NCBI RefSeq assembly: GCF_002754195.1
Contig: NZ_PEEU01000001.1
Span: 3,534,001 to 3,598,000, forward strand
Origin: Flavobacterium sp. 9
Lineage (GTDB): Bacteria > Bacteroidota > Bacteroidia > Flavobacteriales > Flavobacteriaceae
Direction of reading: 5' to 3'
Length of the DNA: 64,000 bases
Of this stretch, positions 1-64,000 are shown one piece after another. The notes beneath the pieces are model-generated. The model did not search any database, had not been told where the DNA came from, and saw only the letters and a list, made by a program, of their open reading frames with translations. A program made the position numbers and the translations under genes. How positions within the stretch are numbered: the first letter of the stretch is position 1; each line of letters opens with the position of its first letter.

Positions 1-268
1 ATCATAATTGGCTTTTTTTCAGGCATAAATTCCCGCTTTTCGCTTCAATCTTTTATTTTTTAAAGAAAAAAATAAAAGGATTTCCACTTCAATCAGGGCT
101 ATTTTCAAGCAATTGGCTTCTTTTAAACATTTTGACAGGAAATTATACCAAAGAGAAAGCGCAAAGATTTTACACAGAGAAAACACAAGTTAGAAATAAA
201 AATCTGTACAAATCTGCCTAAATCCGCGTCATCTGCGTGCCATCTTTTAGCATAAGCCATTATATAAT
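1..268. repeat. Intergenic edge region with hairpin and repeat-like text
   Basis: No gene is visible. Positions 50-78 can fold into an AT-rich hairpin (12-nt arms around AAAG), flanked on both sides by CTTCAATC. Positions 150-250 carry the AATCTGCGTCATCTGCGTG-like wording that recurs in flavobacterial intergenic DNA. This is probably part of a dispersed extragenic repeat cut by the window edge; the repeat assignment is from memory, not comparison. Confidence 0.35.
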
Positions 269-1225
269 CTAGGTTTGTAAAAGCAAATTCTTTCCGTGCC
301 ATAAAACACTCGGATTAATCAGAACGATGCAAAAAACTCCCGAAACAATCAGAAATTTAAGCACATTATGAAGCATTAAAAATTGTTCTTTAGAATTTGA
401 TTTCCATAAATAAAGCAAGAAAAACAAAAGAACAATAAAACAAACATAAAAGTAAATATCCATATATCCCACATCATAAATATCAATCAGGACATAAACC
501 GGAATCACCGTTAAAAATGTTAGAACCGTAATAATTTGTTTAGAAACCGTTTCGTTATAAAGTATCGGAATTGTTCTGTAATCATTTGCCAAATCTCCTT
601 TCAGGTTTTCTAAATCCTTAATCATTTCCCGAATTAGTAATAACAAGAATAAGAAAACTGCATGCGCCGAAATCACGGCAAAATGACTCATATGATCTTC
701 AATTTCTTCAAACGAAATCTTATTGTAGAAATATAACAGAATAGCAAAAAAAGGCAAAACTGCCATAAAAGCTGCGGTTAGATTACCAACAATTGGATAC
801 TTTTTTATTTTATGAGAGTAAAACCAAATCAGAAAAATATATCCTGAGAAGAACAAAAAAGCACGCCACGAAACGATCAAAGCCATTAATGCAGCAATAA
901 AATTAAGCGTAAAATAAACGGATAATTTCGTTTTCTGACTTACCAATCTGTCCAGCATTGATTTGTTTGGACGATTAATTAAATCCTTCTGACTGTCGTA
1001 AAAATTATTAATAATATATCCGGAAGCAATCGTAATTGCCGAAGCAAAAACAATCAAAAACAAGTTGAAATCAAGTAGAATATCCAACGCTCTTTTTTCG
1101 GGAGCCAATATAAAAATTGCCGATAAATATTGTGCTAAGACAATAATCGGAATGTTATAGCCTCTTACCACAGAGAACAAACTGACAATTTTCATCATTA
1201 AAAGTTTGTGCTGTCTGCTTAACAT
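269..1225 (-). CDS. UbiA-family prenyltransferase (putative geranylgeranylglycerol-phosphate geranylgeranyltransferase)
   Basis: This integral membrane enzyme should transfer a polyprenyl group from its diphosphate to an acceptor. Bacteroidota members next to mevalonate genes are usually annotated as geranylgeranylglycerol-phosphate geranylgeranyltransferases. The 318-aa protein has about eight hydrophobic segments. It has the first Asp-rich motif NNFYDSQKDLINRPNKS, and a second conserved loop, KGDLANDYRTIP. Length is normal for UbiA. It is the last gene of a minus-strand run with DUF502, mevalonate kinase and diphosphomevalonate decarboxylase, which fits isoprenoid use. The first ATG (1225) is taken as start, though Met10/Met11 are alternatives. 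The exact acceptor cannot be read from sequence; heme or quinone prenylation are less likely alternatives. Confidence 0.85.
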   Translation of the reverse strand: MLSRQHKLLMMKIVSLFSVVRGYNIPIIVLAQYLSAIFILAPEKRALDILLDFNLFLIVFASAITIASGYIINNFYDSQKDLINRPNKSMLDRLVSQKTKLSVYFTLNFIAALMALIVSWRAFLFFSGYIFLIWFYSHKIKKYPIVGNLTAAFMAVLPFFAILLYFYNKISFEEIEDHMSHFAVISAHAVFLFLLLLIREMIKDLENLKGDLANDYRTIPILYNETVSKQIITVLTFLTVIPVYVLIDIYDVGYMDIYFYVCFIVLLFFLLYLWKSNSKEQFLMLHNVLKFLIVSGVFCIVLINPSVLWHGKNLLLQT

Positions 1226-1289
1226 TTTTTAATTTCAGTTTTTGAGATTGAGGTGTAATTTAAGGTTTTTTGTTGAAGGAACCTTAAGA

Positions 1290-1880
1290 TCAAAGTTTAT
1301 TTTTTAATAGCTCTTTAGCGCCAAAGCCTAATTTTCGGATACAGGCCAAAGCTTGTTTTTGAGTCATATCGACTTCTTTAATGTCTTTTTTCTCTACAAA
1401 AACAACAGAACCGCTCCACGGATTTGGAGCATCGGGAACAAAAACCGAAAAGTTATTTTCGTTTATTTGCTCTATAAGAAATGCAAATTGCCAACCTGCA
1501 TCTGTTGGAACCAAAATTACTTTTAAATCCTGATTGGATTCAAATCCCATTATGCTTTCATTCATGCTTTTCATAAAAGAATAACCAGGAACAAAGCTCA
1601 AAATTCCATCTTCCAGCTTTTGTATTAACTTTTGAGCATATGCAGTTCTGGCAATTAAGCCAGCCGTAAAGCAAATGAAAAGTATAATAACTATGGCAAC
1701 AACTTCTTCAATTGCTAATCCTAAAATCTTCACTTTCGGAAAGTGATTAATAATAGGATTGGTGATTTTTTGAATAATGCCAAAGCCTTTTTCTAAAAGA
1801 ACCAAAAGCAGAATTAACGGTGCTAAAAATAAAATTCCTCCTAAAAAAGTTGCCTTAATAATCTGTAAAATACTCTTCAT
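1290..1880 (-). CDS. DUF502 family membrane protein
   Basis: This 196-aa protein is of unknown function. It has two N-terminal membrane segments (about residues 5-30 and 55-80) and a soluble C-terminal part with the family's VPGYSFMKSMNE and VFVPDAPNPWSG stretches. Its length is typical of DUF502. The longest frame begins at a TTG at 1886; the ATG at 1880 is preferred because it begins MKSILQI and lacks only two residues. It lies between the prenyltransferase and mevalonate kinase on the same strand, so co-transcription is likely. No catalytic residues are obvious. Confidence 0.85.
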   Translation of the reverse strand: MKSILQIIKATFLGGILFLAPLILLLVLLEKGFGIIQKITNPIINHFPKVKILGLAIEEVVAIVIILFICFTAGLIARTAYAQKLIQKLEDGILSFVPGYSFMKSMNESIMGFESNQDLKVILVPTDAGWQFAFLIEQINENNFSVFVPDAPNPWSGSVVFVEKKDIKEVDMTQKQALACIRKLGFGAKELLKNKL

Positions 1881-1954
1881 ATTCAATAGGTTTTTAGGGT
1901 TAATATTTTTAGGAAAGTCTATTCAAATAAGGATCTTTTTAAGAAGATTGATAT

Positions 1955-2893
1955 TTAAAATTGATAAACTACTTCTAATTTGTAGTCTTTCAAAGATGCT
2001 TTTGCACGTTCTAAATCTTCGGTAAAACCTAAGATATATCCACCACCGCCAGAACCACAAAGTTTTAGGTAGTAATCGTTTGTGTCAATTCCGTTTTGCC
2101 AGATTCCGTGAAATTGTTCCGGGATCATTGGTTTGAAATTATTTAAAACGACTTTTGAAAGCTTTTTAGTATTTGTAAACAAAGATTTCATGTCGCCATG
2201 TAAGAAGTTCTCAACACAAGCGTCAGTATATTTTACAAATTGATTTTTAAGCATCGTACGGAAACCTTTGTCTTTTAGGTTTTCCATAAAAATGTTTACC
2301 ATTGGAGCCGTTTCTCCAACAATTCCAGAATCTAATAAAAAGACAGCGCCTTTTCCGTCAAAACTTTGAGTTGGAATTCCTGTTGCTTCAATATTATCTT
2401 TAGAATTAATAAGAATCGGAATACTCAAATAACTGTTTAAAGGATCTAAACCAGAACTTTTTCCGTGGAAAAAACTCTCCATTTGAGCAAATATATTTTT
2501 AAGTTGTAACAGTTTTTCACGAGTTAAATTCTCTAAAACGGTTATTTTGTGTGTAGCATATTTGTCGTAAATAGCAGCAACAAGAGCGCCACTACTACCA
2601 ACTCCGTATCCTTGCGGAATACTTGAGTCAAAATACATTCCGGTTTCAACATCATTTTTTAAAGTTGCCAAATCAAAAGCAACCAATTCAGGTTGTTCTG
2701 TTTGTAGCGTTTCAAGGTAAGATGCAAAACGTTTTAAACTTGCATTTGATGCTATTGCTTCTGCCGAAGGATCTTCGATTTTCTTCAATGCGCCATTGTA
2801 AAAATTATAAGGAATAGAAAGTCCTTTAGAGTCACGAATAATTCCGTATTCTCCAAAGAGTAATATTTTTGAGTAAAATAATGGTCCTTTCAT
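1955..2893 (-). CDS. mvk: Mevalonate kinase (GHMP kinase)
   Basis: The enzyme should phosphorylate mevalonate with ATP, the first kinase step of the mevalonate pathway in the cytosol. The 312-aa protein begins with the SKILLFGEYGI motif. It carries the GHMP ATP-binding loop SIPQGYGVGSSGALVAA (about residues 92-108), an SSGLDPLNS segment, and the C-terminal KLCGSGGGGYILGF motif. These are all hallmarks of the family. The gene follows mvaD on the same strand, separated by a 36-aa ORF. Phosphomevalonate kinase is a possible alternative, but overall motif order fits mevalonate kinase. A third GHMP kinase lies at the far end of the window. Confidence 0.88.
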   Translation of the reverse strand: MKGPLFYSKILLFGEYGIIRDSKGLSIPYNFYNGALKKIEDPSAEAIASNASLKRFASYLETLQTEQPELVAFDLATLKNDVETGMYFDSSIPQGYGVGSSGALVAAIYDKYATHKITVLENLTREKLLQLKNIFAQMESFFHGKSSGLDPLNSYLSIPILINSKDNIEATGIPTQSFDGKGAVFLLDSGIVGETAPMVNIFMENLKDKGFRTMLKNQFVKYTDACVENFLHGDMKSLFTNTKKLSKVVLNNFKPMIPEQFHGIWQNGIDTNDYYLKLCGSGGGGYILGFTEDLERAKASLKDYKLEVVYQF

Positions 2894-2929
2894 GTTTATT
2901 TTATGTCTTTCTTTATTTTATGTAGAAGA

Positions 2930-3040
2930 TTATTTATTTAATCCCTTTTCCAGAATCTCTCGAACTTTTCTTAAAATTACGGGGTTATTACATTCCATAA
3001 TCAATTTTGCTACTTCGATTTTTTCTAATTCAATGTCCAT
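2930..3040 (-). CDS. 36-aa small protein between mvaD and mvk
   Basis: A short complete frame starts at ATG 3040 and ends in TAA. It encodes a charged, helical peptide beginning MDIELEKIEVAKLIMECN and ending REILEKGLNK. The pattern (short acidic helix, then KLI-E-NNP-IL-KVR) resembles the small antitoxin-like proteins that flavobacteria often place before RelE-type toxins, recognised from memory. No toxin gene is adjacent; it sits in the 177-nt gap between mvaD and mvk on the same strand. It could be an orphan antitoxin or a remnant. No ribosome-binding site helps, as is usual in Bacteroidota. Confidence 0.5.
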   Translation of the reverse strand: MDIELEKIEVAKLIMECNNPVILRKVREILEKGLNK

Positions 3041-3070
3041 AATCAAAATTTTAATTAAAGATACGGAAAA

Positions 3071-4159
3071 TTATAATGCAATTGAACCGCTCCCAATTTC
3101 GTCGCAAATGTACTGACCATTCTGGCAAAATACAACTAATTCGTCCTGAATAAATTGAAGTACTTTTTCGCTAACGTTTTCGGGATATAAAACATGAACA
3201 TTTGCTCCGGCATCAAGCGTAAAACAAACCGGAATTTGTGTTTCATTTCTGAATTTCCAAATGGCATTTATGATCTGCAACGTGTTTGGTTTCATCAAAA
3301 TAAAATACGGCATCGATGTCATCATCATAGCGTGCAAAGTCAAGGCTTCGCTTTCTACAACTTTAATGAATTCTTCTAAATTTCCACTTTCGAAAATGGC
3401 AATTAATTGATCCAGATTTTCATGTGCCTGAGCAAAACGTCTTTCGGCATAAGGATGATTGTGCATTAAATCATGTCCAACAGTACTTGAGACTTGTTTT
3501 TCGCCTTTATCAACTAATAAAATAGTATCTTGATAGTTCTTGAAATTTTCATGGATTTGGTATGGAAATTCAACTCCAAATAAATCAGAGCTTCCTTCAA
3601 TATTTGCTTGATTTCCCCAAACAACAACATTTCCTTTTACACTTCTGCAAGCACTTCCAGAACCTAAACGTGCTAAAAATGATGCTTTTTGATAAAAGTA
3701 TTCTTCTGTCATTTCTGGATTTAATACTTTTTCTAAACTCATAAAATTCATTGCCAAAGCTGCCATTCCTGAAGCCGAAGAAGCAATTCCGGAACTGTGC
3801 GGAAACGTATTTTTAGTATCAATTGTAAAATGATATTCTTTCAAAAAAGGCAAATAAACTTCAATTCGTTCTAAAAACTTCTGAATTTTTGGTTTGAAAT
3901 CTTCTTTTGGTTTTCCTTCAAATAACAAATCGAACGAAAAACCATTATTGATTGGATTATCTCTTTTTTCAAAACCTAATTTTGTAATCGTTTTGCAATT
4001 ATTTAGCGTAAAACTCACCGAAGGATTTGCCGGAATTTGATTGTCTTTTTTTCCCCAATATTTCACTAATGCAATATTGCTGGGAGCGCTCCATTCAAAA
4101 TTTCCATTTTCGATGGTCGAAGTATATTTTTTAGGAATAAAATCAGTTGCTGTAAACAT
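3071..4159 (-). CDS. mvaD: Diphosphomevalonate decarboxylase
   Basis: The enzyme catalyses ATP-dependent decarboxylation of diphosphomevalonate to isopentenyl diphosphate, the last mevalonate-pathway step. The 362-aa GHMP-fold protein has the diagnostic SNIALVKYWGKKD and NPSVSFTLNN motifs near residues 27-50. It has HSSGIASSASGMAALA as the phosphate-binding loop and GSGSACRSVKG, which precedes the catalytic region. CFTLDAGANVHVLYP lies near the C terminus. It is the first gene of the minus-strand isoprenoid run and has a TAnnTTTG element just upstream. Assignment is confident. Confidence 0.95.
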   Translation of the reverse strand: MFTATDFIPKKYTSTIENGNFEWSAPSNIALVKYWGKKDNQIPANPSVSFTLNNCKTITKLGFEKRDNPINNGFSFDLLFEGKPKEDFKPKIQKFLERIEVYLPFLKEYHFTIDTKNTFPHSSGIASSASGMAALAMNFMSLEKVLNPEMTEEYFYQKASFLARLGSGSACRSVKGNVVVWGNQANIEGSSDLFGVEFPYQIHENFKNYQDTILLVDKGEKQVSSTVGHDLMHNHPYAERRFAQAHENLDQLIAIFESGNLEEFIKVVESEALTLHAMMMTSMPYFILMKPNTLQIINAIWKFRNETQIPVCFTLDAGANVHVLYPENVSEKVLQFIQDELVVFCQNGQYICDEIGSGSIAL

Positions 4160-4176
4160 GAATTATAAAATTTTGG

Positions 4177-4184
4177 CAAAGATA
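4177..4184 (-). promoter_or_regulatory. -7 element of the mvaD operon promoter
   Basis: On the minus strand this reads TATCTTTG, a perfect Bacteroidota TAnnTTTG box, 17 nt before the mvaD ATG. No clear TTG -33 element is seen at the expected spacing. Confidence 0.55.
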
Positions 4185-4198
4185 GTTTTTAAAATATT

Positions 4199-4271
4199 TC
4201 ACCATATAAGTAATAGCAGAAATTATAAGTTTGGCTTAGACTAAAATGAACTTACATTACTTATATGGTTT
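4199..4271. repeat. Dispersed palindromic repeat, copy 1 (ACCATATAAG family)
   Basis: Inverted ends ACCATATAAGTAAT and ATTACTTATATGGT enclose about 45 nt. A second copy with the same ends (AACCATATAAG, TTACATT) occurs at 26199-26280. It lies in the divergent mvaD/tspO gap. The two copies share orientation-independent ends and a common AACTTACATT-like inner arm. Confidence 0.6.
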
Positions 4272-4287
4272 AACCTTTCTTTTTAAC

Positions 4288-4295
4288 TATTTTTG
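4288..4295 (+). promoter_or_regulatory. -7 element for tspO
   Basis: This reads TATTTTTG, matching TAnnTTTG, 20 nt before the tspO ATG. The -33 element is not clear. Confidence 0.45.
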
Positions 4296-4315
4296 GAAAA
4301 AAAATCAGTAGGAAG

Positions 4316-4792
4316 ATGAACAAGACAGTAAAAATCGCAATCGCTCTAGTAATTTGTTTAATGGTAGGATATTCAGCAAGTGTTGTAACAAGACCAAGTG
4401 TTGAAACGTGGTATCCAACAATTATAAAACCAAGTTTTAATCCGCCAAATTGGATTTTTATGCCGGTTTGGACATTGCTTTATATTTTTATGGCAGTTGC
4501 AGCAGGATTAGTTTGGGATAAAATAAAAGAACAAAACGAAGAGGTAAAAAAAGCGTTAGGTTTCTTCCTGATTCAGCTGACTTTGAATGCGATTTGGTCA
4601 TATATTTTCTTCGGATTAAAAAACCCGATGTTGGCTTTCATAGAAATTGCACTTTTATGGCTGTTCATTTATGAAACGTATTTTAAATTCGTCAAAATCA
4701 ATAAAATTGCCGGAAATTTATTGATTCCATATATGGCTTGGGTTGCTTTTGCAGGAATTTTGAACGCCAGTATTTGGTGGTTGAATAGATAA
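4316..4792 (+). CDS. tspO: TspO/MBR family protein
   Basis: This five-helix membrane protein of the translocator/tryptophan-rich sensory family binds porphyrins and related ligands. The 158-aa length is standard. Visible family marks are WYPTIIKPSFNPPNWIFMPVW near residues 32-52 (internal PSFNPPNW) and WTLLYIFMAVAAGLVW. Trp-rich helices include NAIWSYIFFGLKNP, and the C-terminal NASIWWLN is also present. It is transcribed divergently from the mvaD operon and has its own TAnnTTTG box. No partner gene indicates the ligand. Confidence 0.92.
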   Translation: MNKTVKIAIALVICLMVGYSASVVTRPSVETWYPTIIKPSFNPPNWIFMPVWTLLYIFMAVAAGLVWDKIKEQNEEVKKALGFFLIQLTLNAIWSYIFFGLKNPMLAFIEIALLWLFIYETYFKFVKINKIAGNLLIPYMAWVAFAGILNASIWWLNR

Positions 4793-4851
4793 AATTTTTG
4801 TTTTAGGTTTCAAGTTTTTTAGTTTCAGGTTTAATCAATACATTTTACTTT

Positions 4852-5811
4852 ATGAATACATTCAAGGCTTTTGTTATTGTGTTGGTTTTAATTTCGTTTA
4901 AGGGATTTGCTTGCTTAAATGGAGATACTAAGGTTTTGAAAAATGGAGTTGAAATTTATTATGACGAACATGAATTAATTCCTGTTGGACATACGTTTAA
5001 TGTAGAGAATTTTTCAAAATTGATTCAGGATCTTGAAGATGAATACAAAAAAACAAATGACATTGATTATTTGTCTGACAAAGGATATGTATTAATTATT
5101 AGTGGAAAATATCAAGAAGCTTTAAAATTATATTTAGAGATTGAAAAAATAAAACCTAACCGATATTCTACGGCTTCAAATCTTGGAACTCTTTATGAGT
5201 TAATGGGAGAAAATCAGAAAGCTTATGAATGGATAAAAAAATCAATTCAAATTAATCCAGAATCTCATAAAGGTTCAGAATGGCTGCATTTAAGGATATT
5301 GGAGACAAAAGTTACAAAGATTGAAAATATTACGGGACAGTTTTTTATAAATGAGAGTTTTGGTGAAGATGCAATTCCAAAAACAAAACTATCTAAGAAA
5401 GAGTTAGAAGATTTAGAGAAAGCGTTGTATTATCAATTAAACGAGCGTATCACTTTTATAAAACCTAAAGATAAAGTTATTTCAATATTGCTTTTTGAGT
5501 TAGGAAATATTGCAATAATAAATAAAGATTATTTGTCTGCTTCTCAAATCTATGAACTTTCAAAGAAATATGGATTTCAAGAGGAATTGATAAACAAGAG
5601 AACAATACTTTGTTATGAGAAATGGGTGAATTATTATTCGAGTAAAGCTGAAGAACTTGAAATGCAAAAAGGTGGTTCATTTCGATTAGAAGGATATCAA
5701 ATCGATGCTGTTGTAATTAGTTTGATTGTTGTCTCTCTTCTTTTCCTGAGTTTATTAATCTATTGTATTATTCTTTTTCGAAAATTGAAAAAGGCTAATA
5801 TCTCAACTTAA
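4852..5811 (+). CDS. TPR-containing membrane-anchored protein
   Basis: A 319-aa protein with an N-terminal signal sequence ending near GFACLNG. It has a TPR-like region around residues 70-145 (YQEALKLYLEIEKIKPN then NLGTLYELMGENQKAYEWIKKSIQINPES). A second helical region holds a further possible TPR (IINKDYLSASQIYELSKKYG), and a single C-terminal membrane helix (about 288-310) precedes a short basic tail. The layout predicts a periplasm-facing scaffold anchored in the inner membrane. The role is unknown and neighbours give no hint. It is convergent with the regulator at 5829. Confidence 0.65.
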   Translation: MNTFKAFVIVLVLISFKGFACLNGDTKVLKNGVEIYYDEHELIPVGHTFNVENFSKLIQDLEDEYKKTNDIDYLSDKGYVLIISGKYQEALKLYLEIEKIKPNRYSTASNLGTLYELMGENQKAYEWIKKSIQINPESHKGSEWLHLRILETKVTKIENITGQFFINESFGEDAIPKTKLSKKELEDLEKALYYQLNERITFIKPKDKVISILLFELGNIAIINKDYLSASQIYELSKKYGFQEELINKRTILCYEKWVNYYSSKAEELEMQKGGSFRLEGYQIDAVVISLIVVSLLFLSLLIYCIILFRKLKKANIST

Positions 5812-5828
5812 ATTATTCGTTTTTTAAA

Positions 5829-6992
5829 TCATTTCGGCTGTTTTAGTTTTCGAAATTCTAAAGGATTAACACCTTCATGACGGCTGAAATATCTCGAAAG
5901 ATTTTTAATATCGGTATATCCGCAAACATCTGAAATTTCGGTAATTGATAATTCTGTTTCGATTAAAAGCTGTTTTACTTGTTTGATTCGAAGTGTGTTT
6001 ATTTCGTCAAGAATACTTCGTTTTAAAACCAATTGAAATCTTTTTTCCAGAACTCTTCGCGATAATGCCGTTGCATTTACAACATCGTCTACAGATATTC
6101 TTTCTTTATAATTGTAATAGATAAAATGAAGCGCTTTGCTTATTTCTTTGTCATTTACAGCCAGAAAATCAGTTGATCTTCGGGTGATTATTTGCAAATG
6201 TTCGACCTGAATATCGTTATAAATACCATCTTTATTCGCCATCATTTTGCTAAGAAGTTGTGCAGTTTCGAAACCTGCTTTTTCAGTATTTAAGGAAATA
6301 CTCGATAAAGGCGGATCGGAGAGATTGCAAATACTCAAATCATTGTCGACGCCAAGTACAGAAACTTGTTCAGGAACATTTATTCCAACCGCTTTGCAAG
6401 CTTCTGTAACATGTTGTCCCTGATTATCATCGCAAGTCATAATGGCGATAGGTTTTGGTAATGCCTTTAGCCAATCTGCCAATTGCGATTCTTTGTAACT
6501 CCACAATGGCGGAGTTTCTTCTTTTTGATGTTGGTAGATATGAACATTAAAATTAAATTCTTCTACTTTTTCGCAAAAACCTTCACATCTTTCGCGAGAC
6601 CAAACGATATTATCGAAACCATAAAATCCAAAGTTTTTAAACCCTTTTTCGATAAAATAAGAAGCCGCCATTTGCCCCGTTTCTTTATAAAGTCCGGTAA
6701 TATTCGGAATCCCAATAAAACGCTCATTTGTGTCTTGTGCAATAATTGGAATGTCTAACGAAAGTAGTTTTTCGAATACTTGTTCATTTTCAATTTGAGC
6801 GATTATTCCATTTGCGCCCCAGGTTTTTGCCCATGAAATCGCATTTTTTAATTCCTTTTTATTTCCGCTTACAATTGGAATTCGGCAAAAGTTAAACGGA
6901 CCAAATAGTCGGGAATACTTCGCAATTCCGTTTAAAAGTCCGCGTCCATATTCTTCAGAAAAGTTAACTAACAGTAATACTTTCGGTGTCAT
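5829..6992 (-). CDS. AraC-family regulator with periplasmic-binding-protein-like sensor (XylR-like)
   Basis: This is probably the sugar-responsive activator of the PUL transcribed divergently from 7377. Residues 1-275 form a LacI/PBP-type sensor fold; SVLGVDNDLSICNLSDPPLSSI is the typical sequence near its end (here SVLGVDND is the key part). Residues about 285-385 form an AraC double helix-turn-helix, with SVDDVVNATALSRRVLEKRF and LSITEISDVCGYTDIKNLSRYF (core ISDVCGY). The architecture matches E. coli XylR. The sensor ligand is unknown; the neighbouring GH2 enzyme suggests an amino sugar or oligosaccharide rather than xylose. Candidate binding repeats lie in the intergenic region. Confidence 0.88.
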   Translation of the reverse strand: MTPKVLLLVNFSEEYGRGLLNGIAKYSRLFGPFNFCRIPIVSGNKKELKNAISWAKTWGANGIIAQIENEQVFEKLLSLDIPIIAQDTNERFIGIPNITGLYKETGQMAASYFIEKGFKNFGFYGFDNIVWSRERCEGFCEKVEEFNFNVHIYQHQKEETPPLWSYKESQLADWLKALPKPIAIMTCDDNQGQHVTEACKAVGINVPEQVSVLGVDNDLSICNLSDPPLSSISLNTEKAGFETAQLLSKMMANKDGIYNDIQVEHLQIITRRSTDFLAVNDKEISKALHFIYYNYKERISVDDVVNATALSRRVLEKRFQLVLKRSILDEINTLRIKQVKQLLIETELSITEISDVCGYTDIKNLSRYFSRHEGVNPLEFRKLKQPK

Positions 6993-7110
6993 TTTATTAG
7001 ATATTAATTGGAATTGAACGCTTTACATTAAAATAAAATCTGGAAACAACTTATAATACACTTTGAATTCTGGAATTGTAAATATTCGCAAAATGAAGAT
7101 TAATTATCGC

Positions 7111-7257
7111 AAATATACCATTATCAATTAAAATACAAGTCTATTTTTGTTTCGTGGTTTTTAATAAAAAACATAAAAACGTTTTAAATATTAGTTTTTT
7201 TAACTCTTTTTTAAAGCATTTAATTTTTTTTACTGCTTTTGGTAAAATATACCATTT
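7111..7257. promoter_or_regulatory. Repeated AAATATACCATT sites (candidate regulator sites)
   Basis: AAATATACCATTA at 7111-7123 and AAATATACCATTT at 7245-7257 are the same 12-mer, 134 nt apart, in the 384-nt gap between the XylR-like regulator and the GH2 gene. The second copy is part of a TGGTA/TACCA inverted repeat (7240-7254). They are plausible operators for the adjacent regulator; binding is inferred only. Confidence 0.4.
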
Positions 7258-7305
7258 GGAGTTTTGTAGTAAAAAAATGATGAATTTTATTAGGTAACCA
7301 GAAGA

Positions 7306-7321
7306 TTTAAAACGTTTTAAA
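7306..7321. promoter_or_regulatory. Perfect palindrome TTTAAAACGTTTTAAA (candidate operator)
   Basis: A 16-bp perfect palindrome with a central CG, 55 nt before the GH2 start codon. A partial second copy, AAAAACGTTTTAAAT, lies at 7175-7189. CG-centred palindromes of this type are typical of LacI-family operators, yet the adjacent regulator is AraC-type, so the binding protein is uncertain. Confidence 0.45.
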
Positions 7322-7376
7322 CCTTAAATTTTGTTAACCAATACATTAATCTTTCGATTAGATTAAAAGAAAAATT

Positions 7377-9989
7377 ATGAAGAATATAAATTATCCTAAT
7401 GGTAAAATGATTTCATTCCTTTTATGGGCTATTTGCAGTTTAATTACTGTAAGTGCTCAAAATGTAAAATTTGAACAACAACTAAAAGAAGGATGGAATA
7501 TAGAATCATCAGCAAAAATAAATACTACGGGAGATAAAATTTCTCAGGCAAATTTTGATATTTCAAAATGGTACAAAACTTCCGTTCCGGCGACTGTAAT
7601 GGCGTCTTTAATTGCCAATAATGAGTATTCGGATATTTTTATGGGAGAGAATATCAGTAAAGTTGATACGACAAGATTTAGAGTTCCGTGGTGGTATAGA
7701 AACGAATTTGTTATTGAAGATGCTTCAAAAAACACAGAATTAATATTTGAAGGAATTAATTATCGTGCAAATGTTTGGTTAAATGGTAAACAAATAGCTT
7801 CTGCCGATAGTTTATTTGGAGGTTTTAGAATATTTGATTTGAATATTTCAAAACATGTAAAAAAGGGAAAGAATGTTTTGGCTGTGGAAGTTTTTAATCA
7901 AAAAACACATGAACCTTCTATTGGTTTTGTGGATTGGGCGCCAATGGCTCCGGATCGTGAATTGGGACTTTGGAGACCTGTCAAACTTAAAATTTCGGAT
8001 AAAACGAGTTTGAATAACATCTTTGTGACTTCAAAAATTGATAAAAAAGGTTTTAAAAGTGCTGATTTAGAAATTTCTGCGGAAGCGGTAAACAATACAA
8101 ATGAAGTTGTAGAAACGGTTGTAAAAGGGAAAAACGAAAATATCAATTTCGAAAAGAAAATTAAACTTCAGCCTTTAGAAAAAAGAGTAATTGTTTTTAA
8201 ATCTTCGGAATTCAAACAGTTAAAAATCAAGAATCCTCGTTTATGGTGGACGTATGAATTGGGAAAACCAAATTTGTATAATCTAACAATGTCTATTGAA
8301 ACCAATAATAAAGTTTCGTTTTCAAAATCTACAAATTTCGGAATACGTGAAGTCGAGGATTATTTGACTGCAAAAGGATATAGAGGTTATAAATTAAATG
8401 GTGTTGAAGTTCTAATTAAAGGCGGCGGTTGGGTCGACGGAATGTTCCTGAATGATACCGAAGAAAAAGTAAAAGCACAATTAGAATATGTAAAACAAAC
8501 TAACATGAATACGATTAGGATGGAAGGCTTTTGGGGAAATAGTGAGAGAATCTATGAGATGGCGGATGAAATGGGACTTTTGATGATGGTAGGATGGAGC
8601 TGTCAATGGGAATGGAAAGGTTATCTTGACAAACCTGAAGATGATTTCATGTCGATTAAAACTCCTGAAGACATGGATCTTATAATTAATTATACGCGCG
8701 ATCACGTGAATTGGTTAAGAAATCACCCAAGTATTTTTGTTTGGGTTATGGGAAGTGACAAATTACCGCGTCCGGAATTGGAAGCAAAATATAATGTTCT
8801 TTTTGAAGAAGTTGATCCTTCAAGACCGCTTTTAATGTCTTGTAAAGGAATGGATAGTTCGATTTCCGGAAAAACGGGCGTAAAAATGAATGGTCCTTAT
8901 GAATATGTTTCGCCAAATTATTGGTTTTTGGATACAGAAAATGGCGGAGCTTTTGGATTTAATACAGAAACAGGTCCGGGGCCGCAAGTTCCTTCGCTTG
9001 AAGTTGTAAAAAGTATGATTCCTGAAGATAAATTATGGCCAATCAATTCGACTTGGGATTTTCATTGTGGGCGAAATGAATTTCAAACGCTTGATCGTTA
9101 CACAAGTGCATTCAATAATAGATACGGAATTCAGAATAATGTAGAAGATTTTACTTTTAAAAGTCAGGCGTCAAATTTAGAATCGATGCGTTCCATGTAT
9201 GAAGCTTTTGCCATAAACAGAAGCAACACGACAGGAATTGTTCAATGGATGTTTAACTCGCCTTGGCCAAAATTAATCTGGCAATTCTGGGATTATAATT
9301 TATTGCCAAATGCTGCTTTTTATGGTGCAAGATTAGGCGCACGTCCGGTAAACATTGCCTACAATTATGGAGATAATGCCGTTTATGTAAGCAATCTAAA
9401 TCCTGAGAAAACTAAAAATTTAAAAGCTCAATTAAAAATATATGATTTCAATGGAAAAGTAATTTTCGAAAAAGAAGAAACAGTTTCTGCTGAAGGAAAT
9501 GCTTCGGTTAAAGCTTTTGATTTACCAGATGATAAAGGATATTCTAAGATTTATTTTTTGAAAATGAACTTATTAGACGAAAAAGGAAAAACGATCGCAG
9601 ACAATTTTTATTGGTTATCGACTAAAAAAGATGTGTTTGATTTTAAAAAATCAGATTGGATACATACGCCATTAATGGAACACGCTGATTTTAAAGATTT
9701 GGATAAATTACCAAAAGTAAAAATTGAAGCGCAACACACGATTAAAAAGGAAAACGATAAATATGAGGTTACCATAAAACTCAAAAATCCATCAGATGCT
9801 ATCGCGTTTTTAATTGAGTTGAATATTGCCGGAGATGTTTCAGGAAAATCAATAGTTCCGGTTTTATGGGACGACAATTATATCTCATTAGTGCCAAAAG
9901 AAAGCAGAACAATCAAGGTTACTTTTCCGATTTCTGCTCTAAAAGGCGAAAAACCTGTTTTTAAATACAAAGGCTGGAATGTAGATTAA
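7377..9989 (+). CDS. GH2 family enzyme, exo-beta-D-glucosaminidase-like
   Basis: This secreted glycosidase probably removes non-reducing-end glucosamine (or a related sugar) from oligosaccharides. It has a signal peptide (to about residue 28, ending VSAQ), a GH2 sugar-binding domain (WLNGKQIASADSLFGGF), an Ig-like domain, and a TIM barrel from about residue 330. The barrel has NHPSIFVWVMGSDKLPRPE: Asp461 in GSD replaces the usual Asn-Glu acid/base pair, as in CsxA-type exo-beta-glucosaminidases. The nucleophile candidate is Glu531 in NTETGPGP. C-terminal beta domains follow. Length (870 aa) fits. It leads an operon with a FucP-like permease and a ROK kinase. Endo-beta-mannosidase of the same clan is the main alternative. 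Confidence 0.8.
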   Translation: MKNINYPNGKMISFLLWAICSLITVSAQNVKFEQQLKEGWNIESSAKINTTGDKISQANFDISKWYKTSVPATVMASLIANNEYSDIFMGENISKVDTTRFRVPWWYRNEFVIEDASKNTELIFEGINYRANVWLNGKQIASADSLFGGFRIFDLNISKHVKKGKNVLAVEVFNQKTHEPSIGFVDWAPMAPDRELGLWRPVKLKISDKTSLNNIFVTSKIDKKGFKSADLEISAEAVNNTNEVVETVVKGKNENINFEKKIKLQPLEKRVIVFKSSEFKQLKIKNPRLWWTYELGKPNLYNLTMSIETNNKVSFSKSTNFGIREVEDYLTAKGYRGYKLNGVEVLIKGGGWVDGMFLNDTEEKVKAQLEYVKQTNMNTIRMEGFWGNSERIYEMADEMGLLMMVGWSCQWEWKGYLDKPEDDFMSIKTPEDMDLIINYTRDHVNWLRNHPSIFVWVMGSDKLPRPELEAKYNVLFEEVDPSRPLLMSCKGMDSSISGKTGVKMNGPYEYVSPNYWFLDTENGGAFGFNTETGPGPQVPSLEVVKSMIPEDKLWPINSTWDFHCGRNEFQTLDRYTSAFNNRYGIQNNVEDFTFKSQASNLESMRSMYEAFAINRSNTTGIVQWMFNSPWPKLIWQFWDYNLLPNAAFYGARLGARPVNIAYNYGDNAVYVSNLNPEKTKNLKAQLKIYDFNGKVIFEKEETVSAEGNASVKAFDLPDDKGYSKIYFLKMNLLDEKGKTIADNFYWLSTKKDVFDFKKSDWIHTPLMEHADFKDLDKLPKVKIEAQHTIKKENDKYEVTIKLKNPSDAIAFLIELNIAGDVSGKSIVPVLWDDNYISLVPKESRTIKVTFPISALKGEKPVFKYKGWNVD

Positions 9990-10127
9990 AAACATCAGGA
10001 TCATTTATATAAATAGCCGAATTAGAGCTATTAGAAATTACACGAATTAGAGATCTCAAAAAAAATATTTCTTCTTCAAGAGGAAAACTCATGTCCAAAT
10101 CTAAATTTTTAATAAATAAACAAACAA

Positions 10128-11387
10128 ATGAAAACGAGTAAATTAACAGTGGGATTGGTGTTTTTGACCTTTTTTGTTATTTCTTTTTTGACTAACATAA
10201 TGGGACCTTTAATTCCGGATATTATCAATAGTTACCATTTGTCGCTTGGTATGGTTGGTTTTCTTCCGTTCTCGTTTTTTGCGGCTTATGGCGTAATGTC
10301 AACCTCAGCGGGAGTTTTGCTCGAAAAATACAGAGAGAAAAAAGTAATGGCATTTTCATTTCTGATAGCCGCATTAGGTTCGCTATTATTTGGGTTGTTT
10401 CCATATTATTCTATGGCGCTGGTTTCTTTGTTTTTAATCGGGATTGGAATGGCAGCTTTGCAAGTTGCGATTAATCCGTTGTTGAGAGTTTCGGGCGGAG
10501 AAGAACATTTTGCGTTCAATTCTGTAATGGCACAATTATTCTTTGGATTAGCTTCTTTTTTAAGTCCGCTTGTTTATAGTTATTTGGTTACCAACATCAA
10601 ACATGACGAAACAAATTCAAATGAGTTTCTGGAAATCTTGTCAAAACTGGTTCCTGCAAATCTGAATTGGGTTTCCTTATATTGGATTTTTGCCATAACA
10701 GCACTTGCAATGGTGCTAATTATTTTACTTTTTAAGTTTCCAAAATTTGAATTAGAAGAAACCGAAAAAGCCGGAACCTGGAGCGTTTACAAAGATTTAC
10801 TTCGAAATAAAACCGTGCTTTTATTCTTCTTTGGAACTTTTGCATATGTAGGAACAGAACAAGGAATTGCCAATTGGATGTCAAAATTTCTAAGCGATTA
10901 TCATGGTTATTCGCCTCAAACGGTTGGTGCGGAAGCTGTCGCTTATTTCTGGGGACTTTTGACTGCAGGATGTCTTTTAGGTTTGGTTTTATTGAAATTT
11001 CTGGACAGTCGTAAAGTGCTTATTTTATTTGCAGCCGGAGCAATTATATGTCTTACGCTAGCATTATTTGGCTCAGCCAAAATTTCTCTTTATGCATTTC
11101 CAATCTCCGGTTTTGCACTTTCGGTAATGTGGTCTGTCGTTTTTTCATTGGCTTTAAATTCTCTTAAAAACAATCATGGCGCTTTCTCAGGAATTTTATG
11201 TACGGGAATTGTTGGTGGAGCAGTAATGTCATTAATCATTGGGAAACTGGGCGATATAATTGGACTTAAATACGCAATGACGACTTTGTATATCACACTT
11301 GGATACATCTTAAGCATTGGTTTTTGGGCTAAACCATTGGTAAATAATGCCACAATAAATTTAAAGAAAACAAAAGAAAATCAATAA
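10128..11387 (+). CDS. FucP-like sugar MFS transporter
   Basis: This 419-aa protein with about 12 membrane helices belongs to the fucose/galactose/glucose:H+ symporter group. Supporting marks are GPLIPDIINSYHLSLGMVGF in the first loop (GPLIPDI is the key part), LIGIGMAALQVAINPLLR in helix 4, and a GALVSxF-like region replaced by SGILCTGIVGGAV near the C terminus. It should import the monosaccharide released by the GH2 enzyme just upstream and hand it to the ROK kinase 18 nt downstream. Substrate is inferred from context only. Confidence 0.85.
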   Translation: MKTSKLTVGLVFLTFFVISFLTNIMGPLIPDIINSYHLSLGMVGFLPFSFFAAYGVMSTSAGVLLEKYREKKVMAFSFLIAALGSLLFGLFPYYSMALVSLFLIGIGMAALQVAINPLLRVSGGEEHFAFNSVMAQLFFGLASFLSPLVYSYLVTNIKHDETNSNEFLEILSKLVPANLNWVSLYWIFAITALAMVLIILLFKFPKFELEETEKAGTWSVYKDLLRNKTVLLFFFGTFAYVGTEQGIANWMSKFLSDYHGYSPQTVGAEAVAYFWGLLTAGCLLGLVLLKFLDSRKVLILFAAGAIICLTLALFGSAKISLYAFPISGFALSVMWSVVFSLALNSLKNNHGAFSGILCTGIVGGAVMSLIIGKLGDIIGLKYAMTTLYITLGYILSIGFWAKPLVNNATINLKKTKENQ

Positions 11388-11405
11388 TTATATAAAGTAG
11401 TAAAG

Positions 11406-12263
11406 ATGTCGGAAAGAAAGATCATAGGCGTTGACATGGGAGGGACAAAAATCCACACTAGCCTAATTTTAGGAAAAGAAATAATTTCCGAATGCATATT
11501 AGATACACCCGCCAAAGAATCTGAAAAAGTAGTTTTGGACAGATTAATAAAAGCCATAGAACAAGTTTATCAACCTGGTTGCGAAGGTATTGGTATTGGA
11601 GTGCCAAGCGTCGTAGATTGGAAAGAAGGAATTGTATATGATGTTGTTGCAATACCGTCGTGGAAAGAAGTTCATGTAAAAAAAATACTCGAAGATCATT
11701 TTAAAATCCCTGTATATGTCAATAATGATTCGAATTGTTTTGCGCTTGGGGAAAATTTCTTCGGAAAAGGAGTTGACACTGCAAATTTTGTTGGAGTAAC
11801 AATAGGAACAGGTCTTGGCAGCGGAATCATTATCGAAAACAAATTATATCAAGGCGTAAATACAGGAGCCGGAGAAATAGGAAGCATCTCGTATAAAGAT
11901 GGAATTATAGAACAATATTGTGCGAGTGAATTTTTTATTTCCCGCGGATTAGATGGAGAAGAACTCTATTTGAAAGCCAAAAAAGGAGATCCGGAAGCTT
12001 TACAAATTTTTAAAGATTACGGTAAAAATCTCTCTGAGGTTGTAAAAATAGTTTTATACGCTTACGATCCTGAAACCATAATTCTGGGAGGATCTATTAG
12101 TAACGCTTACGAGTTTTTTATTGACGCCGTTTGGCAGGGACTTCAGGATTTTATGTTTCCTGTTGAGCTCAAAAAACTCAAAATCGAAAAATCAGAACTT
12201 AAAAATAGTGCTGTATTAGGTGCCGCAGCATTAGTTTACAATTTTAACCTAGAAACAGCTTAG
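11406..12263 (+). CDS. ROK family sugar kinase
   Basis: An ATP-dependent cytosolic hexose or hexosamine kinase. The 285-aa protein has the ASKHA phosphate-1 motif GVDMGGTKIH at the start, GIGIGVPSVVD, the catalytic-loop VNNDSNCFALGE (Asp in NNDSN), GVTIGTGLGSGI, and GAGEIGS. The classical zinc-binding CGCxGC signature of many ROK glucokinases is absent: the stretch after GEIGS reads YKDGIIEQYCASEFF and keeps a single Cys. It ends the GH2-permease-kinase set. Glucosamine, glucose or N-acetylmannosamine kinase are all possible. Confidence 0.85.
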   Translation: MSERKIIGVDMGGTKIHTSLILGKEIISECILDTPAKESEKVVLDRLIKAIEQVYQPGCEGIGIGVPSVVDWKEGIVYDVVAIPSWKEVHVKKILEDHFKIPVYVNNDSNCFALGENFFGKGVDTANFVGVTIGTGLGSGIIIENKLYQGVNTGAGEIGSISYKDGIIEQYCASEFFISRGLDGEELYLKAKKGDPEALQIFKDYGKNLSEVVKIVLYAYDPETIILGGSISNAYEFFIDAVWQGLQDFMFPVELKKLKIEKSELKNSAVLGAAALVYNFNLETA

Positions 12264-12286
12264 TTTCAATCAAAAATTATAATGCG

Positions 12287-12480
12287 AATCAAGAGTTTAG
12301 ATGTGCCTTTAGGCACTAAATATTGGTAGAAAATAGGAACAGGAATAAATTTAGCGTGCCGTAGGTACGCAACAAAACGATAACTATTGCGTACCTACGG
12401 CACGCCAACACATTACGAACTTAATTTCTACCAATATTTAGTGCCTAACAGCACAAATTGCAGACTTTCAACTCTTGATT
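12287..12480. repeat. 194-bp nested inverted repeat (MITE-like)
   Basis: Three perfectly complementary arm pairs share almost the same centre: 12287-12297 with 12470-12480 (11 nt), 12311-12332 with 12425-12446 (22 nt) and 12354-12372 with 12387-12405 (19 nt, GCGTGCCGTAGGTACGCAA). The whole 304-nt gap between the ROK kinase and susC is essentially this element. It carries no frame. It may be a miniature mobile element, and as RNA would form a long hairpin that could separate expression of the two halves of the PUL. Confidence 0.75.
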
Positions 12481-12567
12481 GGCATATTTAATAAACATTT
12501 TAAAAATTAAATCTATTAAAAAAATAACTAAACAAAAACCAAAATTATTAACCAAAAAGATATTACG

Positions 12568-15500
12568 ATGAAAAATAGTCTACAAAAAGGCTTAATGGTT
12601 ATTATAACCATGCTATGTACCAGTTTGATGTATTCGCAAGATGTGTCAGGGCTGGTTTCAGATTCTAACGGCCCGCTTCCCGGCGTTTCGATTATAGTAA
12701 AAGGAAGCAAAAATGAGGCTCAAACTGATTTTGACGGAAGATTTACAATTAAAAATGTTGGCAAAGGAGCTGTTTTAGTTTTTAGCTACATTGGTCTTAA
12801 AAATCAAGAAGTAAATGTTGACGGAAAAACCAAGATAAATGTAGTAATGGCGCAAGATCGAAGCGAACTAAACGAAGTTGTAGTCGTGGGTTACGGAACT
12901 TCAAAAAAGAAAGATTTGACGGGAGCAGTAGATGTACTTTCGTCTAAAGATTTTGACGGAGTTTCGAATACTTCGCCAGCTTTATTGTTAAGAGGAAAAG
13001 TAGCCGGAGTACAAATAACACAAAGCAGCGGAGAACCAGGTTCGGCAGTTACGATTCGTGTTCGTGGATCTTCTTCCGTTCGTTCTGGAAACGGACCTTT
13101 AATTGTGGTAGATGGCGTTCCGTTAAGCGGAGGCGATGTTTCTGCAGAAGGAGCTGATTTATTGGGAACGTCTTCGGCAAAAAATCCTTTGAACTTTATA
13201 AATGAAGCCGATATCGAATCTATTTCTGTTCTTAAAGATGCTTCTTCAACAGCAATTTATGGTGCGCGTGGAGCAAATGGTGTAATCGTTATTACGACTA
13301 AAAAAGGAAAATCAAATGTTCCGGAATTCAACTTTAGTACCTCAACACAATTTAGCAGAAAAGCAGGAAATTTTAATGTAATGAATGCTGATCAGTTTGT
13401 TGCGGCAAGCAAAGCTGCGGGCGTACCATCAATACCTGCAGATCCTGTTGCAGGAACTCCGGCAATTAATAATCAGGATTATGGAGGAAGAAATTACAAT
13501 TGGGAAGATGCTGTTTTGCAAAATGGATTAGCAGTAAACAATAGTTTATCTTTTAATTCGTCAAGCGAAAATTCGAGCACCAGAGTATCTTTTTCTACGA
13601 GTAACAACAAAGGAATTGTAAAAAATACAGGATTAGACAAGTACACAATTTCGTTTTTTAACTCCAATAATTTCTTTGATAAAGTATTAAAGGTAGATAC
13701 AAAATTGCTTTACGCAGGTATAAATGATGAAACTACTTTGATAACAAATAATGCCAGTTATATTGGTAACGTTATTGGATCTGCTTTATACTGGAATCCA
13801 ACGCGATCAATTTATAATGCCGACGGACATTATAATGTAGTAAGCGAAACGTATCTAAATCCGGTACAATTGCTGGATTCTTATAAAGATTATACCAATA
13901 CAAGTAAATTATTAGGAAGCATAAATGCCGTACTTAATTTGGGAAGTCATTTTAAATACAATTTCTTATTTGGAATAGAAACTTCAGCATCTACAAGAAA
14001 AAGCCAGATTTTACCAACGATGCAAATTCAAGGTGAAGCATTTTTTGGAACAGTTCCGGGATCAGATCCTGCAGTTACAAAATACGGAACAGCGTCTATT
14101 CAAGGACTTAATAACTTCAATAAAACATTCGAGAACAATATAAACTATACCAATAAATTCAGCGATAATTTTAACCTGAATGCTTTAGTTGGATATTCTT
14201 ATTACTATTATCTGGCAAGTGGTTTTGTAACTTCGGGCAAAGGATATGACTTGGCACAAACCAATTTGATAGATAATATCGAAGGCGGACTTCAAAATGA
14301 ATTTAGAAGCAGTTCTTTTAAAAATGCTTCAGAATTGCAATCTTTTTACGCCAGAGCTGATGCTACTTTTTTCAAACAATATGTAATTACAGCAACTGTT
14401 CGTACAGATGGATCTACAAAATTGGGAGCGAATAATAAATACGGAACATTTCCGTCTATAGGTTTTGCCGATAACTTGTTTCAGGATAAAGATGGAACTC
14501 TTAATAATTTAAAAATCAGAGCAAACTGGGGAATTACAGGAAATCAGGAATTTGCTCCAAACTCCGCAATCGGAAGGGCGAGTTATGGTAATAACGGAAA
14601 CTTGAATATCGATACAAATGCCAATGATAATCTGAAATGGGAAACTACAGAATCATGGGGAATTGGAACTGATTTTACTTTGCTTAAATACAGATTAACA
14701 GGAACAATAGATTATTTCTACAGAGATACAAAAGATTTAATTTTTCCGGTTCCACAAGCATCAACGCAACCGGGACCAAATACGCCGCGTAACAAAAACT
14801 TACCAGGAAACTTAATCAATCAGGGACTTGAAGTTAGTTTGGATTATAAAATTATTGAAACCGAAAATATGTCTTGGGAAATTGGCGCAAACGCTTCATT
14901 CCTTAAAAACGAAATGAAAAACTTTAGCGGAACTGTTGGAACAGGAGGTTTAAACGGACAAGGATTAGATGGCGCTTATACACAAGTAATCACGAATAAT
15001 AAACCGCTTTATTCTTATTATTTATATGATTTCAAGGGATATGACGCCAGCGGAAATTCTATTTATACGAATGCTGCAGGACAGCCAGCAGGGCTTGGAG
15101 ATGCGTCTAAACAATTATTGAACAAACAGCCGTTGCCAAAAATAAATTATGGATTTTCATCAACATTTAAATACAAAGGATTTGATGCAGTAGTTTCATT
15201 CTACGGAGTTGCAGGAAATTATATTTATGATAATACTCAAAATGCGTATTTCTTTAAAGGAGCCTTTTTAGGAGGTCGAAATGTTACTGAAAAAGCAGCA
15301 TATTCGGAACAAGCGCAAGGAGATCCAAACTCGCCTTCGACTAAATTTTTGCAAAAAGGAGATTTCTTAAGAATGGGAGAATTAACGTTTGGATACACTT
15401 TTACAGGACCTTTAGTTGAAAGAATAAAATGCAAAAATGTACGTGTTTATGCAAACGGTTCAAACTTGTTATTGTTTACAAATTACACCGGATTTGATCC

Positions 15501-15609
15501 CGAAGTAGATATTAATAAACAAGTTAACGGGGTTCCTTCTGCAGGTATGGATTATCTGGCTTACCCAAGATCAAAAGGTATTGCTTTTGGACTTAACGTA
15601 ACATTCTAA
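12568..15609 (+). CDS. susC: SusC/RagA-type TonB-linked outer membrane transporter
   Basis: This outer-membrane importer takes up oligosaccharides captured by its SusD partner, energised by TonB. The 1013-aa protein has a signal peptide ending near MYSQ, a CarboxypepD_reg domain (PLPGVSIIVKGSKNEAQTDFDG core TDFDGRF), LNEVVVVGYGTSKKKDLTGAV as the SusC signature (VVVGYGT), a plug domain with ADIESISVLKDASSTAIYGARGANGVI (core KDASSTAIYG), and a beta-barrel ending in FGLNVTF with terminal Phe. It is followed 11 nt later by susD. It belongs with the GH2/permease/kinase genes upstream. Confidence 0.95.
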   Translation: MKNSLQKGLMVIITMLCTSLMYSQDVSGLVSDSNGPLPGVSIIVKGSKNEAQTDFDGRFTIKNVGKGAVLVFSYIGLKNQEVNVDGKTKINVVMAQDRSELNEVVVVGYGTSKKKDLTGAVDVLSSKDFDGVSNTSPALLLRGKVAGVQITQSSGEPGSAVTIRVRGSSSVRSGNGPLIVVDGVPLSGGDVSAEGADLLGTSSAKNPLNFINEADIESISVLKDASSTAIYGARGANGVIVITTKKGKSNVPEFNFSTSTQFSRKAGNFNVMNADQFVAASKAAGVPSIPADPVAGTPAINNQDYGGRNYNWEDAVLQNGLAVNNSLSFNSSSENSSTRVSFSTSNNKGIVKNTGLDKYTISFFNSNNFFDKVLKVDTKLLYAGINDETTLITNNASYIGNVIGSALYWNPTRSIYNADGHYNVVSETYLNPVQLLDSYKDYTNTSKLLGSINAVLNLGSHFKYNFLFGIETSASTRKSQILPTMQIQGEAFFGTVPGSDPAVTKYGTASIQGLNNFNKTFENNINYTNKFSDNFNLNALVGYSYYYYLASGFVTSGKGYDLAQTNLIDNIEGGLQNEFRSSSFKNASELQSFYARADATFFKQYVITATVRTDGSTKLGANNKYGTFPSIGFADNLFQDKDGTLNNLKIRANWGITGNQEFAPNSAIGRASYGNNGNLNIDTNANDNLKWETTESWGIGTDFTLLKYRLTGTIDYFYRDTKDLIFPVPQASTQPGPNTPRNKNLPGNLINQGLEVSLDYKIIETENMSWEIGANASFLKNEMKNFSGTVGTGGLNGQGLDGAYTQVITNNKPLYSYYLYDFKGYDASGNSIYTNAAGQPAGLGDASKQLLNKQPLPKINYGFSSTFKYKGFDAVVSFYGVAGNYIYDNTQNAYFFKGAFLGGRNVTEKAAYSEQAQGDPNSPSTKFLQKGDFLRMGELTFGYTFTGPLVERIKCKNVRVYANGSNLLLFTNYTGFDPEVDINKQVNGVPSAGMDYLAYPRSKGIAFGLNVTF

Positions 15610-15620
15610 TTTTAAAAACT

Positions 15621-17180
15621 ATGAAAACTATCAATATTATAAAAAGTATTTTTTTCGTAAGTACACTGGTTTTAAGTGTTAGCTGTACGAATTTGAATGA
15701 AGAAATTTTAGACGGAATTCCAACCGGAGGAGAAAATGAGCCTGTAAACACAGCAGCTTTATTACGAACCGCTTATCAGGGTTTAAGAAATTTTCAGGTT
15801 CAGGAGCAAATGCATACGTTAAACGAAATGTCTACAGATGCATTAGTTGGGCCAACGCGAGGAGGAGACTGGGATGATAATGGTACGTGGAGACAATTTC
15901 ATACACTAACCTGGACGCCGGATAATGTCGAGATCAGAAATGCATGGAATAGTTTATTGGCAAGTGTGTACGATTGTAATACAATTATCCAAAATTCTAA
16001 AGATCCATCAGAGATTGTTCAGGCGCGTTTTTTAAGAGCATTCTATTATTATAATGTTTTGGATTTATACGGACAAACTCCACATAGAGATGCAGGAACT
16101 CCATTAACAAGTGATCCTAAAGTTTGGACAAGAGCTGAAGCTACAGATTTTGTACGTACTGAATTAGAAGCTATTTTACCAAATTTACCCGCACGTGTTG
16201 CAGGAGATGCAAGTATTGTAAATGAAGATGCAGGACATTTTTTATTGGCTAAAATTTACTTAAATCTTGCTGTTTTCAAAGCCGCAAATCCTGCCGGACC
16301 GTATACTTTTGAAGCTGCAAATATGAATAAAGTTATTGCGCATGTTGAAGCCATAAAAAGTAGTTTAGCCGATTCGTATTGGGATAATTTTGTGCCGGAG
16401 AATAACAATTCGCCAGAAATTTTATTCTCTTCAAAAAACGTTTTGGGAGATGGTGGAGCTCTTGGAGATTACTGGAGATACGGAATGCATTACAACCAAA
16501 CACCAGATGGTTACAACGGTTTTTGTACTGTTGGCGAATATTATGACCGTTTTAATGCTGCGGATGACCGTCGTCAACATTCAACACCTGAAATTATTGC
16601 ACATTTTGGAAACCCAATCGGATTTCAATACGGGCAAATGTATGCCCCTGAAACTACAGATGAGGTTACTGGTGAAGTTACGCCAGGAGGAACAATTCCT
16701 TTGAAGGATAGAAACGGGAATCCTTTATTCTTTACCAAAGAAGTAACGCTAATTCTTTCAGGACCAACGATTGAAACAGCGGGAATTAGAACTCAAAAAT
16801 ACCAACCGGATGTTAATAATTTAGACAATCCTGAAAACGACTTTATCTTAATGCGTTATGCAGATGCATTATTAATGGAAGCCGAAGCAATTCTTAGAGG
16901 AGGTACTGCGTCAGGAAACGGTTCAGCTCAGGATATTATGGACAAAATTGCTGTTCGAACAGGAGTTCCTGCGCCAACGGCAACTTTAGAAAACTTGTTA
17001 GCCGAAAGAGGTAGAGAATTATGGTGGGAAGGCTGGAGACGAAATGATATGATTCGTTTTGGAACTTTTCTTGGACCAAGAGAATTGAAAAAGAATACTT
17101 CTCCGGAGAAATATTTATTGTATTGTCTTCCTTCAGATGCTTTATTTAATTTGAATTTAAAACAGAATCCGGGATATTAA
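15621..17180 (+). CDS. susD: SusD/RagB family glycan-binding lipoprotein
   Basis: This surface lipoprotein binds oligosaccharides and caps the SusC barrel. The 519-aa protein has a signal peptide with a lipobox ending SVSC (about Cys22), and TPR-like helical segments such as QARFLRAFYYYNVLDLYG, a signature stretch of the family. The C-terminal ERGRELWWEGWRRNDMIRFG is the SusD hallmark (core RRNDMIRFG). The ending LKQNPGY is typical. It pairs with the SusC just upstream. Ligand specificity is not readable from sequence. Confidence 0.95.
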   Translation: MKTINIIKSIFFVSTLVLSVSCTNLNEEILDGIPTGGENEPVNTAALLRTAYQGLRNFQVQEQMHTLNEMSTDALVGPTRGGDWDDNGTWRQFHTLTWTPDNVEIRNAWNSLLASVYDCNTIIQNSKDPSEIVQARFLRAFYYYNVLDLYGQTPHRDAGTPLTSDPKVWTRAEATDFVRTELEAILPNLPARVAGDASIVNEDAGHFLLAKIYLNLAVFKAANPAGPYTFEAANMNKVIAHVEAIKSSLADSYWDNFVPENNNSPEILFSSKNVLGDGGALGDYWRYGMHYNQTPDGYNGFCTVGEYYDRFNAADDRRQHSTPEIIAHFGNPIGFQYGQMYAPETTDEVTGEVTPGGTIPLKDRNGNPLFFTKEVTLILSGPTIETAGIRTQKYQPDVNNLDNPENDFILMRYADALLMEAEAILRGGTASGNGSAQDIMDKIAVRTGVPAPTATLENLLAERGRELWWEGWRRNDMIRFGTFLGPRELKKNTSPEKYLLYCLPSDALFNLNLKQNPGY

Positions 17181-17200
17181 ACGTAAATTTTCATGTTTAG

Positions 17201-17251
17201 CAAATTCGGTATGCAAAATCCTATTGGCAAAGGTTTTGTATATCGAATTTG
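17201..17251. terminator. Hairpin between convergent susD and the paralogue cluster
   Basis: CAAATTCGGTATGCAAAA on the left pairs imperfectly with TTTTGTATATCGAATTTG on the right. The hairpin lies in the 78-nt gap between two converging genes and probably terminates both transcripts. Confidence 0.5.
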
Positions 17252-17258
17252 TATTTTA

Positions 17259-18005
17259 TCAATTTTGAATTTCAGTTTTCAACTTTTGGAATTCTTCGTT
17301 TTTCAGCGTCAGAAATTCCATTGTAGAGAGAATATTACTATGATTTAAAAGATTTAATGATTTTGGATCAGCATCACAGAAATCAAGAAACAATTCTTTT
17401 TCCTCAGGTTTTAATTTTAAATCTCTTTTAAAAAAAACATTAGGAATTGATTTTGCTACAAGTTTTTTGAAGTCATTAGTAGGTGTTAATGTTTTAGATT
17501 CGTCTTTATCTTTTTTAAACAAATTTTTAATTCCGGTTGCCATTCTGCCAAAGTCCAGACCACCTGCAATACTTCCGTCATTCACGCCTGTATATTTTTG
17601 TAAAGAGGCAGCATCTTTTTCAAGTTTTACCGCATCTAAATCTTTTTGAGAAATTTTAAAAGAATTCTTTTTTAGGTCAGTAATTATTACTTCGTCAAGT
17701 TCTTCTGGTTTTATACTCATGTTTACTTCAAGATTGTCAGCGGCAATATATTCTTTAGTAACTCTTAATCTCTTAAAGAAGTAATCTTTCGAAAAGAAAA
17801 TCAAACTATCTTTTACATGTACTAAAATCGAAAATTCTCCGAGTGAATTTGTAGTTGTACTTGTTTTAGCTGTTTTATTAATAACCTCAACATTCTTTAA
17901 AGGATTATTTTGAAAAATAACCTTTCCGTGAAGTAATTTTTCAGTTTGAGAAATCGAAAGCTGGTACGTTAAAAAAGAAATTGTAGTGAGTAATTTTACT
18001 TTCAT
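17259..18005 (-). CDS. Secreted CarboxypepD_reg-like protein, tandem paralogue 1
   Basis: A 248-aa protein with a signal peptide (start MKVKLLTTISFLTY, cleavage near SISQ). A carboxypeptidase-regulatory-like beta-sandwich follows (residues about 25-110; NPLKNVEVINKTAKTSTTTN, core KNVEVINKT), then KPEELDEVIITDLKKN. The middle is variable, and the conserved C-terminal helix region is KPEEKELFLDFCDADPKS. The N-terminal domain resembles that of SusC receptors but there is no plug or barrel. Function is unknown. It is the last of three tandem copies on this strand, probably one operon. Confidence 0.7.
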   Translation of the reverse strand: MKVKLLTTISFLTYQLSISQTEKLLHGKVIFQNNPLKNVEVINKTAKTSTTTNSLGEFSILVHVKDSLIFFSKDYFFKRLRVTKEYIAADNLEVNMSIKPEELDEVIITDLKKNSFKISQKDLDAVKLEKDAASLQKYTGVNDGSIAGGLDFGRMATGIKNLFKKDKDESKTLTPTNDFKKLVAKSIPNVFFKRDLKLKPEEKELFLDFCDADPKSLNLLNHSNILSTMEFLTLKNEEFQKLKTEIQN

Positions 18006-18029
18006 TTTGAGAAATTGGTTAGGTTTTAT

Positions 18030-18755
18030 TTAGTTTTTAGGCTCACTTTTTAGTTTCTGAAATTCTGTGTTTTTAGCGTATAGAAAATCCATTGTATAAA
18101 GTAAATTTTTCTGTTGTACCAGAATTTTTGCATGTGGATCAGCATCGCAAAATTGTAAAAACAAATCTTTTTCGTCTGGATTAAGTTTTAAACTGTTTGT
18201 AAAAAAATCTAAGGGAACAGTTGCTTCAGCTAATTTTTTGAAGTCTAATTCTTTGAATTTAAATTGATCTTTCTTGTCTCTTTTGCTTTTTTTTCTAAAC
18301 AAATTGAAGATAGCTATAAAATCCATTCCGTTTGCGATACTTCCATTATAAACACCAGTAGATACTGGTCCCATTGGTACTATTGTAGAGTTTTCATTAG
18401 CAACTCCAACATGAGGAAACTTTATATTTGTAATTATAACTTCATCCAGTTCTTCCGGTTTGACAATCATATTAACAGTAATATTATTTTGATCTATACT
18501 TTCTGATGAAACTTTTAATCTTTTGAAAAAATAATCTTTCGAGAAGAAAATTAAACTGTCTTTTACATTTACTAGAATCGAAAATTCTCCTAACTCATTT
18601 GTTCGTGTACTTGTTTTAGCCGTCTTATTAATAACCTCAACATTCTTTAAAGGATTATTTTGCGAAACGACTTTTCCGTGAAGTAATTTTTCAGTTTGAG
18701 AAATCGAAAGTTGATACGTTAAAAAAGAAATTGTAGTGAGTAATTTTACTTTCAT
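18030..18755 (-). CDS. Secreted CarboxypepD_reg-like protein, tandem paralogue 2
   Basis: A 241-aa paralogue of its neighbours. It shares the signal peptide, the NPLKNVEVINKTAKTSTRTN domain (core VEVINKTAKTSTR) and the C-terminal KLNPDEKDLFLQFCDADPHA segment with them. The middle, residues about 115-165, is unrelated in sequence (THVxV-like replaced by NENSTIVPMGPVSTGVYNGS). The longest frame starts at a TTG at 18764; ATG 18755 is chosen because it restores the MKVKLLTT start shared by all three copies. It is separated by 24 nt from the next copy. Confidence 0.7.
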   Translation of the reverse strand: MKVKLLTTISFLTYQLSISQTEKLLHGKVVSQNNPLKNVEVINKTAKTSTRTNELGEFSILVNVKDSLIFFSKDYFFKRLKVSSESIDQNNITVNMIVKPEELDEVIITNIKFPHVGVANENSTIVPMGPVSTGVYNGSIANGMDFIAIFNLFRKKSKRDKKDQFKFKELDFKKLAEATVPLDFFTNSLKLNPDEKDLFLQFCDADPHAKILVQQKNLLYTMDFLYAKNTEFQKLKSEPKN

Positions 18756-18779
18756 TTGGAGCAATTGGTTAGATTTTAT

Positions 18780-19499
18780 TTAGTTTTTAGGCTCACTTTT
18801 CAGTTTCTGAAATTCGACGTTTTTAGCGTATAGAAAATCCATTGTAGACAATACATTTGAATTCTCTAAAAGCTTTTTAGATCTCGGATCAGCATCACAG
18901 AAATCAAGAAACAACTCTTTTTCTTCGGGTTTTATTTTTAAATCGTTGATAAAAAAGGCACGAGAACAAGAAGCCATAACCAGTTTTTTAAAGCGTTGGT
19001 CAACTTCGATTGTTTTCTTCTGCTTACCTTTTAAAGGAAATGAAATTCGAAGCGCTTCTCTAATTGAATTATCACTAACTCCTGTATTCCAGGATAAATC
19101 TTTGGCTTTTTTACTGATTAATAGATCTGCAAGATCATCAGCGCTAATCTTAACTTTATCAAATTCGACCTGATTTATCACAACTTCATTCAATTCTTCA
19201 GGTTTCAGAATCATGTTAACGAGGAGATTGCTGTTCTCAATATCTTTGGTGGTGATTTTTAATCTAGTAAAGAAATAATCTTTCGAATAGAAAATTAAAC
19301 TGTCTTGTGCTTTTACTGAAATCGAAAACTCTCCCAAATTATTTGTTCTTGTACTTGTTTGAGCAGTTTTATTAATTACTTCCACATCTTTGAGTAAGAT
19401 TGTTTCAGAACGAACTTTTCCTTTTAGGAGTTTTTCAGTTTGAGAAATTGAAAGCTGATAGGTTAAAAAAGAAATTGTGGTAAGTAATTTTACTTTCAT
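18780..19499 (-). CDS. Secreted CarboxypepD_reg-like protein, tandem paralogue 3
   Basis: The first gene of the triplet and the most divergent (239 aa). It keeps the MKVKLLTTISFLTY signal peptide, the VEVINKTAQTSTRTN stretch, KPEELNEVVIN, and the C-terminal KPEEKELFLDFCDADPRS and NVLSTMDFLYAKNVEFQKL. Its C-terminal 35 residues closely match paralogue 2, including the same final KLKSEPKN. Its middle is specific to it. Such mosaics suggest gene conversion among the copies. Function unknown. Confidence 0.7.
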   Translation of the reverse strand: MKVKLLTTISFLTYQLSISQTEKLLKGKVRSETILLKDVEVINKTAQTSTRTNNLGEFSISVKAQDSLIFYSKDYFFTRLKITTKDIENSNLLVNMILKPEELNEVVINQVEFDKVKISADDLADLLISKKAKDLSWNTGVSDNSIREALRISFPLKGKQKKTIEVDQRFKKLVMASCSRAFFINDLKIKPEEKELFLDFCDADPRSKKLLENSNVLSTMDFLYAKNVEFQKLKSEPKN

Positions 19500-19642
19500 A
19501 GAGGATTAATTAGTTGAAAGTAAAATTATTAGAATTGTCTTAACTAAAACTTAGCAAATATGTAAATTCTTGTTAATAGATTTTTTCGAAGATGAGGTTT
19601 TAGATTAAGTTTTCAGTTAATCAGATTACGACTGAAAACTCT

Positions 19643-20290
19643 CTATAATATCTCAAGTAAATCTGAAGGATTGTTTAATACCAGTTTTGCGCCAGTTGCG
19701 ATTAGTTCGTCTTTTGTTCTATATCCCCAGGAAACCCCAACCGGAAACATTTTAGCATTTGTTGCAGTTTGTATGTCGATATCAGAATCGCCTACAAAAA
19801 GAATTTCATCTGTTTTTAAGTTCCAGCTTTTACTTATTTCGATTGCCTCAAACGGATTTGGTTTTTTAAGTGATTCAGTACTTAAACCAACCGCAGCATG
19901 AAAGTAATCAGGGAATATTTCGGCTACGATTTTTTTGGTGAGTTCATCGGCTTTGTTCGAAAAAACAGCTAATTTGAAATCTTGTGACGCCAAATGATCT
20001 AATAATTCAATAATTCCGTTGTAAGGTTTTGTTTTTAGCGTGCAAATCTCGCGATATTCCGTAATCATGTTTTGAAAACTGATTTCGATCTCACGTTCTG
20101 TATTATTTGATGCCGGCAAAGCTTTACTTACCAAATTCCGTAAACCGCTTCCAATAAAATATTGATAATCATCATACGAATGTGTTGGATAATTTAGTCT
20201 TTGTAGTATTGTATTCATCGCATCAGAAATGTCTTCCAATGAATTTACCAACGTTCCGTCCAGATCAAAAATAACACCTTTAAATTTCAT
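19643..20290 (-). CDS. HAD-superfamily phosphatase (phosphoglycolate phosphatase-like)
   Basis: A 215-aa HAD hydrolase of subfamily I with motif I FDLDGTLVNS at residues 7-16, an alpha-helical cap, motif II AVFSNKAD, a conserved Lys in SLKKPNPFEA, and the acidic motif VGDSDIDIQTATNA. It should dephosphorylate a small phosphorylated metabolite. The open frame continues upstream into the next gene, but MKFKGVIFDLDG at ATG 20290 places the motif correctly and leaves a 4-nt gap to the flavoprotein gene upstream. The pair is probably co-transcribed. Confidence 0.85.
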   Translation of the reverse strand: MKFKGVIFDLDGTLVNSLEDISDAMNTILQRLNYPTHSYDDYQYFIGSGLRNLVSKALPASNNTEREIEISFQNMITEYREICTLKTKPYNGIIELLDHLASQDFKLAVFSNKADELTKKIVAEIFPDYFHAAVGLSTESLKKPNPFEAIEISKSWNLKTDEILFVGDSDIDIQTATNAKMFPVGVSWGYRTKDELIATGAKLVLNNPSDLLEIL

Positions 20291-20294
20291 GAGA

Positions 20295-21503
20295 TTATAT
20301 ATTATTTGCCAAAATAAAACCGCTTGTCCATGCATTCTGAAAGTTAAAACCTCCCGTAATAGCATCTATATTTACAATTTCTCCAGCAAAATAAAGATTT
20401 TGATGCAGTTTGCTTTCCATGGTTTTAAAGTTGATTTCTTTTAAATCGATTCCGCCTGCGGTTACAAATTCTTCTTTGAAAGTGCTTTTTCCGTTTACTT
20501 GAAATTTTGCTTTTGTCAATTGAGAAGCTAGATTCTGTAATTGGTTTTTAGATAAATCTGCCCATTTCGTTTCTGCTTCAATTTCTGAAGCTAAAACCAA
20601 GCTTTCCCATAAACGATTAGGAAAATCAAAAGGAGACTTTTTCGAAACCGCTTTTTTAGCATGTTCTTGTTTTAAGTCTTTCAGGATTTTCTCGGCATCT
20701 TCTGTATCAACATCATTTAACCAATTTACGAAAATCGTAAACTGATAATTTTTATCGAATAAAATACGAGCGCCCCAAGCCGAAAGTTTTAGAATTGCAG
20801 GACCGCTCATTCCCCAATGTGTGATTAATAAAGGTCCGGTCGATTCCAGTTTTGTATCTTTTACGTTTACGGTAACTTGTGCCGCAACGCCGGGCAATTC
20901 TTTTATTCTGGGATCTTTTATGTTGAAAGTAAATAGGGAAGGAACCGGACTCACGATTGCGTGTCCTTGCGTTTGCAGCATTTCCCAGATTTTAGGATTA
21001 CTTCCTGTTGCCAAAACTAATTTTTCGGTAGCATAGTTTTCATCCTGCGTATCGATTTTCCAATGATTTTCGGCTTTAAAAATCGATTGAACGCTTTGTC
21101 CGGTCAAAACTTTAATGCCTAATTTTCCAGTTGCTTCCAGGAAACAATCTATAATAGTTTGAGAGGAATTCGAAACGGGAAACATTCTTCCGTCGTCTTC
21201 GATTTTTAATTCGACACCATGTTTTTCGAACCATTCGATAGTATCGCCGGAACAAAACTGATGAAAAGGACCGCGAAGTTCTTTTTCGCCACGCGGATAA
21301 AATTTAACCAATTCATTAGGTTCAAAACAAGCGTGTGTTACATTACATCTTCCGCCACCGGAAACACGGACTTTAGAAAGCACTTCTTTTCCTCTTTCTA
21401 AAATTGCAATTTTCAGTTTCGGATTTTTCTCTGCAATATTAATCGCTGTAAAAAAACCTGCAGCGCCTCCGCCAACAATAATTATATCGAAATTTTTAAT
21501 CAT
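20295..21503 (-). CDS. BaiN/HI0933-type FAD-dependent oxidoreductase
   Basis: This flavoprotein belongs to the HI0933/BaiN/RdsA family; its physiological substrate is mostly unknown. The 402-aa protein has the Rossmann FAD motif DIIIVGGGAAGFFTAI at the N terminus. The family signature KVRVSGGGRCNVTHA is near residue 45, and the C-terminal FAD-contact region FKEEFVTAGGIDLKEIN has YFAGEIVNIDAITGGFNFQ (core GEIVNIDAITGG). Full length. It sits directly upstream of the HAD phosphatase on the same strand. Confidence 0.9.
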   Translation of the reverse strand: MIKNFDIIIVGGGAAGFFTAINIAEKNPKLKIAILERGKEVLSKVRVSGGGRCNVTHACFEPNELVKFYPRGEKELRGPFHQFCSGDTIEWFEKHGVELKIEDDGRMFPVSNSSQTIIDCFLEATGKLGIKVLTGQSVQSIFKAENHWKIDTQDENYATEKLVLATGSNPKIWEMLQTQGHAIVSPVPSLFTFNIKDPRIKELPGVAAQVTVNVKDTKLESTGPLLITHWGMSGPAILKLSAWGARILFDKNYQFTIFVNWLNDVDTEDAEKILKDLKQEHAKKAVSKKSPFDFPNRLWESLVLASEIEAETKWADLSKNQLQNLASQLTKAKFQVNGKSTFKEEFVTAGGIDLKEINFKTMESKLHQNLYFAGEIVNIDAITGGFNFQNAWTSGFILANNI

Positions 21504-21526
21504 ATTTTTATTTACGACGTCTAAAT

Positions 21527-21559
21527 ATCTTTGTCAAAGTTTCAAACTTTGACAAAGAT
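21527..21559. repeat. 33-bp perfect extragenic palindrome
   Basis: ATCTTTGTCAAAGTTT (16 nt), a single C, and its exact complement form a perfect inverted repeat between the flavoprotein and GDPD genes. It is a likely dispersed extragenic palindrome or hairpin terminator. It lacks a following T-run, so terminator function is uncertain. Confidence 0.6.
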
Positions 21560-21573
21560 TCGGACAGTCAGTT

Positions 21574-22251
21574 TTATAGTTTATCCGGAAAATCAGAGAT
21601 AATTCCGTCTACGTTATAGCTTTTTATTTTTTGAATGTCTTCTGTTGTGTTTACTGTCCACGGTAAAACCTGAAATCCTTGTTCTTGTATTTTTTTGGTG
21701 TTTTCCAAAGTCAACAATTGATAATCCGGATTGATGGCGTGTGCTTTTATTGTTTCGGCAAAAGCCAAAGCTTTATCCAGATCTTCTTCTGTCAAAACTC
21801 CAATTGCTATTTTTGGATTTAGCTTGTGAACTTCCTCTAAATAATTCCATTCAAAACTTGAAATAATGAAATTTTCATAATTCCAGTTTTTATCCAAAAT
21901 ATATTCTTCAATCAAAGCCACAACTTTACTTGCTGTTCCGACACCTTTTAACTCGACATTGATCAGACATTTTTTGTCTATCAAATCAAAAACTTCAATT
22001 AAAGTTGGAATTTCAAGTTTACCGTCAATCAAAACCGATTTCAATTCGGACAAAGATAATGTATTTACAAAGCCTTTCCCGTTCGTTGTTCTGTCGATGG
22101 TTTCGTCGTGAATAACCACGATATGTCCGTCAGCGCTTAAGTGAACATCGAGTTCGATTCCGTCAGCATTTAAGTCTAATGCTTTTTGGAAAGATTTTAA
22201 AGTATTCTCGGGTTCGTATCCGGCTGCACCGCGATGTCCTATTTTTAGCAT
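21574..22251 (-). CDS. Glycerophosphodiester phosphodiesterase
   Basis: The enzyme hydrolyses glycerophosphodiesters to glycerol-3-phosphate and an alcohol. The 225-aa TIM-barrel protein starts with the GDPD motif IGHRGAAGYEPENT (catalytic His). It then has DGIELDVHLSADGHIVVIHDE, in which the Glu, Asp and His residues bind the metal (core IELDVH and VIHDETIDRTTNG). The C terminus keeps WTVNT and VDGIISDFPD. No signal peptide, so it is cytoplasmic like UgpQ. It is flanked by extragenic palindromes on both sides. Confidence 0.93.
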   Translation of the reverse strand: MLKIGHRGAAGYEPENTLKSFQKALDLNADGIELDVHLSADGHIVVIHDETIDRTTNGKGFVNTLSLSELKSVLIDGKLEIPTLIEVFDLIDKKCLINVELKGVGTASKVVALIEEYILDKNWNYENFIISSFEWNYLEEVHKLNPKIAIGVLTEEDLDKALAFAETIKAHAINPDYQLLTLENTKKIQEQGFQVLPWTVNTTEDIQKIKSYNVDGIISDFPDKL

Positions 22252-22350
22252 GTTTTGAAGGATTTAACCGCAAAGGTCGCAAAAAATAGATTTGCTATGT
22301 GTAGTTTTACCGCAAAGTGCGCAAAGTTTTTTGTGTAAGTGATTTTATAA

Positions 22351-22404
22351 AACACAAAGTTCGCAAAGCTTTGTGTTGATTTAGCTTTGCGAACTTTGCG
22401 TTTA
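22351..22404. repeat. Dispersed CGCAAAG palindrome, copy A
   Basis: AACACAAAGTTCGCAAAGC is inverted about 10 nt later as GCTTTGCGAACTTTG. A nearly identical copy lies at 56371-56424, 34 kb away. Surrounding text (22265-22445) holds further AACCGCAAAGG and CGCAAAG words. It fills the 192-nt gap between the GDPD and amylase genes. Confidence 0.6.
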
Positions 22405-22443
22405 TTAAGATATTACCAGATAAAATCCTTGCGTCCTTTGCGG

Positions 22444-24111
22444 TTAAATTTTTTCCAATAAAACAACATCAAAATCACTATCAATAGTAACTTTTCCATC
22501 TATAACTTCAGCTTCCTGATTAGAATAAGCGTCTCTTAATTTTGTTCCGTTTTGGAAAATAGAATTAACAGGAAGCTCTTTTTTGCCTTTCAGTAAATCT
22601 AAACCAATAATGACTTTATCTTCGAAAGTTTCTTTGGTAAATGTTCTCGAAAAAACATAAGGTTCACTACTAATCTGAGTATGAATTCCGGCACCAATAG
22701 CAGGATGATTTCGTCTAAATTGCCCTAATTTCTGCCAATGTAAAAGTGTTTTTTGTACTTCAGAATTGTTTTGAATATCATCCCAATTCATGTTTGAACG
22801 TAATGTAGCATCGCCTTGTGTGCCTTCAATAACCAAAGATCTGTTAGATTCATCGCCATAATAAACCTGAGACATTCCAGGCGAAAGCAATAATTTAGTT
22901 CCGGCTTCGATACCTTTTACTCTGTTGGCATCAAAAGGCTGTCCATCATCGTGTGATGACATATAATTTAAAACCGAATATCCTTTTAAGTCATTGTTTA
23001 AAGCATTCGAATATTTAGAAAATAAACCTTCATAATTATTCTGAGCAGCATTCCATTTAAATTCAAAATTGATCATGCTGTTAAAACCATTCTGAAAGTA
23101 GTTTACTTTTCGATCTCCAAAATCATAATCTTGTCCGCCGCTGATTCCGTAACCGTAAACTTCGGCAATGGTATAAAACGGGTTTTGATCTAAAACTTCT
23201 TTTGGGTGATTTTTTTTCCAGGTTTCAAACGCATAATCACATTCTTTTTTAAAGTCAGACCAAACGTTTTCATCTGTGTGTTTTACAGTATCTCCACGAT
23301 AACCATCAACGCCAAATTCGGTAATATAATCGGTTAGCCATTTTATGATATAATATTTAGGCGTTCTTGGATAATTTGTTCTTTTGAAAAATTCATCCAA
23401 TGAAGCAATTTCTTTTTCATATCGACCTTCTTTTTTCCATTTTTCGATTAAAAAAGGAGGTAATTCTACTTCTTGCGTACTCTCAGTTCTCACATCCGGA
23501 AGATTCTCTACTAAAGTACACATTGTTGTATTTTCGAATGATTTATAGTCGCAAACAACACCAGTTCGAACCCAGTCTGAAGGCCAAACAGGATCTTCTG
23601 GAGTTACAGGTCCAGTATGATTTATTACGCCGTCGAGAACAATTCGGATACCTTTTTCGTGTGCTTTTTTTACCAGATTTGCAAGATCTTCTTTAGTTCC
23701 AAAATTTGGATCTAAAGCCGTCCAATCTCTTGCCCAATAACCATGAAAACCATAACTAAGACCAGTTCCTTCGTCAACTCCATCATGAATTTGCTCTACA
23801 ATTGGCGTAAGCCAAATAGCATTGATTCCTAATTTTTCAAAATAACCGGATTCGATTTTTTTGGTAATTCCAATGATGTCTCCGCCTTCAAAACCACGTA
23901 ATTTTCCCGGAGTTTTGGTTCGGTTGAAGTTTAAATCGTTAGAAGGATTTCCGTTATAAAATCGATCGGTAAGTAAAAAGTAAACATTTGCTCCTTCCCA
24001 GACGAAAGGTGTTTTCGAAGTATTTTCGTGATTCATTGTAACTGATTTAGAGCCAGAACAACTCGTGATTAAGAATACTAAAGATAAAAAAAGGAAAGTG
24101 TATTTTTTCAT
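22444..24111 (-). CDS. GH13 alpha-amylase-family lipoprotein
   Basis: A starch-degrading alpha-amylase-type enzyme anchored as a lipoprotein. The 555-aa protein has a lipobox (FLITSC, Cys18). The GH13 barrel shows VLDGVINHTG (region I), VDGYRGDTVKH (region II, Asp nucleophile), TIAEVYG (region III, Glu acid/base) and NYMSSHDDG (region IV, Asp), followed by a beta C-terminal domain. The catalytic triad is intact. It is the last gene of the minus-strand maltodextrin cluster, after the neopullulanase-like GH13. Probably periplasmic or surface-exposed; endo- versus exo-action is not readable. Confidence 0.92.
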   Translation of the reverse strand: MKKYTFLFLSLVFLITSCSGSKSVTMNHENTSKTPFVWEGANVYFLLTDRFYNGNPSNDLNFNRTKTPGKLRGFEGGDIIGITKKIESGYFEKLGINAIWLTPIVEQIHDGVDEGTGLSYGFHGYWARDWTALDPNFGTKEDLANLVKKAHEKGIRIVLDGVINHTGPVTPEDPVWPSDWVRTGVVCDYKSFENTTMCTLVENLPDVRTESTQEVELPPFLIEKWKKEGRYEKEIASLDEFFKRTNYPRTPKYYIIKWLTDYITEFGVDGYRGDTVKHTDENVWSDFKKECDYAFETWKKNHPKEVLDQNPFYTIAEVYGYGISGGQDYDFGDRKVNYFQNGFNSMINFEFKWNAAQNNYEGLFSKYSNALNNDLKGYSVLNYMSSHDDGQPFDANRVKGIEAGTKLLLSPGMSQVYYGDESNRSLVIEGTQGDATLRSNMNWDDIQNNSEVQKTLLHWQKLGQFRRNHPAIGAGIHTQISSEPYVFSRTFTKETFEDKVIIGLDLLKGKKELPVNSIFQNGTKLRDAYSNQEAEVIDGKVTIDSDFDVVLLEKI

Positions 24112-24157
24112 TTATTCTAAATTTAACAAGCATTTATAATTTTGATTAATAAAAAAA

Positions 24158-24262
24158 TTCCGCCACGAATTCACGAATTATTTTTTGACAATCTTTGATG
24201 GTAAAAATTCGTGAATTCGTGGCGGAAAAACTTTGCGTAGACGCACTGCTGTGCGCCTCTAC
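24158..24262. repeat. Perfect inverted repeat with 22-nt arms plus adjacent hairpin
   Basis: Positions 24158-24179 (TTCCGCCACGAATTC...) and 24206-24227 are exact reverse complements around a 26-nt loop. A second hairpin, GTAGACGCAC with GTGCGCCTCTAC, follows at 24237-24262. It lies in the 196-nt gap between the two GH13 genes, with no frame. It is probably a pair of dispersed extragenic palindromes that could also modulate distal gene expression. Confidence 0.65.
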
Positions 24263-24307
24263 GATACATACTGTCGCAAACAATATTGCGAACTTTGCAG
24301 TTAAGCT

Positions 24308-26182
24308 TTATTCCAATTCTAAAACCACTGCTGATTTAGGTTCCAAAGTAATTTCAGAAGTTAAATCGAATGTTTTTCCGGTTAGAACATCTTTTCCGGA
24401 TTTAAAGTTTTTGATGTTTTCTTTAAAACGATTGGTTTTAATAGTCTGCTCTTTTGCATTGTTATTAAAAACTACCATTACGGTTTTTGTATCTGTATAT
24501 CTGAAATAAACATAGGTGTTATTTTCCGGAATATAATGTGTCATTTTCCCGAAGTGAACGGCTTCATTTGATTTTCTCCAAGTGAATAATTTAGAAGTAA
24601 AATCAAAGAATTTGGCTTGTTCAGCGTTTCTTCCTGCTGCGGTAAATGCGTTGTTTTTGTCGCCATTCCATCCGCCTGGAAAATCCTGACGAATATCTGC
24701 ATCGCCTTTGCCTTTATCGCCGCCCATTCCAATTTCTGAACCATAATACAATTGCGGAATTCCGCGAACCGTTGCTAATAATGTCATTGCCAGTTTGTAT
24801 TTTGGAAAATCATATTTAAACTTATCATTCATACGATCTGTATCGTGATTTTCGGCAAAAACCAAAATGTTATTCGTATTTGGATATAAATAATCCATTG
24901 CAAAATTGTTATAGAATTTGATCAAACCGCTGTCCCAGTTTGGTTCGTCTTCGCTGAAAGCAGAAGTAACCTGACTTTGCAAAGTAAAATCCATTACGCT
25001 AGGCAAATTCGAATTGTAATTTTCGATCGCGCCAATTTTACTGTCTTTTTGCCAAAAGGCTAAGTTCGCCTGATTGTGCATCCAGATTTCTCCAACAATA
25101 TTAAAATTAGGATATTCATTTGTAATTGATTTAGCCCAATTTGACATTGTCGTTGGATCAGAATAATTATAAGTATCAACTCTAAATCCATCCAAATTGG
25201 CAAATTCAATCCACCAAATGGCGTTTTGAGTTAAATATTTTGAAACAAGAGGATTTTTTAAATTCAAATCTGGCATTGAAGGTACGAACCAACCATCGAT
25301 ACAAATTTCCTGATCTAATTTTGACGCGTGAATGTCTGTAATAACTTCACGACGGTGATGTGTTTGTGTAAAGTTTTCGAATTGATTGAACCATGTTTTA
25401 GTCGGAATATCACTCATCATCCAGTGTGTGATTCCCCAGTGATTTGTAACATAATCCATCACCAATTTCATGTCTTTTTTATGCATTTCTGCCGAAAGAC
25501 GTGCATAATCATCATTGGTTCCGTAACGCGGATCTATTTTGTAAACATCAGATTGTCCGTAAGTATGATATGAATGTTGTTTGTCGTTGTCTTCACATAA
25601 AGGCGTGCTCCAAATTGTAGTTGCGCCAAGAGACGAAATATAATCCAGGTTTTTAATAATTCCTTCGATATCGCCGCCATGACGTCCGCTTGGATCCTGA
25701 CGATTTCCTTTTTCTGTTAAAGAAGCATTACTGTCGTTCTTAGGATTTCCGTTAGCAAAACGATCCGGCATGATTAAGTAAATCATATCCGATGCATCGT
25801 AACTTTTTCTATCTGCCGAATTTGCTCTTCTTTCTTTAAGGGAATATTTTTGTGTAAAGGCAACTTTGTTTTTGGTTTTGAAAGAGAAAACCAATTCAGA
25901 AGCTTTTAGGTTTTGTGTATCAATTGTAACGAAAAGGTAGTTTGGATTTTCTGTTTTTTCTACATTTTTAATCACAACATTATTAGAAACCGAAGCTTCG
26001 TATTGTGCAATATTTTTTCCGTAGAACATAATTTGTAACTCCGGATTTTTCATTCCGGCGTACCAAAATGGCGGTTCTGTTTTCTGGATTTGCGCATTCG
26101 CGGAAGCAGAAAAAATTAGAACAAATAATAGTATTTTATAAAGTATTTGGTTGGTTTGGAATGAAGTTTTTTGTTTGTTCAT
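24308..26182 (-). CDS. susA: GH13 neopullulanase/cyclomaltodextrinase-like enzyme (SusA-like)
   Basis: This periplasmic alpha-glucan hydrolase acts on pullulan, cyclodextrins or maltooligosaccharides. The 624-aa protein has a signal peptide ending SANAQ. An N-terminal cyclomaltodextrinase Ig-like domain follows (PPFWYAGMKNPELQIMFYG, core WYAGMKNPELQ). The barrel has MDYVTNHWG (region I), LDGFRVDTYNY (II, Asp), NIVGEIW (III, Glu) and FAENHDTDR (IV, Asp), and a C-terminal beta domain ends AVVLELE. This architecture matches Bacteroides SusA. It follows the GH97 gene in the cluster. Confidence 0.92.
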   Translation of the reverse strand: MNKQKTSFQTNQILYKILLFVLIFSASANAQIQKTEPPFWYAGMKNPELQIMFYGKNIAQYEASVSNNVVIKNVEKTENPNYLFVTIDTQNLKASELVFSFKTKNKVAFTQKYSLKERRANSADRKSYDASDMIYLIMPDRFANGNPKNDSNASLTEKGNRQDPSGRHGGDIEGIIKNLDYISSLGATTIWSTPLCEDNDKQHSYHTYGQSDVYKIDPRYGTNDDYARLSAEMHKKDMKLVMDYVTNHWGITHWMMSDIPTKTWFNQFENFTQTHHRREVITDIHASKLDQEICIDGWFVPSMPDLNLKNPLVSKYLTQNAIWWIEFANLDGFRVDTYNYSDPTTMSNWAKSITNEYPNFNIVGEIWMHNQANLAFWQKDSKIGAIENYNSNLPSVMDFTLQSQVTSAFSEDEPNWDSGLIKFYNNFAMDYLYPNTNNILVFAENHDTDRMNDKFKYDFPKYKLAMTLLATVRGIPQLYYGSEIGMGGDKGKGDADIRQDFPGGWNGDKNNAFTAAGRNAEQAKFFDFTSKLFTWRKSNEAVHFGKMTHYIPENNTYVYFRYTDTKTVMVVFNNNAKEQTIKTNRFKENIKNFKSGKDVLTGKTFDLTSEITLEPKSAVVLELE

Positions 26183-26198
26183 AGTAAAGATGAATTTA

Positions 26199-26280
26199 AA
26201 CCATATAAGAAATGTAAGAACATTTAAGACAAAAACTGGGGAGATTTCTATTTAAATGGACTTACATTTCTTATATGGTT
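26199..26280. repeat. Dispersed palindromic repeat, copy 2 (ACCATATAAG family)
   Basis: The ends AACCATATAAGAAATGTAAG and its exact complement bound an 82-bp element in the 105-nt gap between GH97 and GH13 genes. It shares ends with the 4199-4271 copy, 22 kb away. Confidence 0.7.
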
Positions 26281-26287
26281 AATTAAA

Positions 26288-28429
<2,142 letters not shown>

Positions 28430-30733
28430 TTAATTTATTTGTACAAATTTACTTGCAATTACAGGGTTTCCGTTCACGACAATTGTTAAATCTTGGTCGC
28501 CATCTACTGTAAAAGTGGTTTCGTTATGATTTACAGCAACTTTCAGAATTTGATTTCTAAAGTTGATTTTAAACGAATAACCTTTCCATTCTTTTGGAAT
28601 TTTTGGAGCAAAATGAAGCTGATCATTTTTAACACGCATTCCGCCAAAACCTTCTACAATACTCATCCATGTTCCCGCCATTGAAGTAATGTGACAACCT
28701 TCTTCGACTTCTTTATTATAATCATCAAGATCAAGACGAGAAGTTCTTAAATAGAAAGTATATGCCATATCCATTTTGTCCAGATGTGCAGCCTGAATTG
28801 AGTGTACGCAAGGCGAAAGTGAACTTTCATGAACCGTAAATGACTCATAAAATTCAAAATTTCGTTTTAATTCTTCTTTAGAAAAATGATCTTCAAAGAA
28901 ATAAAAACATTGCAAAACATCGGCTTGTTTAATATAAGGTGAACGTAAAACACGATCCCAAGACCATTTTTGATTGATTGGTCTTTGCGAACGATCTAAG
29001 TCTTTTACCGGAACTAAATCTTTGTCTAAGAAACCATCTTGTTGCAAATAAATACCCAATTCTTTAGAAATAGGGAAGTACATATCATCAGCCACTTTTT
29101 TCCATTCCTGAATTTCATTAGCCGAAAGTTTTACTTTTTCTAATACACGTTTGTGATCTGCAGGATATTCTGTTGCAACTTTATTAATTTGTTCTGTTGC
29201 ATAATCAATACACCATTTTGCAATATAATTGGTGTAGAAATTATTATTGATATTGTTTTCGTATTCGTTTGGACCTGTAACTCCAAGAATTACATATTGA
29301 TTTTTTTCTTTAGAAAAAGAAGCTCTTTGGTGCCAGAAACGTGCAATTCCAATTAAAACTTCCAGACCTTTTTCAGGAATATAAGAGTAATCTCCCGTGA
29401 AACGGTAATAGTTATAAATCGCAAATGCAATCGCTCCGTTTCTGTGGATTTCTTCGTGTGTGATTTCCCATTCGTTATGGCATTCTTCTCCATTCATGGT
29501 AACCATTGGATACAAAGCAGCGCCATTTTTGAATCCTAAATTGTCTTTGGCATTCTCGATTGCTTTATCCAATTGATTGAAACGATACGTCAATAAGTTT
29601 CTCGCAACTTGCTGATCTTTAGTTGCCATATAAAACGGAATACAATACGCCTCAGTATCCCAATAAGTTGATCCTCCGTATTTTTCTCCTGTAAAACCTT
29701 TTGGACCAATATTCAAACGAGAATCTTTTCCTAAATAAGTTTGGTTCAATTGAAAGATGTTGAAACGAATTCCTTGTTGTGCTTTTACATCGCCATCAAT
29801 TGTAATATCTGACATTTCCCAGATTTTACTCCAAGCCTCAATTTGATTTTGAAGTAAAGTATCGTATCCTAAATTAACGGCAGCTTTTATTGTTTTTTCG
29901 GCTGCAGCCAAAGTGTTTTCGTGGTTTAAAGAAACAGTATATCCACCAATTTTCTGAATTGATGAGGTTTGTCCTTTTGCGATAATAGTTCCGTAAGTAA
30001 ACTGAACTTTATCTGTTGTTGAATCGATTGTTGAAGGTGAAATATTTACGTTTTCTCCATTTGCAAAAATCGTATTGTGCATGAAAGTCGTAACTTTAAA
30101 ATGCGTTTTAAAAGTTTGCGCGGTTACAAAAGCGTCACTATTTGATTTTTTTACTTCTAATGGTTCCCAGAATTTTTCTTCCCAGTTTGCATCTTCATTA
30201 GTTACACCAGCGTCAATATAAGGTTTGTAAACGATCTTTGCATCTTTGTTTAAAGGCGTAATTTCGTATTTGATAATTCCGGCTTCATCCAGATCCAAAG
30301 AAAGAAAACGGCGAACGTTTACCGCAATTTCGGTTCCGTTTTTCAACGTAGCTTCAAAAGAACGATTGTACCAGCCTTCTTTCATATTCAATTCTCTACG
30401 GAAGTTTTTAACTTCAGTACAAGTATTTAAATCTAGGTTTTCTTCGTTGATTTCTACGTCAATTCCAATCCAGTTTGGAGCGTTTAATACTTTCGCAAAA
30501 TACTTTGGATATCCGTTTTTCCACCAACCAACTTTGGTTTTATCCGGATAATAAATTCCTGCGATGTAACTTCCCTGAAAAGTTTCACCAGAATAAGTTT
30601 CTTCAAAATTGGCGCGTTGTCCCATCGCACCGTTTCCGATACTAAAAAGACTTTCGGACGATTTTACTCGTTCGGCATCAAATCCTTCTTCAATGATGGA
30701 CCAGTTATCTGGTTTTATATAATCTTGATTCAT
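28430..30733 (-). CDS. GH65 maltose phosphorylase-like enzyme
   Basis: This enzyme phosphorolyses maltose (or a related alpha-disaccharide) to beta-glucose-1-phosphate and glucose. The 767-aa cytosolic protein lacks a signal peptide. It has the N-terminal beta-sandwich motif SLFSIGNGAMGQRA, an (alpha/alpha)6 barrel with YWDTEAYCIPFYM and MNGEECHNEWEI, and the catalytic-acid motif VTGPNEYENN with Glu490. A C-terminal domain follows. The downstream partner PgmB (next gene upstream in the operon) converts beta-glucose-1-phosphate, which strongly supports maltose phosphorylase. Trehalose or kojibiose phosphorylase are alternatives. Confidence 0.93.
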   Translation of the reverse strand: MNQDYIKPDNWSIIEEGFDAERVKSSESLFSIGNGAMGQRANFEETYSGETFQGSYIAGIYYPDKTKVGWWKNGYPKYFAKVLNAPNWIGIDVEINEENLDLNTCTEVKNFRRELNMKEGWYNRSFEATLKNGTEIAVNVRRFLSLDLDEAGIIKYEITPLNKDAKIVYKPYIDAGVTNEDANWEEKFWEPLEVKKSNSDAFVTAQTFKTHFKVTTFMHNTIFANGENVNISPSTIDSTTDKVQFTYGTIIAKGQTSSIQKIGGYTVSLNHENTLAAAEKTIKAAVNLGYDTLLQNQIEAWSKIWEMSDITIDGDVKAQQGIRFNIFQLNQTYLGKDSRLNIGPKGFTGEKYGGSTYWDTEAYCIPFYMATKDQQVARNLLTYRFNQLDKAIENAKDNLGFKNGAALYPMVTMNGEECHNEWEITHEEIHRNGAIAFAIYNYYRFTGDYSYIPEKGLEVLIGIARFWHQRASFSKEKNQYVILGVTGPNEYENNINNNFYTNYIAKWCIDYATEQINKVATEYPADHKRVLEKVKLSANEIQEWKKVADDMYFPISKELGIYLQQDGFLDKDLVPVKDLDRSQRPINQKWSWDRVLRSPYIKQADVLQCFYFFEDHFSKEELKRNFEFYESFTVHESSLSPCVHSIQAAHLDKMDMAYTFYLRTSRLDLDDYNKEVEEGCHITSMAGTWMSIVEGFGGMRVKNDQLHFAPKIPKEWKGYSFKINFRNQILKVAVNHNETTFTVDGDQDLTIVVNGNPVIASKFVQIN

Positions 30734-30755
30734 TTTTTTTAATTAGATAATTGGG

Positions 30756-31019
30756 CAATTAGAAAATGTGTCAATTAGAAAATGTGCCAATTACTTGTCT
30801 TTGGCTGCTTCTAATTTTATTCTATCCTTAAATTGCTCGTTGTTGTACTATTTTACTTTTTAATTGATGATTTTATTTTTAAAAATTGGGTTCTTTAATT
30901 AGATAATTCGAGATTGCCTGAATTGTCTAATTATCGAATTGCCACATTTTAAATTAGCCAATCAGATAATTCAAGTTTGGAGAATTATCTCATTTTCTAA
31001 TTGGCGCATTTTCTAATTG
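30756..31019. repeat. MITE-like element with doubled inverted ends
   Basis: The left end holds CAATTAGAAAATG twice with 16-nt periodicity (30756, 30772). The right end holds its complement CATTTTCTAATTG twice with the same period (30991, 31007). The 205 nt between is AT-rich with further TTAGATAATT words. The 279-nt gap between GH65 and pgmB is almost wholly this element, and its right end contributes the last two codons and stop of pgmB. Confidence 0.65.
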
Positions 31020-31669
31020 ATTAGTTTCTCAATAAACGCTGTGTTTATTTCGGTAAAATCTTTAAAAATATAATCAGCTTCATGTAAAATTGTTTCCTCA
31101 CCAATTCCTACACTTACCATTTCTCCTATGTTTGCCGCTTGGATTCCGGCAACTGAATCTTCAAATACGATTGAGTTTTTTTGGTCAATATGTAGTAATT
31201 GAGCCGCTTTTAAGAAAACTTCTGGATCTGGTTTTGCATTGGTAACGTCGTTTCCGTCAACAATAACATCGAAATACGAAAGGATTCCTGTTTTTTCAAG
31301 GATTGGTCGGGCATTTTTACTCGCTGAACCTAACGCAATTCCTTGGTTTTTTTCTTTCAATAGTTGTAGAATTTTAAGTACTCCTGGAAGAATCTCGCTT
31401 TCGTCCATGTCAACTAAATAAGATAAGTAATCTTCATTTTTTTGAATTAACCATTTGTCTTTGTCTTCTTGTGAAGCCTGAACATTTCCTAATTCAAGAA
31501 TTATATCTAACGAACGCACGCGGCTTACTCCTTTTAGTAATTCGTTGTTTTCGAGTGTAAAATTTATATTTAATGCTTTTGCAATTTTCTGCCAAGCTAA
31601 AAAGTGGTATTTAGCGGTATCAACGATCACTCCATCAAGATCGAAGATGAATGCTTTTTTATTATTCAT
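31013..31669 (-). CDS. pgmB: Beta-phosphoglucomutase
   Basis: This enzyme converts beta-glucose-1-phosphate to glucose-6-phosphate in the cytosol, channelling the product of the GH65 phosphorylase into glycolysis. The 218-aa HAD protein has motif I FDLDGVIVDTAKYHFLAW, where the two catalytic Asp and the cap-domain His are typical of PgmB. It also has LGSASKNARPIL, KPDPEVFLKAA, and VFEDSVAGIQAA. A longer TTG-initiated frame exists; the ATG at 31669 is preferred and overlaps the MFS stop by 8 nt (ATGAATAA), implying translational coupling. The C terminus runs into a repeat element. Confidence 0.93.
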   Translation of the reverse strand: MNNKKAFIFDLDGVIVDTAKYHFLAWQKIAKALNINFTLENNELLKGVSRVRSLDIILELGNVQASQEDKDKWLIQKNEDYLSYLVDMDESEILPGVLKILQLLKEKNQGIALGSASKNARPILEKTGILSYFDVIVDGNDVTNAKPDPEVFLKAAQLLHIDQKNSIVFEDSVAGIQAANIGEMVSVGIGEETILHEADYIFKDFTEINTAFIEKLIN

Positions 31670-33182
31670 GAATTTCAATTTTAGTTCTGCTATTTACTCT
31701 AAGGGTAAGTAATCCGGCAAATATCATAGATACTCCTCCGATAATTAAGGCGTATATAGGTTCGTTATGAAAGAATTGTTTGATTACAAAACCTAATATT
31801 GTGGCGGCAACAATTTGCGGTATTACGACAAAAAAGTTAAAAACGCCCATATAATAACCCATTTTTGCTGCCGGTAAAGCACCGGATAACATGGCATAAG
31901 GCATTGATAAAATACTTGCCCAGGCAATACCAACTCCCAACATTGGAAGTATTAGCATTTGTTTATCACCAATAAAATAAATCGAAATTAAACCAACACC
32001 TCCAGCGCATAATGCGATTAAATGTGTTGCTCTAACGCCTACTTTTTTTGCAATAATTGGTAGTAAAAAGGCAACTGCAGCGGCGATTCCGTTATAAACT
32101 GTGAACAATACAGAAACCCAGTCTGCTGCATCATTATATACTTTTGAAGTAGTATCTGTTGTGCCAAAAATGTGTTGTGTAACGGCTTGCGTTGTATAAA
32201 TCCACATAGAAAATAAGGCAAACCAAGAGAAAAACTGAACCCAAGCCAGTTTTTTCATTGTAGTTGGCATATTCAATAAATCAGTCATAATGATTGTAAA
32301 ACCATTATTGACTTGAGAATTTCTTAATTGTGAAGCGATCATGAATAAAACTCCCATGAAAATTAAACCTACAAACAAAATATAAAGTTCTTTGGCAAGA
32401 CTATTTTCGAAAATCAAAAAGGAAACTAATGCTCCAATAACGGTCAATAATATCCCAATAGACAATTGTCTTTTGATGTTGCTTTTAGATTCTGTTTCCG
32501 GATTTAGGATAAGATCTTCTTTGTCTTTTTTGCTTTGTGCTTCAAAAGCATGAAGTTCTTCGGGTGTATATTCTGTGGTTTTAAAAACGGTCCATAATAC
32601 GGAAAGTAAAAAAACGATTCCGCCAATATAGAAAGACCATTTTACGGAATCTGGAATAATTCCTTCCGGAGCTGTATTGCTTACGCCAAAAACATTTGTA
32701 AATAAATAAGGCAAAACAGAACCTACAACGGCGCCGGTTCCAATAAAGAAACTTTGCATCGCGAAGCCTAAAGTGCGTTGTTTTTCGGGTAAATTATCGC
32801 CAACAAAGGCACGAAAAGGTTCCATTGAAACGTTTATCGATGCATCCATTATCCATAAAGTTCCTGCTGCAATCCATAAAGTTGGAGAGTTGGGCATAAT
32901 GAATAATGCGATTGAAGATAAAATGGCTCCAATTAAAAAATAGGGGCGACGTCTGCCTAAACGAGTCCAGGTTCTATCGCTAAAGTAGCCAATTACGGGT
33001 TGGATTATTAATCCTGAAACGGGAGCTGCAATCCATAAAATCGGGATTTCGTCAATTTTAGCGCCCAGGGTTTCAAAAATTCTTGAAGTATTTGCGTTTT
33101 GCAGTGCAAAACCAAACTGTATTCCTAAGAAACCGAAACTCATGTTCCAAATTTCCCAGAAACTTAATTTACGCTTTTCCAT
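31662..33182 (-). CDS. MFS maltose/maltodextrin-type transporter (SLC45/GPH-like)
   Basis: A 506-aa inner-membrane sugar:proton symporter with about 12 helices. The N-terminal FGIQFGFALQNANTSRIFETLG-type motif (here FLGIQFGFALQNANTSRI) and PVIGYFSDRTWTRLGRRRPY (core GYFSDRTWTRLGRRRPY) are characteristic of SLC45-like maltose/sucrose transporters. It should bring maltose from periplasm to cytosol for the GH65 phosphorylase. It is the first gene of the minus-strand operon, overlapping pgmB by 8 nt. Confidence 0.88.
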   Translation of the reverse strand: MEKRKLSFWEIWNMSFGFLGIQFGFALQNANTSRIFETLGAKIDEIPILWIAAPVSGLIIQPVIGYFSDRTWTRLGRRRPYFLIGAILSSIALFIMPNSPTLWIAAGTLWIMDASINVSMEPFRAFVGDNLPEKQRTLGFAMQSFFIGTGAVVGSVLPYLFTNVFGVSNTAPEGIIPDSVKWSFYIGGIVFLLSVLWTVFKTTEYTPEELHAFEAQSKKDKEDLILNPETESKSNIKRQLSIGILLTVIGALVSFLIFENSLAKELYILFVGLIFMGVLFMIASQLRNSQVNNGFTIIMTDLLNMPTTMKKLAWVQFFSWFALFSMWIYTTQAVTQHIFGTTDTTSKVYNDAADWVSVLFTVYNGIAAAVAFLLPIIAKKVGVRATHLIALCAGGVGLISIYFIGDKQMLILPMLGVGIAWASILSMPYAMLSGALPAAKMGYYMGVFNFFVVIPQIVAATILGFVIKQFFHNEPIYALIIGGVSMIFAGLLTLRVNSRTKIEIHE

Positions 33183-33208
33183 TATCGTAATTAAATAATT
33201 AATTAGAC

Positions 33209-33227
33209 GATAAGCGCTTTGCTTATC
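33209..33227. promoter_or_regulatory. Palindrome GATAAGC-GCTTT-GCTTATC upstream of the MFS gene
   Basis: A 7-bp inverted repeat with an AAGCGCTT core, 27 nt before the MFS start codon. It could be an operator for the nearby LacI-type regulator or a 5'-UTR hairpin. Only position and symmetry support this. Confidence 0.35.
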
Positions 33228-33306
33228 AAAACTTACTTATGGTTTCGAAGTAAAAGTAAAAGCTTTGAGCAGGCGTAAAAGTATTAATTATTTTTTTATT
33301 TATGCT

Positions 33307-33338
33307 AACAAAAAAGTCATAAATGTTATTTATGACTT
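33307..33338 (-). terminator. Rho-independent terminator of the lacI-type gene
   Basis: On the minus strand AAGTCATAAAT pairs with ATTTATGACTT around a 3-nt loop, followed by a run of T. It lies 25 nt after the regulator stop codon. Confidence 0.75.
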
Positions 33339-33362
33339 TAGAATATGTTGATTTTAAGAATT

Positions 33363-34394
33363 TTAGTCAGTAGATTCTCGTTGTATTAGATGTGTTTCGA
33401 TAACTTCGGTGGTATAATTTTCGTTTTCTTCATCGTCATCGTCATGTTCGGCTTCGAGTCTTTCGATCAGCATTTTAGCCGCTTTATTTCCCATTTTTTC
33501 ACCACTTTGGCTTACGGTTGTAATACTTGGCGTTGAATATTTTGAGATAATTCCGTCCGTAAAAGCAATTACTGCTAAATCTTCGGGAACTTTAAGTCCC
33601 ATTTTTGATGCAGTTTTGATAATTGTTACAGCAAAAAGCTCGTTTACAGCAAAAACCGCATCAAAAGCTCTGTCGTGCAAAAGCTGACTAATTGTGATTT
33701 CGCAAGTATCGACATCTTCAATTTTTATAATTAAATCTTCATTGAATGGTAATCCGTTGTCCAGAAGCGCTTTTTCGTAACCATCGGTTCTCAATTTTCC
33801 AACGCTTACATAATCAACAGTGGTAACCAAAGCAATTTTTTTTCGGCCATTATCAATCAGACTTTGAACGGCTTCGTAAGCAGCTGCTTTATCATCAATA
33901 ATTACTTTATCACATAAAATATCATTGGTAACGCGGTCGAACATTACAACGGGCATTCCCTGATTAATAACTTCGGTAATGTGATGAAAATCGCCTTTGT
34001 ATTGGGTTTCTTTAGAGAGTGACATGATAAAACCATCGATACTTCCGTTGGCCAACATTTCCATATTCAGGACTTCTTTATCGAATGAATCATCAGATAA
34101 ACAAATTACAACGCTATACCCATTTTCGTTAGCAACTTGCTCGATTCCGTTGATTACAGTAGAGAAAAAATAATGTACAATTTCCGGAATAATAATACCG
34201 ATACTTTTGGTTTTCCGATTTTTTAAACTAAGGGCAATATTGTTGGGTTTATAGTTGTAAAACTTTGCAAAAGCTTGCACTTTCAGACGCGTTTCTTCTC
34301 CTATTTCCAGACTGTTTCGTAGTGATTTTGAGACAGTTGAAATAGATACATCAAGTTCTTTTGCAATCTGTTTCAGGGTTATTTTGCGTTTCAT
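33363..34394 (-). CDS. LacI-family transcriptional regulator
   Basis: This 343-aa regulator probably controls the starch/maltose genes on both sides. The N-terminal helix-turn-helix reads LKQIAKELDVSISTVSKSLR, a textbook LacI headpiece (core ISTVSKSL), with the hinge NNIALSLKNRKTKSIGIIIP. The sugar-binding domain follows, with AVFAVNELFA, VPEDLAVIAFTDG and PSITTVSQ. An acidic stretch (HDDDDEENEN) near the C terminus is unusual. It is transcribed divergently from susC and has its own terminator. Its minus-strand promoter looks like TTG-N20-TACCTTTA near 34430-34460. Confidence 0.93.
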   Translation of the reverse strand: MKRKITLKQIAKELDVSISTVSKSLRNSLEIGEETRLKVQAFAKFYNYKPNNIALSLKNRKTKSIGIIIPEIVHYFFSTVINGIEQVANENGYSVVICLSDDSFDKEVLNMEMLANGSIDGFIMSLSKETQYKGDFHHITEVINQGMPVVMFDRVTNDILCDKVIIDDKAAAYEAVQSLIDNGRKKIALVTTVDYVSVGKLRTDGYEKALLDNGLPFNEDLIIKIEDVDTCEITISQLLHDRAFDAVFAVNELFAVTIIKTASKMGLKVPEDLAVIAFTDGIISKYSTPSITTVSQSGEKMGNKAAKMLIERLEAEHDDDDEENENYTTEVIETHLIQRESTD

Positions 34395-34485
34395 AATGGT
34401 TATTTGAAAAAAATCTAATTGTTAATAAAGGTATCTTATATTTTTATAATTGACAATTTTTGACTTAAAAGATTACAAAAAATAG

Positions 34486-34515
34486 AAAGTTTTCAACACT
34501 ACCACGTTTTCGTAA
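34486..34515 (+). promoter_or_regulatory. Starch-PUL box, copy at susC
   Basis: A 30-nt box containing CAACACTACCACGTTTTCG matches 26 of 30 positions in the box upstream of the amylase at 49120. In both cases it starts exactly 72 nt before the first base of the -7 element. It is placed like an activator site just upstream of the -33 region. The binding protein is not known; the adjacent LacI-type regulator is the obvious candidate. Confidence 0.65.
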
Positions 34516-34536
34516 CTCAATATAAATTGTCACTGG

Positions 34537-34565
34537 TTGGTCGTGTTAATAAATTCCTAATTTTG
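34537..34565 (+). promoter_or_regulatory. susC promoter (TTG-N18-TAATTTTG)
   Basis: A consensus Bacteroidota -33 TTG at 34537 and -7 TAATTTTG at 34558-34565 with an 18-nt spacer, leaving a 5'-UTR of about 60 nt before susC. Confidence 0.7.
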
Positions 34566-34630
34566 AAATTCGAAGTAAAATTAAAAACTTAACTAACAAT
34601 CAAAAACTCAAACTAATTTAAACAAAAAGT

Positions 34631-37612
34631 ATGAAAACAATTTACAAAAAGTTGTTATTTTTATTCCTACTGTTGCCGTTTACTGTGTTAGCTCAAAACA
34701 CTTTAAAAGGGACTGTTGTCGATAAAGCAACAGGTCAGCCAATACCAGGAGTAAACGTAAATGTACAGGGTTCTCCAAGTGGAGCATCAACCGGATTTGA
34801 TGGTAATTACCAACTATCAAATGTTAAAAATGGTAACAAAATTACGGTATCTTTTATTGGATACAAAACAGAAACCATTGAGTATACCGGACAAAAAACA
34901 CTCAACGTTTCTTTAGAGGAAGATAACAATCAACTTAAAGAAGTTGTGGTACAGGTAGGTTACGGTACTGTTAAGAAAAAAGACGCAACAGGATCTGTTT
35001 CTCAAATCTCTTCAAAAGAATTTAATAAAGGAATTAACGTAACTCCGGAAAGTTTAATCAGCGGACGTATTGCTGGTGTAAATGTTGTTGGAGGTGGTGC
35101 TCCGGGAGCTAAAGCAGATATTAGAATTCGTGGAGGATCTTCGTTAAGTGCTTCAAATGAGCCATTAATTGTAATTGATGGACTTCCTATGAGTAATGCT
35201 GTTCCTAATGGATCTACAAGTATTTTGTCTACAATTGATCCAAATGATATCGAATCTTTTACCGTTTTGAAAGATGCTTCTGCAGCTGCAATTTATGGTT
35301 CAAGAGCGGCAAATGGTGTAATTGTTATTACGACTAAAAAAGGAACTAAAGGTGGCGTGAAAGTTAACTTTAACTCTCAGGTTGGTATAAATACTGTGGC
35401 TAATACAGTAGATGTTTTAAGTGCTGATCAATTTCGTGCTGTTGTGAACGAAAAAGGTTCTGCTGCTCAAAAAGCTTTATTGGGTACAGCAAATACAAAT
35501 TGGCAGGATGAAATTTTTCATACCGCTTTGACTACTAACAATAATATCTCTGTAAGTGGTGCTTTGTTTAACAAATTACCGGTGCGTTTATCTGTTGGAA
35601 ATGTTGATAATCCAGGTATCTTAAGAAACACTTCTTTTGAAAGAACTACGACATCGATATCGTTAAACCCTGTATTGTTTGACAATCACTTGAAAATTGA
35701 TATTAGTGGAAATTTAGCTTTTGGAAAAAATCAATTTCAAGACGAAGGTGCTGTAATTGGTAGTGCTATCGGATTTGATCCAACACAATCTGTTTATCAA
35801 TCAGGTTCTCGTTATGGAGGATATTTTGAGTGGTTGGAACCAAGCGGAAATTTACCATTATTACCAGCAAGAAACCCAGTTGCGAGATTAAATCAAGACG
35901 ATCGTAGAGCTACATCTACCAGAAAATGGGGTAACATTAGATTAGATTATAAATTTCATTTCTTCGAAGATTTAAGAATCGTTGTTGAAGGTGGTATTGA
36001 TAAATTTAATAGTAATGGTTATACAAGAGTAAGTAATGAAAGTGCTTTAGGATATCAGCCAAACGTATTTACTTCAGGTAATTGGGTAAATTTAGGAGGA
36101 GATATACATTATACAGACAGTCGTCAGAATAAAAACTTAAATACTTATTTTAACTATACTAAAGATTTAGGAAAGTTTAAAATTGATGCTACAGCAGGAT
36201 ATAACTATCAGTTGTTTCAAAGAGTTGGATATGATTCAGGACAAACCAGAGAACCAAATCCTAAAGAAGATGTTACTACTGATCCGGATGTTAATTTACA
36301 ATCTTATTTTGGTCGTTTGAATTTAGGGTATGACAGTAGATATTTATTGACTTTAAACTATAGAAGAGACGGAACTTCACGTTTTTCTGAAGATAACAGA
36401 TGGGGTAATTTTGGAGGAGCTGCTTTTGCATGGAATGTTGCTCAGGAAGATTTCTTAAAAGGTAATTCGACTTTATCTAGTTTGAAATTAAGAGTTGGTT
36501 ACGGAACAACAGGACAACAGGATATTCCGCCTCAGTACGATTATTTACGAAGAGTAACTTTAGGAACAATCAATACGCAATATCTTTTTAACGGAGTTGT
36601 TTACAAAGCGGCAAGACCTGAAGGATATAACCCAAATATTAAATGGGAAGATTTGGCTGAGTCAAACGTAGGAGTTGATTTTGGTTTCCTTAATGATAGA
36701 ATTACAGGTACTGTTAACTATTTTGATAAAAAATCAAGTGACCTTTTGGCTGATATTCCTGTTCCTGACGGAGCTAATATTAGAAATAAAGGATATAACA
36801 ATATTGGTAGTGTAAGAACAAAAGGTGTGGAGTTTAATCTTCAATCTGATATTATTAAAACAGATCAATTAACTTGGAATGTAGCTGTTAATGCAACTTA
36901 TATAGATCAGAAAATTTCTGATTTAGGAGTTACTGTTCCTGGGTTTCAAGGATATATTACAGGAGATGTTATTGCCGGAGGTTCTGGAAACCAAGTGTTG
37001 ATTCATTCTGAAGGATTTGCTCCAAATTCATTTTTCGTATTTGAGCAATTATATGATGCAAACAAAAGACCAATTCAGGGTGCATACGCAGACAGAAATG
37101 GAGATGGTGCTATTACAGATGCCGATCGTTACAAATTTCATAAACCAACAGCAGATTATACTTTTGGATTATATACTACTTTGAATTATAAAAAATTCGA
37201 TTTTACAATGAACTGGAGAGGAAGTTTAGGAAACTATATTTATGATAACATAAGCTCTGACAAAGGGTATTTAGAAGCAGGTCTAAGAAGACAATCTGAT
37301 TTATCTAACATCAGTTCAGATTATTATAATACAGGATTTTCAACTGAAAATAACTCGAACGGAACACAACGTAACTACTCTGATTATTTTGTAAAAGATG
37401 CTTCTTTTATCAAATTAGATAATTTGGTAGTAGGATATACTTTTGATAAAACATTACTAAAAGCTGCTTCATTGAGATTTACAGCAGGAGTTCAAAATGT
37501 TTTTGTTATTACAAAATATAAAGGTTTAGATCCTGAGAAATTCAACGGAATCGACAACAATGTTTATCCACGTGCGAGAACATTCTTGTTTGGAGTAAAT
37601 GCGAATTTCTAA
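34631..37612 (+). CDS. susC: SusC-type starch oligosaccharide transporter
   Basis: This TonB-dependent outer-membrane importer should take up maltooligosaccharides. The 993-aa protein has a signal peptide ending VLAQ and a CarboxypepD_reg domain (QPIPGVNVNVQGSPSG, core IPGVNVNVQG). The SusC signature region has VVQVGYGTVKKKDATGSV (core GYGTVKKKDATG), the plug has IESFTVLKDASAAAIYGSRAANG (core LKDASAAAIYGSR), and the barrel ends FGVNANF. It heads a susC-susD-susE run and has a good promoter and an upstream box shared with the amylase. The surrounding GH13, GH97 and GH65 genes give the substrate. Confidence 0.96.
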   Translation: MKTIYKKLLFLFLLLPFTVLAQNTLKGTVVDKATGQPIPGVNVNVQGSPSGASTGFDGNYQLSNVKNGNKITVSFIGYKTETIEYTGQKTLNVSLEEDNNQLKEVVVQVGYGTVKKKDATGSVSQISSKEFNKGINVTPESLISGRIAGVNVVGGGAPGAKADIRIRGGSSLSASNEPLIVIDGLPMSNAVPNGSTSILSTIDPNDIESFTVLKDASAAAIYGSRAANGVIVITTKKGTKGGVKVNFNSQVGINTVANTVDVLSADQFRAVVNEKGSAAQKALLGTANTNWQDEIFHTALTTNNNISVSGALFNKLPVRLSVGNVDNPGILRNTSFERTTTSISLNPVLFDNHLKIDISGNLAFGKNQFQDEGAVIGSAIGFDPTQSVYQSGSRYGGYFEWLEPSGNLPLLPARNPVARLNQDDRRATSTRKWGNIRLDYKFHFFEDLRIVVEGGIDKFNSNGYTRVSNESALGYQPNVFTSGNWVNLGGDIHYTDSRQNKNLNTYFNYTKDLGKFKIDATAGYNYQLFQRVGYDSGQTREPNPKEDVTTDPDVNLQSYFGRLNLGYDSRYLLTLNYRRDGTSRFSEDNRWGNFGGAAFAWNVAQEDFLKGNSTLSSLKLRVGYGTTGQQDIPPQYDYLRRVTLGTINTQYLFNGVVYKAARPEGYNPNIKWEDLAESNVGVDFGFLNDRITGTVNYFDKKSSDLLADIPVPDGANIRNKGYNNIGSVRTKGVEFNLQSDIIKTDQLTWNVAVNATYIDQKISDLGVTVPGFQGYITGDVIAGGSGNQVLIHSEGFAPNSFFVFEQLYDANKRPIQGAYADRNGDGAITDADRYKFHKPTADYTFGLYTTLNYKKFDFTMNWRGSLGNYIYDNISSDKGYLEAGLRRQSDLSNISSDYYNTGFSTENNSNGTQRNYSDYFVKDASFIKLDNLVVGYTFDKTLLKAASLRFTAGVQNVFVITKYKGLDPEKFNGIDNNVYPRARTFLFGVNANF

Positions 37613-37648
37613 TAGTACATTGAAAATTAAATTTTAAAAATAAACAAA

Positions 37649-39256
37649 ATGAAAATATCATTTAAATATATATCTTATTTTCTCCTATTCATTTTAGGAT
37701 TAAGTATGACGCTTACTTCGTGTACGAGCGACTTAGATGTGACGCCAAAGGATGATGATGAGTTTCTTTCTGATACCTTTTTTCAGGATCCGGCTTCATA
37801 CAAACAAGTATTGGCAAAGTTATACGCAGGTTTGTATGTAGGAGGTAATGATGGAGATGGTACTCCTGATATTGCTGGTTTGGGAGGTGATTTTAGTAGT
37901 TATTTACGTTTAATGTTTGTAACGCAGGAATTTACTACAGATGAAGCAATTGTAGCTTGGAGTGATGATGGTTTGCCAGCATTAAATGGACAAACATGGA
38001 GCCCTAGTAACCAGTTTTTATACGGAATTTTCTCTAGAGCATTTTATGAAATTAGTGTGTCTAATGAGTTTTTAAGACAAACTACAGATGAAAAATTAGC
38101 GGAAAGAAATGTTGATGCAAACTTAAAAGCTGAGATTGCTACATTTAGAGCTGAAGTACGTTTTTTAAGAGCTTATTCATACTATAATTTAATGGATTTG
38201 TTTGGAAATGTGCCAATTACTACAGAAAATGATCCTGTTGGATACTATTTCCCGGAACAAAAAACAAGAGCTCAGGTTTTTGCTTTTATTGAATCAGAAT
38301 TGAAAGATATTGATGCTGGTTTAAAAGCTTCAAAAGCTAATGAATATGGTAGAATTGATAAAACTGCTGCGAAATTTTTACTAGCACAGATTTATTTAAA
38401 TTCTAAAGTATATACAGGAGTAGATAAAAATAATGAAGCTGCAGTTTTATGTAATGACATCATTACAGGTTCAGCTTATAAATTTGCTGATGTTCCTTAC
38501 CGTTATTTATTTTCTGCTAATAATGACAGAAATGGTGCTCAGGATGAAGTTATTTTCCCTGTTATAGGAGATGGTAATGCTATTAGAGCTACTGGTGGAG
38601 GTATGAGTTTTATCCTTCATGCTTCTATTGGAGGTAGTATGAATGCTGCTGATCAAGGAATGAATGGTGGTTGGGCTGGTATTAGAACTAGACAAGAATT
38701 TGTTAAATTATTTCCAGATGTAACTGCGACTAGTGATAAAAGAGGAACTTTTTATACTAATGGACAATCTTTAGACATTGCTGATTTTGGAGTGTTTACA
38801 AATGGATATGCTGTTACGAAGTTTACTAATGTAAACTCAGATGGTACTGCAGCACAAAGAAATGATATTCCTGATACTGATTTTCCATTGTTTAGATTAT
38901 CAGATGTATATTTAATGTATGCAGAAGCAACGTTAAGAGGTGCAGCAACAGGAAATATTGCTACATCAGTTGAATTAGTAAATAAAATTAGAGCAAGAGC
39001 TGGTGCAGGTGTTATCACAGCTACTGATTTAACTCTTGATTTTATTTTAGATGAAAGAGCAAGAGAATTGTTCTGGGAATGTCATAGAAGAACAGATTTG
39101 ATTCGTTTTGGAAAATTCACAGGAGGATCTAAAATCTGGCAATGGAAAGGTGGCGTTAAAAACGGTAGTGGTACAGAGTCTTACAGAGACTTAATGCCAA
39201 TTCCTTCGACAGCAATTCAGGCAAATCCAACTTTAAAACAAAATCCAGGATACTAA
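37649..39256 (+). CDS. susD: SusD-type starch-binding lipoprotein
   Basis: The surface partner of the SusC just upstream (36-nt gap). The 535-aa protein has a lipobox (TLTSC) and the SusD helical core with EVRFLRAYSYYNLMDLFGNVP (core FLRAYSYYNLMDLFG). The C-terminal signature is DERARELFWECHRRTDLIRFG (core HRRTDLIRFG), and it ends LKQNPGY. In the Bacteroides prototype this protein binds the helical form of amylose; whether the aromatic arc is conserved cannot be judged here. Confidence 0.96.
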   Translation: MKISFKYISYFLLFILGLSMTLTSCTSDLDVTPKDDDEFLSDTFFQDPASYKQVLAKLYAGLYVGGNDGDGTPDIAGLGGDFSSYLRLMFVTQEFTTDEAIVAWSDDGLPALNGQTWSPSNQFLYGIFSRAFYEISVSNEFLRQTTDEKLAERNVDANLKAEIATFRAEVRFLRAYSYYNLMDLFGNVPITTENDPVGYYFPEQKTRAQVFAFIESELKDIDAGLKASKANEYGRIDKTAAKFLLAQIYLNSKVYTGVDKNNEAAVLCNDIITGSAYKFADVPYRYLFSANNDRNGAQDEVIFPVIGDGNAIRATGGGMSFILHASIGGSMNAADQGMNGGWAGIRTRQEFVKLFPDVTATSDKRGTFYTNGQSLDIADFGVFTNGYAVTKFTNVNSDGTAAQRNDIPDTDFPLFRLSDVYLMYAEATLRGAATGNIATSVELVNKIRARAGAGVITATDLTLDFILDERARELFWECHRRTDLIRFGKFTGGSKIWQWKGGVKNGSGTESYRDLMPIPSTAIQANPTLKQNPGY

Positions 39257-39280
39257 CTAACCTTATAAAATAATAATAAA

Positions 39281-40096
39281 ATGAAAAATATATATAAAAT
39301 TTTAATCGCATTCATTGGTGTTTTAGCAGTATCATGTAATGCAGATGACGTAGAAAACAGACCAGTAATACAGCCGGTTACAGCACCAGTTTTGCTTACA
39401 CCTGAAAATAGCTTTAACATTGTTCTTTCAAAAGAAAATGAAAAAGAAATTGCTACAACAGTAATTTGGGATGATGCTAAATATGATGGTACTCAAACAG
39501 TTGTAAACTACACAATTGAAATCGCTAAAGCAGGAACTAAATTTGCATCTCCTACTGCAGTAACTACAACTACTGCGCGCTTCAGAGCATTGACAGTAGC
39601 AGAGCTAAATTCAGCTTTGGTTAATGGTGGATTTATTGAAAAAGAAGAAAATAGTGTTGATATTCGTATTAAAGCTACTGTTGGTATTGGTGCAGAAGCG
39701 CAATATTCTAATTCTCATACTTTCAAAGCTACTCCTTATCACACGCCATTAGCAAGTTCTCACTGGTTAGTTGGTGCAGCTACGCCAGGTGGATGGACTT
39801 GGGATGGAGATGCTGAAACAGAATTCCCTCTAGTAGTTGGTAAAACTGATGTTTACCAAGTAACTGTTGTTCTTAAAAGTGGAGAAGCATTTAGAGAATT
39901 CTTAGGAAATAATTTCACAAGTAACGGTAACTGGGATGCAAGTCGTAACTATACTTACTATTCAGGTTTAGGATACACAATCGATTCAGAATTGGTAAAT
40001 GCCGGTGATGGTGATAGTAACTTTAAATATACTGGACCAACAGGACCAAGAGTTTTAAAAATTGATAACGGAGCAAAAACTATAACTTTAGACTAA
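39281..40096 (+). CDS. susE: SusE/SusF-family surface lipoprotein
   Basis: A 271-aa accessory starch-binding lipoprotein with a lipobox ending LAVSC. An N-terminal SusE domain (residues about 35-150, LLTPENSFNIVLSKENEKE, core VTAPVLLTPE nearby) is followed by one carbohydrate-binding-like domain (HWLVGAATPGGWTWDGDAE, core GGWTWDGD) ending in KTITLD. It is shorter than Bacteroides SusE/SusF, which carry two or three starch-binding modules. It is 24 nt after susD and directly followed by a terminator. Confidence 0.9.
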   Translation: MKNIYKILIAFIGVLAVSCNADDVENRPVIQPVTAPVLLTPENSFNIVLSKENEKEIATTVIWDDAKYDGTQTVVNYTIEIAKAGTKFASPTAVTTTTARFRALTVAELNSALVNGGFIEKEENSVDIRIKATVGIGAEAQYSNSHTFKATPYHTPLASSHWLVGAATPGGWTWDGDAETEFPLVVGKTDVYQVTVVLKSGEAFREFLGNNFTSNGNWDASRNYTYYSGLGYTIDSELVNAGDGDSNFKYTGPTGPRVLKIDNGAKTITLD

Positions 40097-40116
40097 CTCT
40101 AATATACAATAAATTG

Positions 40117-40145
40117 AAAAGGCTATCTTAGGATAGCCTTTTTTA
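40117..40145 (+). terminator. Rho-independent terminator after susE
   Basis: AAGGCTATCTT/AGGATAGCCTT forms a hairpin at 40119-40140 followed by a T-run, 22 nt after the susE stop codon. It ends the susCDE transcript. Confidence 0.85.
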
Positions 40146-40220
40146 TTTGCAGAAAAACAGCAAAGTTTTTTATGAAATGATTGTTGTTTCAGATTGCTAA
40201 AATATGGTATAAATCTGTCG

Positions 40221-40250
40221 AAAGGGCTGTCTATAAAGACAGCCCTTTTT
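40221..40250 (+). terminator. Second terminator with no gene before it
   Basis: AAAGGGCTGTCT and AGACAGCCCTTT pair around ATAA, followed by TTTTTT. There is no gene between it and the first terminator. It may be a back-up stop or a leftover from a gene lost at the insertion boundary. Its stem resembles that of the terminator after the amylase (AAAGGGTTGTCT, 52176). Confidence 0.75.
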
Positions 40251-40686
40251 TGTACGCTGAACTTTTTAATTCCATAAAATTATATGCAAAACCATATAGT
40301 ATTGGTAACAAATTAGAGACTCATTTTATACTATATAATGCGATTTATTGTCTTGTAATTTTTGGTTTATACTTGAAGAGTAAAGGAGTTTTTAAAATTG
40401 ATAAAAATGTATAATTGTTGGTGTAAAATTTTTTAATGAGTAAAAAAAATCATATTTAATTGTCATTTTAATTATTTGTTAACAGTATAACGTTGTAGTT
40501 GAGCTTTAAAAAAATGTAAGGTAATTTGATAACGTATTTTTTATATTTTTAAGAGAAATATGATATTTTGATATTTAACAGCCTGATTAATTTGTAGTTG
40601 CAAATGCGAATAAAAAGGCTGTAAAACTAGTTGCGCAACTAGGACCGAAATAGAAATTGATGTCTTAAAAATAGGATTTTGGAGAA
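40251..40686. other. Gene-free leader region of the peptide cluster, with 16-bp palindrome
   Basis: This AT-rich stretch of about 440 nt carries no convincing gene. It holds a perfect palindrome CTAGTTGCGCAACTAG at 40627-40642. A wider inverted pair CAGCCT (near 40581) and AGGCTG (near 40617) is also present. These lie within 150 nt of the first precursor gene and could be an operator or leader structure. No consensus promoter is certain. Confidence 0.45.
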
Positions 40687-40718
40687 CAAAAAGCGGAAGC
40701 CGAAAAGCTAATGAGTAG
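40687..40718 (+). repeat. 32-nt repeated element before precursor 1
   Basis: It reads AAAAGCGGAAGCCGAAAAGC and continues to ATGAGTAG. The same element, 31 of 32 nt identical, precedes precursor 2 at 40977-41008. It translates in one frame to QKAEAEKLMSR but has no start codon here. It is probably part of a duplicated unit or a shared mRNA element. Confidence 0.65.
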
Positions 40719-40738
40719 GCTACTTTAACTCATTAAAA

Positions 40739-40939
40739 ATGAAAAAAATTAGTTTGAAGAATATTCATGAAGGAATGAAAAGAGAAGAAATGCGAATGAT
40801 ACAAGGTGGATCTGGCTGCGGATGTGGTTTAGGTGGTCCTTGTATTACTGGAAGCCCGGTGTTTAATTGCGCTGCTCCTTTAAGATGCGTTTCTAAGCCA
40901 TTATTTCCCGGAGATACATTTACAGCAGTTTGTTCTTAA
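40739..40939 (+). CDS. Double-glycine leader peptide precursor 1 (6-Cys core)
   Basis: A 66-aa putative secreted-peptide precursor. Residues 1-24 form a leader starting MKKISLKN and ending EEMRMIQGG. The GG is the expected cut site for the C39 peptidase of the exporter encoded at 45503. The 42-aa core begins SGCGCG and has six Cys, with the spacing NCAAPLRC in the middle and a Cys next to the end. The leader matches precursor 2 at 21 of 24 positions while the core matches at only 19 of 42. Activity (antibacterial, signalling) is unknown. Confidence 0.8.
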   Translation: MKKISLKNIHEGMKREEMRMIQGGSGCGCGLGGPCITGSPVFNCAAPLRCVSKPLFPGDTFTAVCS

Positions 40940-40976
40940 ATTATTGTTTTAAAGTAAACATGTGTTTTTAAATAAC

Positions 40977-41008
40977 CAAAAAGCGGAAGTCGAAAAGCTA
41001 ATGAGTAG
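40977..41008 (+). repeat. 32-nt repeated element before precursor 2
   Basis: Second copy of the element at 40687-40718 (one difference). Here it is in frame with an ATG at 40962, so an N-terminally extended 91-aa product is formally possible, but the extension lacks a counterpart in precursor 1. Confidence 0.65.
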
Positions 41009-41036
41009 ACAAACAAAAAACTTAAAATTTATTAAA

Positions 41037-41237
41037 ATGAAAAAGATTAGTTTAAAAAATATTAGTGAAGGTTTAAAAAGAGATGAAATGAGAATGATCC
41101 AAGGTGGTTCTGGTTGCGGAGCGCCAGCAGGAAGTCACTGTTATCTAAATCATGGAATTTTTAATTGTGCTCCGGCTTTAAGATGTGTTCCTAAACCAGA
41201 ATATTCAGGAGATATTTATAACGGAATTTGCGTATAA
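41037..41237 (+). CDS. Double-glycine leader peptide precursor 2 (5-Cys core)
   Basis: The second 66-aa precursor, with leader MKKISLKN...RMIQGG and a 42-aa core beginning SGCGAPAG. It has five Cys that align with five of the six in precursor 1, including NCAPALRC. The odd Cys number would leave one thiol free after two disulfides, a pattern known from S-glycosylated glycocins. A longer frame starts at 40962, but the ATG at 41037 gives the same length and leader as precursor 1 and is chosen for that reason. Confidence 0.8.
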   Translation: MKKISLKNISEGLKRDEMRMIQGGSGCGAPAGSHCYLNHGIFNCAPALRCVPKPEYSGDIYNGICV

Positions 41238-41311
41238 ACTATTCTTTGTTCAATAAAGAAAGTGTGTTTTGAATTGACAAAAAAAGACAGTTCAAAAAAC
41301 TAATAAATTAA

Positions 41312-41352
41312 AGACTATGCTATAAGTGAAATTATAGTATAGTCTGTTTTTT
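41312..41352 (+). terminator. Terminator/attenuator between precursors and modification genes
   Basis: AGACTATGCTATAA pairs with TTATAGTATAGTCT (one G-T mismatch), followed by GTTTTTT, 11 nt before the next start codon. It would let precursor transcripts greatly outnumber read-through into the downstream operon. Confidence 0.8.
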
Positions 41353-41363
41353 AATCTCATCAC

Positions 41364-42254
41364 ATGAATAAAATAGTATTACTAAACTGTTATCTGGGAA
41401 AACTGCCGTGGTATTTTGATTTTTTCCTGAAATCCTGCGAATCCAATCCAAGTGTTGACTTTATTGTTTTCTCAAATGATGAAGAAAAGAGAGTGCTTCC
41501 GGGAAATGTGAAAATGATAAAATTTTCATTAGAAACTTTTAATTCTCTTGCCTCACAAAAGCTTAATCTGGAAGTGAAGATTACGAATGCCTATAAGATT
41601 TGTGATTTTAAACCAGCCTTTGGAGTAATTTTTCAGGAGGAAATTTCGAGCTATGATTTTTGGGGCGTTTGCGATATCGATCTTGTTTTTGGGAGAATCA
41701 GAGAGTTTATGACAGAAGATTTACTTGATAATTATGATGTGATCTCGGTCAAAGATTCTTTTCCGTCCGGATATTTTTTGCTTTTTAGAAACAACGAGAT
41801 TATAAATAATCTGTTCAAAAAAAGTAAAGATCATAAACTCATTTTTACATCAAATGAGAATTATTGTTTTGATGAATGTGGAGGAGCTTATGACGAAGTA
41901 ATTTCAGGAATAAATATTCTGGATGTGCCTACAAAAACAGAAAGTATTCATCATGTTTTAGCTAAAGAACAAAATAATATCAGAGTTCATTTTGATTTAT
42001 TTATAATCGAAGGAACACCGGGAAAAATAAAATGGGAGAATGGGATTTTAAGTTATAAAAATGAGTACGAAGTTCTATTGTACCATTTTAGCAGTTATAA
42101 GAACAACGTTTTTTCGAATATGAAAAAATGGAAAAAAATACCGGATTGCTTTTACATTGATAAATACAATATAAGAAAATATTCAAATTACAATATCTCC
42201 GCCAAATGGACGGACAGTATAAAGCCAAATCTTAAAAAATTTCTTTTGAGATAG
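41364..42254 (+). CDS. DUF6625-like putative glycosyltransferase
   Basis: A 296-aa soluble protein resembling the DUF6625 family, which is thought to have a GT-A glycosyltransferase fold. The N terminus has the YLGKLPWYFDFFLKSCESNP pattern (core WYFDFFLKSC) and VDFIVFSND. A DxD metal/nucleotide-sugar motif is seen as Asp104-Ile-Asp106 in WGVCDIDLVFG, followed by FPSGYFLLFRNN. It is the first gene after the precursor attenuator and precedes a 91-aa ORF by 2 nt. It may glycosylate the peptides; a role in surface glycans is the alternative. Family name is from memory. Confidence 0.7.
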   Translation: MNKIVLLNCYLGKLPWYFDFFLKSCESNPSVDFIVFSNDEEKRVLPGNVKMIKFSLETFNSLASQKLNLEVKITNAYKICDFKPAFGVIFQEEISSYDFWGVCDIDLVFGRIREFMTEDLLDNYDVISVKDSFPSGYFLLFRNNEIINNLFKKSKDHKLIFTSNENYCFDECGGAYDEVISGINILDVPTKTESIHHVLAKEQNNIRVHFDLFIIEGTPGKIKWENGILSYKNEYEVLLYHFSSYKNNVFSNMKKWKKIPDCFYIDKYNIRKYSNYNISAKWTDSIKPNLKKFLLR

Positions 42255-42256
42255 AT

Positions 42257-42532
42257 ATGTCTTGTTCTAAATTTTTGAATATAAAACCAATGCTAACTAT
42301 AGAAAAAGGCAAATATTCATATATGAATAGAGATATTTTTATTGGCAAAAATGATAAAGAACAAAATTATGTATGTTATCAGGATAATGGTAATCAGTTT
42401 GATTTAATCAAAATGATTTTTCATGCTAAATATTTTTTTAATGCACATACCAAACAATATTATAAAGATGAAAAAAATAGTTTCTCCGAGGTATTGCTTG
42501 ACGGAAACTTAATTAAATACTCCAAATCATAA
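42257..42532 (+). CDS. 91-aa protein of unknown function in the peptide cluster
   Basis: It lies tightly between two glycosyltransferase-like genes (2 nt and 5 nt gaps), so translation is likely coupled. The protein has no signal peptide or membrane helix and is rich in Lys, Tyr and Phe, with three Lys-containing turns and two Cys (Cys3, Cys40). No family is recognised. Possible roles are immunity, precursor recognition or a subunit of one of the neighbouring enzymes; none is supported directly. Confidence 0.6.
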   Translation: MSCSKFLNIKPMLTIEKGKYSYMNRDIFIGKNDKEQNYVCYQDNGNQFDLIKMIFHAKYFFNAHTKQYYKDEKNSFSEVLLDGNLIKYSKS

Positions 42533-42537
42533 ATTTA

Positions 42538-43920
42538 ATGAAAATAATTCAATCATTTTGGTCGCAAAATCTGACGGATCCATTAGCAGAAAATTATGGA
42601 TGGCTTTCAGAACCCCATAATTGGCTAAGCTGGATATTGAGTGCTAATCAATTAGCTAAATTTTATAAAGTAGAATTATATACAGATCAAAAAGGATATG
42701 AAATATTAATAGATAAGCTACAATTGCCTTATCATAAAGTTCATGTTGTTTTGGATGAACTCAATCATTATCATAAAAGTCTTTGGGCAATGCCTAAAAT
42801 TAAGACTTATAGTCTTCAAAATGAACCTTTTTTGCATGTTGACGGAGATGTATTTATTTGGAAAGAGTTTTCGGATGATTTATTAAGTGGTGATTTTATT
42901 ACTCAGAATTTAGAAATTACAACCGAATACTATGAAGAAATGTGGAAGGATATCTATCCTAATTTAGTTTTCGTTCCCAATGAAATGAAAGATTATATTA
43001 ATAATCATAATAATTATGCCTACAATATGGGTATAATAGGAGGTAATAATTATGATTATTTCAAGAAATATGCAGCCATTTCTTCTGATTTTGTGGATAA
43101 TAATAAATCAGTTTGGAATTCGATTAACGGGTTTAATTTCAATATTTTTTTTGAACAAGTATTGTTTTATAACATGGTAAAAGAGTCTTCTGAGAAAGTT
43201 AATTGCTTGTTTTCGGACACTCCAAATGATAATAATTATATAGGATTTGGAGATTTTGACAAAGTGCCTAATCAAAAAAGCTATCTGCATTTATTAGGGA
43301 CTTATAAAAAAAGTGTGAGTATTTGCAATAATCTGGAAACTTATGTGATCAAAGAATATCCGCAATATTTTGAACGCTTAAGAAAATTGTTTCCTTCTCA
43401 TTTTTCGCATTATGATATGTCTTTTGATTCGTCTAAAAATCTGGATTTGAAAAATGAATTCAAATTGCAAAATGCGTTCAATACAAAACAAGAATTTTCA
43501 AGTGAGTATATTATAGGAAGAAATTTTATGGCGTTAGAATTTCCACAAGAATTTGATGATTTAATTGCTCAAAACAGAGCTTTTGAATTATTAAAATTAT
43601 CGGAGGTTGTAATAGGAGATGTTTTCAACGAAGAATTAAATGAAAATTTAAGATCTGTTATTGTACCTGAATTGGGAGATCTGATGTCGCGTTTAAGCAT
43701 AGACGAAATTGATGAATTGATTTTACAGGAATTAGACAAACCAATACTTTACGACAAGCTTATTGTTCATATGACTGCTTATTTAGAAGAGGATGTAGAC
43801 GAACACGGAAGAAAGGATTTTATTGAATTGATTCAGAATCGAATCCGATTTTTTCTAGTGGAGAAAGTACTTTTTTTAAAAATAATGGTTGAAGAAACAG
43901 ATTTAATTCCATCAAAATGA
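42538..43920 (+). CDS. DUF6734-like putative glycosyltransferase with C-terminal extension
   Basis: A 460-aa protein. The first ~290 residues resemble DUF6734 (IIQSFWSQ at the start, a WLSWILSANQLAKFY stretch, VELYTDQKG). A DxD motif is Asp102-Gly-Asp104 in LHVDGDVFIW, then AYNMGIIGG. The remaining ~170 residues are acidic and helical (ELGDLMSRLSIDEIDELI) and not recognised; they could bind a carrier or partner. The stop codon overlaps the next gene by 4 nt (ATGA). Sugar donor and acceptor are unknown. Family name is from memory. Confidence 0.7.
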   Translation: MKIIQSFWSQNLTDPLAENYGWLSEPHNWLSWILSANQLAKFYKVELYTDQKGYEILIDKLQLPYHKVHVVLDELNHYHKSLWAMPKIKTYSLQNEPFLHVDGDVFIWKEFSDDLLSGDFITQNLEITTEYYEEMWKDIYPNLVFVPNEMKDYINNHNNYAYNMGIIGGNNYDYFKKYAAISSDFVDNNKSVWNSINGFNFNIFFEQVLFYNMVKESSEKVNCLFSDTPNDNNYIGFGDFDKVPNQKSYLHLLGTYKKSVSICNNLETYVIKEYPQYFERLRKLFPSHFSHYDMSFDSSKNLDLKNEFKLQNAFNTKQEFSSEYIIGRNFMALEFPQEFDDLIAQNRAFELLKLSEVVIGDVFNEELNENLRSVIVPELGDLMSRLSIDEIDELILQELDKPILYDKLIVHMTAYLEEDVDEHGRKDFIELIQNRIRFFLVEKVLFLKIMVEETDLIPSK

Positions 43921-45506
43921 CAGACTTTTTTTATTTAAAAAAATATCTTCAGGAACATAAATATTATCAATTCGAAGAGAAAATATTATTTGAATTAGAA
44001 TCACATCCTGATTATCCAAGTTTAGTGGCAATTGTTGATGTATTCAATTATTATGATATCGAAAATATTGCGGCAAGAGTAGATCAAAGTGAGCTGATAA
44101 ATTTGCCTGAAACGTTTCTTTCTGTTTTTTGCACCCATACGGGAAATGAAATTGTTTACACAAAAAAAAGAGGACAGAATTTTGAAATTCAATTTGCAAA
44201 TGGTTTTATTCAAAAGCTTTCCAGAACGGAATATTTTGAAGGATGGAACGGAATGATTGTGGCTATTGAAGAAAATGAAAATAATGAGATAGAAAATAAT
44301 GTCTTTTCTCAAAATATCCGTTTGTTTCTATTTGGTATTTGCATCATTGCGTTATTGCAGATTTACAGTATAAATTTATCAAACCTGGTTTTGTCAATCA
44401 GTTATGCCTTAACCTCTTTTGCGGGATTATTGATCAGCGTTTTTTTAGTTAGAGAAGATTTAGGTTTTAATGATGTGTCGGTTTCAAGAATATGTCAGGC
44501 GTCAAAAAAAACAAGTTGCAAAGAAGTACTGTCGTCTAAAGGAGCAAAAATATTTGGCAATTTAAAGCTAAGTGATGCATCACTAATTTACTTTTCTGTT
44601 TTAGCAGTTTTTTCTGTTTTTACAGTATTTACAGATAGTTTTGTTGTTTATAGCTGGTTAGCATTGTTTAGTATTCCCGTGTTGTTTTACTCCGTTTTTA
44701 CTCAATATTTTATCGTAAAAAAATGGTGTGTTTTGTGTTTAGGTATTGCAATTGTATTAATACTTCAGATTTTATTAGTTTCAATTTACGGTTTTAATAC
44801 AGCAATCTTAAGTTTGACAGTTTTAAAGAAAGTCGTTCCATTTTTGTTTGTTTTTGCATTGGCAAGTTTTGCTTTTTTAGAATTTAAAAGATTGATAAAA
44901 CAAGGTTTGGTTAATAAAATTATCGAAGTAAAATACAACCAAATCAAACGAAAATATCCTGTTTTTAAAGCATTGGCAAATAATGACGAAAGTATAAATC
45001 AATATACTTTAGAAGAGATGGAAGCAATTGTAATAGGTCAGGATAATGCCCCAATTGAGCTCAATGCAGTTCTTAGTGCTTCTTGTATACATTGCCACAA
45101 AGTCTATCAAAACCTAATAAAATTGTGGAATAAAAATCCAGAGCAATTAAAAATAAAACTTGTTTTTAATATAAACGCAGAGAATGTAAACAATCCCTAT
45201 AATATTATTTATAAGCAGGCGGTTGGCTATTATCTTTCCGGAGATCATGACAAAGTGATGGCGTTATTGCATGATTGGCACGTAGATAGAATAGATTTTG
45301 AAATGTGGAAATCACGATGGATAAATGATCAATCTGAAATAGGAACAGAAATAATACAACATCAATATCATTGGTGTCTTGAAAATAAAATTTTTCACAC
45401 TCCTGCAATTATTTTAAACGGGCAACTGCTGCCAAACGAGTATGAAGTCCACGAACTCAATTTTTTTATTGATAATTTAATAAAAGAGAAAACCCCAGTA
45501 CTTTGA
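43917..45506 (+). CDS. C39-like / vitamin K epoxide reductase / thioredoxin-like fusion
   Basis: A likely disulfide-forming membrane enzyme for the exported Cys-rich peptides. Residues 1-115 resemble a C39 peptidase-like domain (ELESHPDYPSLVAIVDVF) without a catalytic Cys. Residues 135-315 are a membrane VKOR domain with loop Cys193 and Cys201 (RICQASKKTSC) and the active-site Cys271-Val-Leu-Cys274 (KKWCVLCLG). Residues 365-525 are a thioredoxin/DsbA-like domain with Cys390-Ile-His-Cys393 (SASCIHCHK). Length 529 aa. It overlaps both neighbours by 4 nt. The domain order is directly visible; oxidation of the peptides is inferred. Confidence 0.85.
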   Translation: MTDFFYLKKYLQEHKYYQFEEKILFELESHPDYPSLVAIVDVFNYYDIENIAARVDQSELINLPETFLSVFCTHTGNEIVYTKKRGQNFEIQFANGFIQKLSRTEYFEGWNGMIVAIEENENNEIENNVFSQNIRLFLFGICIIALLQIYSINLSNLVLSISYALTSFAGLLISVFLVREDLGFNDVSVSRICQASKKTSCKEVLSSKGAKIFGNLKLSDASLIYFSVLAVFSVFTVFTDSFVVYSWLALFSIPVLFYSVFTQYFIVKKWCVLCLGIAIVLILQILLVSIYGFNTAILSLTVLKKVVPFLFVFALASFAFLEFKRLIKQGLVNKIIEVKYNQIKRKYPVFKALANNDESINQYTLEEMEAIVIGQDNAPIELNAVLSASCIHCHKVYQNLIKLWNKNPEQLKIKLVFNINAENVNNPYNIIYKQAVGYYLSGDHDKVMALLHDWHVDRIDFEMWKSRWINDQSEIGTEIIQHQYHWCLENKIFHTPAIILNGQLLPNEYEVHELNFFIDNLIKEKTPVL

Positions 45507-47698
45507 AAATAAAACCATTCCCTTTTTATAAACAGCCCGATGCTAAGGATTGCGGCCCAACTTGTTTACGAATTATCGCAAAATATTATGGAAAAGTAAT
45601 TGAACTTCAGCAAATACGTAATCTTTCTGAAACTACTCGTGAAGGCAGTAGTTTACTGGGATTAAGCGATGCTGGAGAAGCCTTAGGATTTAGAACTCTT
45701 GGCGTAAAAAACAATTTTGAAACTTTAAAAAATGAAATGCCTTTACCTTGTATTGTTCATTGGAATAACCAACATTTTGTGGTGGTTTATAAAATGAAAC
45801 AAGACAAAGTTTATATATCTGATCCTAGTCATGGATTAATAGTATATTCTAAAGAAGAGTTTATTAAGTTCTGGATTGGCAAAAATGCACATGAAAAAAC
45901 GGAAGAAGGTATTGCACTTTTATTAGAACCAACACCGGAGTTCTACAAAAACGAATGGGATGCCGAAAATTCTAAAAGAAGTTTTAGTTATTTAACAAAA
46001 TATCTGTTTCGTTATAAAGGTTTAGTAATTCAGTTAATAGTTGGATTAGCGGCCGCAAGTTTATTTTCGTTATTGTTTCCGTTTCTTACCCAAAGTATTG
46101 TTGATGTAGGGATTCAAACTCAGGATTTAAACTTTATTTATTTAATTCTTTTAGCTCAATTAATGCTTTTTGCCGGTCAAACAGCGATCGAAGTCCTTCG
46201 TTCCTGGATAATGCTGCATTTGAGCACGAGAATTCATATTTCATTGGTTTCTGATTTTTTTATAAAACTCATGAAATTACCAATTAGTTACTTTGACAGC
46301 CGTATGACTGGCGATATAATGCAGCGAATAGGAGATAACCGCAGAATTGAACAATTGCTAACCGGCAGCTCACTCAACGTAATGTTTTCACTGCTAAATC
46401 TAGTGGTGTTTAGCTTCGTTCTGGTTTTTTATAATCTTCAATTGTTTTTGGTGTTTTTAGTAGGCAGTATCGTTTATCTGGCGTGGATTTTATTTTTTCT
46501 GAAAAAACGAAAAGAACTGGATTATAAGCGTTTTTCGCAAGTTTCAAACGAACAGTCAAAAGTCATGGAACTTATAAACGGAATGCAGGAAATTAAAATG
46601 CATAATGCCGAAAAACAAAAACGCTGGGGATGGGAATTTGTCCAGATACGTCTTTTTAAAGTCAACATGCAATCGCTTACGCTGGAACAATGGCAATCTG
46701 TAGGATCAAATTTTATTAATCATCTTAAAGATTTACTGATTACTTTTTTTTCGGCAACCTTAGTTGTCAAAGGAGAATTGACACTAGGAATGATGATGTC
46801 TGTTCAATACATTATTGGGCAGCTAAATAACCCGTTAATGCAAATGGTAAGTTTTGTACGCTCGCTTCAGGATGCCAAGATAAGTTTAGAGCGTCTGGGC
46901 GAAATTCATGATAAAGAAGATGAAGAAGATTTATTGAATCCTAAGATCCATGATTTAGGACATTCAAATATCAGTATTAAGAATTTATCTTTTAGATACA
47001 CCGGAAATCCTAATTATGTTCTGGAAGATTTAAACTTATTTATACCCAAGCAAAAGACCACTGCTATTGTAGGAACCAGTGGAAGCGGGAAAACAACTTT
47101 GCTAAAACTTCTGATGAAATTTTATGAACCTAATATGGGTGAGATTCTTCTTGAGAATATGAAATTCAATACTATTTCGCCAAGTGCCTGGAGAGGAAAA
47201 TGCGGAGTTGTAATGCAGGATGGATTTATTTTTAATGATACAATTGCCAATAATATTGCGGTAGGTGATGATTATGTAGATAAAAAAAGACTTCTACATG
47301 CTATTGAAACCGCCAATATTAAAGATTTTATCGAAAGTTTGCCATTGTCTTATAATACACAAATTGGAAACGAAGGAACCGGAATTTCCGGAGGACAAAA
47401 GCAGCGGCTTTTGATTGCCAGAGCAGTTTATAAAAACCCGGATTATTTGTTTTTTGATGAAGCAACTTCTTCTTTAGATGCAAATAATGAAAAGGTAATC
47501 ATGGAAAATCTGAATCAATTTTTGGTTGGTAAAACGGCAATTATTATCGCGCATAGATTATCTACAGTAAAAAATGCAGACCAGATTGTGGTTCTTGAAA
47601 AAGGAAAAATCGTCGAAATAGGAACGCATAAAGAACTTGTTCAGGCTCAGAAAAACTACTACGAATTAGTTAAAAATCAATTAGAATTAGGGAATTAA
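45503..47698 (+). CDS. Peptidase-containing ABC transporter (C39 PCAT exporter)
   Basis: This exporter cleaves the double-glycine leader and transports the core peptide. The 731-aa protein has a C39 peptidase domain (Cys17 in DCGPTC, His91 in NNQHFVVVY, Asp107 in ISDPSHG), six membrane helices (about 165-450), and an ATPase domain with Walker A GTSGSGKTTLL, signature ISGGQKQRLLIARA and Walker B YLFFDEATSS. It starts at a TTG overlapping the previous stop (TTGA). The next ATG would cut off the catalytic Cys, so TTG is the start. All catalytic residues are intact. It acts with the adaptor 22 nt downstream. Confidence 0.95.
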   Translation: MKIKPFPFYKQPDAKDCGPTCLRIIAKYYGKVIELQQIRNLSETTREGSSLLGLSDAGEALGFRTLGVKNNFETLKNEMPLPCIVHWNNQHFVVVYKMKQDKVYISDPSHGLIVYSKEEFIKFWIGKNAHEKTEEGIALLLEPTPEFYKNEWDAENSKRSFSYLTKYLFRYKGLVIQLIVGLAAASLFSLLFPFLTQSIVDVGIQTQDLNFIYLILLAQLMLFAGQTAIEVLRSWIMLHLSTRIHISLVSDFFIKLMKLPISYFDSRMTGDIMQRIGDNRRIEQLLTGSSLNVMFSLLNLVVFSFVLVFYNLQLFLVFLVGSIVYLAWILFFLKKRKELDYKRFSQVSNEQSKVMELINGMQEIKMHNAEKQKRWGWEFVQIRLFKVNMQSLTLEQWQSVGSNFINHLKDLLITFFSATLVVKGELTLGMMMSVQYIIGQLNNPLMQMVSFVRSLQDAKISLERLGEIHDKEDEEDLLNPKIHDLGHSNISIKNLSFRYTGNPNYVLEDLNLFIPKQKTTAIVGTSGSGKTTLLKLLMKFYEPNMGEILLENMKFNTISPSAWRGKCGVVMQDGFIFNDTIANNIAVGDDYVDKKRLLHAIETANIKDFIESLPLSYNTQIGNEGTGISGGQKQRLLIARAVYKNPDYLFFDEATSSLDANNEKVIMENLNQFLVGKTAIIIAHRLSTVKNADQIVVLEKGKIVEIGTHKELVQAQKNYYELVKNQLELGN

Positions 47699-47720
47699 AA
47701 GCTCCGTTAAATTAAATCAA

Positions 47721-49019
47721 ATGGCATCAAAAAATGTTTTAGACGATATAGAATTACGCTCTGAATCAGTTCAGGAAGTACTGTCAAATCCGCCTGCGTG
47801 GATTGTTCGTTATGGGATTTCCATCATTTTTGTACTAATAGTAGTGTTTGTTATTGGTTGTTGGTTTGTAAAATATCCTGATATAATAGCAGCAAAAGCG
47901 GTAGTTACGTCAAATTATCCGCCGGAGCGATTGGAATCTAAAGTAAATTCCAGAATTGTCAAGCTATGTGTTTCTAACTCTTCAAAAGTTAAAAAAGAAA
48001 CCATAGTCGCAATTTTAGAAAGTACAGCAAATTTTGAAGATGTTTTAAAACTGGACAAAATTGTAGCCTCAATTTCTTCTAATTATCAAACGTTTTATTT
48101 TCCCTTTAAGGAAATGAATAATTTAGAGTTAGGTGATATTCAATCTTCGTTTAGTCAGTTTCATAAAGCGTATATTGAGAATGAACTCAATCAGAAACTT
48201 CATCCTTATTCAGAAGAAATAAATGTGGGCAAAAGCTCGCAAACAGAAAACGCAAATAGATTAGCGTCTTTATATGAACAGCAAAAATTGGAAAAAATAA
48301 AGCTGAATTTAAGCGATGTTCAATACAAAAGATCTTTGCAATTATTTGAGAAAGGTGTGATTTCGAAATATGATTTAGACATTCAAAAAGGAAATAATCT
48401 GCAGGCTAAACAAAGTTATGATCAGACGAATTCGGCAATTTCACAACAAAAAGAAGCTATAAATCAAGCTAGAAAACAAGTTGTAGCAAGCCAGATTTCG
48501 CAAGAAAAAGCAGATGTTACTACTTTAAGTTCTTTGTTTCAGGCATTAGACGAATTGAAAAAAAGTATCCATGTTTGGAAACAAAACTATTTGTTTGTGG
48601 CAACTTACGACGGAACTTTTAGATTTCAGAATTCTTGGAAAGAAAATCAACTTATAAAAACCGGAGATTTATTTGCAACAATATTACCCGAAAATCAAGG
48701 AGAATACTTGGGAAATCTAAAAGTGCCTTTGCAGAATTCAGGTAAAATTCAGATCAATCAAAAAGTATTAATCAAGCTGGATAATTTCCCATATCAGGAA
48801 TATGGAATGCTTGAAGGACGCGTTCAGTCGATGTCAACAATAACAGATAAAGACGGGAATTATTTTATCGAAGTCGCAATGCCAAAAGGACTAAAAACGA
48901 CTTATGGCAAAGAGATAAAATTTGATAAAGAATTAACTGGTTCCGCAGATATTATCACTGAAGAAATGCGCTTGATTGAGCGAGTTTTTTATCAATTCAG
49001 AAAATTAGTTCAAAGATAA
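47721..49019 (+). CDS. HlyD-family membrane fusion protein
   Basis: The periplasmic adaptor linking the C39 ABC exporter to an outer-membrane channel. The 432-aa protein has one N-terminal membrane helix (about residues 32-50), a lipoyl-like half-motif (ERLESKVNSRIVKLCVSNSSKVKKE, core RIVKLCVSNSSKVKK), a long coiled-coil hairpin (residues about 165-270) and a C-terminal barrel domain (DGTFRFQNSWKENQLIKTGD, core NQLIKTGDLFATILPE). It ends the operon. No TolC-type outer-membrane protein is encoded nearby, so a housekeeping channel must serve. Confidence 0.92.
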   Translation: MASKNVLDDIELRSESVQEVLSNPPAWIVRYGISIIFVLIVVFVIGCWFVKYPDIIAAKAVVTSNYPPERLESKVNSRIVKLCVSNSSKVKKETIVAILESTANFEDVLKLDKIVASISSNYQTFYFPFKEMNNLELGDIQSSFSQFHKAYIENELNQKLHPYSEEINVGKSSQTENANRLASLYEQQKLEKIKLNLSDVQYKRSLQLFEKGVISKYDLDIQKGNNLQAKQSYDQTNSAISQQKEAINQARKQVVASQISQEKADVTTLSSLFQALDELKKSIHVWKQNYLFVATYDGTFRFQNSWKENQLIKTGDLFATILPENQGEYLGNLKVPLQNSGKIQINQKVLIKLDNFPYQEYGMLEGRVQSMSTITDKDGNYFIEVAMPKGLKTTYGKEIKFDKELTGSADIITEEMRLIERVFYQFRKLVQR

Positions 49020-49119
49020 ATAACTATTTTTCAAATAAACAGATGTAAAAGAGTGAATTTAGGAATTCGTTTTTGTCTGAAAAATATCCTTTTTTAAGTA
49101 ATTATCCTATTTTTAGAAT

Positions 49120-49165
49120 AAAGTTTTTAACACTACAACGTTTGCGAAATGTCATTTCGAAAACG
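49120..49165 (+). promoter_or_regulatory. Starch-PUL box (amylase copy) and overlapping palindrome
   Basis: Positions 49120-49149 (containing TAACACTACAACGTTTGCG) match the susC box at 26 of 30 positions. An inverted repeat, CGTTTGCGAAATG then CATTTCGAAAACG (one mismatch, 1-nt spacer), overlaps its end at 49139-49165. The box starts 72 nt before the -7 element, exactly as at susC, pointing to common control. Confidence 0.65.
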
Positions 49166-49191
49166 CTATAGTAGATTTACGATTTATAGGA

Positions 49192-49199
49192 TACCTTTA
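49192..49199 (+). promoter_or_regulatory. -7 element of the amylase promoter
   Basis: This reads TACCTTTA, one base from TAnnTTTG, 42 nt before the start codon. The -33 element is weak, consistent with activator dependence. Confidence 0.5.
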
Positions 49200-49241
49200 T
49201 TAATTATGTCATTTTTTGCTTTAATATACATTACTTAAATT

Positions 49242-52115
49242 ATGAAAAAAACTTTACTTTTATTTTTCCTTTTGTTATCCGCAATTACATTTGCGCAACA
49301 ACAAACGGTTACTTACAGTGTAAGTCCATCAACTTTTGAAGAAACTACTGCAATTACCATTACAATTAATGGAAACAGTGTCAATGAAAGTGCTTGGGGA
49401 GTTACAGATAACTCACTTTATTTGTGGGCATGGGCTTTTGATACCAATGATACCACTCAAAAAGGTACTCCAAATAATGGTGGTTGGGATGCATCCAGCG
49501 ATGCGAGTAAATTTACATACAACTCAGCTTCCGATACTTATACAAAAACAATTACGCCAACAACCTATTATAATATAACAGGAATTGGTAAAATTGGATT
49601 TTTGGTTAAAGCAAAAAATGGAACCGGCGATAAAAAGTCACAAGATATTCTGGTTGAAGTAGGATCTTTTCAAGTAACATTAACATCTCCGGCAGAAAAT
49701 AGTACTACAATTGTAGCTTCGGGAGCAAGTTTTAATATTGCTGCAACAAATACAAACGGAGTTGCAAGTTATTCCTTGAAAGCTAACGGAACTGTTATCA
49801 ATACAAATGCGAGTACAGCAAGTTATTCTTATTCAGCAACTAATATTACAGCCAATCAAAGTTATGAGTTAATTGCAACTCAGGGAACAACGACAATCTC
49901 AAAAAAGTTTTCGGTTGTTGTAAATCCAAATACAGTTTTAGAAAACATGCCTGCGGGTTTAGTTGACGGAATTAACTATAATGCTTCTGATGCTACAAAA
50001 GCAACTTTGGTTCTTGATGCACCATTAAAAGACTTTGTTTACGTTGCAGGAAGTTTTAACAATTGGCAGCCTTCATCGGCGTATGCCATGAAAAAAGATC
50101 CAACTTCGGGGAAATTCTGGTTAGAATTAACGGGTTTAGTTTCCGGCGTAAATAATACGTATCAATATTGGGTAGTTGAATCTACTCCAATTGCAAATTC
50201 ACCTTCATTGGTAAAAACAGCAGATCCATATTCAACTTTAGTTTTATCTCCTTTTGATGATTCTGGGATTCCTGCAGCTTCATATCCAAATATACCGACT
50301 TATCCGGCAGGACAAAATTTTGAAGTTACGGTTTTGAAAACAGGACAAACTCCATACAATTGGAAAGTGACAAATTTCACAAAACCTGCAAAAGAAAAAT
50401 TAGTAGTTTATGAAGTTTTGGTTCGTGATTTTGATGCCAATAAAAATTATCAAAGTCTGATTGACAGAATCGATTATTTTAAAAATCTTAAAATAAATGC
50501 AATCGAATTAATGCCGGTTATGGAGTTTGAAGGCAATGAAAGCTGGGGTTATAATACTTCATTTCATATGGCTTTGGATAAATTTTACGGAACTTCAGAT
50601 AAGCTAAAAGAGTTTATTGATTTATGTCATGAAAATGGAATTGCGGTGATTCTTGACGTTGCTTTAAATCACGCTTTTGGTCGTAATCCTATGGTTAGAA
50701 TGTGGATGAATGATCCTGATGGAGACGGTTTTGGTTCGCCAACAGCTGAGAATCCTTATTTTAATACCGTTGCAAAACATACTTATAGTGTTGGAGAAGA
50801 TTTTAATCACCAATCACTAAAAACACAAAATTATGTAGATCGTGTAATCAAACAATGGATTGAAGAATACAAAATTGATGGTTTCCGTTGGGATTTAACC
50901 AAAGGATTTACACAAGCTTGTACAGCATCAGACGAAGCTTGTACGAACAGATATCAGCAAGACAGAGTAGATATCTTAAAGAAATATGCTGATTATTCCT
51001 GGAGTCTTGATCCTACACATTATACCATTTTTGAACATTTAGGAACTGATGCCGAAGAGAAAGAATGGGCAAATTACAGAGTTACAGAAACGCCTAGTAA
51101 GGGAGTTATGATGTGGGGAAAAATGACAAATCAATACAATCAATTGTCAATGGGATACGCAACTGATAGCGATATTTCCAGAATGGCAAGTGCTAGTCGT
51201 GGTTTTACTGCAAACAGATTAATGGGATATGCAGAAAGTCATGACGAAGAGCGTTTGATGTATAAAAATGTTCAATACGGAGCTACAAGCGGATCTTATA
51301 ACGTGAAAACATTAAATACAGCTTTATCAAGAATGTCTGCAATTGGTGCCGTTTCGTTATTAGTTCCTGGTCCAAAAATGATTTGGCATTTTGGAGAACT
51401 AGGTTGGGACAGTTCTATTTTTACTTGTAATAATAACACCGTAAATACAGATAATGATGCTGCTGCCGGAGATTGTAAATTAGATACAAAACCACAACCT
51501 CAATGGGTTAATAATTGGTTAGGAAACACGAATAGAAGCAAGATTTATAATGATTGGGCAAAAATGATTAATCTTAAAACTACAGAACCTGTATTTTTAG
51601 GAACTCCAACTATTTCAAGTCCAAATTCATTAAGTATCAATATCAAAATCAAGAATGATAATCTGACTTCGGCACAATTAAAAGACGTTGTGATCTTGGC
51701 TAATTTTGATCTTACGGCAAAAAATATTGCGACAGGTTTTCCATATGCAGGAACTTGGGTTAACTTAATGGATAACACAACTATTGTCGTTACGGATGTA
51801 AATGCAACTATAAGTATTCCAGCTGGAGAATATAGAATTTACGGTAACAAACAAGCGAATTTAGCAATTGAAGATTTCGAAAAAGGAAATTTAGTTAGTC
51901 TGTATCCAAATCCGGTTGCGAACTACTTTACTTTAGATATTGCAACAACCAAAGTTCAGGTTTATGCAATTTCAGGTCAATTGGTAAAAAGCTTTGCAAC
52001 ACATGGAAATTTAGATTTTCAGTTTGGAGTAAGCGATTTGAAAACAGGAATATATATTGTAAAAGCTTTTGACGAGAACGATAATGTTCGAGTAGCAAAG
52101 TTTATTAAAAAATAA
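49242..52115 (+). CDS. Secreted multidomain GH13 alpha-amylase with T9SS sorting domain (SusG-like)
   Basis: The surface or secreted amylase of the starch locus. The 957-aa protein has a signal peptide (ITFAQ) and a DUF4961-like N-terminal domain to about residue 145. Next come an Ig-like region and a CBM48-like domain (VYVAGSFNNWQPSSAY, about 265-360). The GH13 barrel follows: DVALNHAFG, DGFRWDLTKG with Asp, TIFEHLG with Glu, and YAESHDEERL with Asp. The C terminus is a type A type IX secretion domain (SLYPNPVANYFTLD, GIYIVKAF, VAKFIKK). No lipobox, unlike Bacteroides SusG. Separated from susE by the peptide cluster. Confidence 0.92.
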   Translation: MKKTLLLFFLLLSAITFAQQQTVTYSVSPSTFEETTAITITINGNSVNESAWGVTDNSLYLWAWAFDTNDTTQKGTPNNGGWDASSDASKFTYNSASDTYTKTITPTTYYNITGIGKIGFLVKAKNGTGDKKSQDILVEVGSFQVTLTSPAENSTTIVASGASFNIAATNTNGVASYSLKANGTVINTNASTASYSYSATNITANQSYELIATQGTTTISKKFSVVVNPNTVLENMPAGLVDGINYNASDATKATLVLDAPLKDFVYVAGSFNNWQPSSAYAMKKDPTSGKFWLELTGLVSGVNNTYQYWVVESTPIANSPSLVKTADPYSTLVLSPFDDSGIPAASYPNIPTYPAGQNFEVTVLKTGQTPYNWKVTNFTKPAKEKLVVYEVLVRDFDANKNYQSLIDRIDYFKNLKINAIELMPVMEFEGNESWGYNTSFHMALDKFYGTSDKLKEFIDLCHENGIAVILDVALNHAFGRNPMVRMWMNDPDGDGFGSPTAENPYFNTVAKHTYSVGEDFNHQSLKTQNYVDRVIKQWIEEYKIDGFRWDLTKGFTQACTASDEACTNRYQQDRVDILKKYADYSWSLDPTHYTIFEHLGTDAEEKEWANYRVTETPSKGVMMWGKMTNQYNQLSMGYATDSDISRMASASRGFTANRLMGYAESHDEERLMYKNVQYGATSGSYNVKTLNTALSRMSAIGAVSLLVPGPKMIWHFGELGWDSSIFTCNNNTVNTDNDAAAGDCKLDTKPQPQWVNNWLGNTNRSKIYNDWAKMINLKTTEPVFLGTPTISSPNSLSINIKIKNDNLTSAQLKDVVILANFDLTAKNIATGFPYAGTWVNLMDNTTIVVTDVNATISIPAGEYRIYGNKQANLAIEDFEKGNLVSLYPNPVANYFTLDIATTKVQVYAISGQLVKSFATHGNLDFQFGVSDLKTGIYIVKAFDENDNVRVAKFIKK

Positions 52116-52175
52116 CTTTTAGAGTATAATCTGTATAGTCTGAAAAGTCTAATGTTTGGTTTTGTTTAGTAATTA

Positions 52176-52207
52176 AAAAGGGTTGTCTGGAAACAGACAA
52201 CCCTTTT
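52176..52207. terminator. Bidirectional terminator after the amylase
   Basis: AAAAGGGTTGTCT and its complement AGACAACCCTTTT pair around a short loop, between convergent genes. T-runs on both strands suit both transcripts. Confidence 0.8.
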
Positions 52208-52227
52208 GAGTTAAAGTGTATTTTAAC

Positions 52228-52455
52228 TTATTTCTTTTTGTGATTGTACTCGCCAATTACAGCAAAATAGCCAAAAGTTCCTAATCCTAAAACAATTAAC
52301 GGAGTAAGAATAAAAAGAATAATGATGCCAAATACCAGGTCATCTTGTTTGTCTGAGAGTAATTTTGGTAACCCAAATTCAAAAATGCAAAAGTAAGTCG
52401 CGGCAATTGCGAGGAGTATCCATAAAACACCTAAAATTTGCTTAATCGTATTCAT
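52228..52455 (-). CDS. Small two-helix membrane protein next to MHS transporter
   Basis: A 75-aa protein with two hydrophobic helices (about residues 8-28 and 40-68) separated by PKLLSDKQDD and ending in a basic NHKKK tail. It lies 13 nt after the MHS transporter gene. It resembles the small DUF6814-like proteins seen next to such transporters in Bacteroidota (from memory). It may be an auxiliary subunit; nothing more can be said. Confidence 0.7.
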   Translation of the reverse strand: MNTIKQILGVLWILLAIAATYFCIFEFGLPKLLSDKQDDLVFGIIILFILTPLIVLGLGTFGYFAVIGEYNHKKK

Positions 52456-52468
52456 ATTGTATATAGTA

Positions 52469-53965
52469 TTAAAGGTGATTCGTTTTATTTTTATTATCGA
52501 TATAAATCATTCCAATTACAAAGCAAACAGAAGCTATAATGATTGGATACCAAAGTCCTTCGAGATAAAATTCTGGTTTTCCGGCGTCTTTTGCATGTGT
52601 TACAAAATAGGTTGAAATCGCAGGAAGTAAACCTCCAAAAATTCCGTTTCCAACGTGATAAGGCAATGACATTGATGTATATCTGATTTTTGCCGGGAAC
52701 ATTTCTACCAAAAAAGCAGCAATTGGTCCGTAAACCATCGTAACAAAAAGCACCTGAATAAAAACCAGTAAAATCAAAGTCCATTCATCATTTGAATTAA
52801 TATTTATTGACGTGCTAACCTGAGCTTCTTTTTTATTTACTACATACGATCTTTTTTCGATTAAGGATGTTCCGTCTGTAAATTCTTTTTTAATAGTGAC
52901 AATCGAATCGTTGCTTTTTGTGATTTCTGTCGTTTGCTTTGTTTTTTCTATGATTTCAGTTTTGTAACTGACATCAGTTGTATTGTACATCATTTTATAG
53001 ATAGGTCTGTAAAAGAAAATGGCAAGCAACATTCCGCCCATCATAATATATTTGCGTCCTACTTTGTCGCTCAGCCATCCAAAAACTATAAAAAACGGCG
53101 TTCCAATTAAAAGTGCAATTCCCAATAATCCATCAACTTGAGACGAATCTATATTCATTACAGTTTTCATGAAACTCATAGCATAAAATTGTCCTGTGTA
53201 CCAAACAACGCCTTGTCCCATTGTAGCGCCAAACAACGCGAGTAATACAAATTTAAGATTGTATCGATTTCCAAAACTTTCTTTTAGCGGATTTGTGCTC
53301 GTTTTTCCTTCTTTTTTTGCTTTGGCGAAGACAGGAGATTCATCCATGTTTTTCCGAATCAAATACGAGACACCAACCATTGCAATAGAAACCCAAAACG
53401 GAACACGCCATCCCCAGGAATCAAAAGCTTCGGCAGAAAGAATATTTTTAGTAGCGAGAATAACCATTAATGAAATAAAAAGACCAACTGTAGCGGTGGT
53501 TTGAATCCAGGAAGTCCAATATCCTTTTTGTCCAACCGGAGCATGTTCTGCAACATAAGTAGCTGCGCCGCCATATTCGCCACCAAGAGCAAGTCCTTGT
53601 AATAAACGTAGAATTAAAACGAGTAAAGGTGCAAGAAAACCAATAGTTTCATAACTGGGAATACAACCAATTAAAAATGTAGAGCCTCCCATTAATAATA
53701 AAGTTGCCATAAAAGTATATTTCCGACCAATAATATCACCAAGTCTTCCAAAAAATAATGCTCCAAAAGGACGGACTACAAATCCTGCAGCAAAAGTGGC
53801 TAACGTAGATAAAAAAGCCGCAGTTGGATTGTCGCTTGGAAAGAATTTAGTGGAAATTACAACAGCTAAACTTCCAAAAATATAGAAATCGTACCATTCA
53901 ATCATCGTTCCCATTGACGAGGCTGAAATTACTTTCCAAATGCCTTTTGTAGAATTTTTACTCAT
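52469..53965 (-). CDS. MHS-family MFS transporter (metabolite:H+ symporter)
   Basis: A 498-aa inner-membrane symporter of the ProP/KgtP/citrate group. Family marks are GTMIEWYDFYIFGSLA in helix 1 (core EWYDFYIFG), RPFGALFFGRLGDIIGRK (core FGRLGDIIGRK), and LRLLQGLALGGEYGGAATYVAEHAP (core LQGLALGGEYGGA). A soluble stretch of about 65 residues is inserted near residues 327-393, rich in Lys, Glu and Thr, splitting the second half. Substrate cannot be predicted. It is the upstream member of a pair with a 75-aa membrane protein. Confidence 0.9.
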   Translation of the reverse strand: MSKNSTKGIWKVISASSMGTMIEWYDFYIFGSLAVVISTKFFPSDNPTAAFLSTLATFAAGFVVRPFGALFFGRLGDIIGRKYTFMATLLLMGGSTFLIGCIPSYETIGFLAPLLVLILRLLQGLALGGEYGGAATYVAEHAPVGQKGYWTSWIQTTATVGLFISLMVILATKNILSAEAFDSWGWRVPFWVSIAMVGVSYLIRKNMDESPVFAKAKKEGKTSTNPLKESFGNRYNLKFVLLALFGATMGQGVVWYTGQFYAMSFMKTVMNIDSSQVDGLLGIALLIGTPFFIVFGWLSDKVGRKYIMMGGMLLAIFFYRPIYKMMYNTTDVSYKTEIIEKTKQTTEITKSNDSIVTIKKEFTDGTSLIEKRSYVVNKKEAQVSTSININSNDEWTLILLVFIQVLFVTMVYGPIAAFLVEMFPAKIRYTSMSLPYHVGNGIFGGLLPAISTYFVTHAKDAGKPEFYLEGLWYPIIIASVCFVIGMIYIDNKNKTNHL

Positions 53966-54170
53966 AAAATATTTTGTGTTTTTGATAATTAATTGAATAA
54001 TTAAGTAACATTTTACGAATATATGAGATATTTTTTTATTTGTTCAATACTTTTTTAACAAAATTAGTTCACTTATTGACTTTGTTTTTCTTCTATCAGT
54101 AAATGCCTAATAATTCGAAATAAATTATAGATTGAAGATTATAGTGAGGGCTTCTAAATATAAAGAAGTG

Positions 54171-54202
54171 TTGTTTTCTTAAGAAAGAAAACACTAGTTT
54201 TG
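54171..54202 (+). promoter_or_regulatory. Promoter upstream of the cobalamin riboswitch
   Basis: TTG at 54171 and TAGTTTTG at 54195-54202 with a 21-nt spacer fit the Bacteroidota consensus. The expected start lies about 40 nt before the riboswitch. Confidence 0.55.
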
Positions 54203-54244
54203 CAGAACAATTTTAAAACAGAAAATGGTTGTCATATTGAATAA

Positions 54245-54390
54245 ATATTGACATTAAAAGGGAATTTGGTGTAACTCCAAAACTGTCCCGCAGCTGTAAG
54301 CTCATTAACTGAAACCCTTTAATACGTCACTTTTCATTTTTTGAAAGGGAAGGCTGGGTGTAGGGAGCAAGTCAGAAGACCTGCCATTTT
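54245..54390 (+). promoter_or_regulatory. Cobalamin (B12) riboswitch
   Basis: Conserved core elements are in order: GGGAATTTGGTGTAACTCC (54260-54278), ACTGTCCCGCAGCTGTAA (54282-54299), and the B12-box-like AGTCAGAAGACCTGCC (54370-54385). A GGCTGGGTGTAGGGAGC stretch precedes the box. These match the adenosylcobalamin riboswitch family. It should repress downstream expression when B12 is plentiful. Downstream at 54431-54476 an imperfect inverted repeat (AACCAATAC with GTATTGTTTGG) could be the expression platform. Confidence 0.93.
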
Positions 54391-54506
54391 TATAGTAATA
54401 AATAGCTTTCGGGGATTGAAGCTTGAATTAAAACCAATACTTTTTCACTCTATGTGATAATGGTATTGTTTGGTTATTCTATTCTCGTAAGCCATAAAAA
54501 GAGTTT

Positions 54507-54644
54507 ATGAGATTTTTTTTCTGCAAATATGATATCGTAAAAACAATTTCCTGTTGGGTGTTTTTCTTTTCGATACATACTTTTTCTTCATTAAAAAAAT
54601 CATTAAAACGTATCGTTGTACAAGATGTTTTGCTTTTTAAATAA
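54507..54644 (+). pseudogene. 45-codon ORF after the riboswitch, possible btuB remnant
   Basis: It starts at an ATG, has a hydrophobic signal-like stretch (TISCWVFFFSIHTFSS) and then LKRIVVQDVLLFK before a stop. The last part resembles the N terminus of mature TonB-dependent receptors (L-x-x-V-V-V-x-D-V-x-L-K), the class B12 riboswitches normally control. After the stop, a different frame reads SLFYKAFAEDKLYIDLKI and ends, as a receptor C terminus might. This suggests a btuB gene lost by internal deletion. It could also be a leader ORF; support is pattern resemblance only. Confidence 0.35.
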
Positions 54645-54734
54645 AGGCAGACAGAAGCTTATTTTATAAAGCTTTTGCTGAAGATAAATTGTACATCGAT
54701 TTAAAGATTTAAGTAATATAATTTTAAATATTTA

Positions 54735-56057
54735 ATGATGAAAAACCAATTTTTTTCCAAGCAGTTAATTGCAATTGCTTCTTTAATGATCCTAACAGTT
54801 TCGTGTAATAATGATGACAATTTTACAGCTCCTCCAGCAATAAAAGGTCAGCAACAATTAAAAGACACTTTAACTATAGGAAAAGTACTAAAATTAAGTT
54901 CAAAATTAACAGATAGAAACAATGTTTCTTTCGAATGGGCCGTAGACGGAAAAGTTGTAGGATCTGATTCTACTTATGTTTTCAAACCAGAAACAAGAGG
55001 TGATTTTAAAGTTACAATGACGGCAAAAAATGATGGAGGAAAAACGTCTCTAACCTATAATCTTCTTGCATTAGGAGCTTATGAAAACGGTTTTTTCATG
55101 ATCAACGAAGGTTGGTATGGACACGGAACAGGAACAGTTGGGTTTTATAGATATGATACAAAAAAAATCGAAGACAGTGTTTTTGTAAAAGCAAATCCAG
55201 GTAAAGATTTAAAACCGGAATCGTCTACATTAGAATTCGGAACGATCTTTAATAAAAAACTATACTTAGTTTCTAAAGTTGGCGGACCTGTTGTTGTTAC
55301 AGATGCTTATACACTTAAAGAAGAAAAAAGAATTCCGGCTCAAGGCGGAAACGACTGGCGTGCGTTAGTTGGTATTGATCAAAATCAAGCATTATTGACT
55401 TCTGGGAATGGTATCTATAAGCTTAATCTAAATACAATGGCATTAAACGGACAAGTTGCTGGTGTTACAGGTCAGGTTGGAGATATTGTTAAAGTGGGTA
55501 ATTATGTTTTTGCATTATCTGCTTCACAAGGAGTTATTGTTCTTAATGCTTCAACATTTGCAGTTGTAAAAACGATTCCGGCTATGGTTCTAGGATTTGC
55601 CGTTACCGATGATAAAAAAGTTTGGGCAGCGGGAGGCACAAACCTTATAAGTATAGATTCAAGTACGCTTGCAGTAACAGAAATTCCGTTAGGTTTTCAA
55701 GCTTATGGAAGCTGGGGAGCATGGCATCCGGGATCTATTACAGCAGCCAAAAACAATGTTTTTATTGCTAAAAACGGAAGTTGGAGTGGTGGTAAACAAG
55801 TTTATAAATATACTGGTACGGCTGCATCTTTGGCAACACCTTTTATTACTTTGACACAATCTAATATATTATATGGTTCAGGAATTGGTTACGATCGTCT
55901 GAAAAATACTTTGGTTGTAAATACAGTAAATGAAGGATTTGGAGCAAATTTCGCAATAAATAATCTTTACTTATTCAATGCTGATTCTGGTGTTAAAACA
56001 GAAACGGTAAGTTTCTCAGGATATTATTTCCCTGCAGTTTCTGTATTTCAACAATAA
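54735..56057 (+). CDS. DUF5074/YncE-like beta-propeller lipoprotein (BtuG-like)
   Basis: A 440-aa surface lipoprotein probably binding vitamin B12. It has a lipobox (LTVSC), a short Ig/PKD-like domain (residues about 45-115, FEWAVDGKVVGSDSTYVF, core VTMTAKNDGG), then beta-propeller repeats (about 118-440) with FFMINEGWYGHGTGTVGFY (core INEGWYGHG), AVTDDKKVWAAG and GSWGAWHPGSIT. Propellers of this type include Bacteroides BtuG, which sits on BtuB and binds cobalamin very tightly. The upstream B12 riboswitch supports this. No btuB is intact beside it. Confidence 0.82.
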   Translation: MMKNQFFSKQLIAIASLMILTVSCNNDDNFTAPPAIKGQQQLKDTLTIGKVLKLSSKLTDRNNVSFEWAVDGKVVGSDSTYVFKPETRGDFKVTMTAKNDGGKTSLTYNLLALGAYENGFFMINEGWYGHGTGTVGFYRYDTKKIEDSVFVKANPGKDLKPESSTLEFGTIFNKKLYLVSKVGGPVVVTDAYTLKEEKRIPAQGGNDWRALVGIDQNQALLTSGNGIYKLNLNTMALNGQVAGVTGQVGDIVKVGNYVFALSASQGVIVLNASTFAVVKTIPAMVLGFAVTDDKKVWAAGGTNLISIDSSTLAVTEIPLGFQAYGSWGAWHPGSITAAKNNVFIAKNGSWSGGKQVYKYTGTAASLATPFITLTQSNILYGSGIGYDRLKNTLVVNTVNEGFGANFAINNLYLFNADSGVKTETVSFSGYYFPAVSVFQQ

Positions 56058-56154
56058 TTTTTTTATTTCTTAACCGCAAAGCGCGCTAAGATTTACGCAA
56101 AGGTTCGCAAAGTTTAATTTATGACTTTGCGAACCTTTTTGCATATAATATTGT

Positions 56155-56238
56155 AACATAGCCCGAGGTTTCAACCTTGGGATACAAAATATATGCGATC
56201 ATATACTGCGTCCCAAGGTTGAAACCTTGGGCTATGTT
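56155..56238. repeat. 84-bp palindrome with 28-nt arms
   Basis: The left arm (56155-56182, containing GGTTTCAACCTTGGGA) and right arm (56211-56238) are complementary with one mismatch. The 484-nt gene-free gap (56058-56541) holds this element, flanking AACCGCAAAG words and a second palindrome. Confidence 0.65.
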
Positions 56239-56370
56239 TTAAATACGGTTATCATTTTAGGGATTAAAACTTAGCGAATCTTTGCGGTTAAATAGATCAA
56301 GAGGAAATATTGTGGAGAAATATATAACCACAAAGAACACAAAGATTTTTTAAGGTAGAGGTTTTATAAA

Positions 56371-56424
56371 AACACAAAGTTCGCAAAGCGTTGTGTTGAT
56401 CTAGCTTTGCGAACTTTGTGTTTG
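56371..56424. repeat. Dispersed CGCAAAG palindrome, copy B
   Basis: Nearly identical to 22351-22404: AACACAAAGTTCGCAAAGC, then GCTTTGCGAACTTTG. Further CGCAAAG words (56080-56135) form another inverted pair nearby. Confidence 0.6.
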
Positions 56425-56512
56425 TTAACCACAATCCAAGACAAAAAATCTTAGTGAACTTTGCGGTTAAATCCGATGCAATTAAGCTTTTCATGAAAAT
56501 ATTTAAAAACAA

Positions 56513-56540
56513 AAAACCCGAATATTTCTATTCGGGTTTT
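56513..56540 (-). terminator. Terminator of the tRNA-Phe transcript
   Basis: On the minus strand AAAACCCGAAT pairs with ATTCGGGTTTT, followed by a T-run, directly after the tRNA 3' end. Confidence 0.8.
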
Positions 56541-56541
56541 G

Positions 56542-56614
56542 TGGTACCTCCAGGGATCGAACCAGGGACACATGGATTTTCAGTCCATTGCTCTACCATC
56601 TGAGCTAAGGTACC
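56542..56614 (-). tRNA. tRNA-Phe (GAA)
   Basis: The 73-nt gene on the minus strand folds as a cloverleaf. The acceptor arm is GGTACCT with AGGTACC. The D-loop AGCTCAGATGGTAGAGC follows, then an anticodon stem ATGGA/TCCAT with loop CTGAAAA (anticodon GAA) and T-arm CTGGTTCGATCCCTGG in shortened form. The discriminator is A and CCA is not encoded. Confidence 0.95.
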
Positions 56615-56691
56615 TTTGTGTGCTTATTGCGGGTGCAAAGATAGAATCATTTTCCGTTTATCCAAAACATTTTTTTAAAAAAATCAATTCG

Positions 56692-56699
56692 TATCTTCG
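56692..56699 (+). promoter_or_regulatory. -7 element for coaX
   Basis: TATCTTCG, one base from TAnnTTTG, 19 nt before the coaX start codon. Confidence 0.45.
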
Positions 56700-56718
56700 C
56701 AGAGGTAAAAAAATAAAT

Positions 56719-57453
56719 ATGGTTTTAGCAATCGATGTAGGTAATACAAGAATTAAAGCTTCTGTCTTTGAGGATAATAATGTTTTGGAAAGTTTTGTTT
56801 TTGATAAAAATGAGCTCGAAAAAAATATTGAAAAAATTTTAAAAAAATTTCCAAATTGCTCTGATTTGATCGTCGCTTCGGTTGGAAATATCGAAAAACA
56901 ATCTTTTTTAGCTTTCGAAAAAACACTAAATATTCATTTTTTTACACACGAAGATCTTTTTCCTTTCACAAATAAGTACGCTACTCCAAAAACTTTAGGA
57001 ATTGACAGAATGATTTTAGCTTCCGGAGCAACTTTACAGTTTCCGGAACAAAATAGATTAGTAATTGATGCAGGAACTTGTATTACCTATGATTTCATCG
57101 ACGAAAATGACAATTATTTGGGCGGAGCAATTTCTCCGGGCCTACGTTTAAGGTATGAAGCACTCCACAATTTCACAGCCAGATTGCCGTTACTGACTTT
57201 AGAGGCACCTGAATCCTATATAGGAGACACGACTGCACAAGCCATTCATTCGGGAGTTGTCAATGGCTTCGTCTATGAGATTGATGGTTTTATCGATGAA
57301 TATCGAGCAAACTTTTCAAATTTTATAATAATTTTAACGGGAGGTGATGCAGAATTTTTGGCTAAACGATTAAAAAATACCATATTTGCCAATTCAAATT
57401 TCTTACTGGAGAGTTTGAACCAAACATTTCAATATAAAATCGACAATGATTAA
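56719..57453 (+). CDS. coaX: Type III pantothenate kinase
   Basis: The enzyme phosphorylates pantothenate, the first step of coenzyme A synthesis. The 244-aa ASKHA-fold protein has AIDVGNTRIKASVF at the N terminus, KTLGIDRM, IDAGTCITYDFID, GGAISPGLRLRYEALH and LTGGDAEFLAKRL, all family motifs. The open frame extends upstream over the antisense of the tRNA, but ATG 56719 places the phosphate motif properly and sits just after the promoter. It overlaps the next gene by 8 nt. Confidence 0.95.
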   Translation: MVLAIDVGNTRIKASVFEDNNVLESFVFDKNELEKNIEKILKKFPNCSDLIVASVGNIEKQSFLAFEKTLNIHFFTHEDLFPFTNKYATPKTLGIDRMILASGATLQFPEQNRLVIDAGTCITYDFIDENDNYLGGAISPGLRLRYEALHNFTARLPLLTLEAPESYIGDTTAQAIHSGVVNGFVYEIDGFIDEYRANFSNFIIILTGGDAEFLAKRLKNTIFANSNFLLESLNQTFQYKIDND

Positions 57454-58675
57454 AAAAATTATAGTAAGCGCTTGTTTGCTTATCTCGTTCGTTTCATTCG
57501 CTCAACAAGGAACTGCTTCTCCTTATTCTTTCTACGGAATTGGGGATGTAAGGTTCAAAGGAACTCTTGAATTCAGATCTATGGCAGGAGTTGCAGTGGA
57601 GCAGGATAGTATTCACTTAAACATTGAGAATCCCGCGAGTTATGCCAGTTTAATTCAGACAACTTTTAGTGTTGGAGGAACTTTTGGAACTTCAAACTTA
57701 AAAACTAGTCAGGAAACTGCAAAAGCACAAAGAACTACTTTTGATTATTTGGCGATAGGAATTCCGATGGGGAAATTCGGTGCAGCATTTGGTCTGATCC
57801 CGGTATCTTCAGTTGGATATAAAATTAGAAACGACAGAACGGATACTGAAGGAGCTACAAGTTCTCAGCTTAGTGGAACCGGTGGAATTAATAAAGTGTT
57901 TTTTGGTTTAGGTTATAAAATCAGACCAAATTGGAATATTGGTGCAGATGCTCAATATAACTTCGGAAAAATCACAACAACAAGTGTAGAACTTCTTACA
58001 GGCGTTCAAAACTCAACTGCAGAAACAAATGCAGCAGAGTTGTCAGGTCTTAGTTTTAATATTGGTACAATGTATCAAACTAAGCTTACTCAAAAATTAC
58101 AGTTATTTACTAGCTTGAATTATACTTTTGCAACTAATTTAAGTTCAAATACAACAAGAACTATTTCTGTTGATGGAGATTCTACTCCAATAGTATTTGA
58201 TCCGCACGGTGATGATTTGAAATTGCCAAACAAAGTGACATTTGGTGCAGGTATTGGTCAGGCAAGAAAATGGTTAGTTGGTACTACAATGGCTTTTCAA
58301 GGCGATGGACAATTTGCGAATTACTATAATTCAGAGCAAAATGTACGTTATGAAAAATATCAAAAATATGCAGTAGGAGGATATTATATTCCAAATTATA
58401 CTTCTTTCTCAAATTATTTTAGCAGAATTACTTATAGAGCAGGATTGAAATACGAGAAAATTGGTTTAATAATCAATAATGAATCTATAAAAGATGTTGG
58501 TATGACTTTAGGAGCAGGAGTTCCAATTCCTGGATCTTTTTCGAATGTAAACTTTGGTGTTGAATTTGGAAAAAGAGGTACTGTTTCTTCAAACCTGGTT
58601 CAGGAAAATTATGTAAACTTTAGCGTAAGTTTCTCTTTTAATGACAGATGGTTTATTAAGAGTAAATATAATTAA
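57446..58675 (+). CDS. Outer-membrane beta-barrel protein
   Basis: A 409-aa protein with a signal peptide ending SFAQ. Alternating amphipathic strands with many Gly, Ser and aromatic residues end in FSVSFSFNDRWFIKSKYN. The early motif TASPYSFYGIGDVRFKGTLE (core SPYSFYGIGD) and NPASYASL recall FadL/OMPP1-like barrels, often found next to coaX in flavobacteria. The function is unknown, though transport of hydrophobic compounds is possible. It overlaps coaX by 8 nt and is probably co-transcribed. Confidence 0.75.
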   Translation: MIKKIIVSACLLISFVSFAQQGTASPYSFYGIGDVRFKGTLEFRSMAGVAVEQDSIHLNIENPASYASLIQTTFSVGGTFGTSNLKTSQETAKAQRTTFDYLAIGIPMGKFGAAFGLIPVSSVGYKIRNDRTDTEGATSSQLSGTGGINKVFFGLGYKIRPNWNIGADAQYNFGKITTTSVELLTGVQNSTAETNAAELSGLSFNIGTMYQTKLTQKLQLFTSLNYTFATNLSSNTTRTISVDGDSTPIVFDPHGDDLKLPNKVTFGAGIGQARKWLVGTTMAFQGDGQFANYYNSEQNVRYEKYQKYAVGGYYIPNYTSFSNYFSRITYRAGLKYEKIGLIINNESIKDVGMTLGAGVPIPGSFSNVNFGVEFGKRGTVSSNLVQENYVNFSVSFSFNDRWFIKSKYN

Positions 58676-58726
58676 ACATAAAATCTTATGTTTTTTTAAG
58701 CACATACAATTTACTACATTTGGCAA

Positions 58727-59281
58727 ATGAATTTACCAAAGAGATATATTATAAATACTGTCACAGTTCTCGCTGTGACACTGTTTTTTGGATGCGAAAG
58801 TAACTTTAAGGATGTTCAGAAAATTAACTTCTCTGAATTCGTTCCGGGCAGTGATGCTGATACGGTTAATATTAAATACACGGATTCAGGTCGTATAACA
58901 GGGGTTTTGATAAGCAGGAAGATGTTGGATTATTCTAATCTGGATTTTCCATTTACAGAATTTCCTTTAGGTTTGGATGTTACTCTATACGACAAAAAAC
59001 AAAAACGTACCTTTATACGATCAAATTATGCAGTTTCATATAAAACTACTGGTATAATAGATTTGCAGGGAAAAGTAAAAATCACATCAGAAACTGGTCA
59101 GATGCTGGAAACAGAACAACTGTATTTTGATCAGAAAAACGAATGGTTTTATACCGAAAGAAAATTCAAGCTTACAGACGCTAAAGGAGTTTCATACGGA
59201 CAAGGAATAGATTTTAGTAAAGATTTTAAAGTGATTAATTCGCAACGAGTAAGTGGCGAAATTGAATCATCAGAAGAATAA
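58727..59281 (+). CDS. lptC: LPS export protein LptC
   Basis: A periplasmic component of the Lpt bridge carrying LPS to the outer membrane. The 184-aa protein has a lipobox-like LFFGC after the N-terminal helix. It has a single LptC beta-jellyroll with YPLGLD-like FPLGLDVTLYD, TFIRSNYAVSY, TGIIDLQGKVKI and a late LYFDQKNEWFYTERKFKLT stretch (core FDQKNEWFYTE). A TACATTTG element lies just 5 nt before the ATG, so a nearly leaderless transcript is possible. Confidence 0.85.
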   Translation: MNLPKRYIINTVTVLAVTLFFGCESNFKDVQKINFSEFVPGSDADTVNIKYTDSGRITGVLISRKMLDYSNLDFPFTEFPLGLDVTLYDKKQKRTFIRSNYAVSYKTTGIIDLQGKVKITSETGQMLETEQLYFDQKNEWFYTERKFKLTDAKGVSYGQGIDFSKDFKVINSQRVSGEIESSEE

Positions 59282-59293
59282 AAAAAAGACATT

Positions 59294-59488
59294 ATGGGTT
59301 ACATGAAATATACGCAATACGTTTATATTGCTTTTGCAGTTTACTTTATCTATGACGGAATTACAAAGTTAAATGAAGGAAACGACACTTCGACTTTGAG
59401 TTTTATAATTGCAGGAATGGCTGTATTTATGTTTTTCTTCAGAAGGAAGTTTGTGAAGAAATTTGATGATCGTAACAAAAAACAGTAA
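59294..59488 (+). CDS. 64-aa small membrane protein
   Basis: Two predicted membrane helices (about residues 7-24 and 36-51), with KLNEGNDTS between them and a basic tail FVKKFDDRNKKQ. It fits between lptC and the CNNM gene with gaps of 12 and 2 nt, so it is co-translated. It is not recognised functionally. Confidence 0.75.
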   Translation: MGYMKYTQYVYIAFAVYFIYDGITKLNEGNDTSTLSFIIAGMAVFMFFFRRKFVKKFDDRNKKQ

Positions 59489-59490
59489 AA

Positions 59491-60753
59491 ATGGAAATTA
59501 GTATTATAATACTATGTTTAATACTATCAGCCTTTTTCTCAGGAATGGAAATAGCTTTTATTTCCTCGAATAAGATTTATCTTGAAATTGAAAAAAAACA
59601 AGATAATTTTCTTTCTCAGATTCTAACAAAACTTACCGAAAACCCTTCAAAGTTTATCGCTGCAATGTTAATTGGTAACAACGTGGCTTTAGTTGTTTAC
59701 GGGTTCTTTATGGGAGATTTAATTCTAAGATGCATCATAAGTTTAGGATTTCATTTTTCTGATTTTAGCAGTTTGCTGATTCAAACAATAACTTCGACTT
59801 TTATAGTTTTAATAACGGCAGAATTTCTTCCGAAAGTGTTTTTTCAGATTTATGCCAATACGTTGATTAAAGCTTTTGCGCTTCCTGCGTATTTGTTTTA
59901 TCGATTGTTCTATTATATTTCAACTTTCTTTATTTGGATATCAGATTTTGTCTTGAGGAAATTCTTTAAAACAGAAGGAGATCAGACGCAGCTTTATTTT
60001 AGTAAAATAGAACTCGGAAATTACATTACGGAACAAATGAATTCTGTTGAAGACGATGAAGAAGTAGATTCTGAGATTCAGATTTTTCAAAATGCCTTAG
60101 AATTTTCCGGTGTAAAAGCGCGCGATATTATGACGCCGCGTACAGAAATTGTAGATGTAGATTTATTTGACAGCATAACAGATCTTAAGGAATTATTTAT
60201 TGAGACCGGATATTCTAAAATTGTAGTCAGTCAAAACTCTCTGGATGATATTGTGGGTTATGTGCATTCTTTTGACTTGTTTAAGAAGCCAAAAACGATC
60301 AAATCAGTTTTGATGACGGTTGAGTTTGTTCCGGAAACAATTTTGATAAAAGACGCTTTGGATTTGCTGATTAAAAAGCGAAAAAATGTCGCAGTAGTTT
60401 TAGATGAATACGGAGGAACTTCGGGAATTATTACAATCGAAGATATTGTAGAGGAACTTTTTGGAGAAATCGAAGACGAACATGATTCAGAAGAAGAAGA
60501 ACTGATCGAAGAAGAGTTAGGTGAAGGGAAATATTTGTTTTCGACACGTTTGGATGTGGAGTATTTAAATGAAACTTACAAGTTAATGATTCCAGAAGAA
60601 GATTCTTACGGGACTTTAGGTGGTTTTATTGTGAATCATACCAAAGAAATCCCTCAAAAGGGCGATGAAATCGTGATTGACAACTTTTATTTTGTGATTG
60701 AAGAGGCGACAAATAAGAAAATTGAATTAGTCAAAATGACAATAAAAGACTGA
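59491..60753 (+). CDS. CNNM/CorC-type membrane protein (hemolysin family)
   Basis: A 420-aa protein with an N-terminal DUF21/CNNM transmembrane domain (residues about 1-140, starting ILCLILSAFFSGMEIAFIS), two CBS domains (about 195-320, with ARDIMTPRTEIVDVD and KKRKNVAVVLDEYGGTSGIITIEDIVEE, core LDEYGGTSGI), and a C-terminal CorC/HlyC transporter-associated domain. Members are linked to magnesium/cobalt homeostasis; GldE of flavobacterial gliding is a relative. There is no gld gene nearby. Confidence 0.9.
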   Translation: MEISIIILCLILSAFFSGMEIAFISSNKIYLEIEKKQDNFLSQILTKLTENPSKFIAAMLIGNNVALVVYGFFMGDLILRCIISLGFHFSDFSSLLIQTITSTFIVLITAEFLPKVFFQIYANTLIKAFALPAYLFYRLFYYISTFFIWISDFVLRKFFKTEGDQTQLYFSKIELGNYITEQMNSVEDDEEVDSEIQIFQNALEFSGVKARDIMTPRTEIVDVDLFDSITDLKELFIETGYSKIVVSQNSLDDIVGYVHSFDLFKKPKTIKSVLMTVEFVPETILIKDALDLLIKKRKNVAVVLDEYGGTSGIITIEDIVEELFGEIEDEHDSEEEELIEEELGEGKYLFSTRLDVEYLNETYKLMIPEEDSYGTLGGFIVNHTKEIPQKGDEIVIDNFYFVIEEATNKKIELVKMTIKD

Positions 60754-60801
60754 TTTTTTAAATTAATAAAAAAAATTGTTGAAAATAAAACGCTAGTTGT
60801 A

Positions 60802-60830
60802 TTGTTATTAACTAGATAATTGTATTTTCG
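60802..60830 (+). promoter_or_regulatory. Promoter of the PpiD-like gene (TTG-N18-TATTTTCG)
   Basis: TTG at 60802-60804, an 18-nt spacer and TATTTTCG at 60823-60830 give a close match to the Bacteroidota consensus, 31 nt before the start codon. Confidence 0.65.
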
Positions 60831-60861
60831 CAAACTGAATATAAAATTAACGATAATAAAA

Positions 60862-62961
60862 ATGGCAGTTTTAGCAAAAATTAGACAGCGTTCCGCTTTA
60901 TTGATAGGAGTTATTGCACTTGCATTATTTGCATTTATAATACAAGATCTTTTCACTAGAGGAAGTTTCGGTCAAAGTTCAAAAGATGTAGGAAGCATCG
61001 ATGGAAAAGATATTTCATTTGAAGACTTTAGAGTTAAAGTTAGTAATGTTGAAAAAAGTGGTCAAGGAATTACTTCCACTGAAGCTGCAAACAGAGTTTG
61101 GGATCAAGAAGTTTCAATCGCATTGTTATCTGCTCAGTTTGATAAATTGGGATTAAGAGTTGGTGAAAAACACTTACTTGAAGTTTTAAAAGCAGATCCA
61201 AATATTGGTAAAAACCCAATGTTCTTAAATGCAGCTGGATTATTTGATGTAGCTAAATTTAAAGAGTACTTCAAAACAAATCCTGAAGCAGCTCAATATC
61301 TTTCTCAAAAAGAGGATGATGCTGAATTGAACGCAAAATATCAAATCTACAATACACTTGTAAAAGCTGGACTTTATACAACTGTTAGCGAAGGAAAGTT
61401 GAAATATGAAATGGAAGCTAACAAAGTAAACTTTGCTTATGCTGCTGCATTATATTCTTCTATTAAAGATAGCGATGTTAAAATTTCTGATGATGAAATT
61501 GTTGCTTATATGAAGAAAAACGAGAAAAAATTCAAAGCTGATGAAACTCGTGAAATTCAATACGTTTTAGTAGAAGACAAAGCTTCAAAAGAAGACGAAG
61601 CTGAAATTAAAGCTAAAATCACTGCATTATTAAACGGTAGAGTTGAGTACAATACAAAAACTGGTAAAAACGATACATTACCTGGTTTTAAAAGCGCAAC
61701 AAACATTGCTGAATTCGTAAACTCAAATTCTGACGTTCCTTACGATTCTACATATGTTCCTAAAAATGCTTTACCAGCAATCGATGCTGATAAATTATTT
61801 AGTTTACCTGCAGGAGCAATTTACGGTCCTTATGTATACGGAAAATATTATGCTATCTCTAAATCTTTAGGATTTAAAGCTGGTGTTAACGCAAAAGCAA
61901 GTCATATCTTAATTGCTTATGAAGGATCTCAAACTCCAAATGCTAAAGAAAAAAGAACTAAAGAAGAAGCTAAAGCTAAAGCTGAAGAAATTTTAGCACA
62001 AGTTCAGGCTAATCCGGATAGTTTCATGATGTTGGCATTTACAAGTTCTGATGACTCATCTGCACAACAAGGTGGAGATTTAGGATATTTTGGTCCAAAT
62101 CAAATGGTAAAACCATTCAATGATTTTGTATTCAATAACGGAATTGGAAAAATTGGTTTAGTTGAAACTCCTTTCGGATTTCACATTATCAAAATTACAG
62201 ATAAACAAGACGGAATTCGTTTAGCTACAATTGCTCAAAAAATTGAGCCATCTGAAGCTACTTCTGATAAAGTATTTACATTGGCAACTAAATTTGAAAT
62301 GGACGCTGCTAATAAAGATTTCAATGCTACTGCAAAAGAATTAGGTTTAAAAGTAGCTGCTCCGGTAACTGCAAAAGCTTTAGATGAGCAATTTGGTCCT
62401 TTAGGAAACCAACGTAACATCATCAGATGGGCATATGACAAAGAAACAAGCAAAGGAGATGTAAAACGTTTTGAAATTGCTAATATTGGGCACGTAATTG
62501 CACAATACAAAAGCGAAAACAAATCTGGTTTAGTATCTGTTACTTTAGCTAGACCTTATGTTGAGCCAATCTTGAAAAACAAGAAAAAAGCTGAAATGTT
62601 AAAAGCTAAAATGACAGGATCTAGCCTTGAAGCTATTGCTAAAAGCGCTGGTGTAGCTGTTCAACAAGCTGCTGACGTAACTATGGATAACCCGGTATTA
62701 CCTGGTGGAGTTGGACAAGAGCCAAGAGTTGTAGGTAATGCATTTGCTTTAGCTGCAAACAAAATCTCTGCTCCAATTGAAGGAAACACTGGAGTTTATG
62801 TAGTGAAAAACATTAGTACTGTTAAAGCTCCTGCTGCTGCTAATCACGCAGAATATGTAGCTAAAGTTAAAGCTCAAAGCGCATCTGATGCAAGCAGAAT
62901 TTTGCCAGCATTGAAAGCTAACGCTAAAATTGAAGATAACAGATTGCAATTTAACTACTAG
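60862..62961 (+). CDS. PpiD-like peptidylprolyl isomerase / SurA-N domain foldase
   Basis: This inner-membrane-anchored periplasmic chaperone helps outer-membrane proteins fold. The 699-aa protein has one N-terminal helix (ALLIGVIALALFAFIIQD), a SurA N-terminal chaperone domain, a parvulin (PpiC) domain at about 343-445 (KASHILIAYEG, GGDLGYFGPNQMV, VETPFGFHIIKIT), and a further helical C-terminal part. The start at ATG 60862 (MAVLAKIRQRSA) is chosen over an upstream in-frame codon because the promoter lies between them and the motif follows directly. Confidence 0.92.
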   Translation: MAVLAKIRQRSALLIGVIALALFAFIIQDLFTRGSFGQSSKDVGSIDGKDISFEDFRVKVSNVEKSGQGITSTEAANRVWDQEVSIALLSAQFDKLGLRVGEKHLLEVLKADPNIGKNPMFLNAAGLFDVAKFKEYFKTNPEAAQYLSQKEDDAELNAKYQIYNTLVKAGLYTTVSEGKLKYEMEANKVNFAYAAALYSSIKDSDVKISDDEIVAYMKKNEKKFKADETREIQYVLVEDKASKEDEAEIKAKITALLNGRVEYNTKTGKNDTLPGFKSATNIAEFVNSNSDVPYDSTYVPKNALPAIDADKLFSLPAGAIYGPYVYGKYYAISKSLGFKAGVNAKASHILIAYEGSQTPNAKEKRTKEEAKAKAEEILAQVQANPDSFMMLAFTSSDDSSAQQGGDLGYFGPNQMVKPFNDFVFNNGIGKIGLVETPFGFHIIKITDKQDGIRLATIAQKIEPSEATSDKVFTLATKFEMDAANKDFNATAKELGLKVAAPVTAKALDEQFGPLGNQRNIIRWAYDKETSKGDVKRFEIANIGHVIAQYKSENKSGLVSVTLARPYVEPILKNKKKAEMLKAKMTGSSLEAIAKSAGVAVQQAADVTMDNPVLPGGVGQEPRVVGNAFALAANKISAPIEGNTGVYVVKNISTVKAPAAANHAEYVAKVKAQSASDASRILPALKANAKIEDNRLQFNY

Positions 62962-62989
62962 TATTTAGTAATTAAATTATCAAAATAAG

Positions 62990-63023
62990 AAACCCGAAAT
63001 ATTCAAATGAATATTTCGGGTTT
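62990..63023 (+). terminator. Terminator after the PpiD-like gene
   Basis: AAACCCGAAATATTC and GAATATTTCGGGTTT pair around AAAT, followed by TTCTTT. The stem core is like that of the tRNA-Phe terminator. Confidence 0.85.
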
Positions 63024-63246
63024 TTCTTTGCGCTACATTGTGTTTTTTGTAGTATTTATTAGCCGCTTTTCTTAATGTATATAGGAATAATAGAAATAAA
63101 ATTTTAAATATTTGTGATATTCAAATTATTACAGTTAATTTGCTGCGATTTAACGAAGTAACTTCCGCCCCTAAGGTATTAGCTAAATTATAATTAACGG
63201 AGTAACAATCGAGTACTGTGGATAAACAAAAATTTTATATTTTTTT

Positions 63247-63681
63247 ATGTTTAATTTGTTAAGAAGAAAGCCTAGGGTGTATACCAAAATTGAAAATCAT
63301 ATTTTGGGGATAATTACGGAACTTTTAAAACTTAGTAATACTGATATCAATTGTGATGAATTGGGTGGGAAGTATTATTTAAGTAACGAAGAACAGCATT
63401 TTAAAGTTACGGTATTAAGCAATGACTATGTTATTAGGCTGACTAATACTCGTGATTCTGTTGCTGAAAAATATGAAAAAACTTTTGTTGAAGATGTTTT
63501 GAAAGCTATAAAAGAAGAGAAACATCGAAGAATGGAAGTCGTTTATGATTCCATAAATAATAGTATAGAAAAAATGGCGGAGCGTTTGCATAATACGCTT
63601 ATCGAAACTAATGAGCTCGAAACCCAAAAAGTGAGAAGACTTGAAACGAAACATATAAAAACAAAAAAAGCGAACTATTAG
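63247..63681 (+). CDS. 144-aa protein of unknown function
   Basis: A soluble, charged protein. Residues 1-80 may form a small alpha/beta domain (KYYLSNEEQHFKVTVLSNDYVIRL, core FKVTVLSNDYVI). Residues about 85-140 are a long Lys/Glu-rich helix likely to coil (EKTFVEDVLKAIKEEKHRRM, RLHNTLIETNELETQK). No family is recognised. It has its own hairpin terminator overlapping the stop codon. The 200 nt upstream hold no visible gene. Confidence 0.6.
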   Translation: MFNLLRRKPRVYTKIENHILGIITELLKLSNTDINCDELGGKYYLSNEEQHFKVTVLSNDYVIRLTNTRDSVAEKYEKTFVEDVLKAIKEEKHRRMEVVYDSINNSIEKMAERLHNTLIETNELETQKVRRLETKHIKTKKANY

Positions 63682-63693
63682 TTCGCTTTTTTG
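63664..63693 (+). terminator. Terminator overlapping the 3' end of the 144-aa gene
   Basis: AAAAAAGCGAAC and GTTCGCTTTTTT pair around the stop-codon bases TATTA. The hairpin serves the + gene and could also serve the convergent GHMP kinase. Confidence 0.8.
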
Positions 63694-63718
63694 TTTTATG
63701 TCAGATTGTATTGATGAT

Positions 63719-64000
63719 TTAATTTTGTAGAATCATTTCGTCATAAGTCAGGATTGTTTCGTATCCTTTTGAGGTGAAATATTCCGTTGGATTTTCTTTT
63801 GAAACAACCATTACAAAATCCCCGCCCCAAGCACCAAGACTTTTTACTACTCCGGAAAAATCAGGAAAAGCAATTTCTTTAATAGTTTCCAGTTCTAGTA
63901 TATTGCTTAAATGAATTTCGTGTTTTTCTAAAGCAAAGGCAAATTCTTTCAAGTTTTCTGCTTTTAAAACAGCTTCCGTTATTTTATCGTTGTCGATTAT
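63719..64000 (-). CDS. GYDIA-family GHMP kinase, C-terminal part
   Basis: The frame is open to the window edge, so only the last 93 codons are seen. The pattern FPDFSGVVKSLGAWGGDFVMV (core VKSLGAWGGDFV) is the family's C-terminal glycine motif, corresponding to the CGSGGGG motif of mevalonate kinase. Flavobacteria encode this paralogue beside mevalonate genes; here it faces the 144-aa gene. The substrate is unknown. The start codon is outside the window. Confidence 0.75.
   Translation of the reverse strand: MIDNDKITEAVLKAENLKEFAFALEKHEIHLSNILELETIKEIAFPDFSGVVKSLGAWGGDFVMVVSKENPTEYFTSKGYETILTYDEMILQN

Follow-up and report, generated by a model that had tools for sequence, protein, structure and literature searches.

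The window, that is, the whole 64,000-nucleotide stretch of Flavobacterium sp. 9 DNA analysed here, carries a cassette of eight ORFs inserted between a SusE-like and an amylase-like gene. Coordinates are those of the window, and all genes and elements lie on the forward (+) strand. The left flank is the SusE-like gene (39281..40096), located behind SusC- and SusD-like genes, and the right flank encodes a 957-aa amylase-like protein (49242..52115); these four names were assigned by eye and not from a family scan. Homology to the empty site L253 stops in the left arm at about position 40144 and resumes in the right arm at about 49239, defining an island of approximately 9.1 kb (40145..49238, no strand assigned, boundaries approximate). 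Of the 30 SusE-like loci with the best scores, the amylase-like gene immediately follows the SusE-like gene in 23, corresponding to the empty site; three contain the cassette (the window counted) and four show neither arrangement. As read from these comparisons, the cassette is an exchangeable island within a starch-utilisation-like locus. No frame break was seen in the block genes other than DUF6625.

The cassette begins with two precursor genes, precursor 1 (40739..40939) and precursor 2 (41037..41237), for which the ATG at 41037 was preferred over a GTG at 40962. Both ORFs read as 66 aa, with a 24-aa leader ending in a double glycine (residues 23-24) and a 42-aa core containing six and five cysteines, respectively, which confirms the two Cys-rich double-glycine precursors noticed in the first-pass annotation. 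In 12 aligned precursors the leaders were constant and the cores variable and Cys-rich. Five cysteines were invariant in all 12, and the first precursor type has a sixth, so that an odd number of cysteines is not general. For these leader, Cys and Ser/Thr comparisons the related sequences were chosen by the analyst's own patterns, and some of the entries scored as glycosyltransferase-positive look spurious (e.g. L029, L221). Precursor 1 gave a single, chance-level match among solved structures (E 0.63).

Upstream of precursor 1 lies a DUF805b element (RF02914; 40690..40721) scoring 38.3 bits against a gathering score of 35.6, and upstream of precursor 2 a DUF805b-like element (40980..41011) under the gathering score (32.4 bits, E 4.8e-7). 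Such an element was found 5' of all 12 precursors examined. It was rejected as a specific mark of the peptide system: 212 of 249 Flavobacterium genomes match it at E<=0.001, 140 of the 249 above the gathering score, and it is found ahead of genes of other kinds as well. A literature search for DUF805b, two name variants included, found no paper. Between the precursors and the enzyme genes, a 14-bp hairpin followed by a U-run (41312..41345) may act as an attenuator, and a hairpin of 14-15 bp with near-identical sequence occurs in 5/5 genomes examined. Scanning yielded 48 sigma-70-type promoters, compared with 46.2 in shuffled sequences, and 6 terminator-like sites, compared with 3.7. Given these counts, the hairpin claim rests on its conservation and not on the scan.

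The 3' part of the block encodes a VKOR-thioredoxin fusion whose N-terminal domain is C39-like (43917..45506), a C39-peptidase ABC exporter with a TTG start (45503..47698) and a HlyD-type adaptor (47721..49019; HlyD_3, E 2e-9). In the fusion, assigned by Pfam, motifs and hhalign, VKOR was matched at E 4e-14 (PF07884) and thioredoxin weakly, just under the cut-off (PF13462, E 1e-4); the redox motifs are CVLC (C271/C274) and CIHC (C390/C393), and the N-terminal part, aligned from 36 fusions, resembles the exporters' C39 domain (hhalign, E 2.3e-6). The exporter matched Peptidase_C39 (E 7e-36), ABC_membrane (E 1e-32) and ABC_tran (E 2e-29). Fusion and adaptor were thereby confirmed as previously annotated, the thioredoxin part weakly, and the Cys17/His91/Asp107 triad of the exporter is indeed intact. 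The Pfam families listed for nine proteins, the eight block ORFs and a 77-aa ORF at 40181 (for the exporter, the best 25 of 29 families), agreed with the earlier statement that ATP-grasp, radical SAM, lanthionine synthetase and YcaO genes are missing, and included no match to LanB/LanC, LanM, LanKC or LanL. Judged by this gene content, export and disulfide bonding of the peptides are well supported: the island very likely produces two small Cys-rich peptides, links their cysteines by disulfides and exports them.

Fold and integrity of DUF6625 and DUF6734

The two remaining proteins belong to DUF6625 (PF20330, E 3e-61) and DUF6734 (PF20508, E 1e-113), for which our literature search found no paper. 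AlphaFold models, in the case of DUF6625 that of the intact homologue P0126, had pLDDT values of 92 and 94, and for both the fold matches were glycosyltransferases, enzymes that we take to be of the GT-A type. According to these models, both families have a GT-A glycosyltransferase fold. The DxD motif is present in 60/60 DUF6625 and 62/62 DUF6734 members; in the latter, D102, D104, N163 and Q207 are conserved in 62/62. Predicted fold and invariant motif bear out the initial impression of two glycosyltransferase-like DxD proteins.

Among the Pfam families listed, glycosyltransferase families were matched neither by the 60 DUF6625 members (14/14 families listed) nor by the 62 DUF6734 members (best 25 of 32 families), and neither protein matched SunS in NCBIfam at E<=1. 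Against PDB sequences, the DUF6625 profile reached E 0.0034 with a 141-aa chain and the DUF6734 profile E 0.69; hhalign detected no similarity between the two families. SunS chains were absent among the matches listed in the fold searches, which proves nothing.

DUF6734 (42538..43920) is predicted to comprise a glycogenin-like glycosyltransferase domain (residues ~1-285) and a C-terminal alpha/beta domain. The N-terminal domain resembles glycogenin and LgtC, presumably both GT8 enzymes, in fold and DxD motif; it differs from them by an identity of only ~10-13% and by the additional C-terminal domain. Glycogenin, too, puts sugar on a protein acceptor. The beta-beta-beta-alpha-alpha-alpha part of the C-terminal domain recalls PqqD-type recognition elements: hhalign against PqqD profiles placed the helices in register over 47 columns without significance (E 0.056), and two PqqD sequences gave no match. 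Leader recognition may be provided by a separate neighbouring protein of 208 aa in cases where DUF6734 is short; comparison of c16 (207-208 aa) with the DUF6734 C-terminus gave E 0.052 and a probability of 1%. A further family, c68 (~300 aa, L080/L081), had no Pfam match and no hhalign similarity to DUF6625 or DUF6734, and its DCDEYF motif looks GT2-like to us. The Flavobacterium sp. 9 genome also carries a divergent DUF6734 pair in a different context (L020).

DUF6625 is frame-broken in the Flavobacterium sp. 9 assembly. Its first ORF (41364..42254) encodes the N-terminal 296 aa with the frame broken near the end, and the C-terminal remainder of 91 aa follows out of frame (42257..42532). The 91-aa ORF shares 64-92% identity with the C-terminus of DUF6625 from relatives that encode it in one piece, and in the four relatives described below the protein is one ORF of 388-389 aa; the 91-aa ORF was rejected as a separate small protein or immunity gene, being the DUF6625 tail. 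This difference from the relatives makes it possible that the modification pathway is decaying in Flavobacterium sp. 9, leaving a product short of one sugar or a cluster on its way out. Against such decay, the first ORF retains the entire Pfam domain (residues 8-269), other clusters (L134, L148, L149 and L152) have DUF6625 forms of 276-298 aa, no break was seen in the other genes, and the break itself may possibly be a sequencing or assembly error. Decay here is compatible with a sugar-bearing peptide in the intact relatives, among them F. hibernum.

Occurrence in Flavobacterium and other Bacteroidota

A genome search for the same gene set, as the first-pass annotation had proposed, recovered four further genomes with identical gene order and the glycosyltransferase-like genes in all of them; they were found via DUF6734. 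The recurrence indicates that the block is not a chance assembly. We also started from the VKOR fusion, which had 113 matches among 249 Flavobacterium genomes. These were grouped after exclusion of four fragments, 53 of them and the window being read fully and the remainder by eye from coordinates. A glycosyltransferase-like gene lay beside the fusion in 5/5 close ones, 14/24 of a second group and ~1/80 of a third; in this search DUF6734 adjoined all five close fusions, the window included. The earlier proposal was to be abandoned if such genes were absent from most homologous clusters: they are absent from most of the wide VKOR family, and present throughout the close group (5/5). By eye from coordinates, 18/35 DUF6625 matches in the genus are away from VKOR and DUF6734 matches. 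In Bacteroidota, DUF6734 was near a C39 exporter, a VKOR fusion or LanB/LanC in 52/78 loci, and 26/78 had none of the three markers within the DNA examined.

These distributions bear on whether the island makes plain disulfide-bonded, bacteriocin-like peptides, with the glycosyltransferases acting elsewhere, e.g. protecting the producer by modifying a glycan or receptor on its own surface. Both DUF6625 and DUF6734 are missing from most VKOR/C39 peptide clusters in the genus, none of the Pfam matches in the block suggests an immunity protein, and bacteroidetocins are described as made without a glycosyltransferase gene (PMC6671954). We nevertheless regard this explanation as unlikely, given that one glycosyltransferase-like family, DUF6734, adjoins peptides of very different cores together with a particular leader class, and that the glycosyltransferase-like genes belong to a single run of genes, with the precursors before them and the exporter after. 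A far broader proposal is tentative and rather improbable, namely that DUF6734 is a dedicated Bacteroidota peptide glycosyltransferase, combining a glycogenin-like domain with a leader-recognition domain, and defines a phylum-wide, SunS-independent class of glycosylated secreted peptides across chemistries (disulfide peptides, lanthipeptides and perhaps a GG-leader lysozyme).

A proposed pathway

Sequence or model evidence shows which genes are present, the type of leader, the folds of the glycosyltransferases, the C39 triad, the redox motifs, the island and the conserved elements; the sugar acceptor, the order of steps, the regulation and the activity are inferred. Transcription would begin with the two precursors, each behind its DUF805b-like element, and the hairpin would thin read-through, giving precursor in excess of enzyme. 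In the cytoplasm, DUF6734, together with DUF6625 where intact, would attach one or more sugars to core Cys, Ser or Thr residues, with the shared leader as guide; the peptides are probably glycosylated before export. The C39 exporter would cut after the double glycine and export the core with HlyD. The VKOR-thioredoxin fusion would oxidise the cysteines, and its C39-like domain may hold the leader.

The product is probably antibacterial, acting most likely against other bacteria. A role as a signal, adhesion or surface peptide appears doubtful: it would agree with the position of the cassette in a carbohydrate-utilisation-like locus and with DUF805b elements preceding other kinds of genes, but it accounts less readily for variable Cys-rich cores behind constant leaders and for cassettes exchanged at one site. 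Variable cores and cassette exchange at one site are more usual for antagonism. To the pathway as a whole, an exchangeable cassette for two secreted, disulfide-rich, sugar-bearing RiPPs acting against bacteria, we assign a probability of about 0.58. The disulfide-bonded, possibly glycosylated exported peptide originally suggested is partly supported, by the glycosyltransferase folds and gene logic; the non-SunS enzymes and the broken DUF6625 limit this support.

Comparison with known peptide systems

The leaders scored 21.3 and 21.1 bits against TIGR04149 (rSAM-modified RiPPs), under the 25-bit cut-off, and the Pfam scan matched no radical SAM gene in the block. Bacteroidota class I lanthipeptides, which have GG leaders, share the C39 exporter and HlyD with the island, and DUF6734 and DUF6625 also occur in their loci (L070, L071); in contrast to them, the island lacks LanB and LanC.

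Bacteroidetocins also come from Bacteroidota and, like the island, combine a short Cys peptide behind a GG leader with a thiol oxidoreductase and a C39 ABC exporter; an immunity gene is evident in neither. The account in PMC6671954 gives them four cysteines, leaders of 15-16 aa and a 5-TM protein, in a four-gene region described without a glycosyltransferase gene, and has production requiring only the peptide, the thiol oxidoreductase, the C39 exporter and the TM protein. The island precursors differ by their 24-aa leaders and 5-6 cysteines, five being invariant in 12/12.

PMC9576775 counts ten glycocins established by experiment up to 2022, in Bacillota. The glycocin clusters described in the literature consulted use SunS-type or similar enzymes. 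Sublancin, glycocin F, pallidocin and thermoglycocin/orniglycocin share with the island a precursor with a GG (or similar) leader and Cys-rich core, a glycosyltransferase gene, thiol-disulfide enzymes and a C39-peptidase ABC exporter, and some have five cysteines, as in precursor 2. Singh and Rao (2021) reportedly extended glycocin clusters beyond Firmicutes, and may already list Bacteroidota clusters; our search for papers on Flavobacterium GG peptides found none. The island differs in having two glycosyltransferase-like genes of unrelated families, neither of SunS type, a VKOR-thioredoxin fusion where glycocin clusters have BdbA/BdbB or DsbB, and a HlyD adaptor, with no SunI-like gene identified. 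Glycocin membership by enzyme was rejected: the SunS family (TIGR04195) gave four sub-cut-off matches in the genome, none in the island, and passed the cut-off in 1/14 control genomes. Of the glycocin-like system first proposed, the gene logic stands and the enzyme family does not.

By its gene content, then, the island has glycocin-like logic with unrelated enzymes. If true, the pathway would mean that sugar-bearing RiPPs are made in a second way, independent of the first, in a Gram-negative phylum; it would give a testable function to DUF6734 and DUF6625, unstudied families with a predicted glycosyltransferase fold that recur beside Cys-rich and lanthionine peptides, and would point to a large reservoir of secreted peptides still to be explored.

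Gene block, island and putative regulatory features

The peptide genes form one block (40739-49019, all on the + strand) of the 6.33-Mb, single-contig host chromosome, comprising two precursors, DUF6625, DUF6734, a VKOR-thioredoxin fusion, a C39-peptidase ABC exporter and an HlyD adaptor. Both precursors are 66 aa long, with a double-glycine leader of 24 aa and a Cys-rich core of 42 aa. The exporter retains Cys17, His91 and Asp107, and the VKOR fusion carries the motifs CVLC (271-274) and CIHC (390-393). Since a profile comparison with 36 aligned fusions matched its N-terminus to the C39 domain of the exporters (94 columns, E 2.3e-6, probability 89%), this part looks like a C39-like domain, perhaps holding the leader. 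DUF6625 is a single ORF of 388-389 aa in Flavobacterium sp. ov086, F. cutihirudinis, F. hibernum and F. sp. IB48; in the window its C-terminal part is a 91-aa ORF in another frame (42257-42532), and the complete Pfam domain (residues 8-269) lies within the first ORF. This frame break could be genuine or stem from an error in the sequence.

The closest relatives of the cluster are found in Flavobacterium. Comparison with an empty site (L253) shows that the peptide genes form an island (~40145-49238), and the cassette occupies the same site in all five genomes found to carry it (the window and L153-L156). A SusE-like gene is present in 133 of the 249 Flavobacterium genomes sampled; at the 30 best-scoring loci, for which the downstream context was read, it is followed immediately 3' by an amylase-like gene in 23, by the cassette in three (the window, L252 and L254) and by neither in four, the SusC, SusD, SusE and amylase labels being our reading of the sequences and not family-scan assignments. 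At two loci, L080 and L081, a different cassette precedes an amylase-like gene 75-79% identical; it contains other precursors, two DUF6734 genes and a protein, c68, together with a VKOR fusion, exporter and HlyD of the window's type. The c68 protein (L080, 10101-11021, - strand; L081, 10083-10949, + strand) is ~300 aa long, has no Pfam match and sits between the two DUF6734 genes. Its DCDEYF motif is one that we take to be GT2-like, and it is perhaps a third sugar transferase of this alternative cassette.

A DUF805b element precedes both precursors of the window, above the gathering score for precursor 1 and below it for precursor 2; matches above this score were also found once each in L064, L066 and L080 and twice in L081. 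Its core motif begins 38-46 bases 5' of the ATG in 12/12 precursors from five genomes, and in 5/5 genomes a hairpin of 14-15 bp with a U-run separates DUF6625 from the last precursor. The host genome holds 14 DUF805b matches, including 40690-40721 and 40980-41011 in the window. Small GG- or AG-type Cys peptides lie just 3' of five of the 14 (L116, L121, L123, L124, L129), and the other elements are mostly ahead of larger proteins, two being without a nearby ATG. The element is perhaps the mark of a common regulon. Elsewhere in the window, a cobalamin riboswitch (54209-54402, + strand, 109.7 bits) lies 5' of the gene at 54735, and a Flavo-1 RNA (25-104, - strand, 76.4 bits) at the window edge. 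The longest ORF of the gene at 56539-57453 (+ strand) begins across an opposite-strand tRNA-Phe (56541-56614), so its true start is probably further downstream.

Association of DUF6734 and DUF6625 with peptide clusters

DUF6734 and DUF6625, families with a predicted glycosyltransferase fold (GT-like genes), are both kept by each of the four further genomes in which this cluster was found; DUF6734 had served to find these genomes, so its presence there is not an independent observation. Two views independent of DUF6734 are given by searches with the precursors and with the VKOR fusion. Of the five protein clusters returned by the former, three can be matched to L153-L155 by contig or name and one, P0003, shares its core with the precursor of L156; the last, P0004, is without an assigned locus. 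The latter gave 113 matches in 79/249 genomes, which were sorted, four fragments left out, into three groups by similarity to the window's fusion. All five matches of the closest group, window included, have DUF6734. A scripted count found a GT-like gene at 13/23 in the second group and 2/26 in the third; as both third-group positives are the two VKOR genes of one locus (L231), one of them bordering the second group, we adopted 14/24 and ~1/80, the latter by eye over 80 listed matches. From these counts (5/5, 14/24, ~1/80), the GT-like genes are the mark of a sub-lineage and not of the entire peptide-export family.

Within the genus, DUF6734 occurs in 32/249 genomes and DUF6625 in 27/249. Near 78 DUF6734 loci from named Bacteroidota records we found a C39 exporter at 40, VKOR at 34 and LanB/LanC at seven, and at least one of these at 52, or at 39/54 of the loci of 20 kb or more. 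DUF6734 neighbours both disulfide-type peptides and LanB/LanC clusters (Pfam-checked at L019, called by clustering elsewhere). None of the three was seen at 26/78 loci, in part because of short contigs and in part because of an exporter-less Flavobacterium DUF6734 group. In the genus sample, the exporter is near 17 of the 31 DUF6734 loci read (window included) and absent near 14. Judged by eye from match positions, 17 of the 35 DUF6625 matches have a VKOR or DUF6734 match in the vicinity; the other 18 stand apart from both. DUF6734 also occurs outside peptide clusters, since L020 (host genome, 5737502-5739280) and L089 hold a divergent DUF6734 pair in conserved gene order, with neither C39 exporter nor VKOR.

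The host genome has at least three further peptide clusters, namely L019 (two DUF6734 with LanB/LanC), L133 (VKOR and several precursors, neither DUF6734 nor DUF6625) and L134 (VKOR and DUF6625). In L141, from Flavobacterium genome G302, a C39 exporter and a VKOR fusion flank ~20 tandem Cys-rich precursors with GG leaders (10647-15112 and 19073-19953), of which two are identical; neither DUF6734 nor DUF6625 was found in its 20 kb. This array is a large peptide repertoire behind near-identical leaders. In L063, a 444-aa phage-lysozyme-domain protein (11026-12360) adjoins DUF6734, a C39 exporter and HlyD. Precursor 2 matches it at E 5e-5, presumably through the leader region, and it is possibly a GG-exported enzyme.

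Precursor features and proposed mechanism

An RDEM-like leader is carried by 46/60 precursors near a GT-like gene vs. 13/83 where a VKOR cluster lacks such a gene. Among Flavobacterium loci, the Ser+Thr value per locus is 0.167 with a GT-like gene (18 loci) and 0.116 without (22 loci; p 0.013), and an odd number of Cys is seen in 7/28 peptides with such a gene vs. 4/81 without (12/60 vs. 4/83 over all loci, p 0.006). These p-values are guides only, since the sequences are related, the patterns were chosen by us and some entries are spurious. Twelve aligned precursors share five Cys (positions 27, 35, 44, 50 and 65); to these the first precursor type adds one more, at position 25 or 29, and the second has five only. 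Two disulfides would leave one of five Cys over, resembling glycocins with a sugar on a Cys, such as pallidocin in the excerpt of PMC6405829. By this analogy the odd Cys may be the sugar-bearing site, a lead and not proof; it could instead be free or paired between chains.

The C-terminal domain of DUF6734 (~298-450) includes three strands, then three helices, an order that we take to be that of PqqD-type recognition elements. In a profile comparison it aligned with PqqD in register at a non-significant E of 0.056, and at loci with a short DUF6734 (L023, L025-L027) the 207-208-aa product of a neighbouring gene gives a weak alignment with this domain (E 0.052). If a PqqD-like domain is confirmed, DUF6734 would be a class of its own of leader-guided peptide glycosyltransferase.

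We propose that the precursors would be produced in excess, receive sugar(s) in the cytoplasm under guidance of the leader, and be cleaved and exported by the C39 exporter together with HlyD, their disulfides being formed by the VKOR fusion. An exported, disulfide-bonded peptide is very probable. To glycosylation by the island's enzymes, our main reading, we give a probability of about 0.6, and an antibacterial product has slightly better than even odds.

Comparison with known systems

Our literature searches by family name found no mention of DUF6734 or DUF6625. Sugar-bearing peptides of Bacteroidota have already been predicted, on record being a putative glycocin of B. fragilis (PMC4922554) and, for Bacteroidales, hits to peptide S-glycosyltransferases (PMC10352776). 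Bacteroidetocins have an exporter and a thiol oxidoreductase in common with the island, but differ in having four Cys and, for the region described in the extract of PMC6671954, no glycosyltransferase gene. The first-pass annotation had likened the block to glycocin clusters, whose genes (sunA, sunS, sunT, bdbA and bdbB in the excerpt of PMC6405829) follow the same logic as the island's. Family profile searches of the island proteins and the host genome found no SunS member in the island, which is therefore not glycocin by family, but glycocin-like in working.
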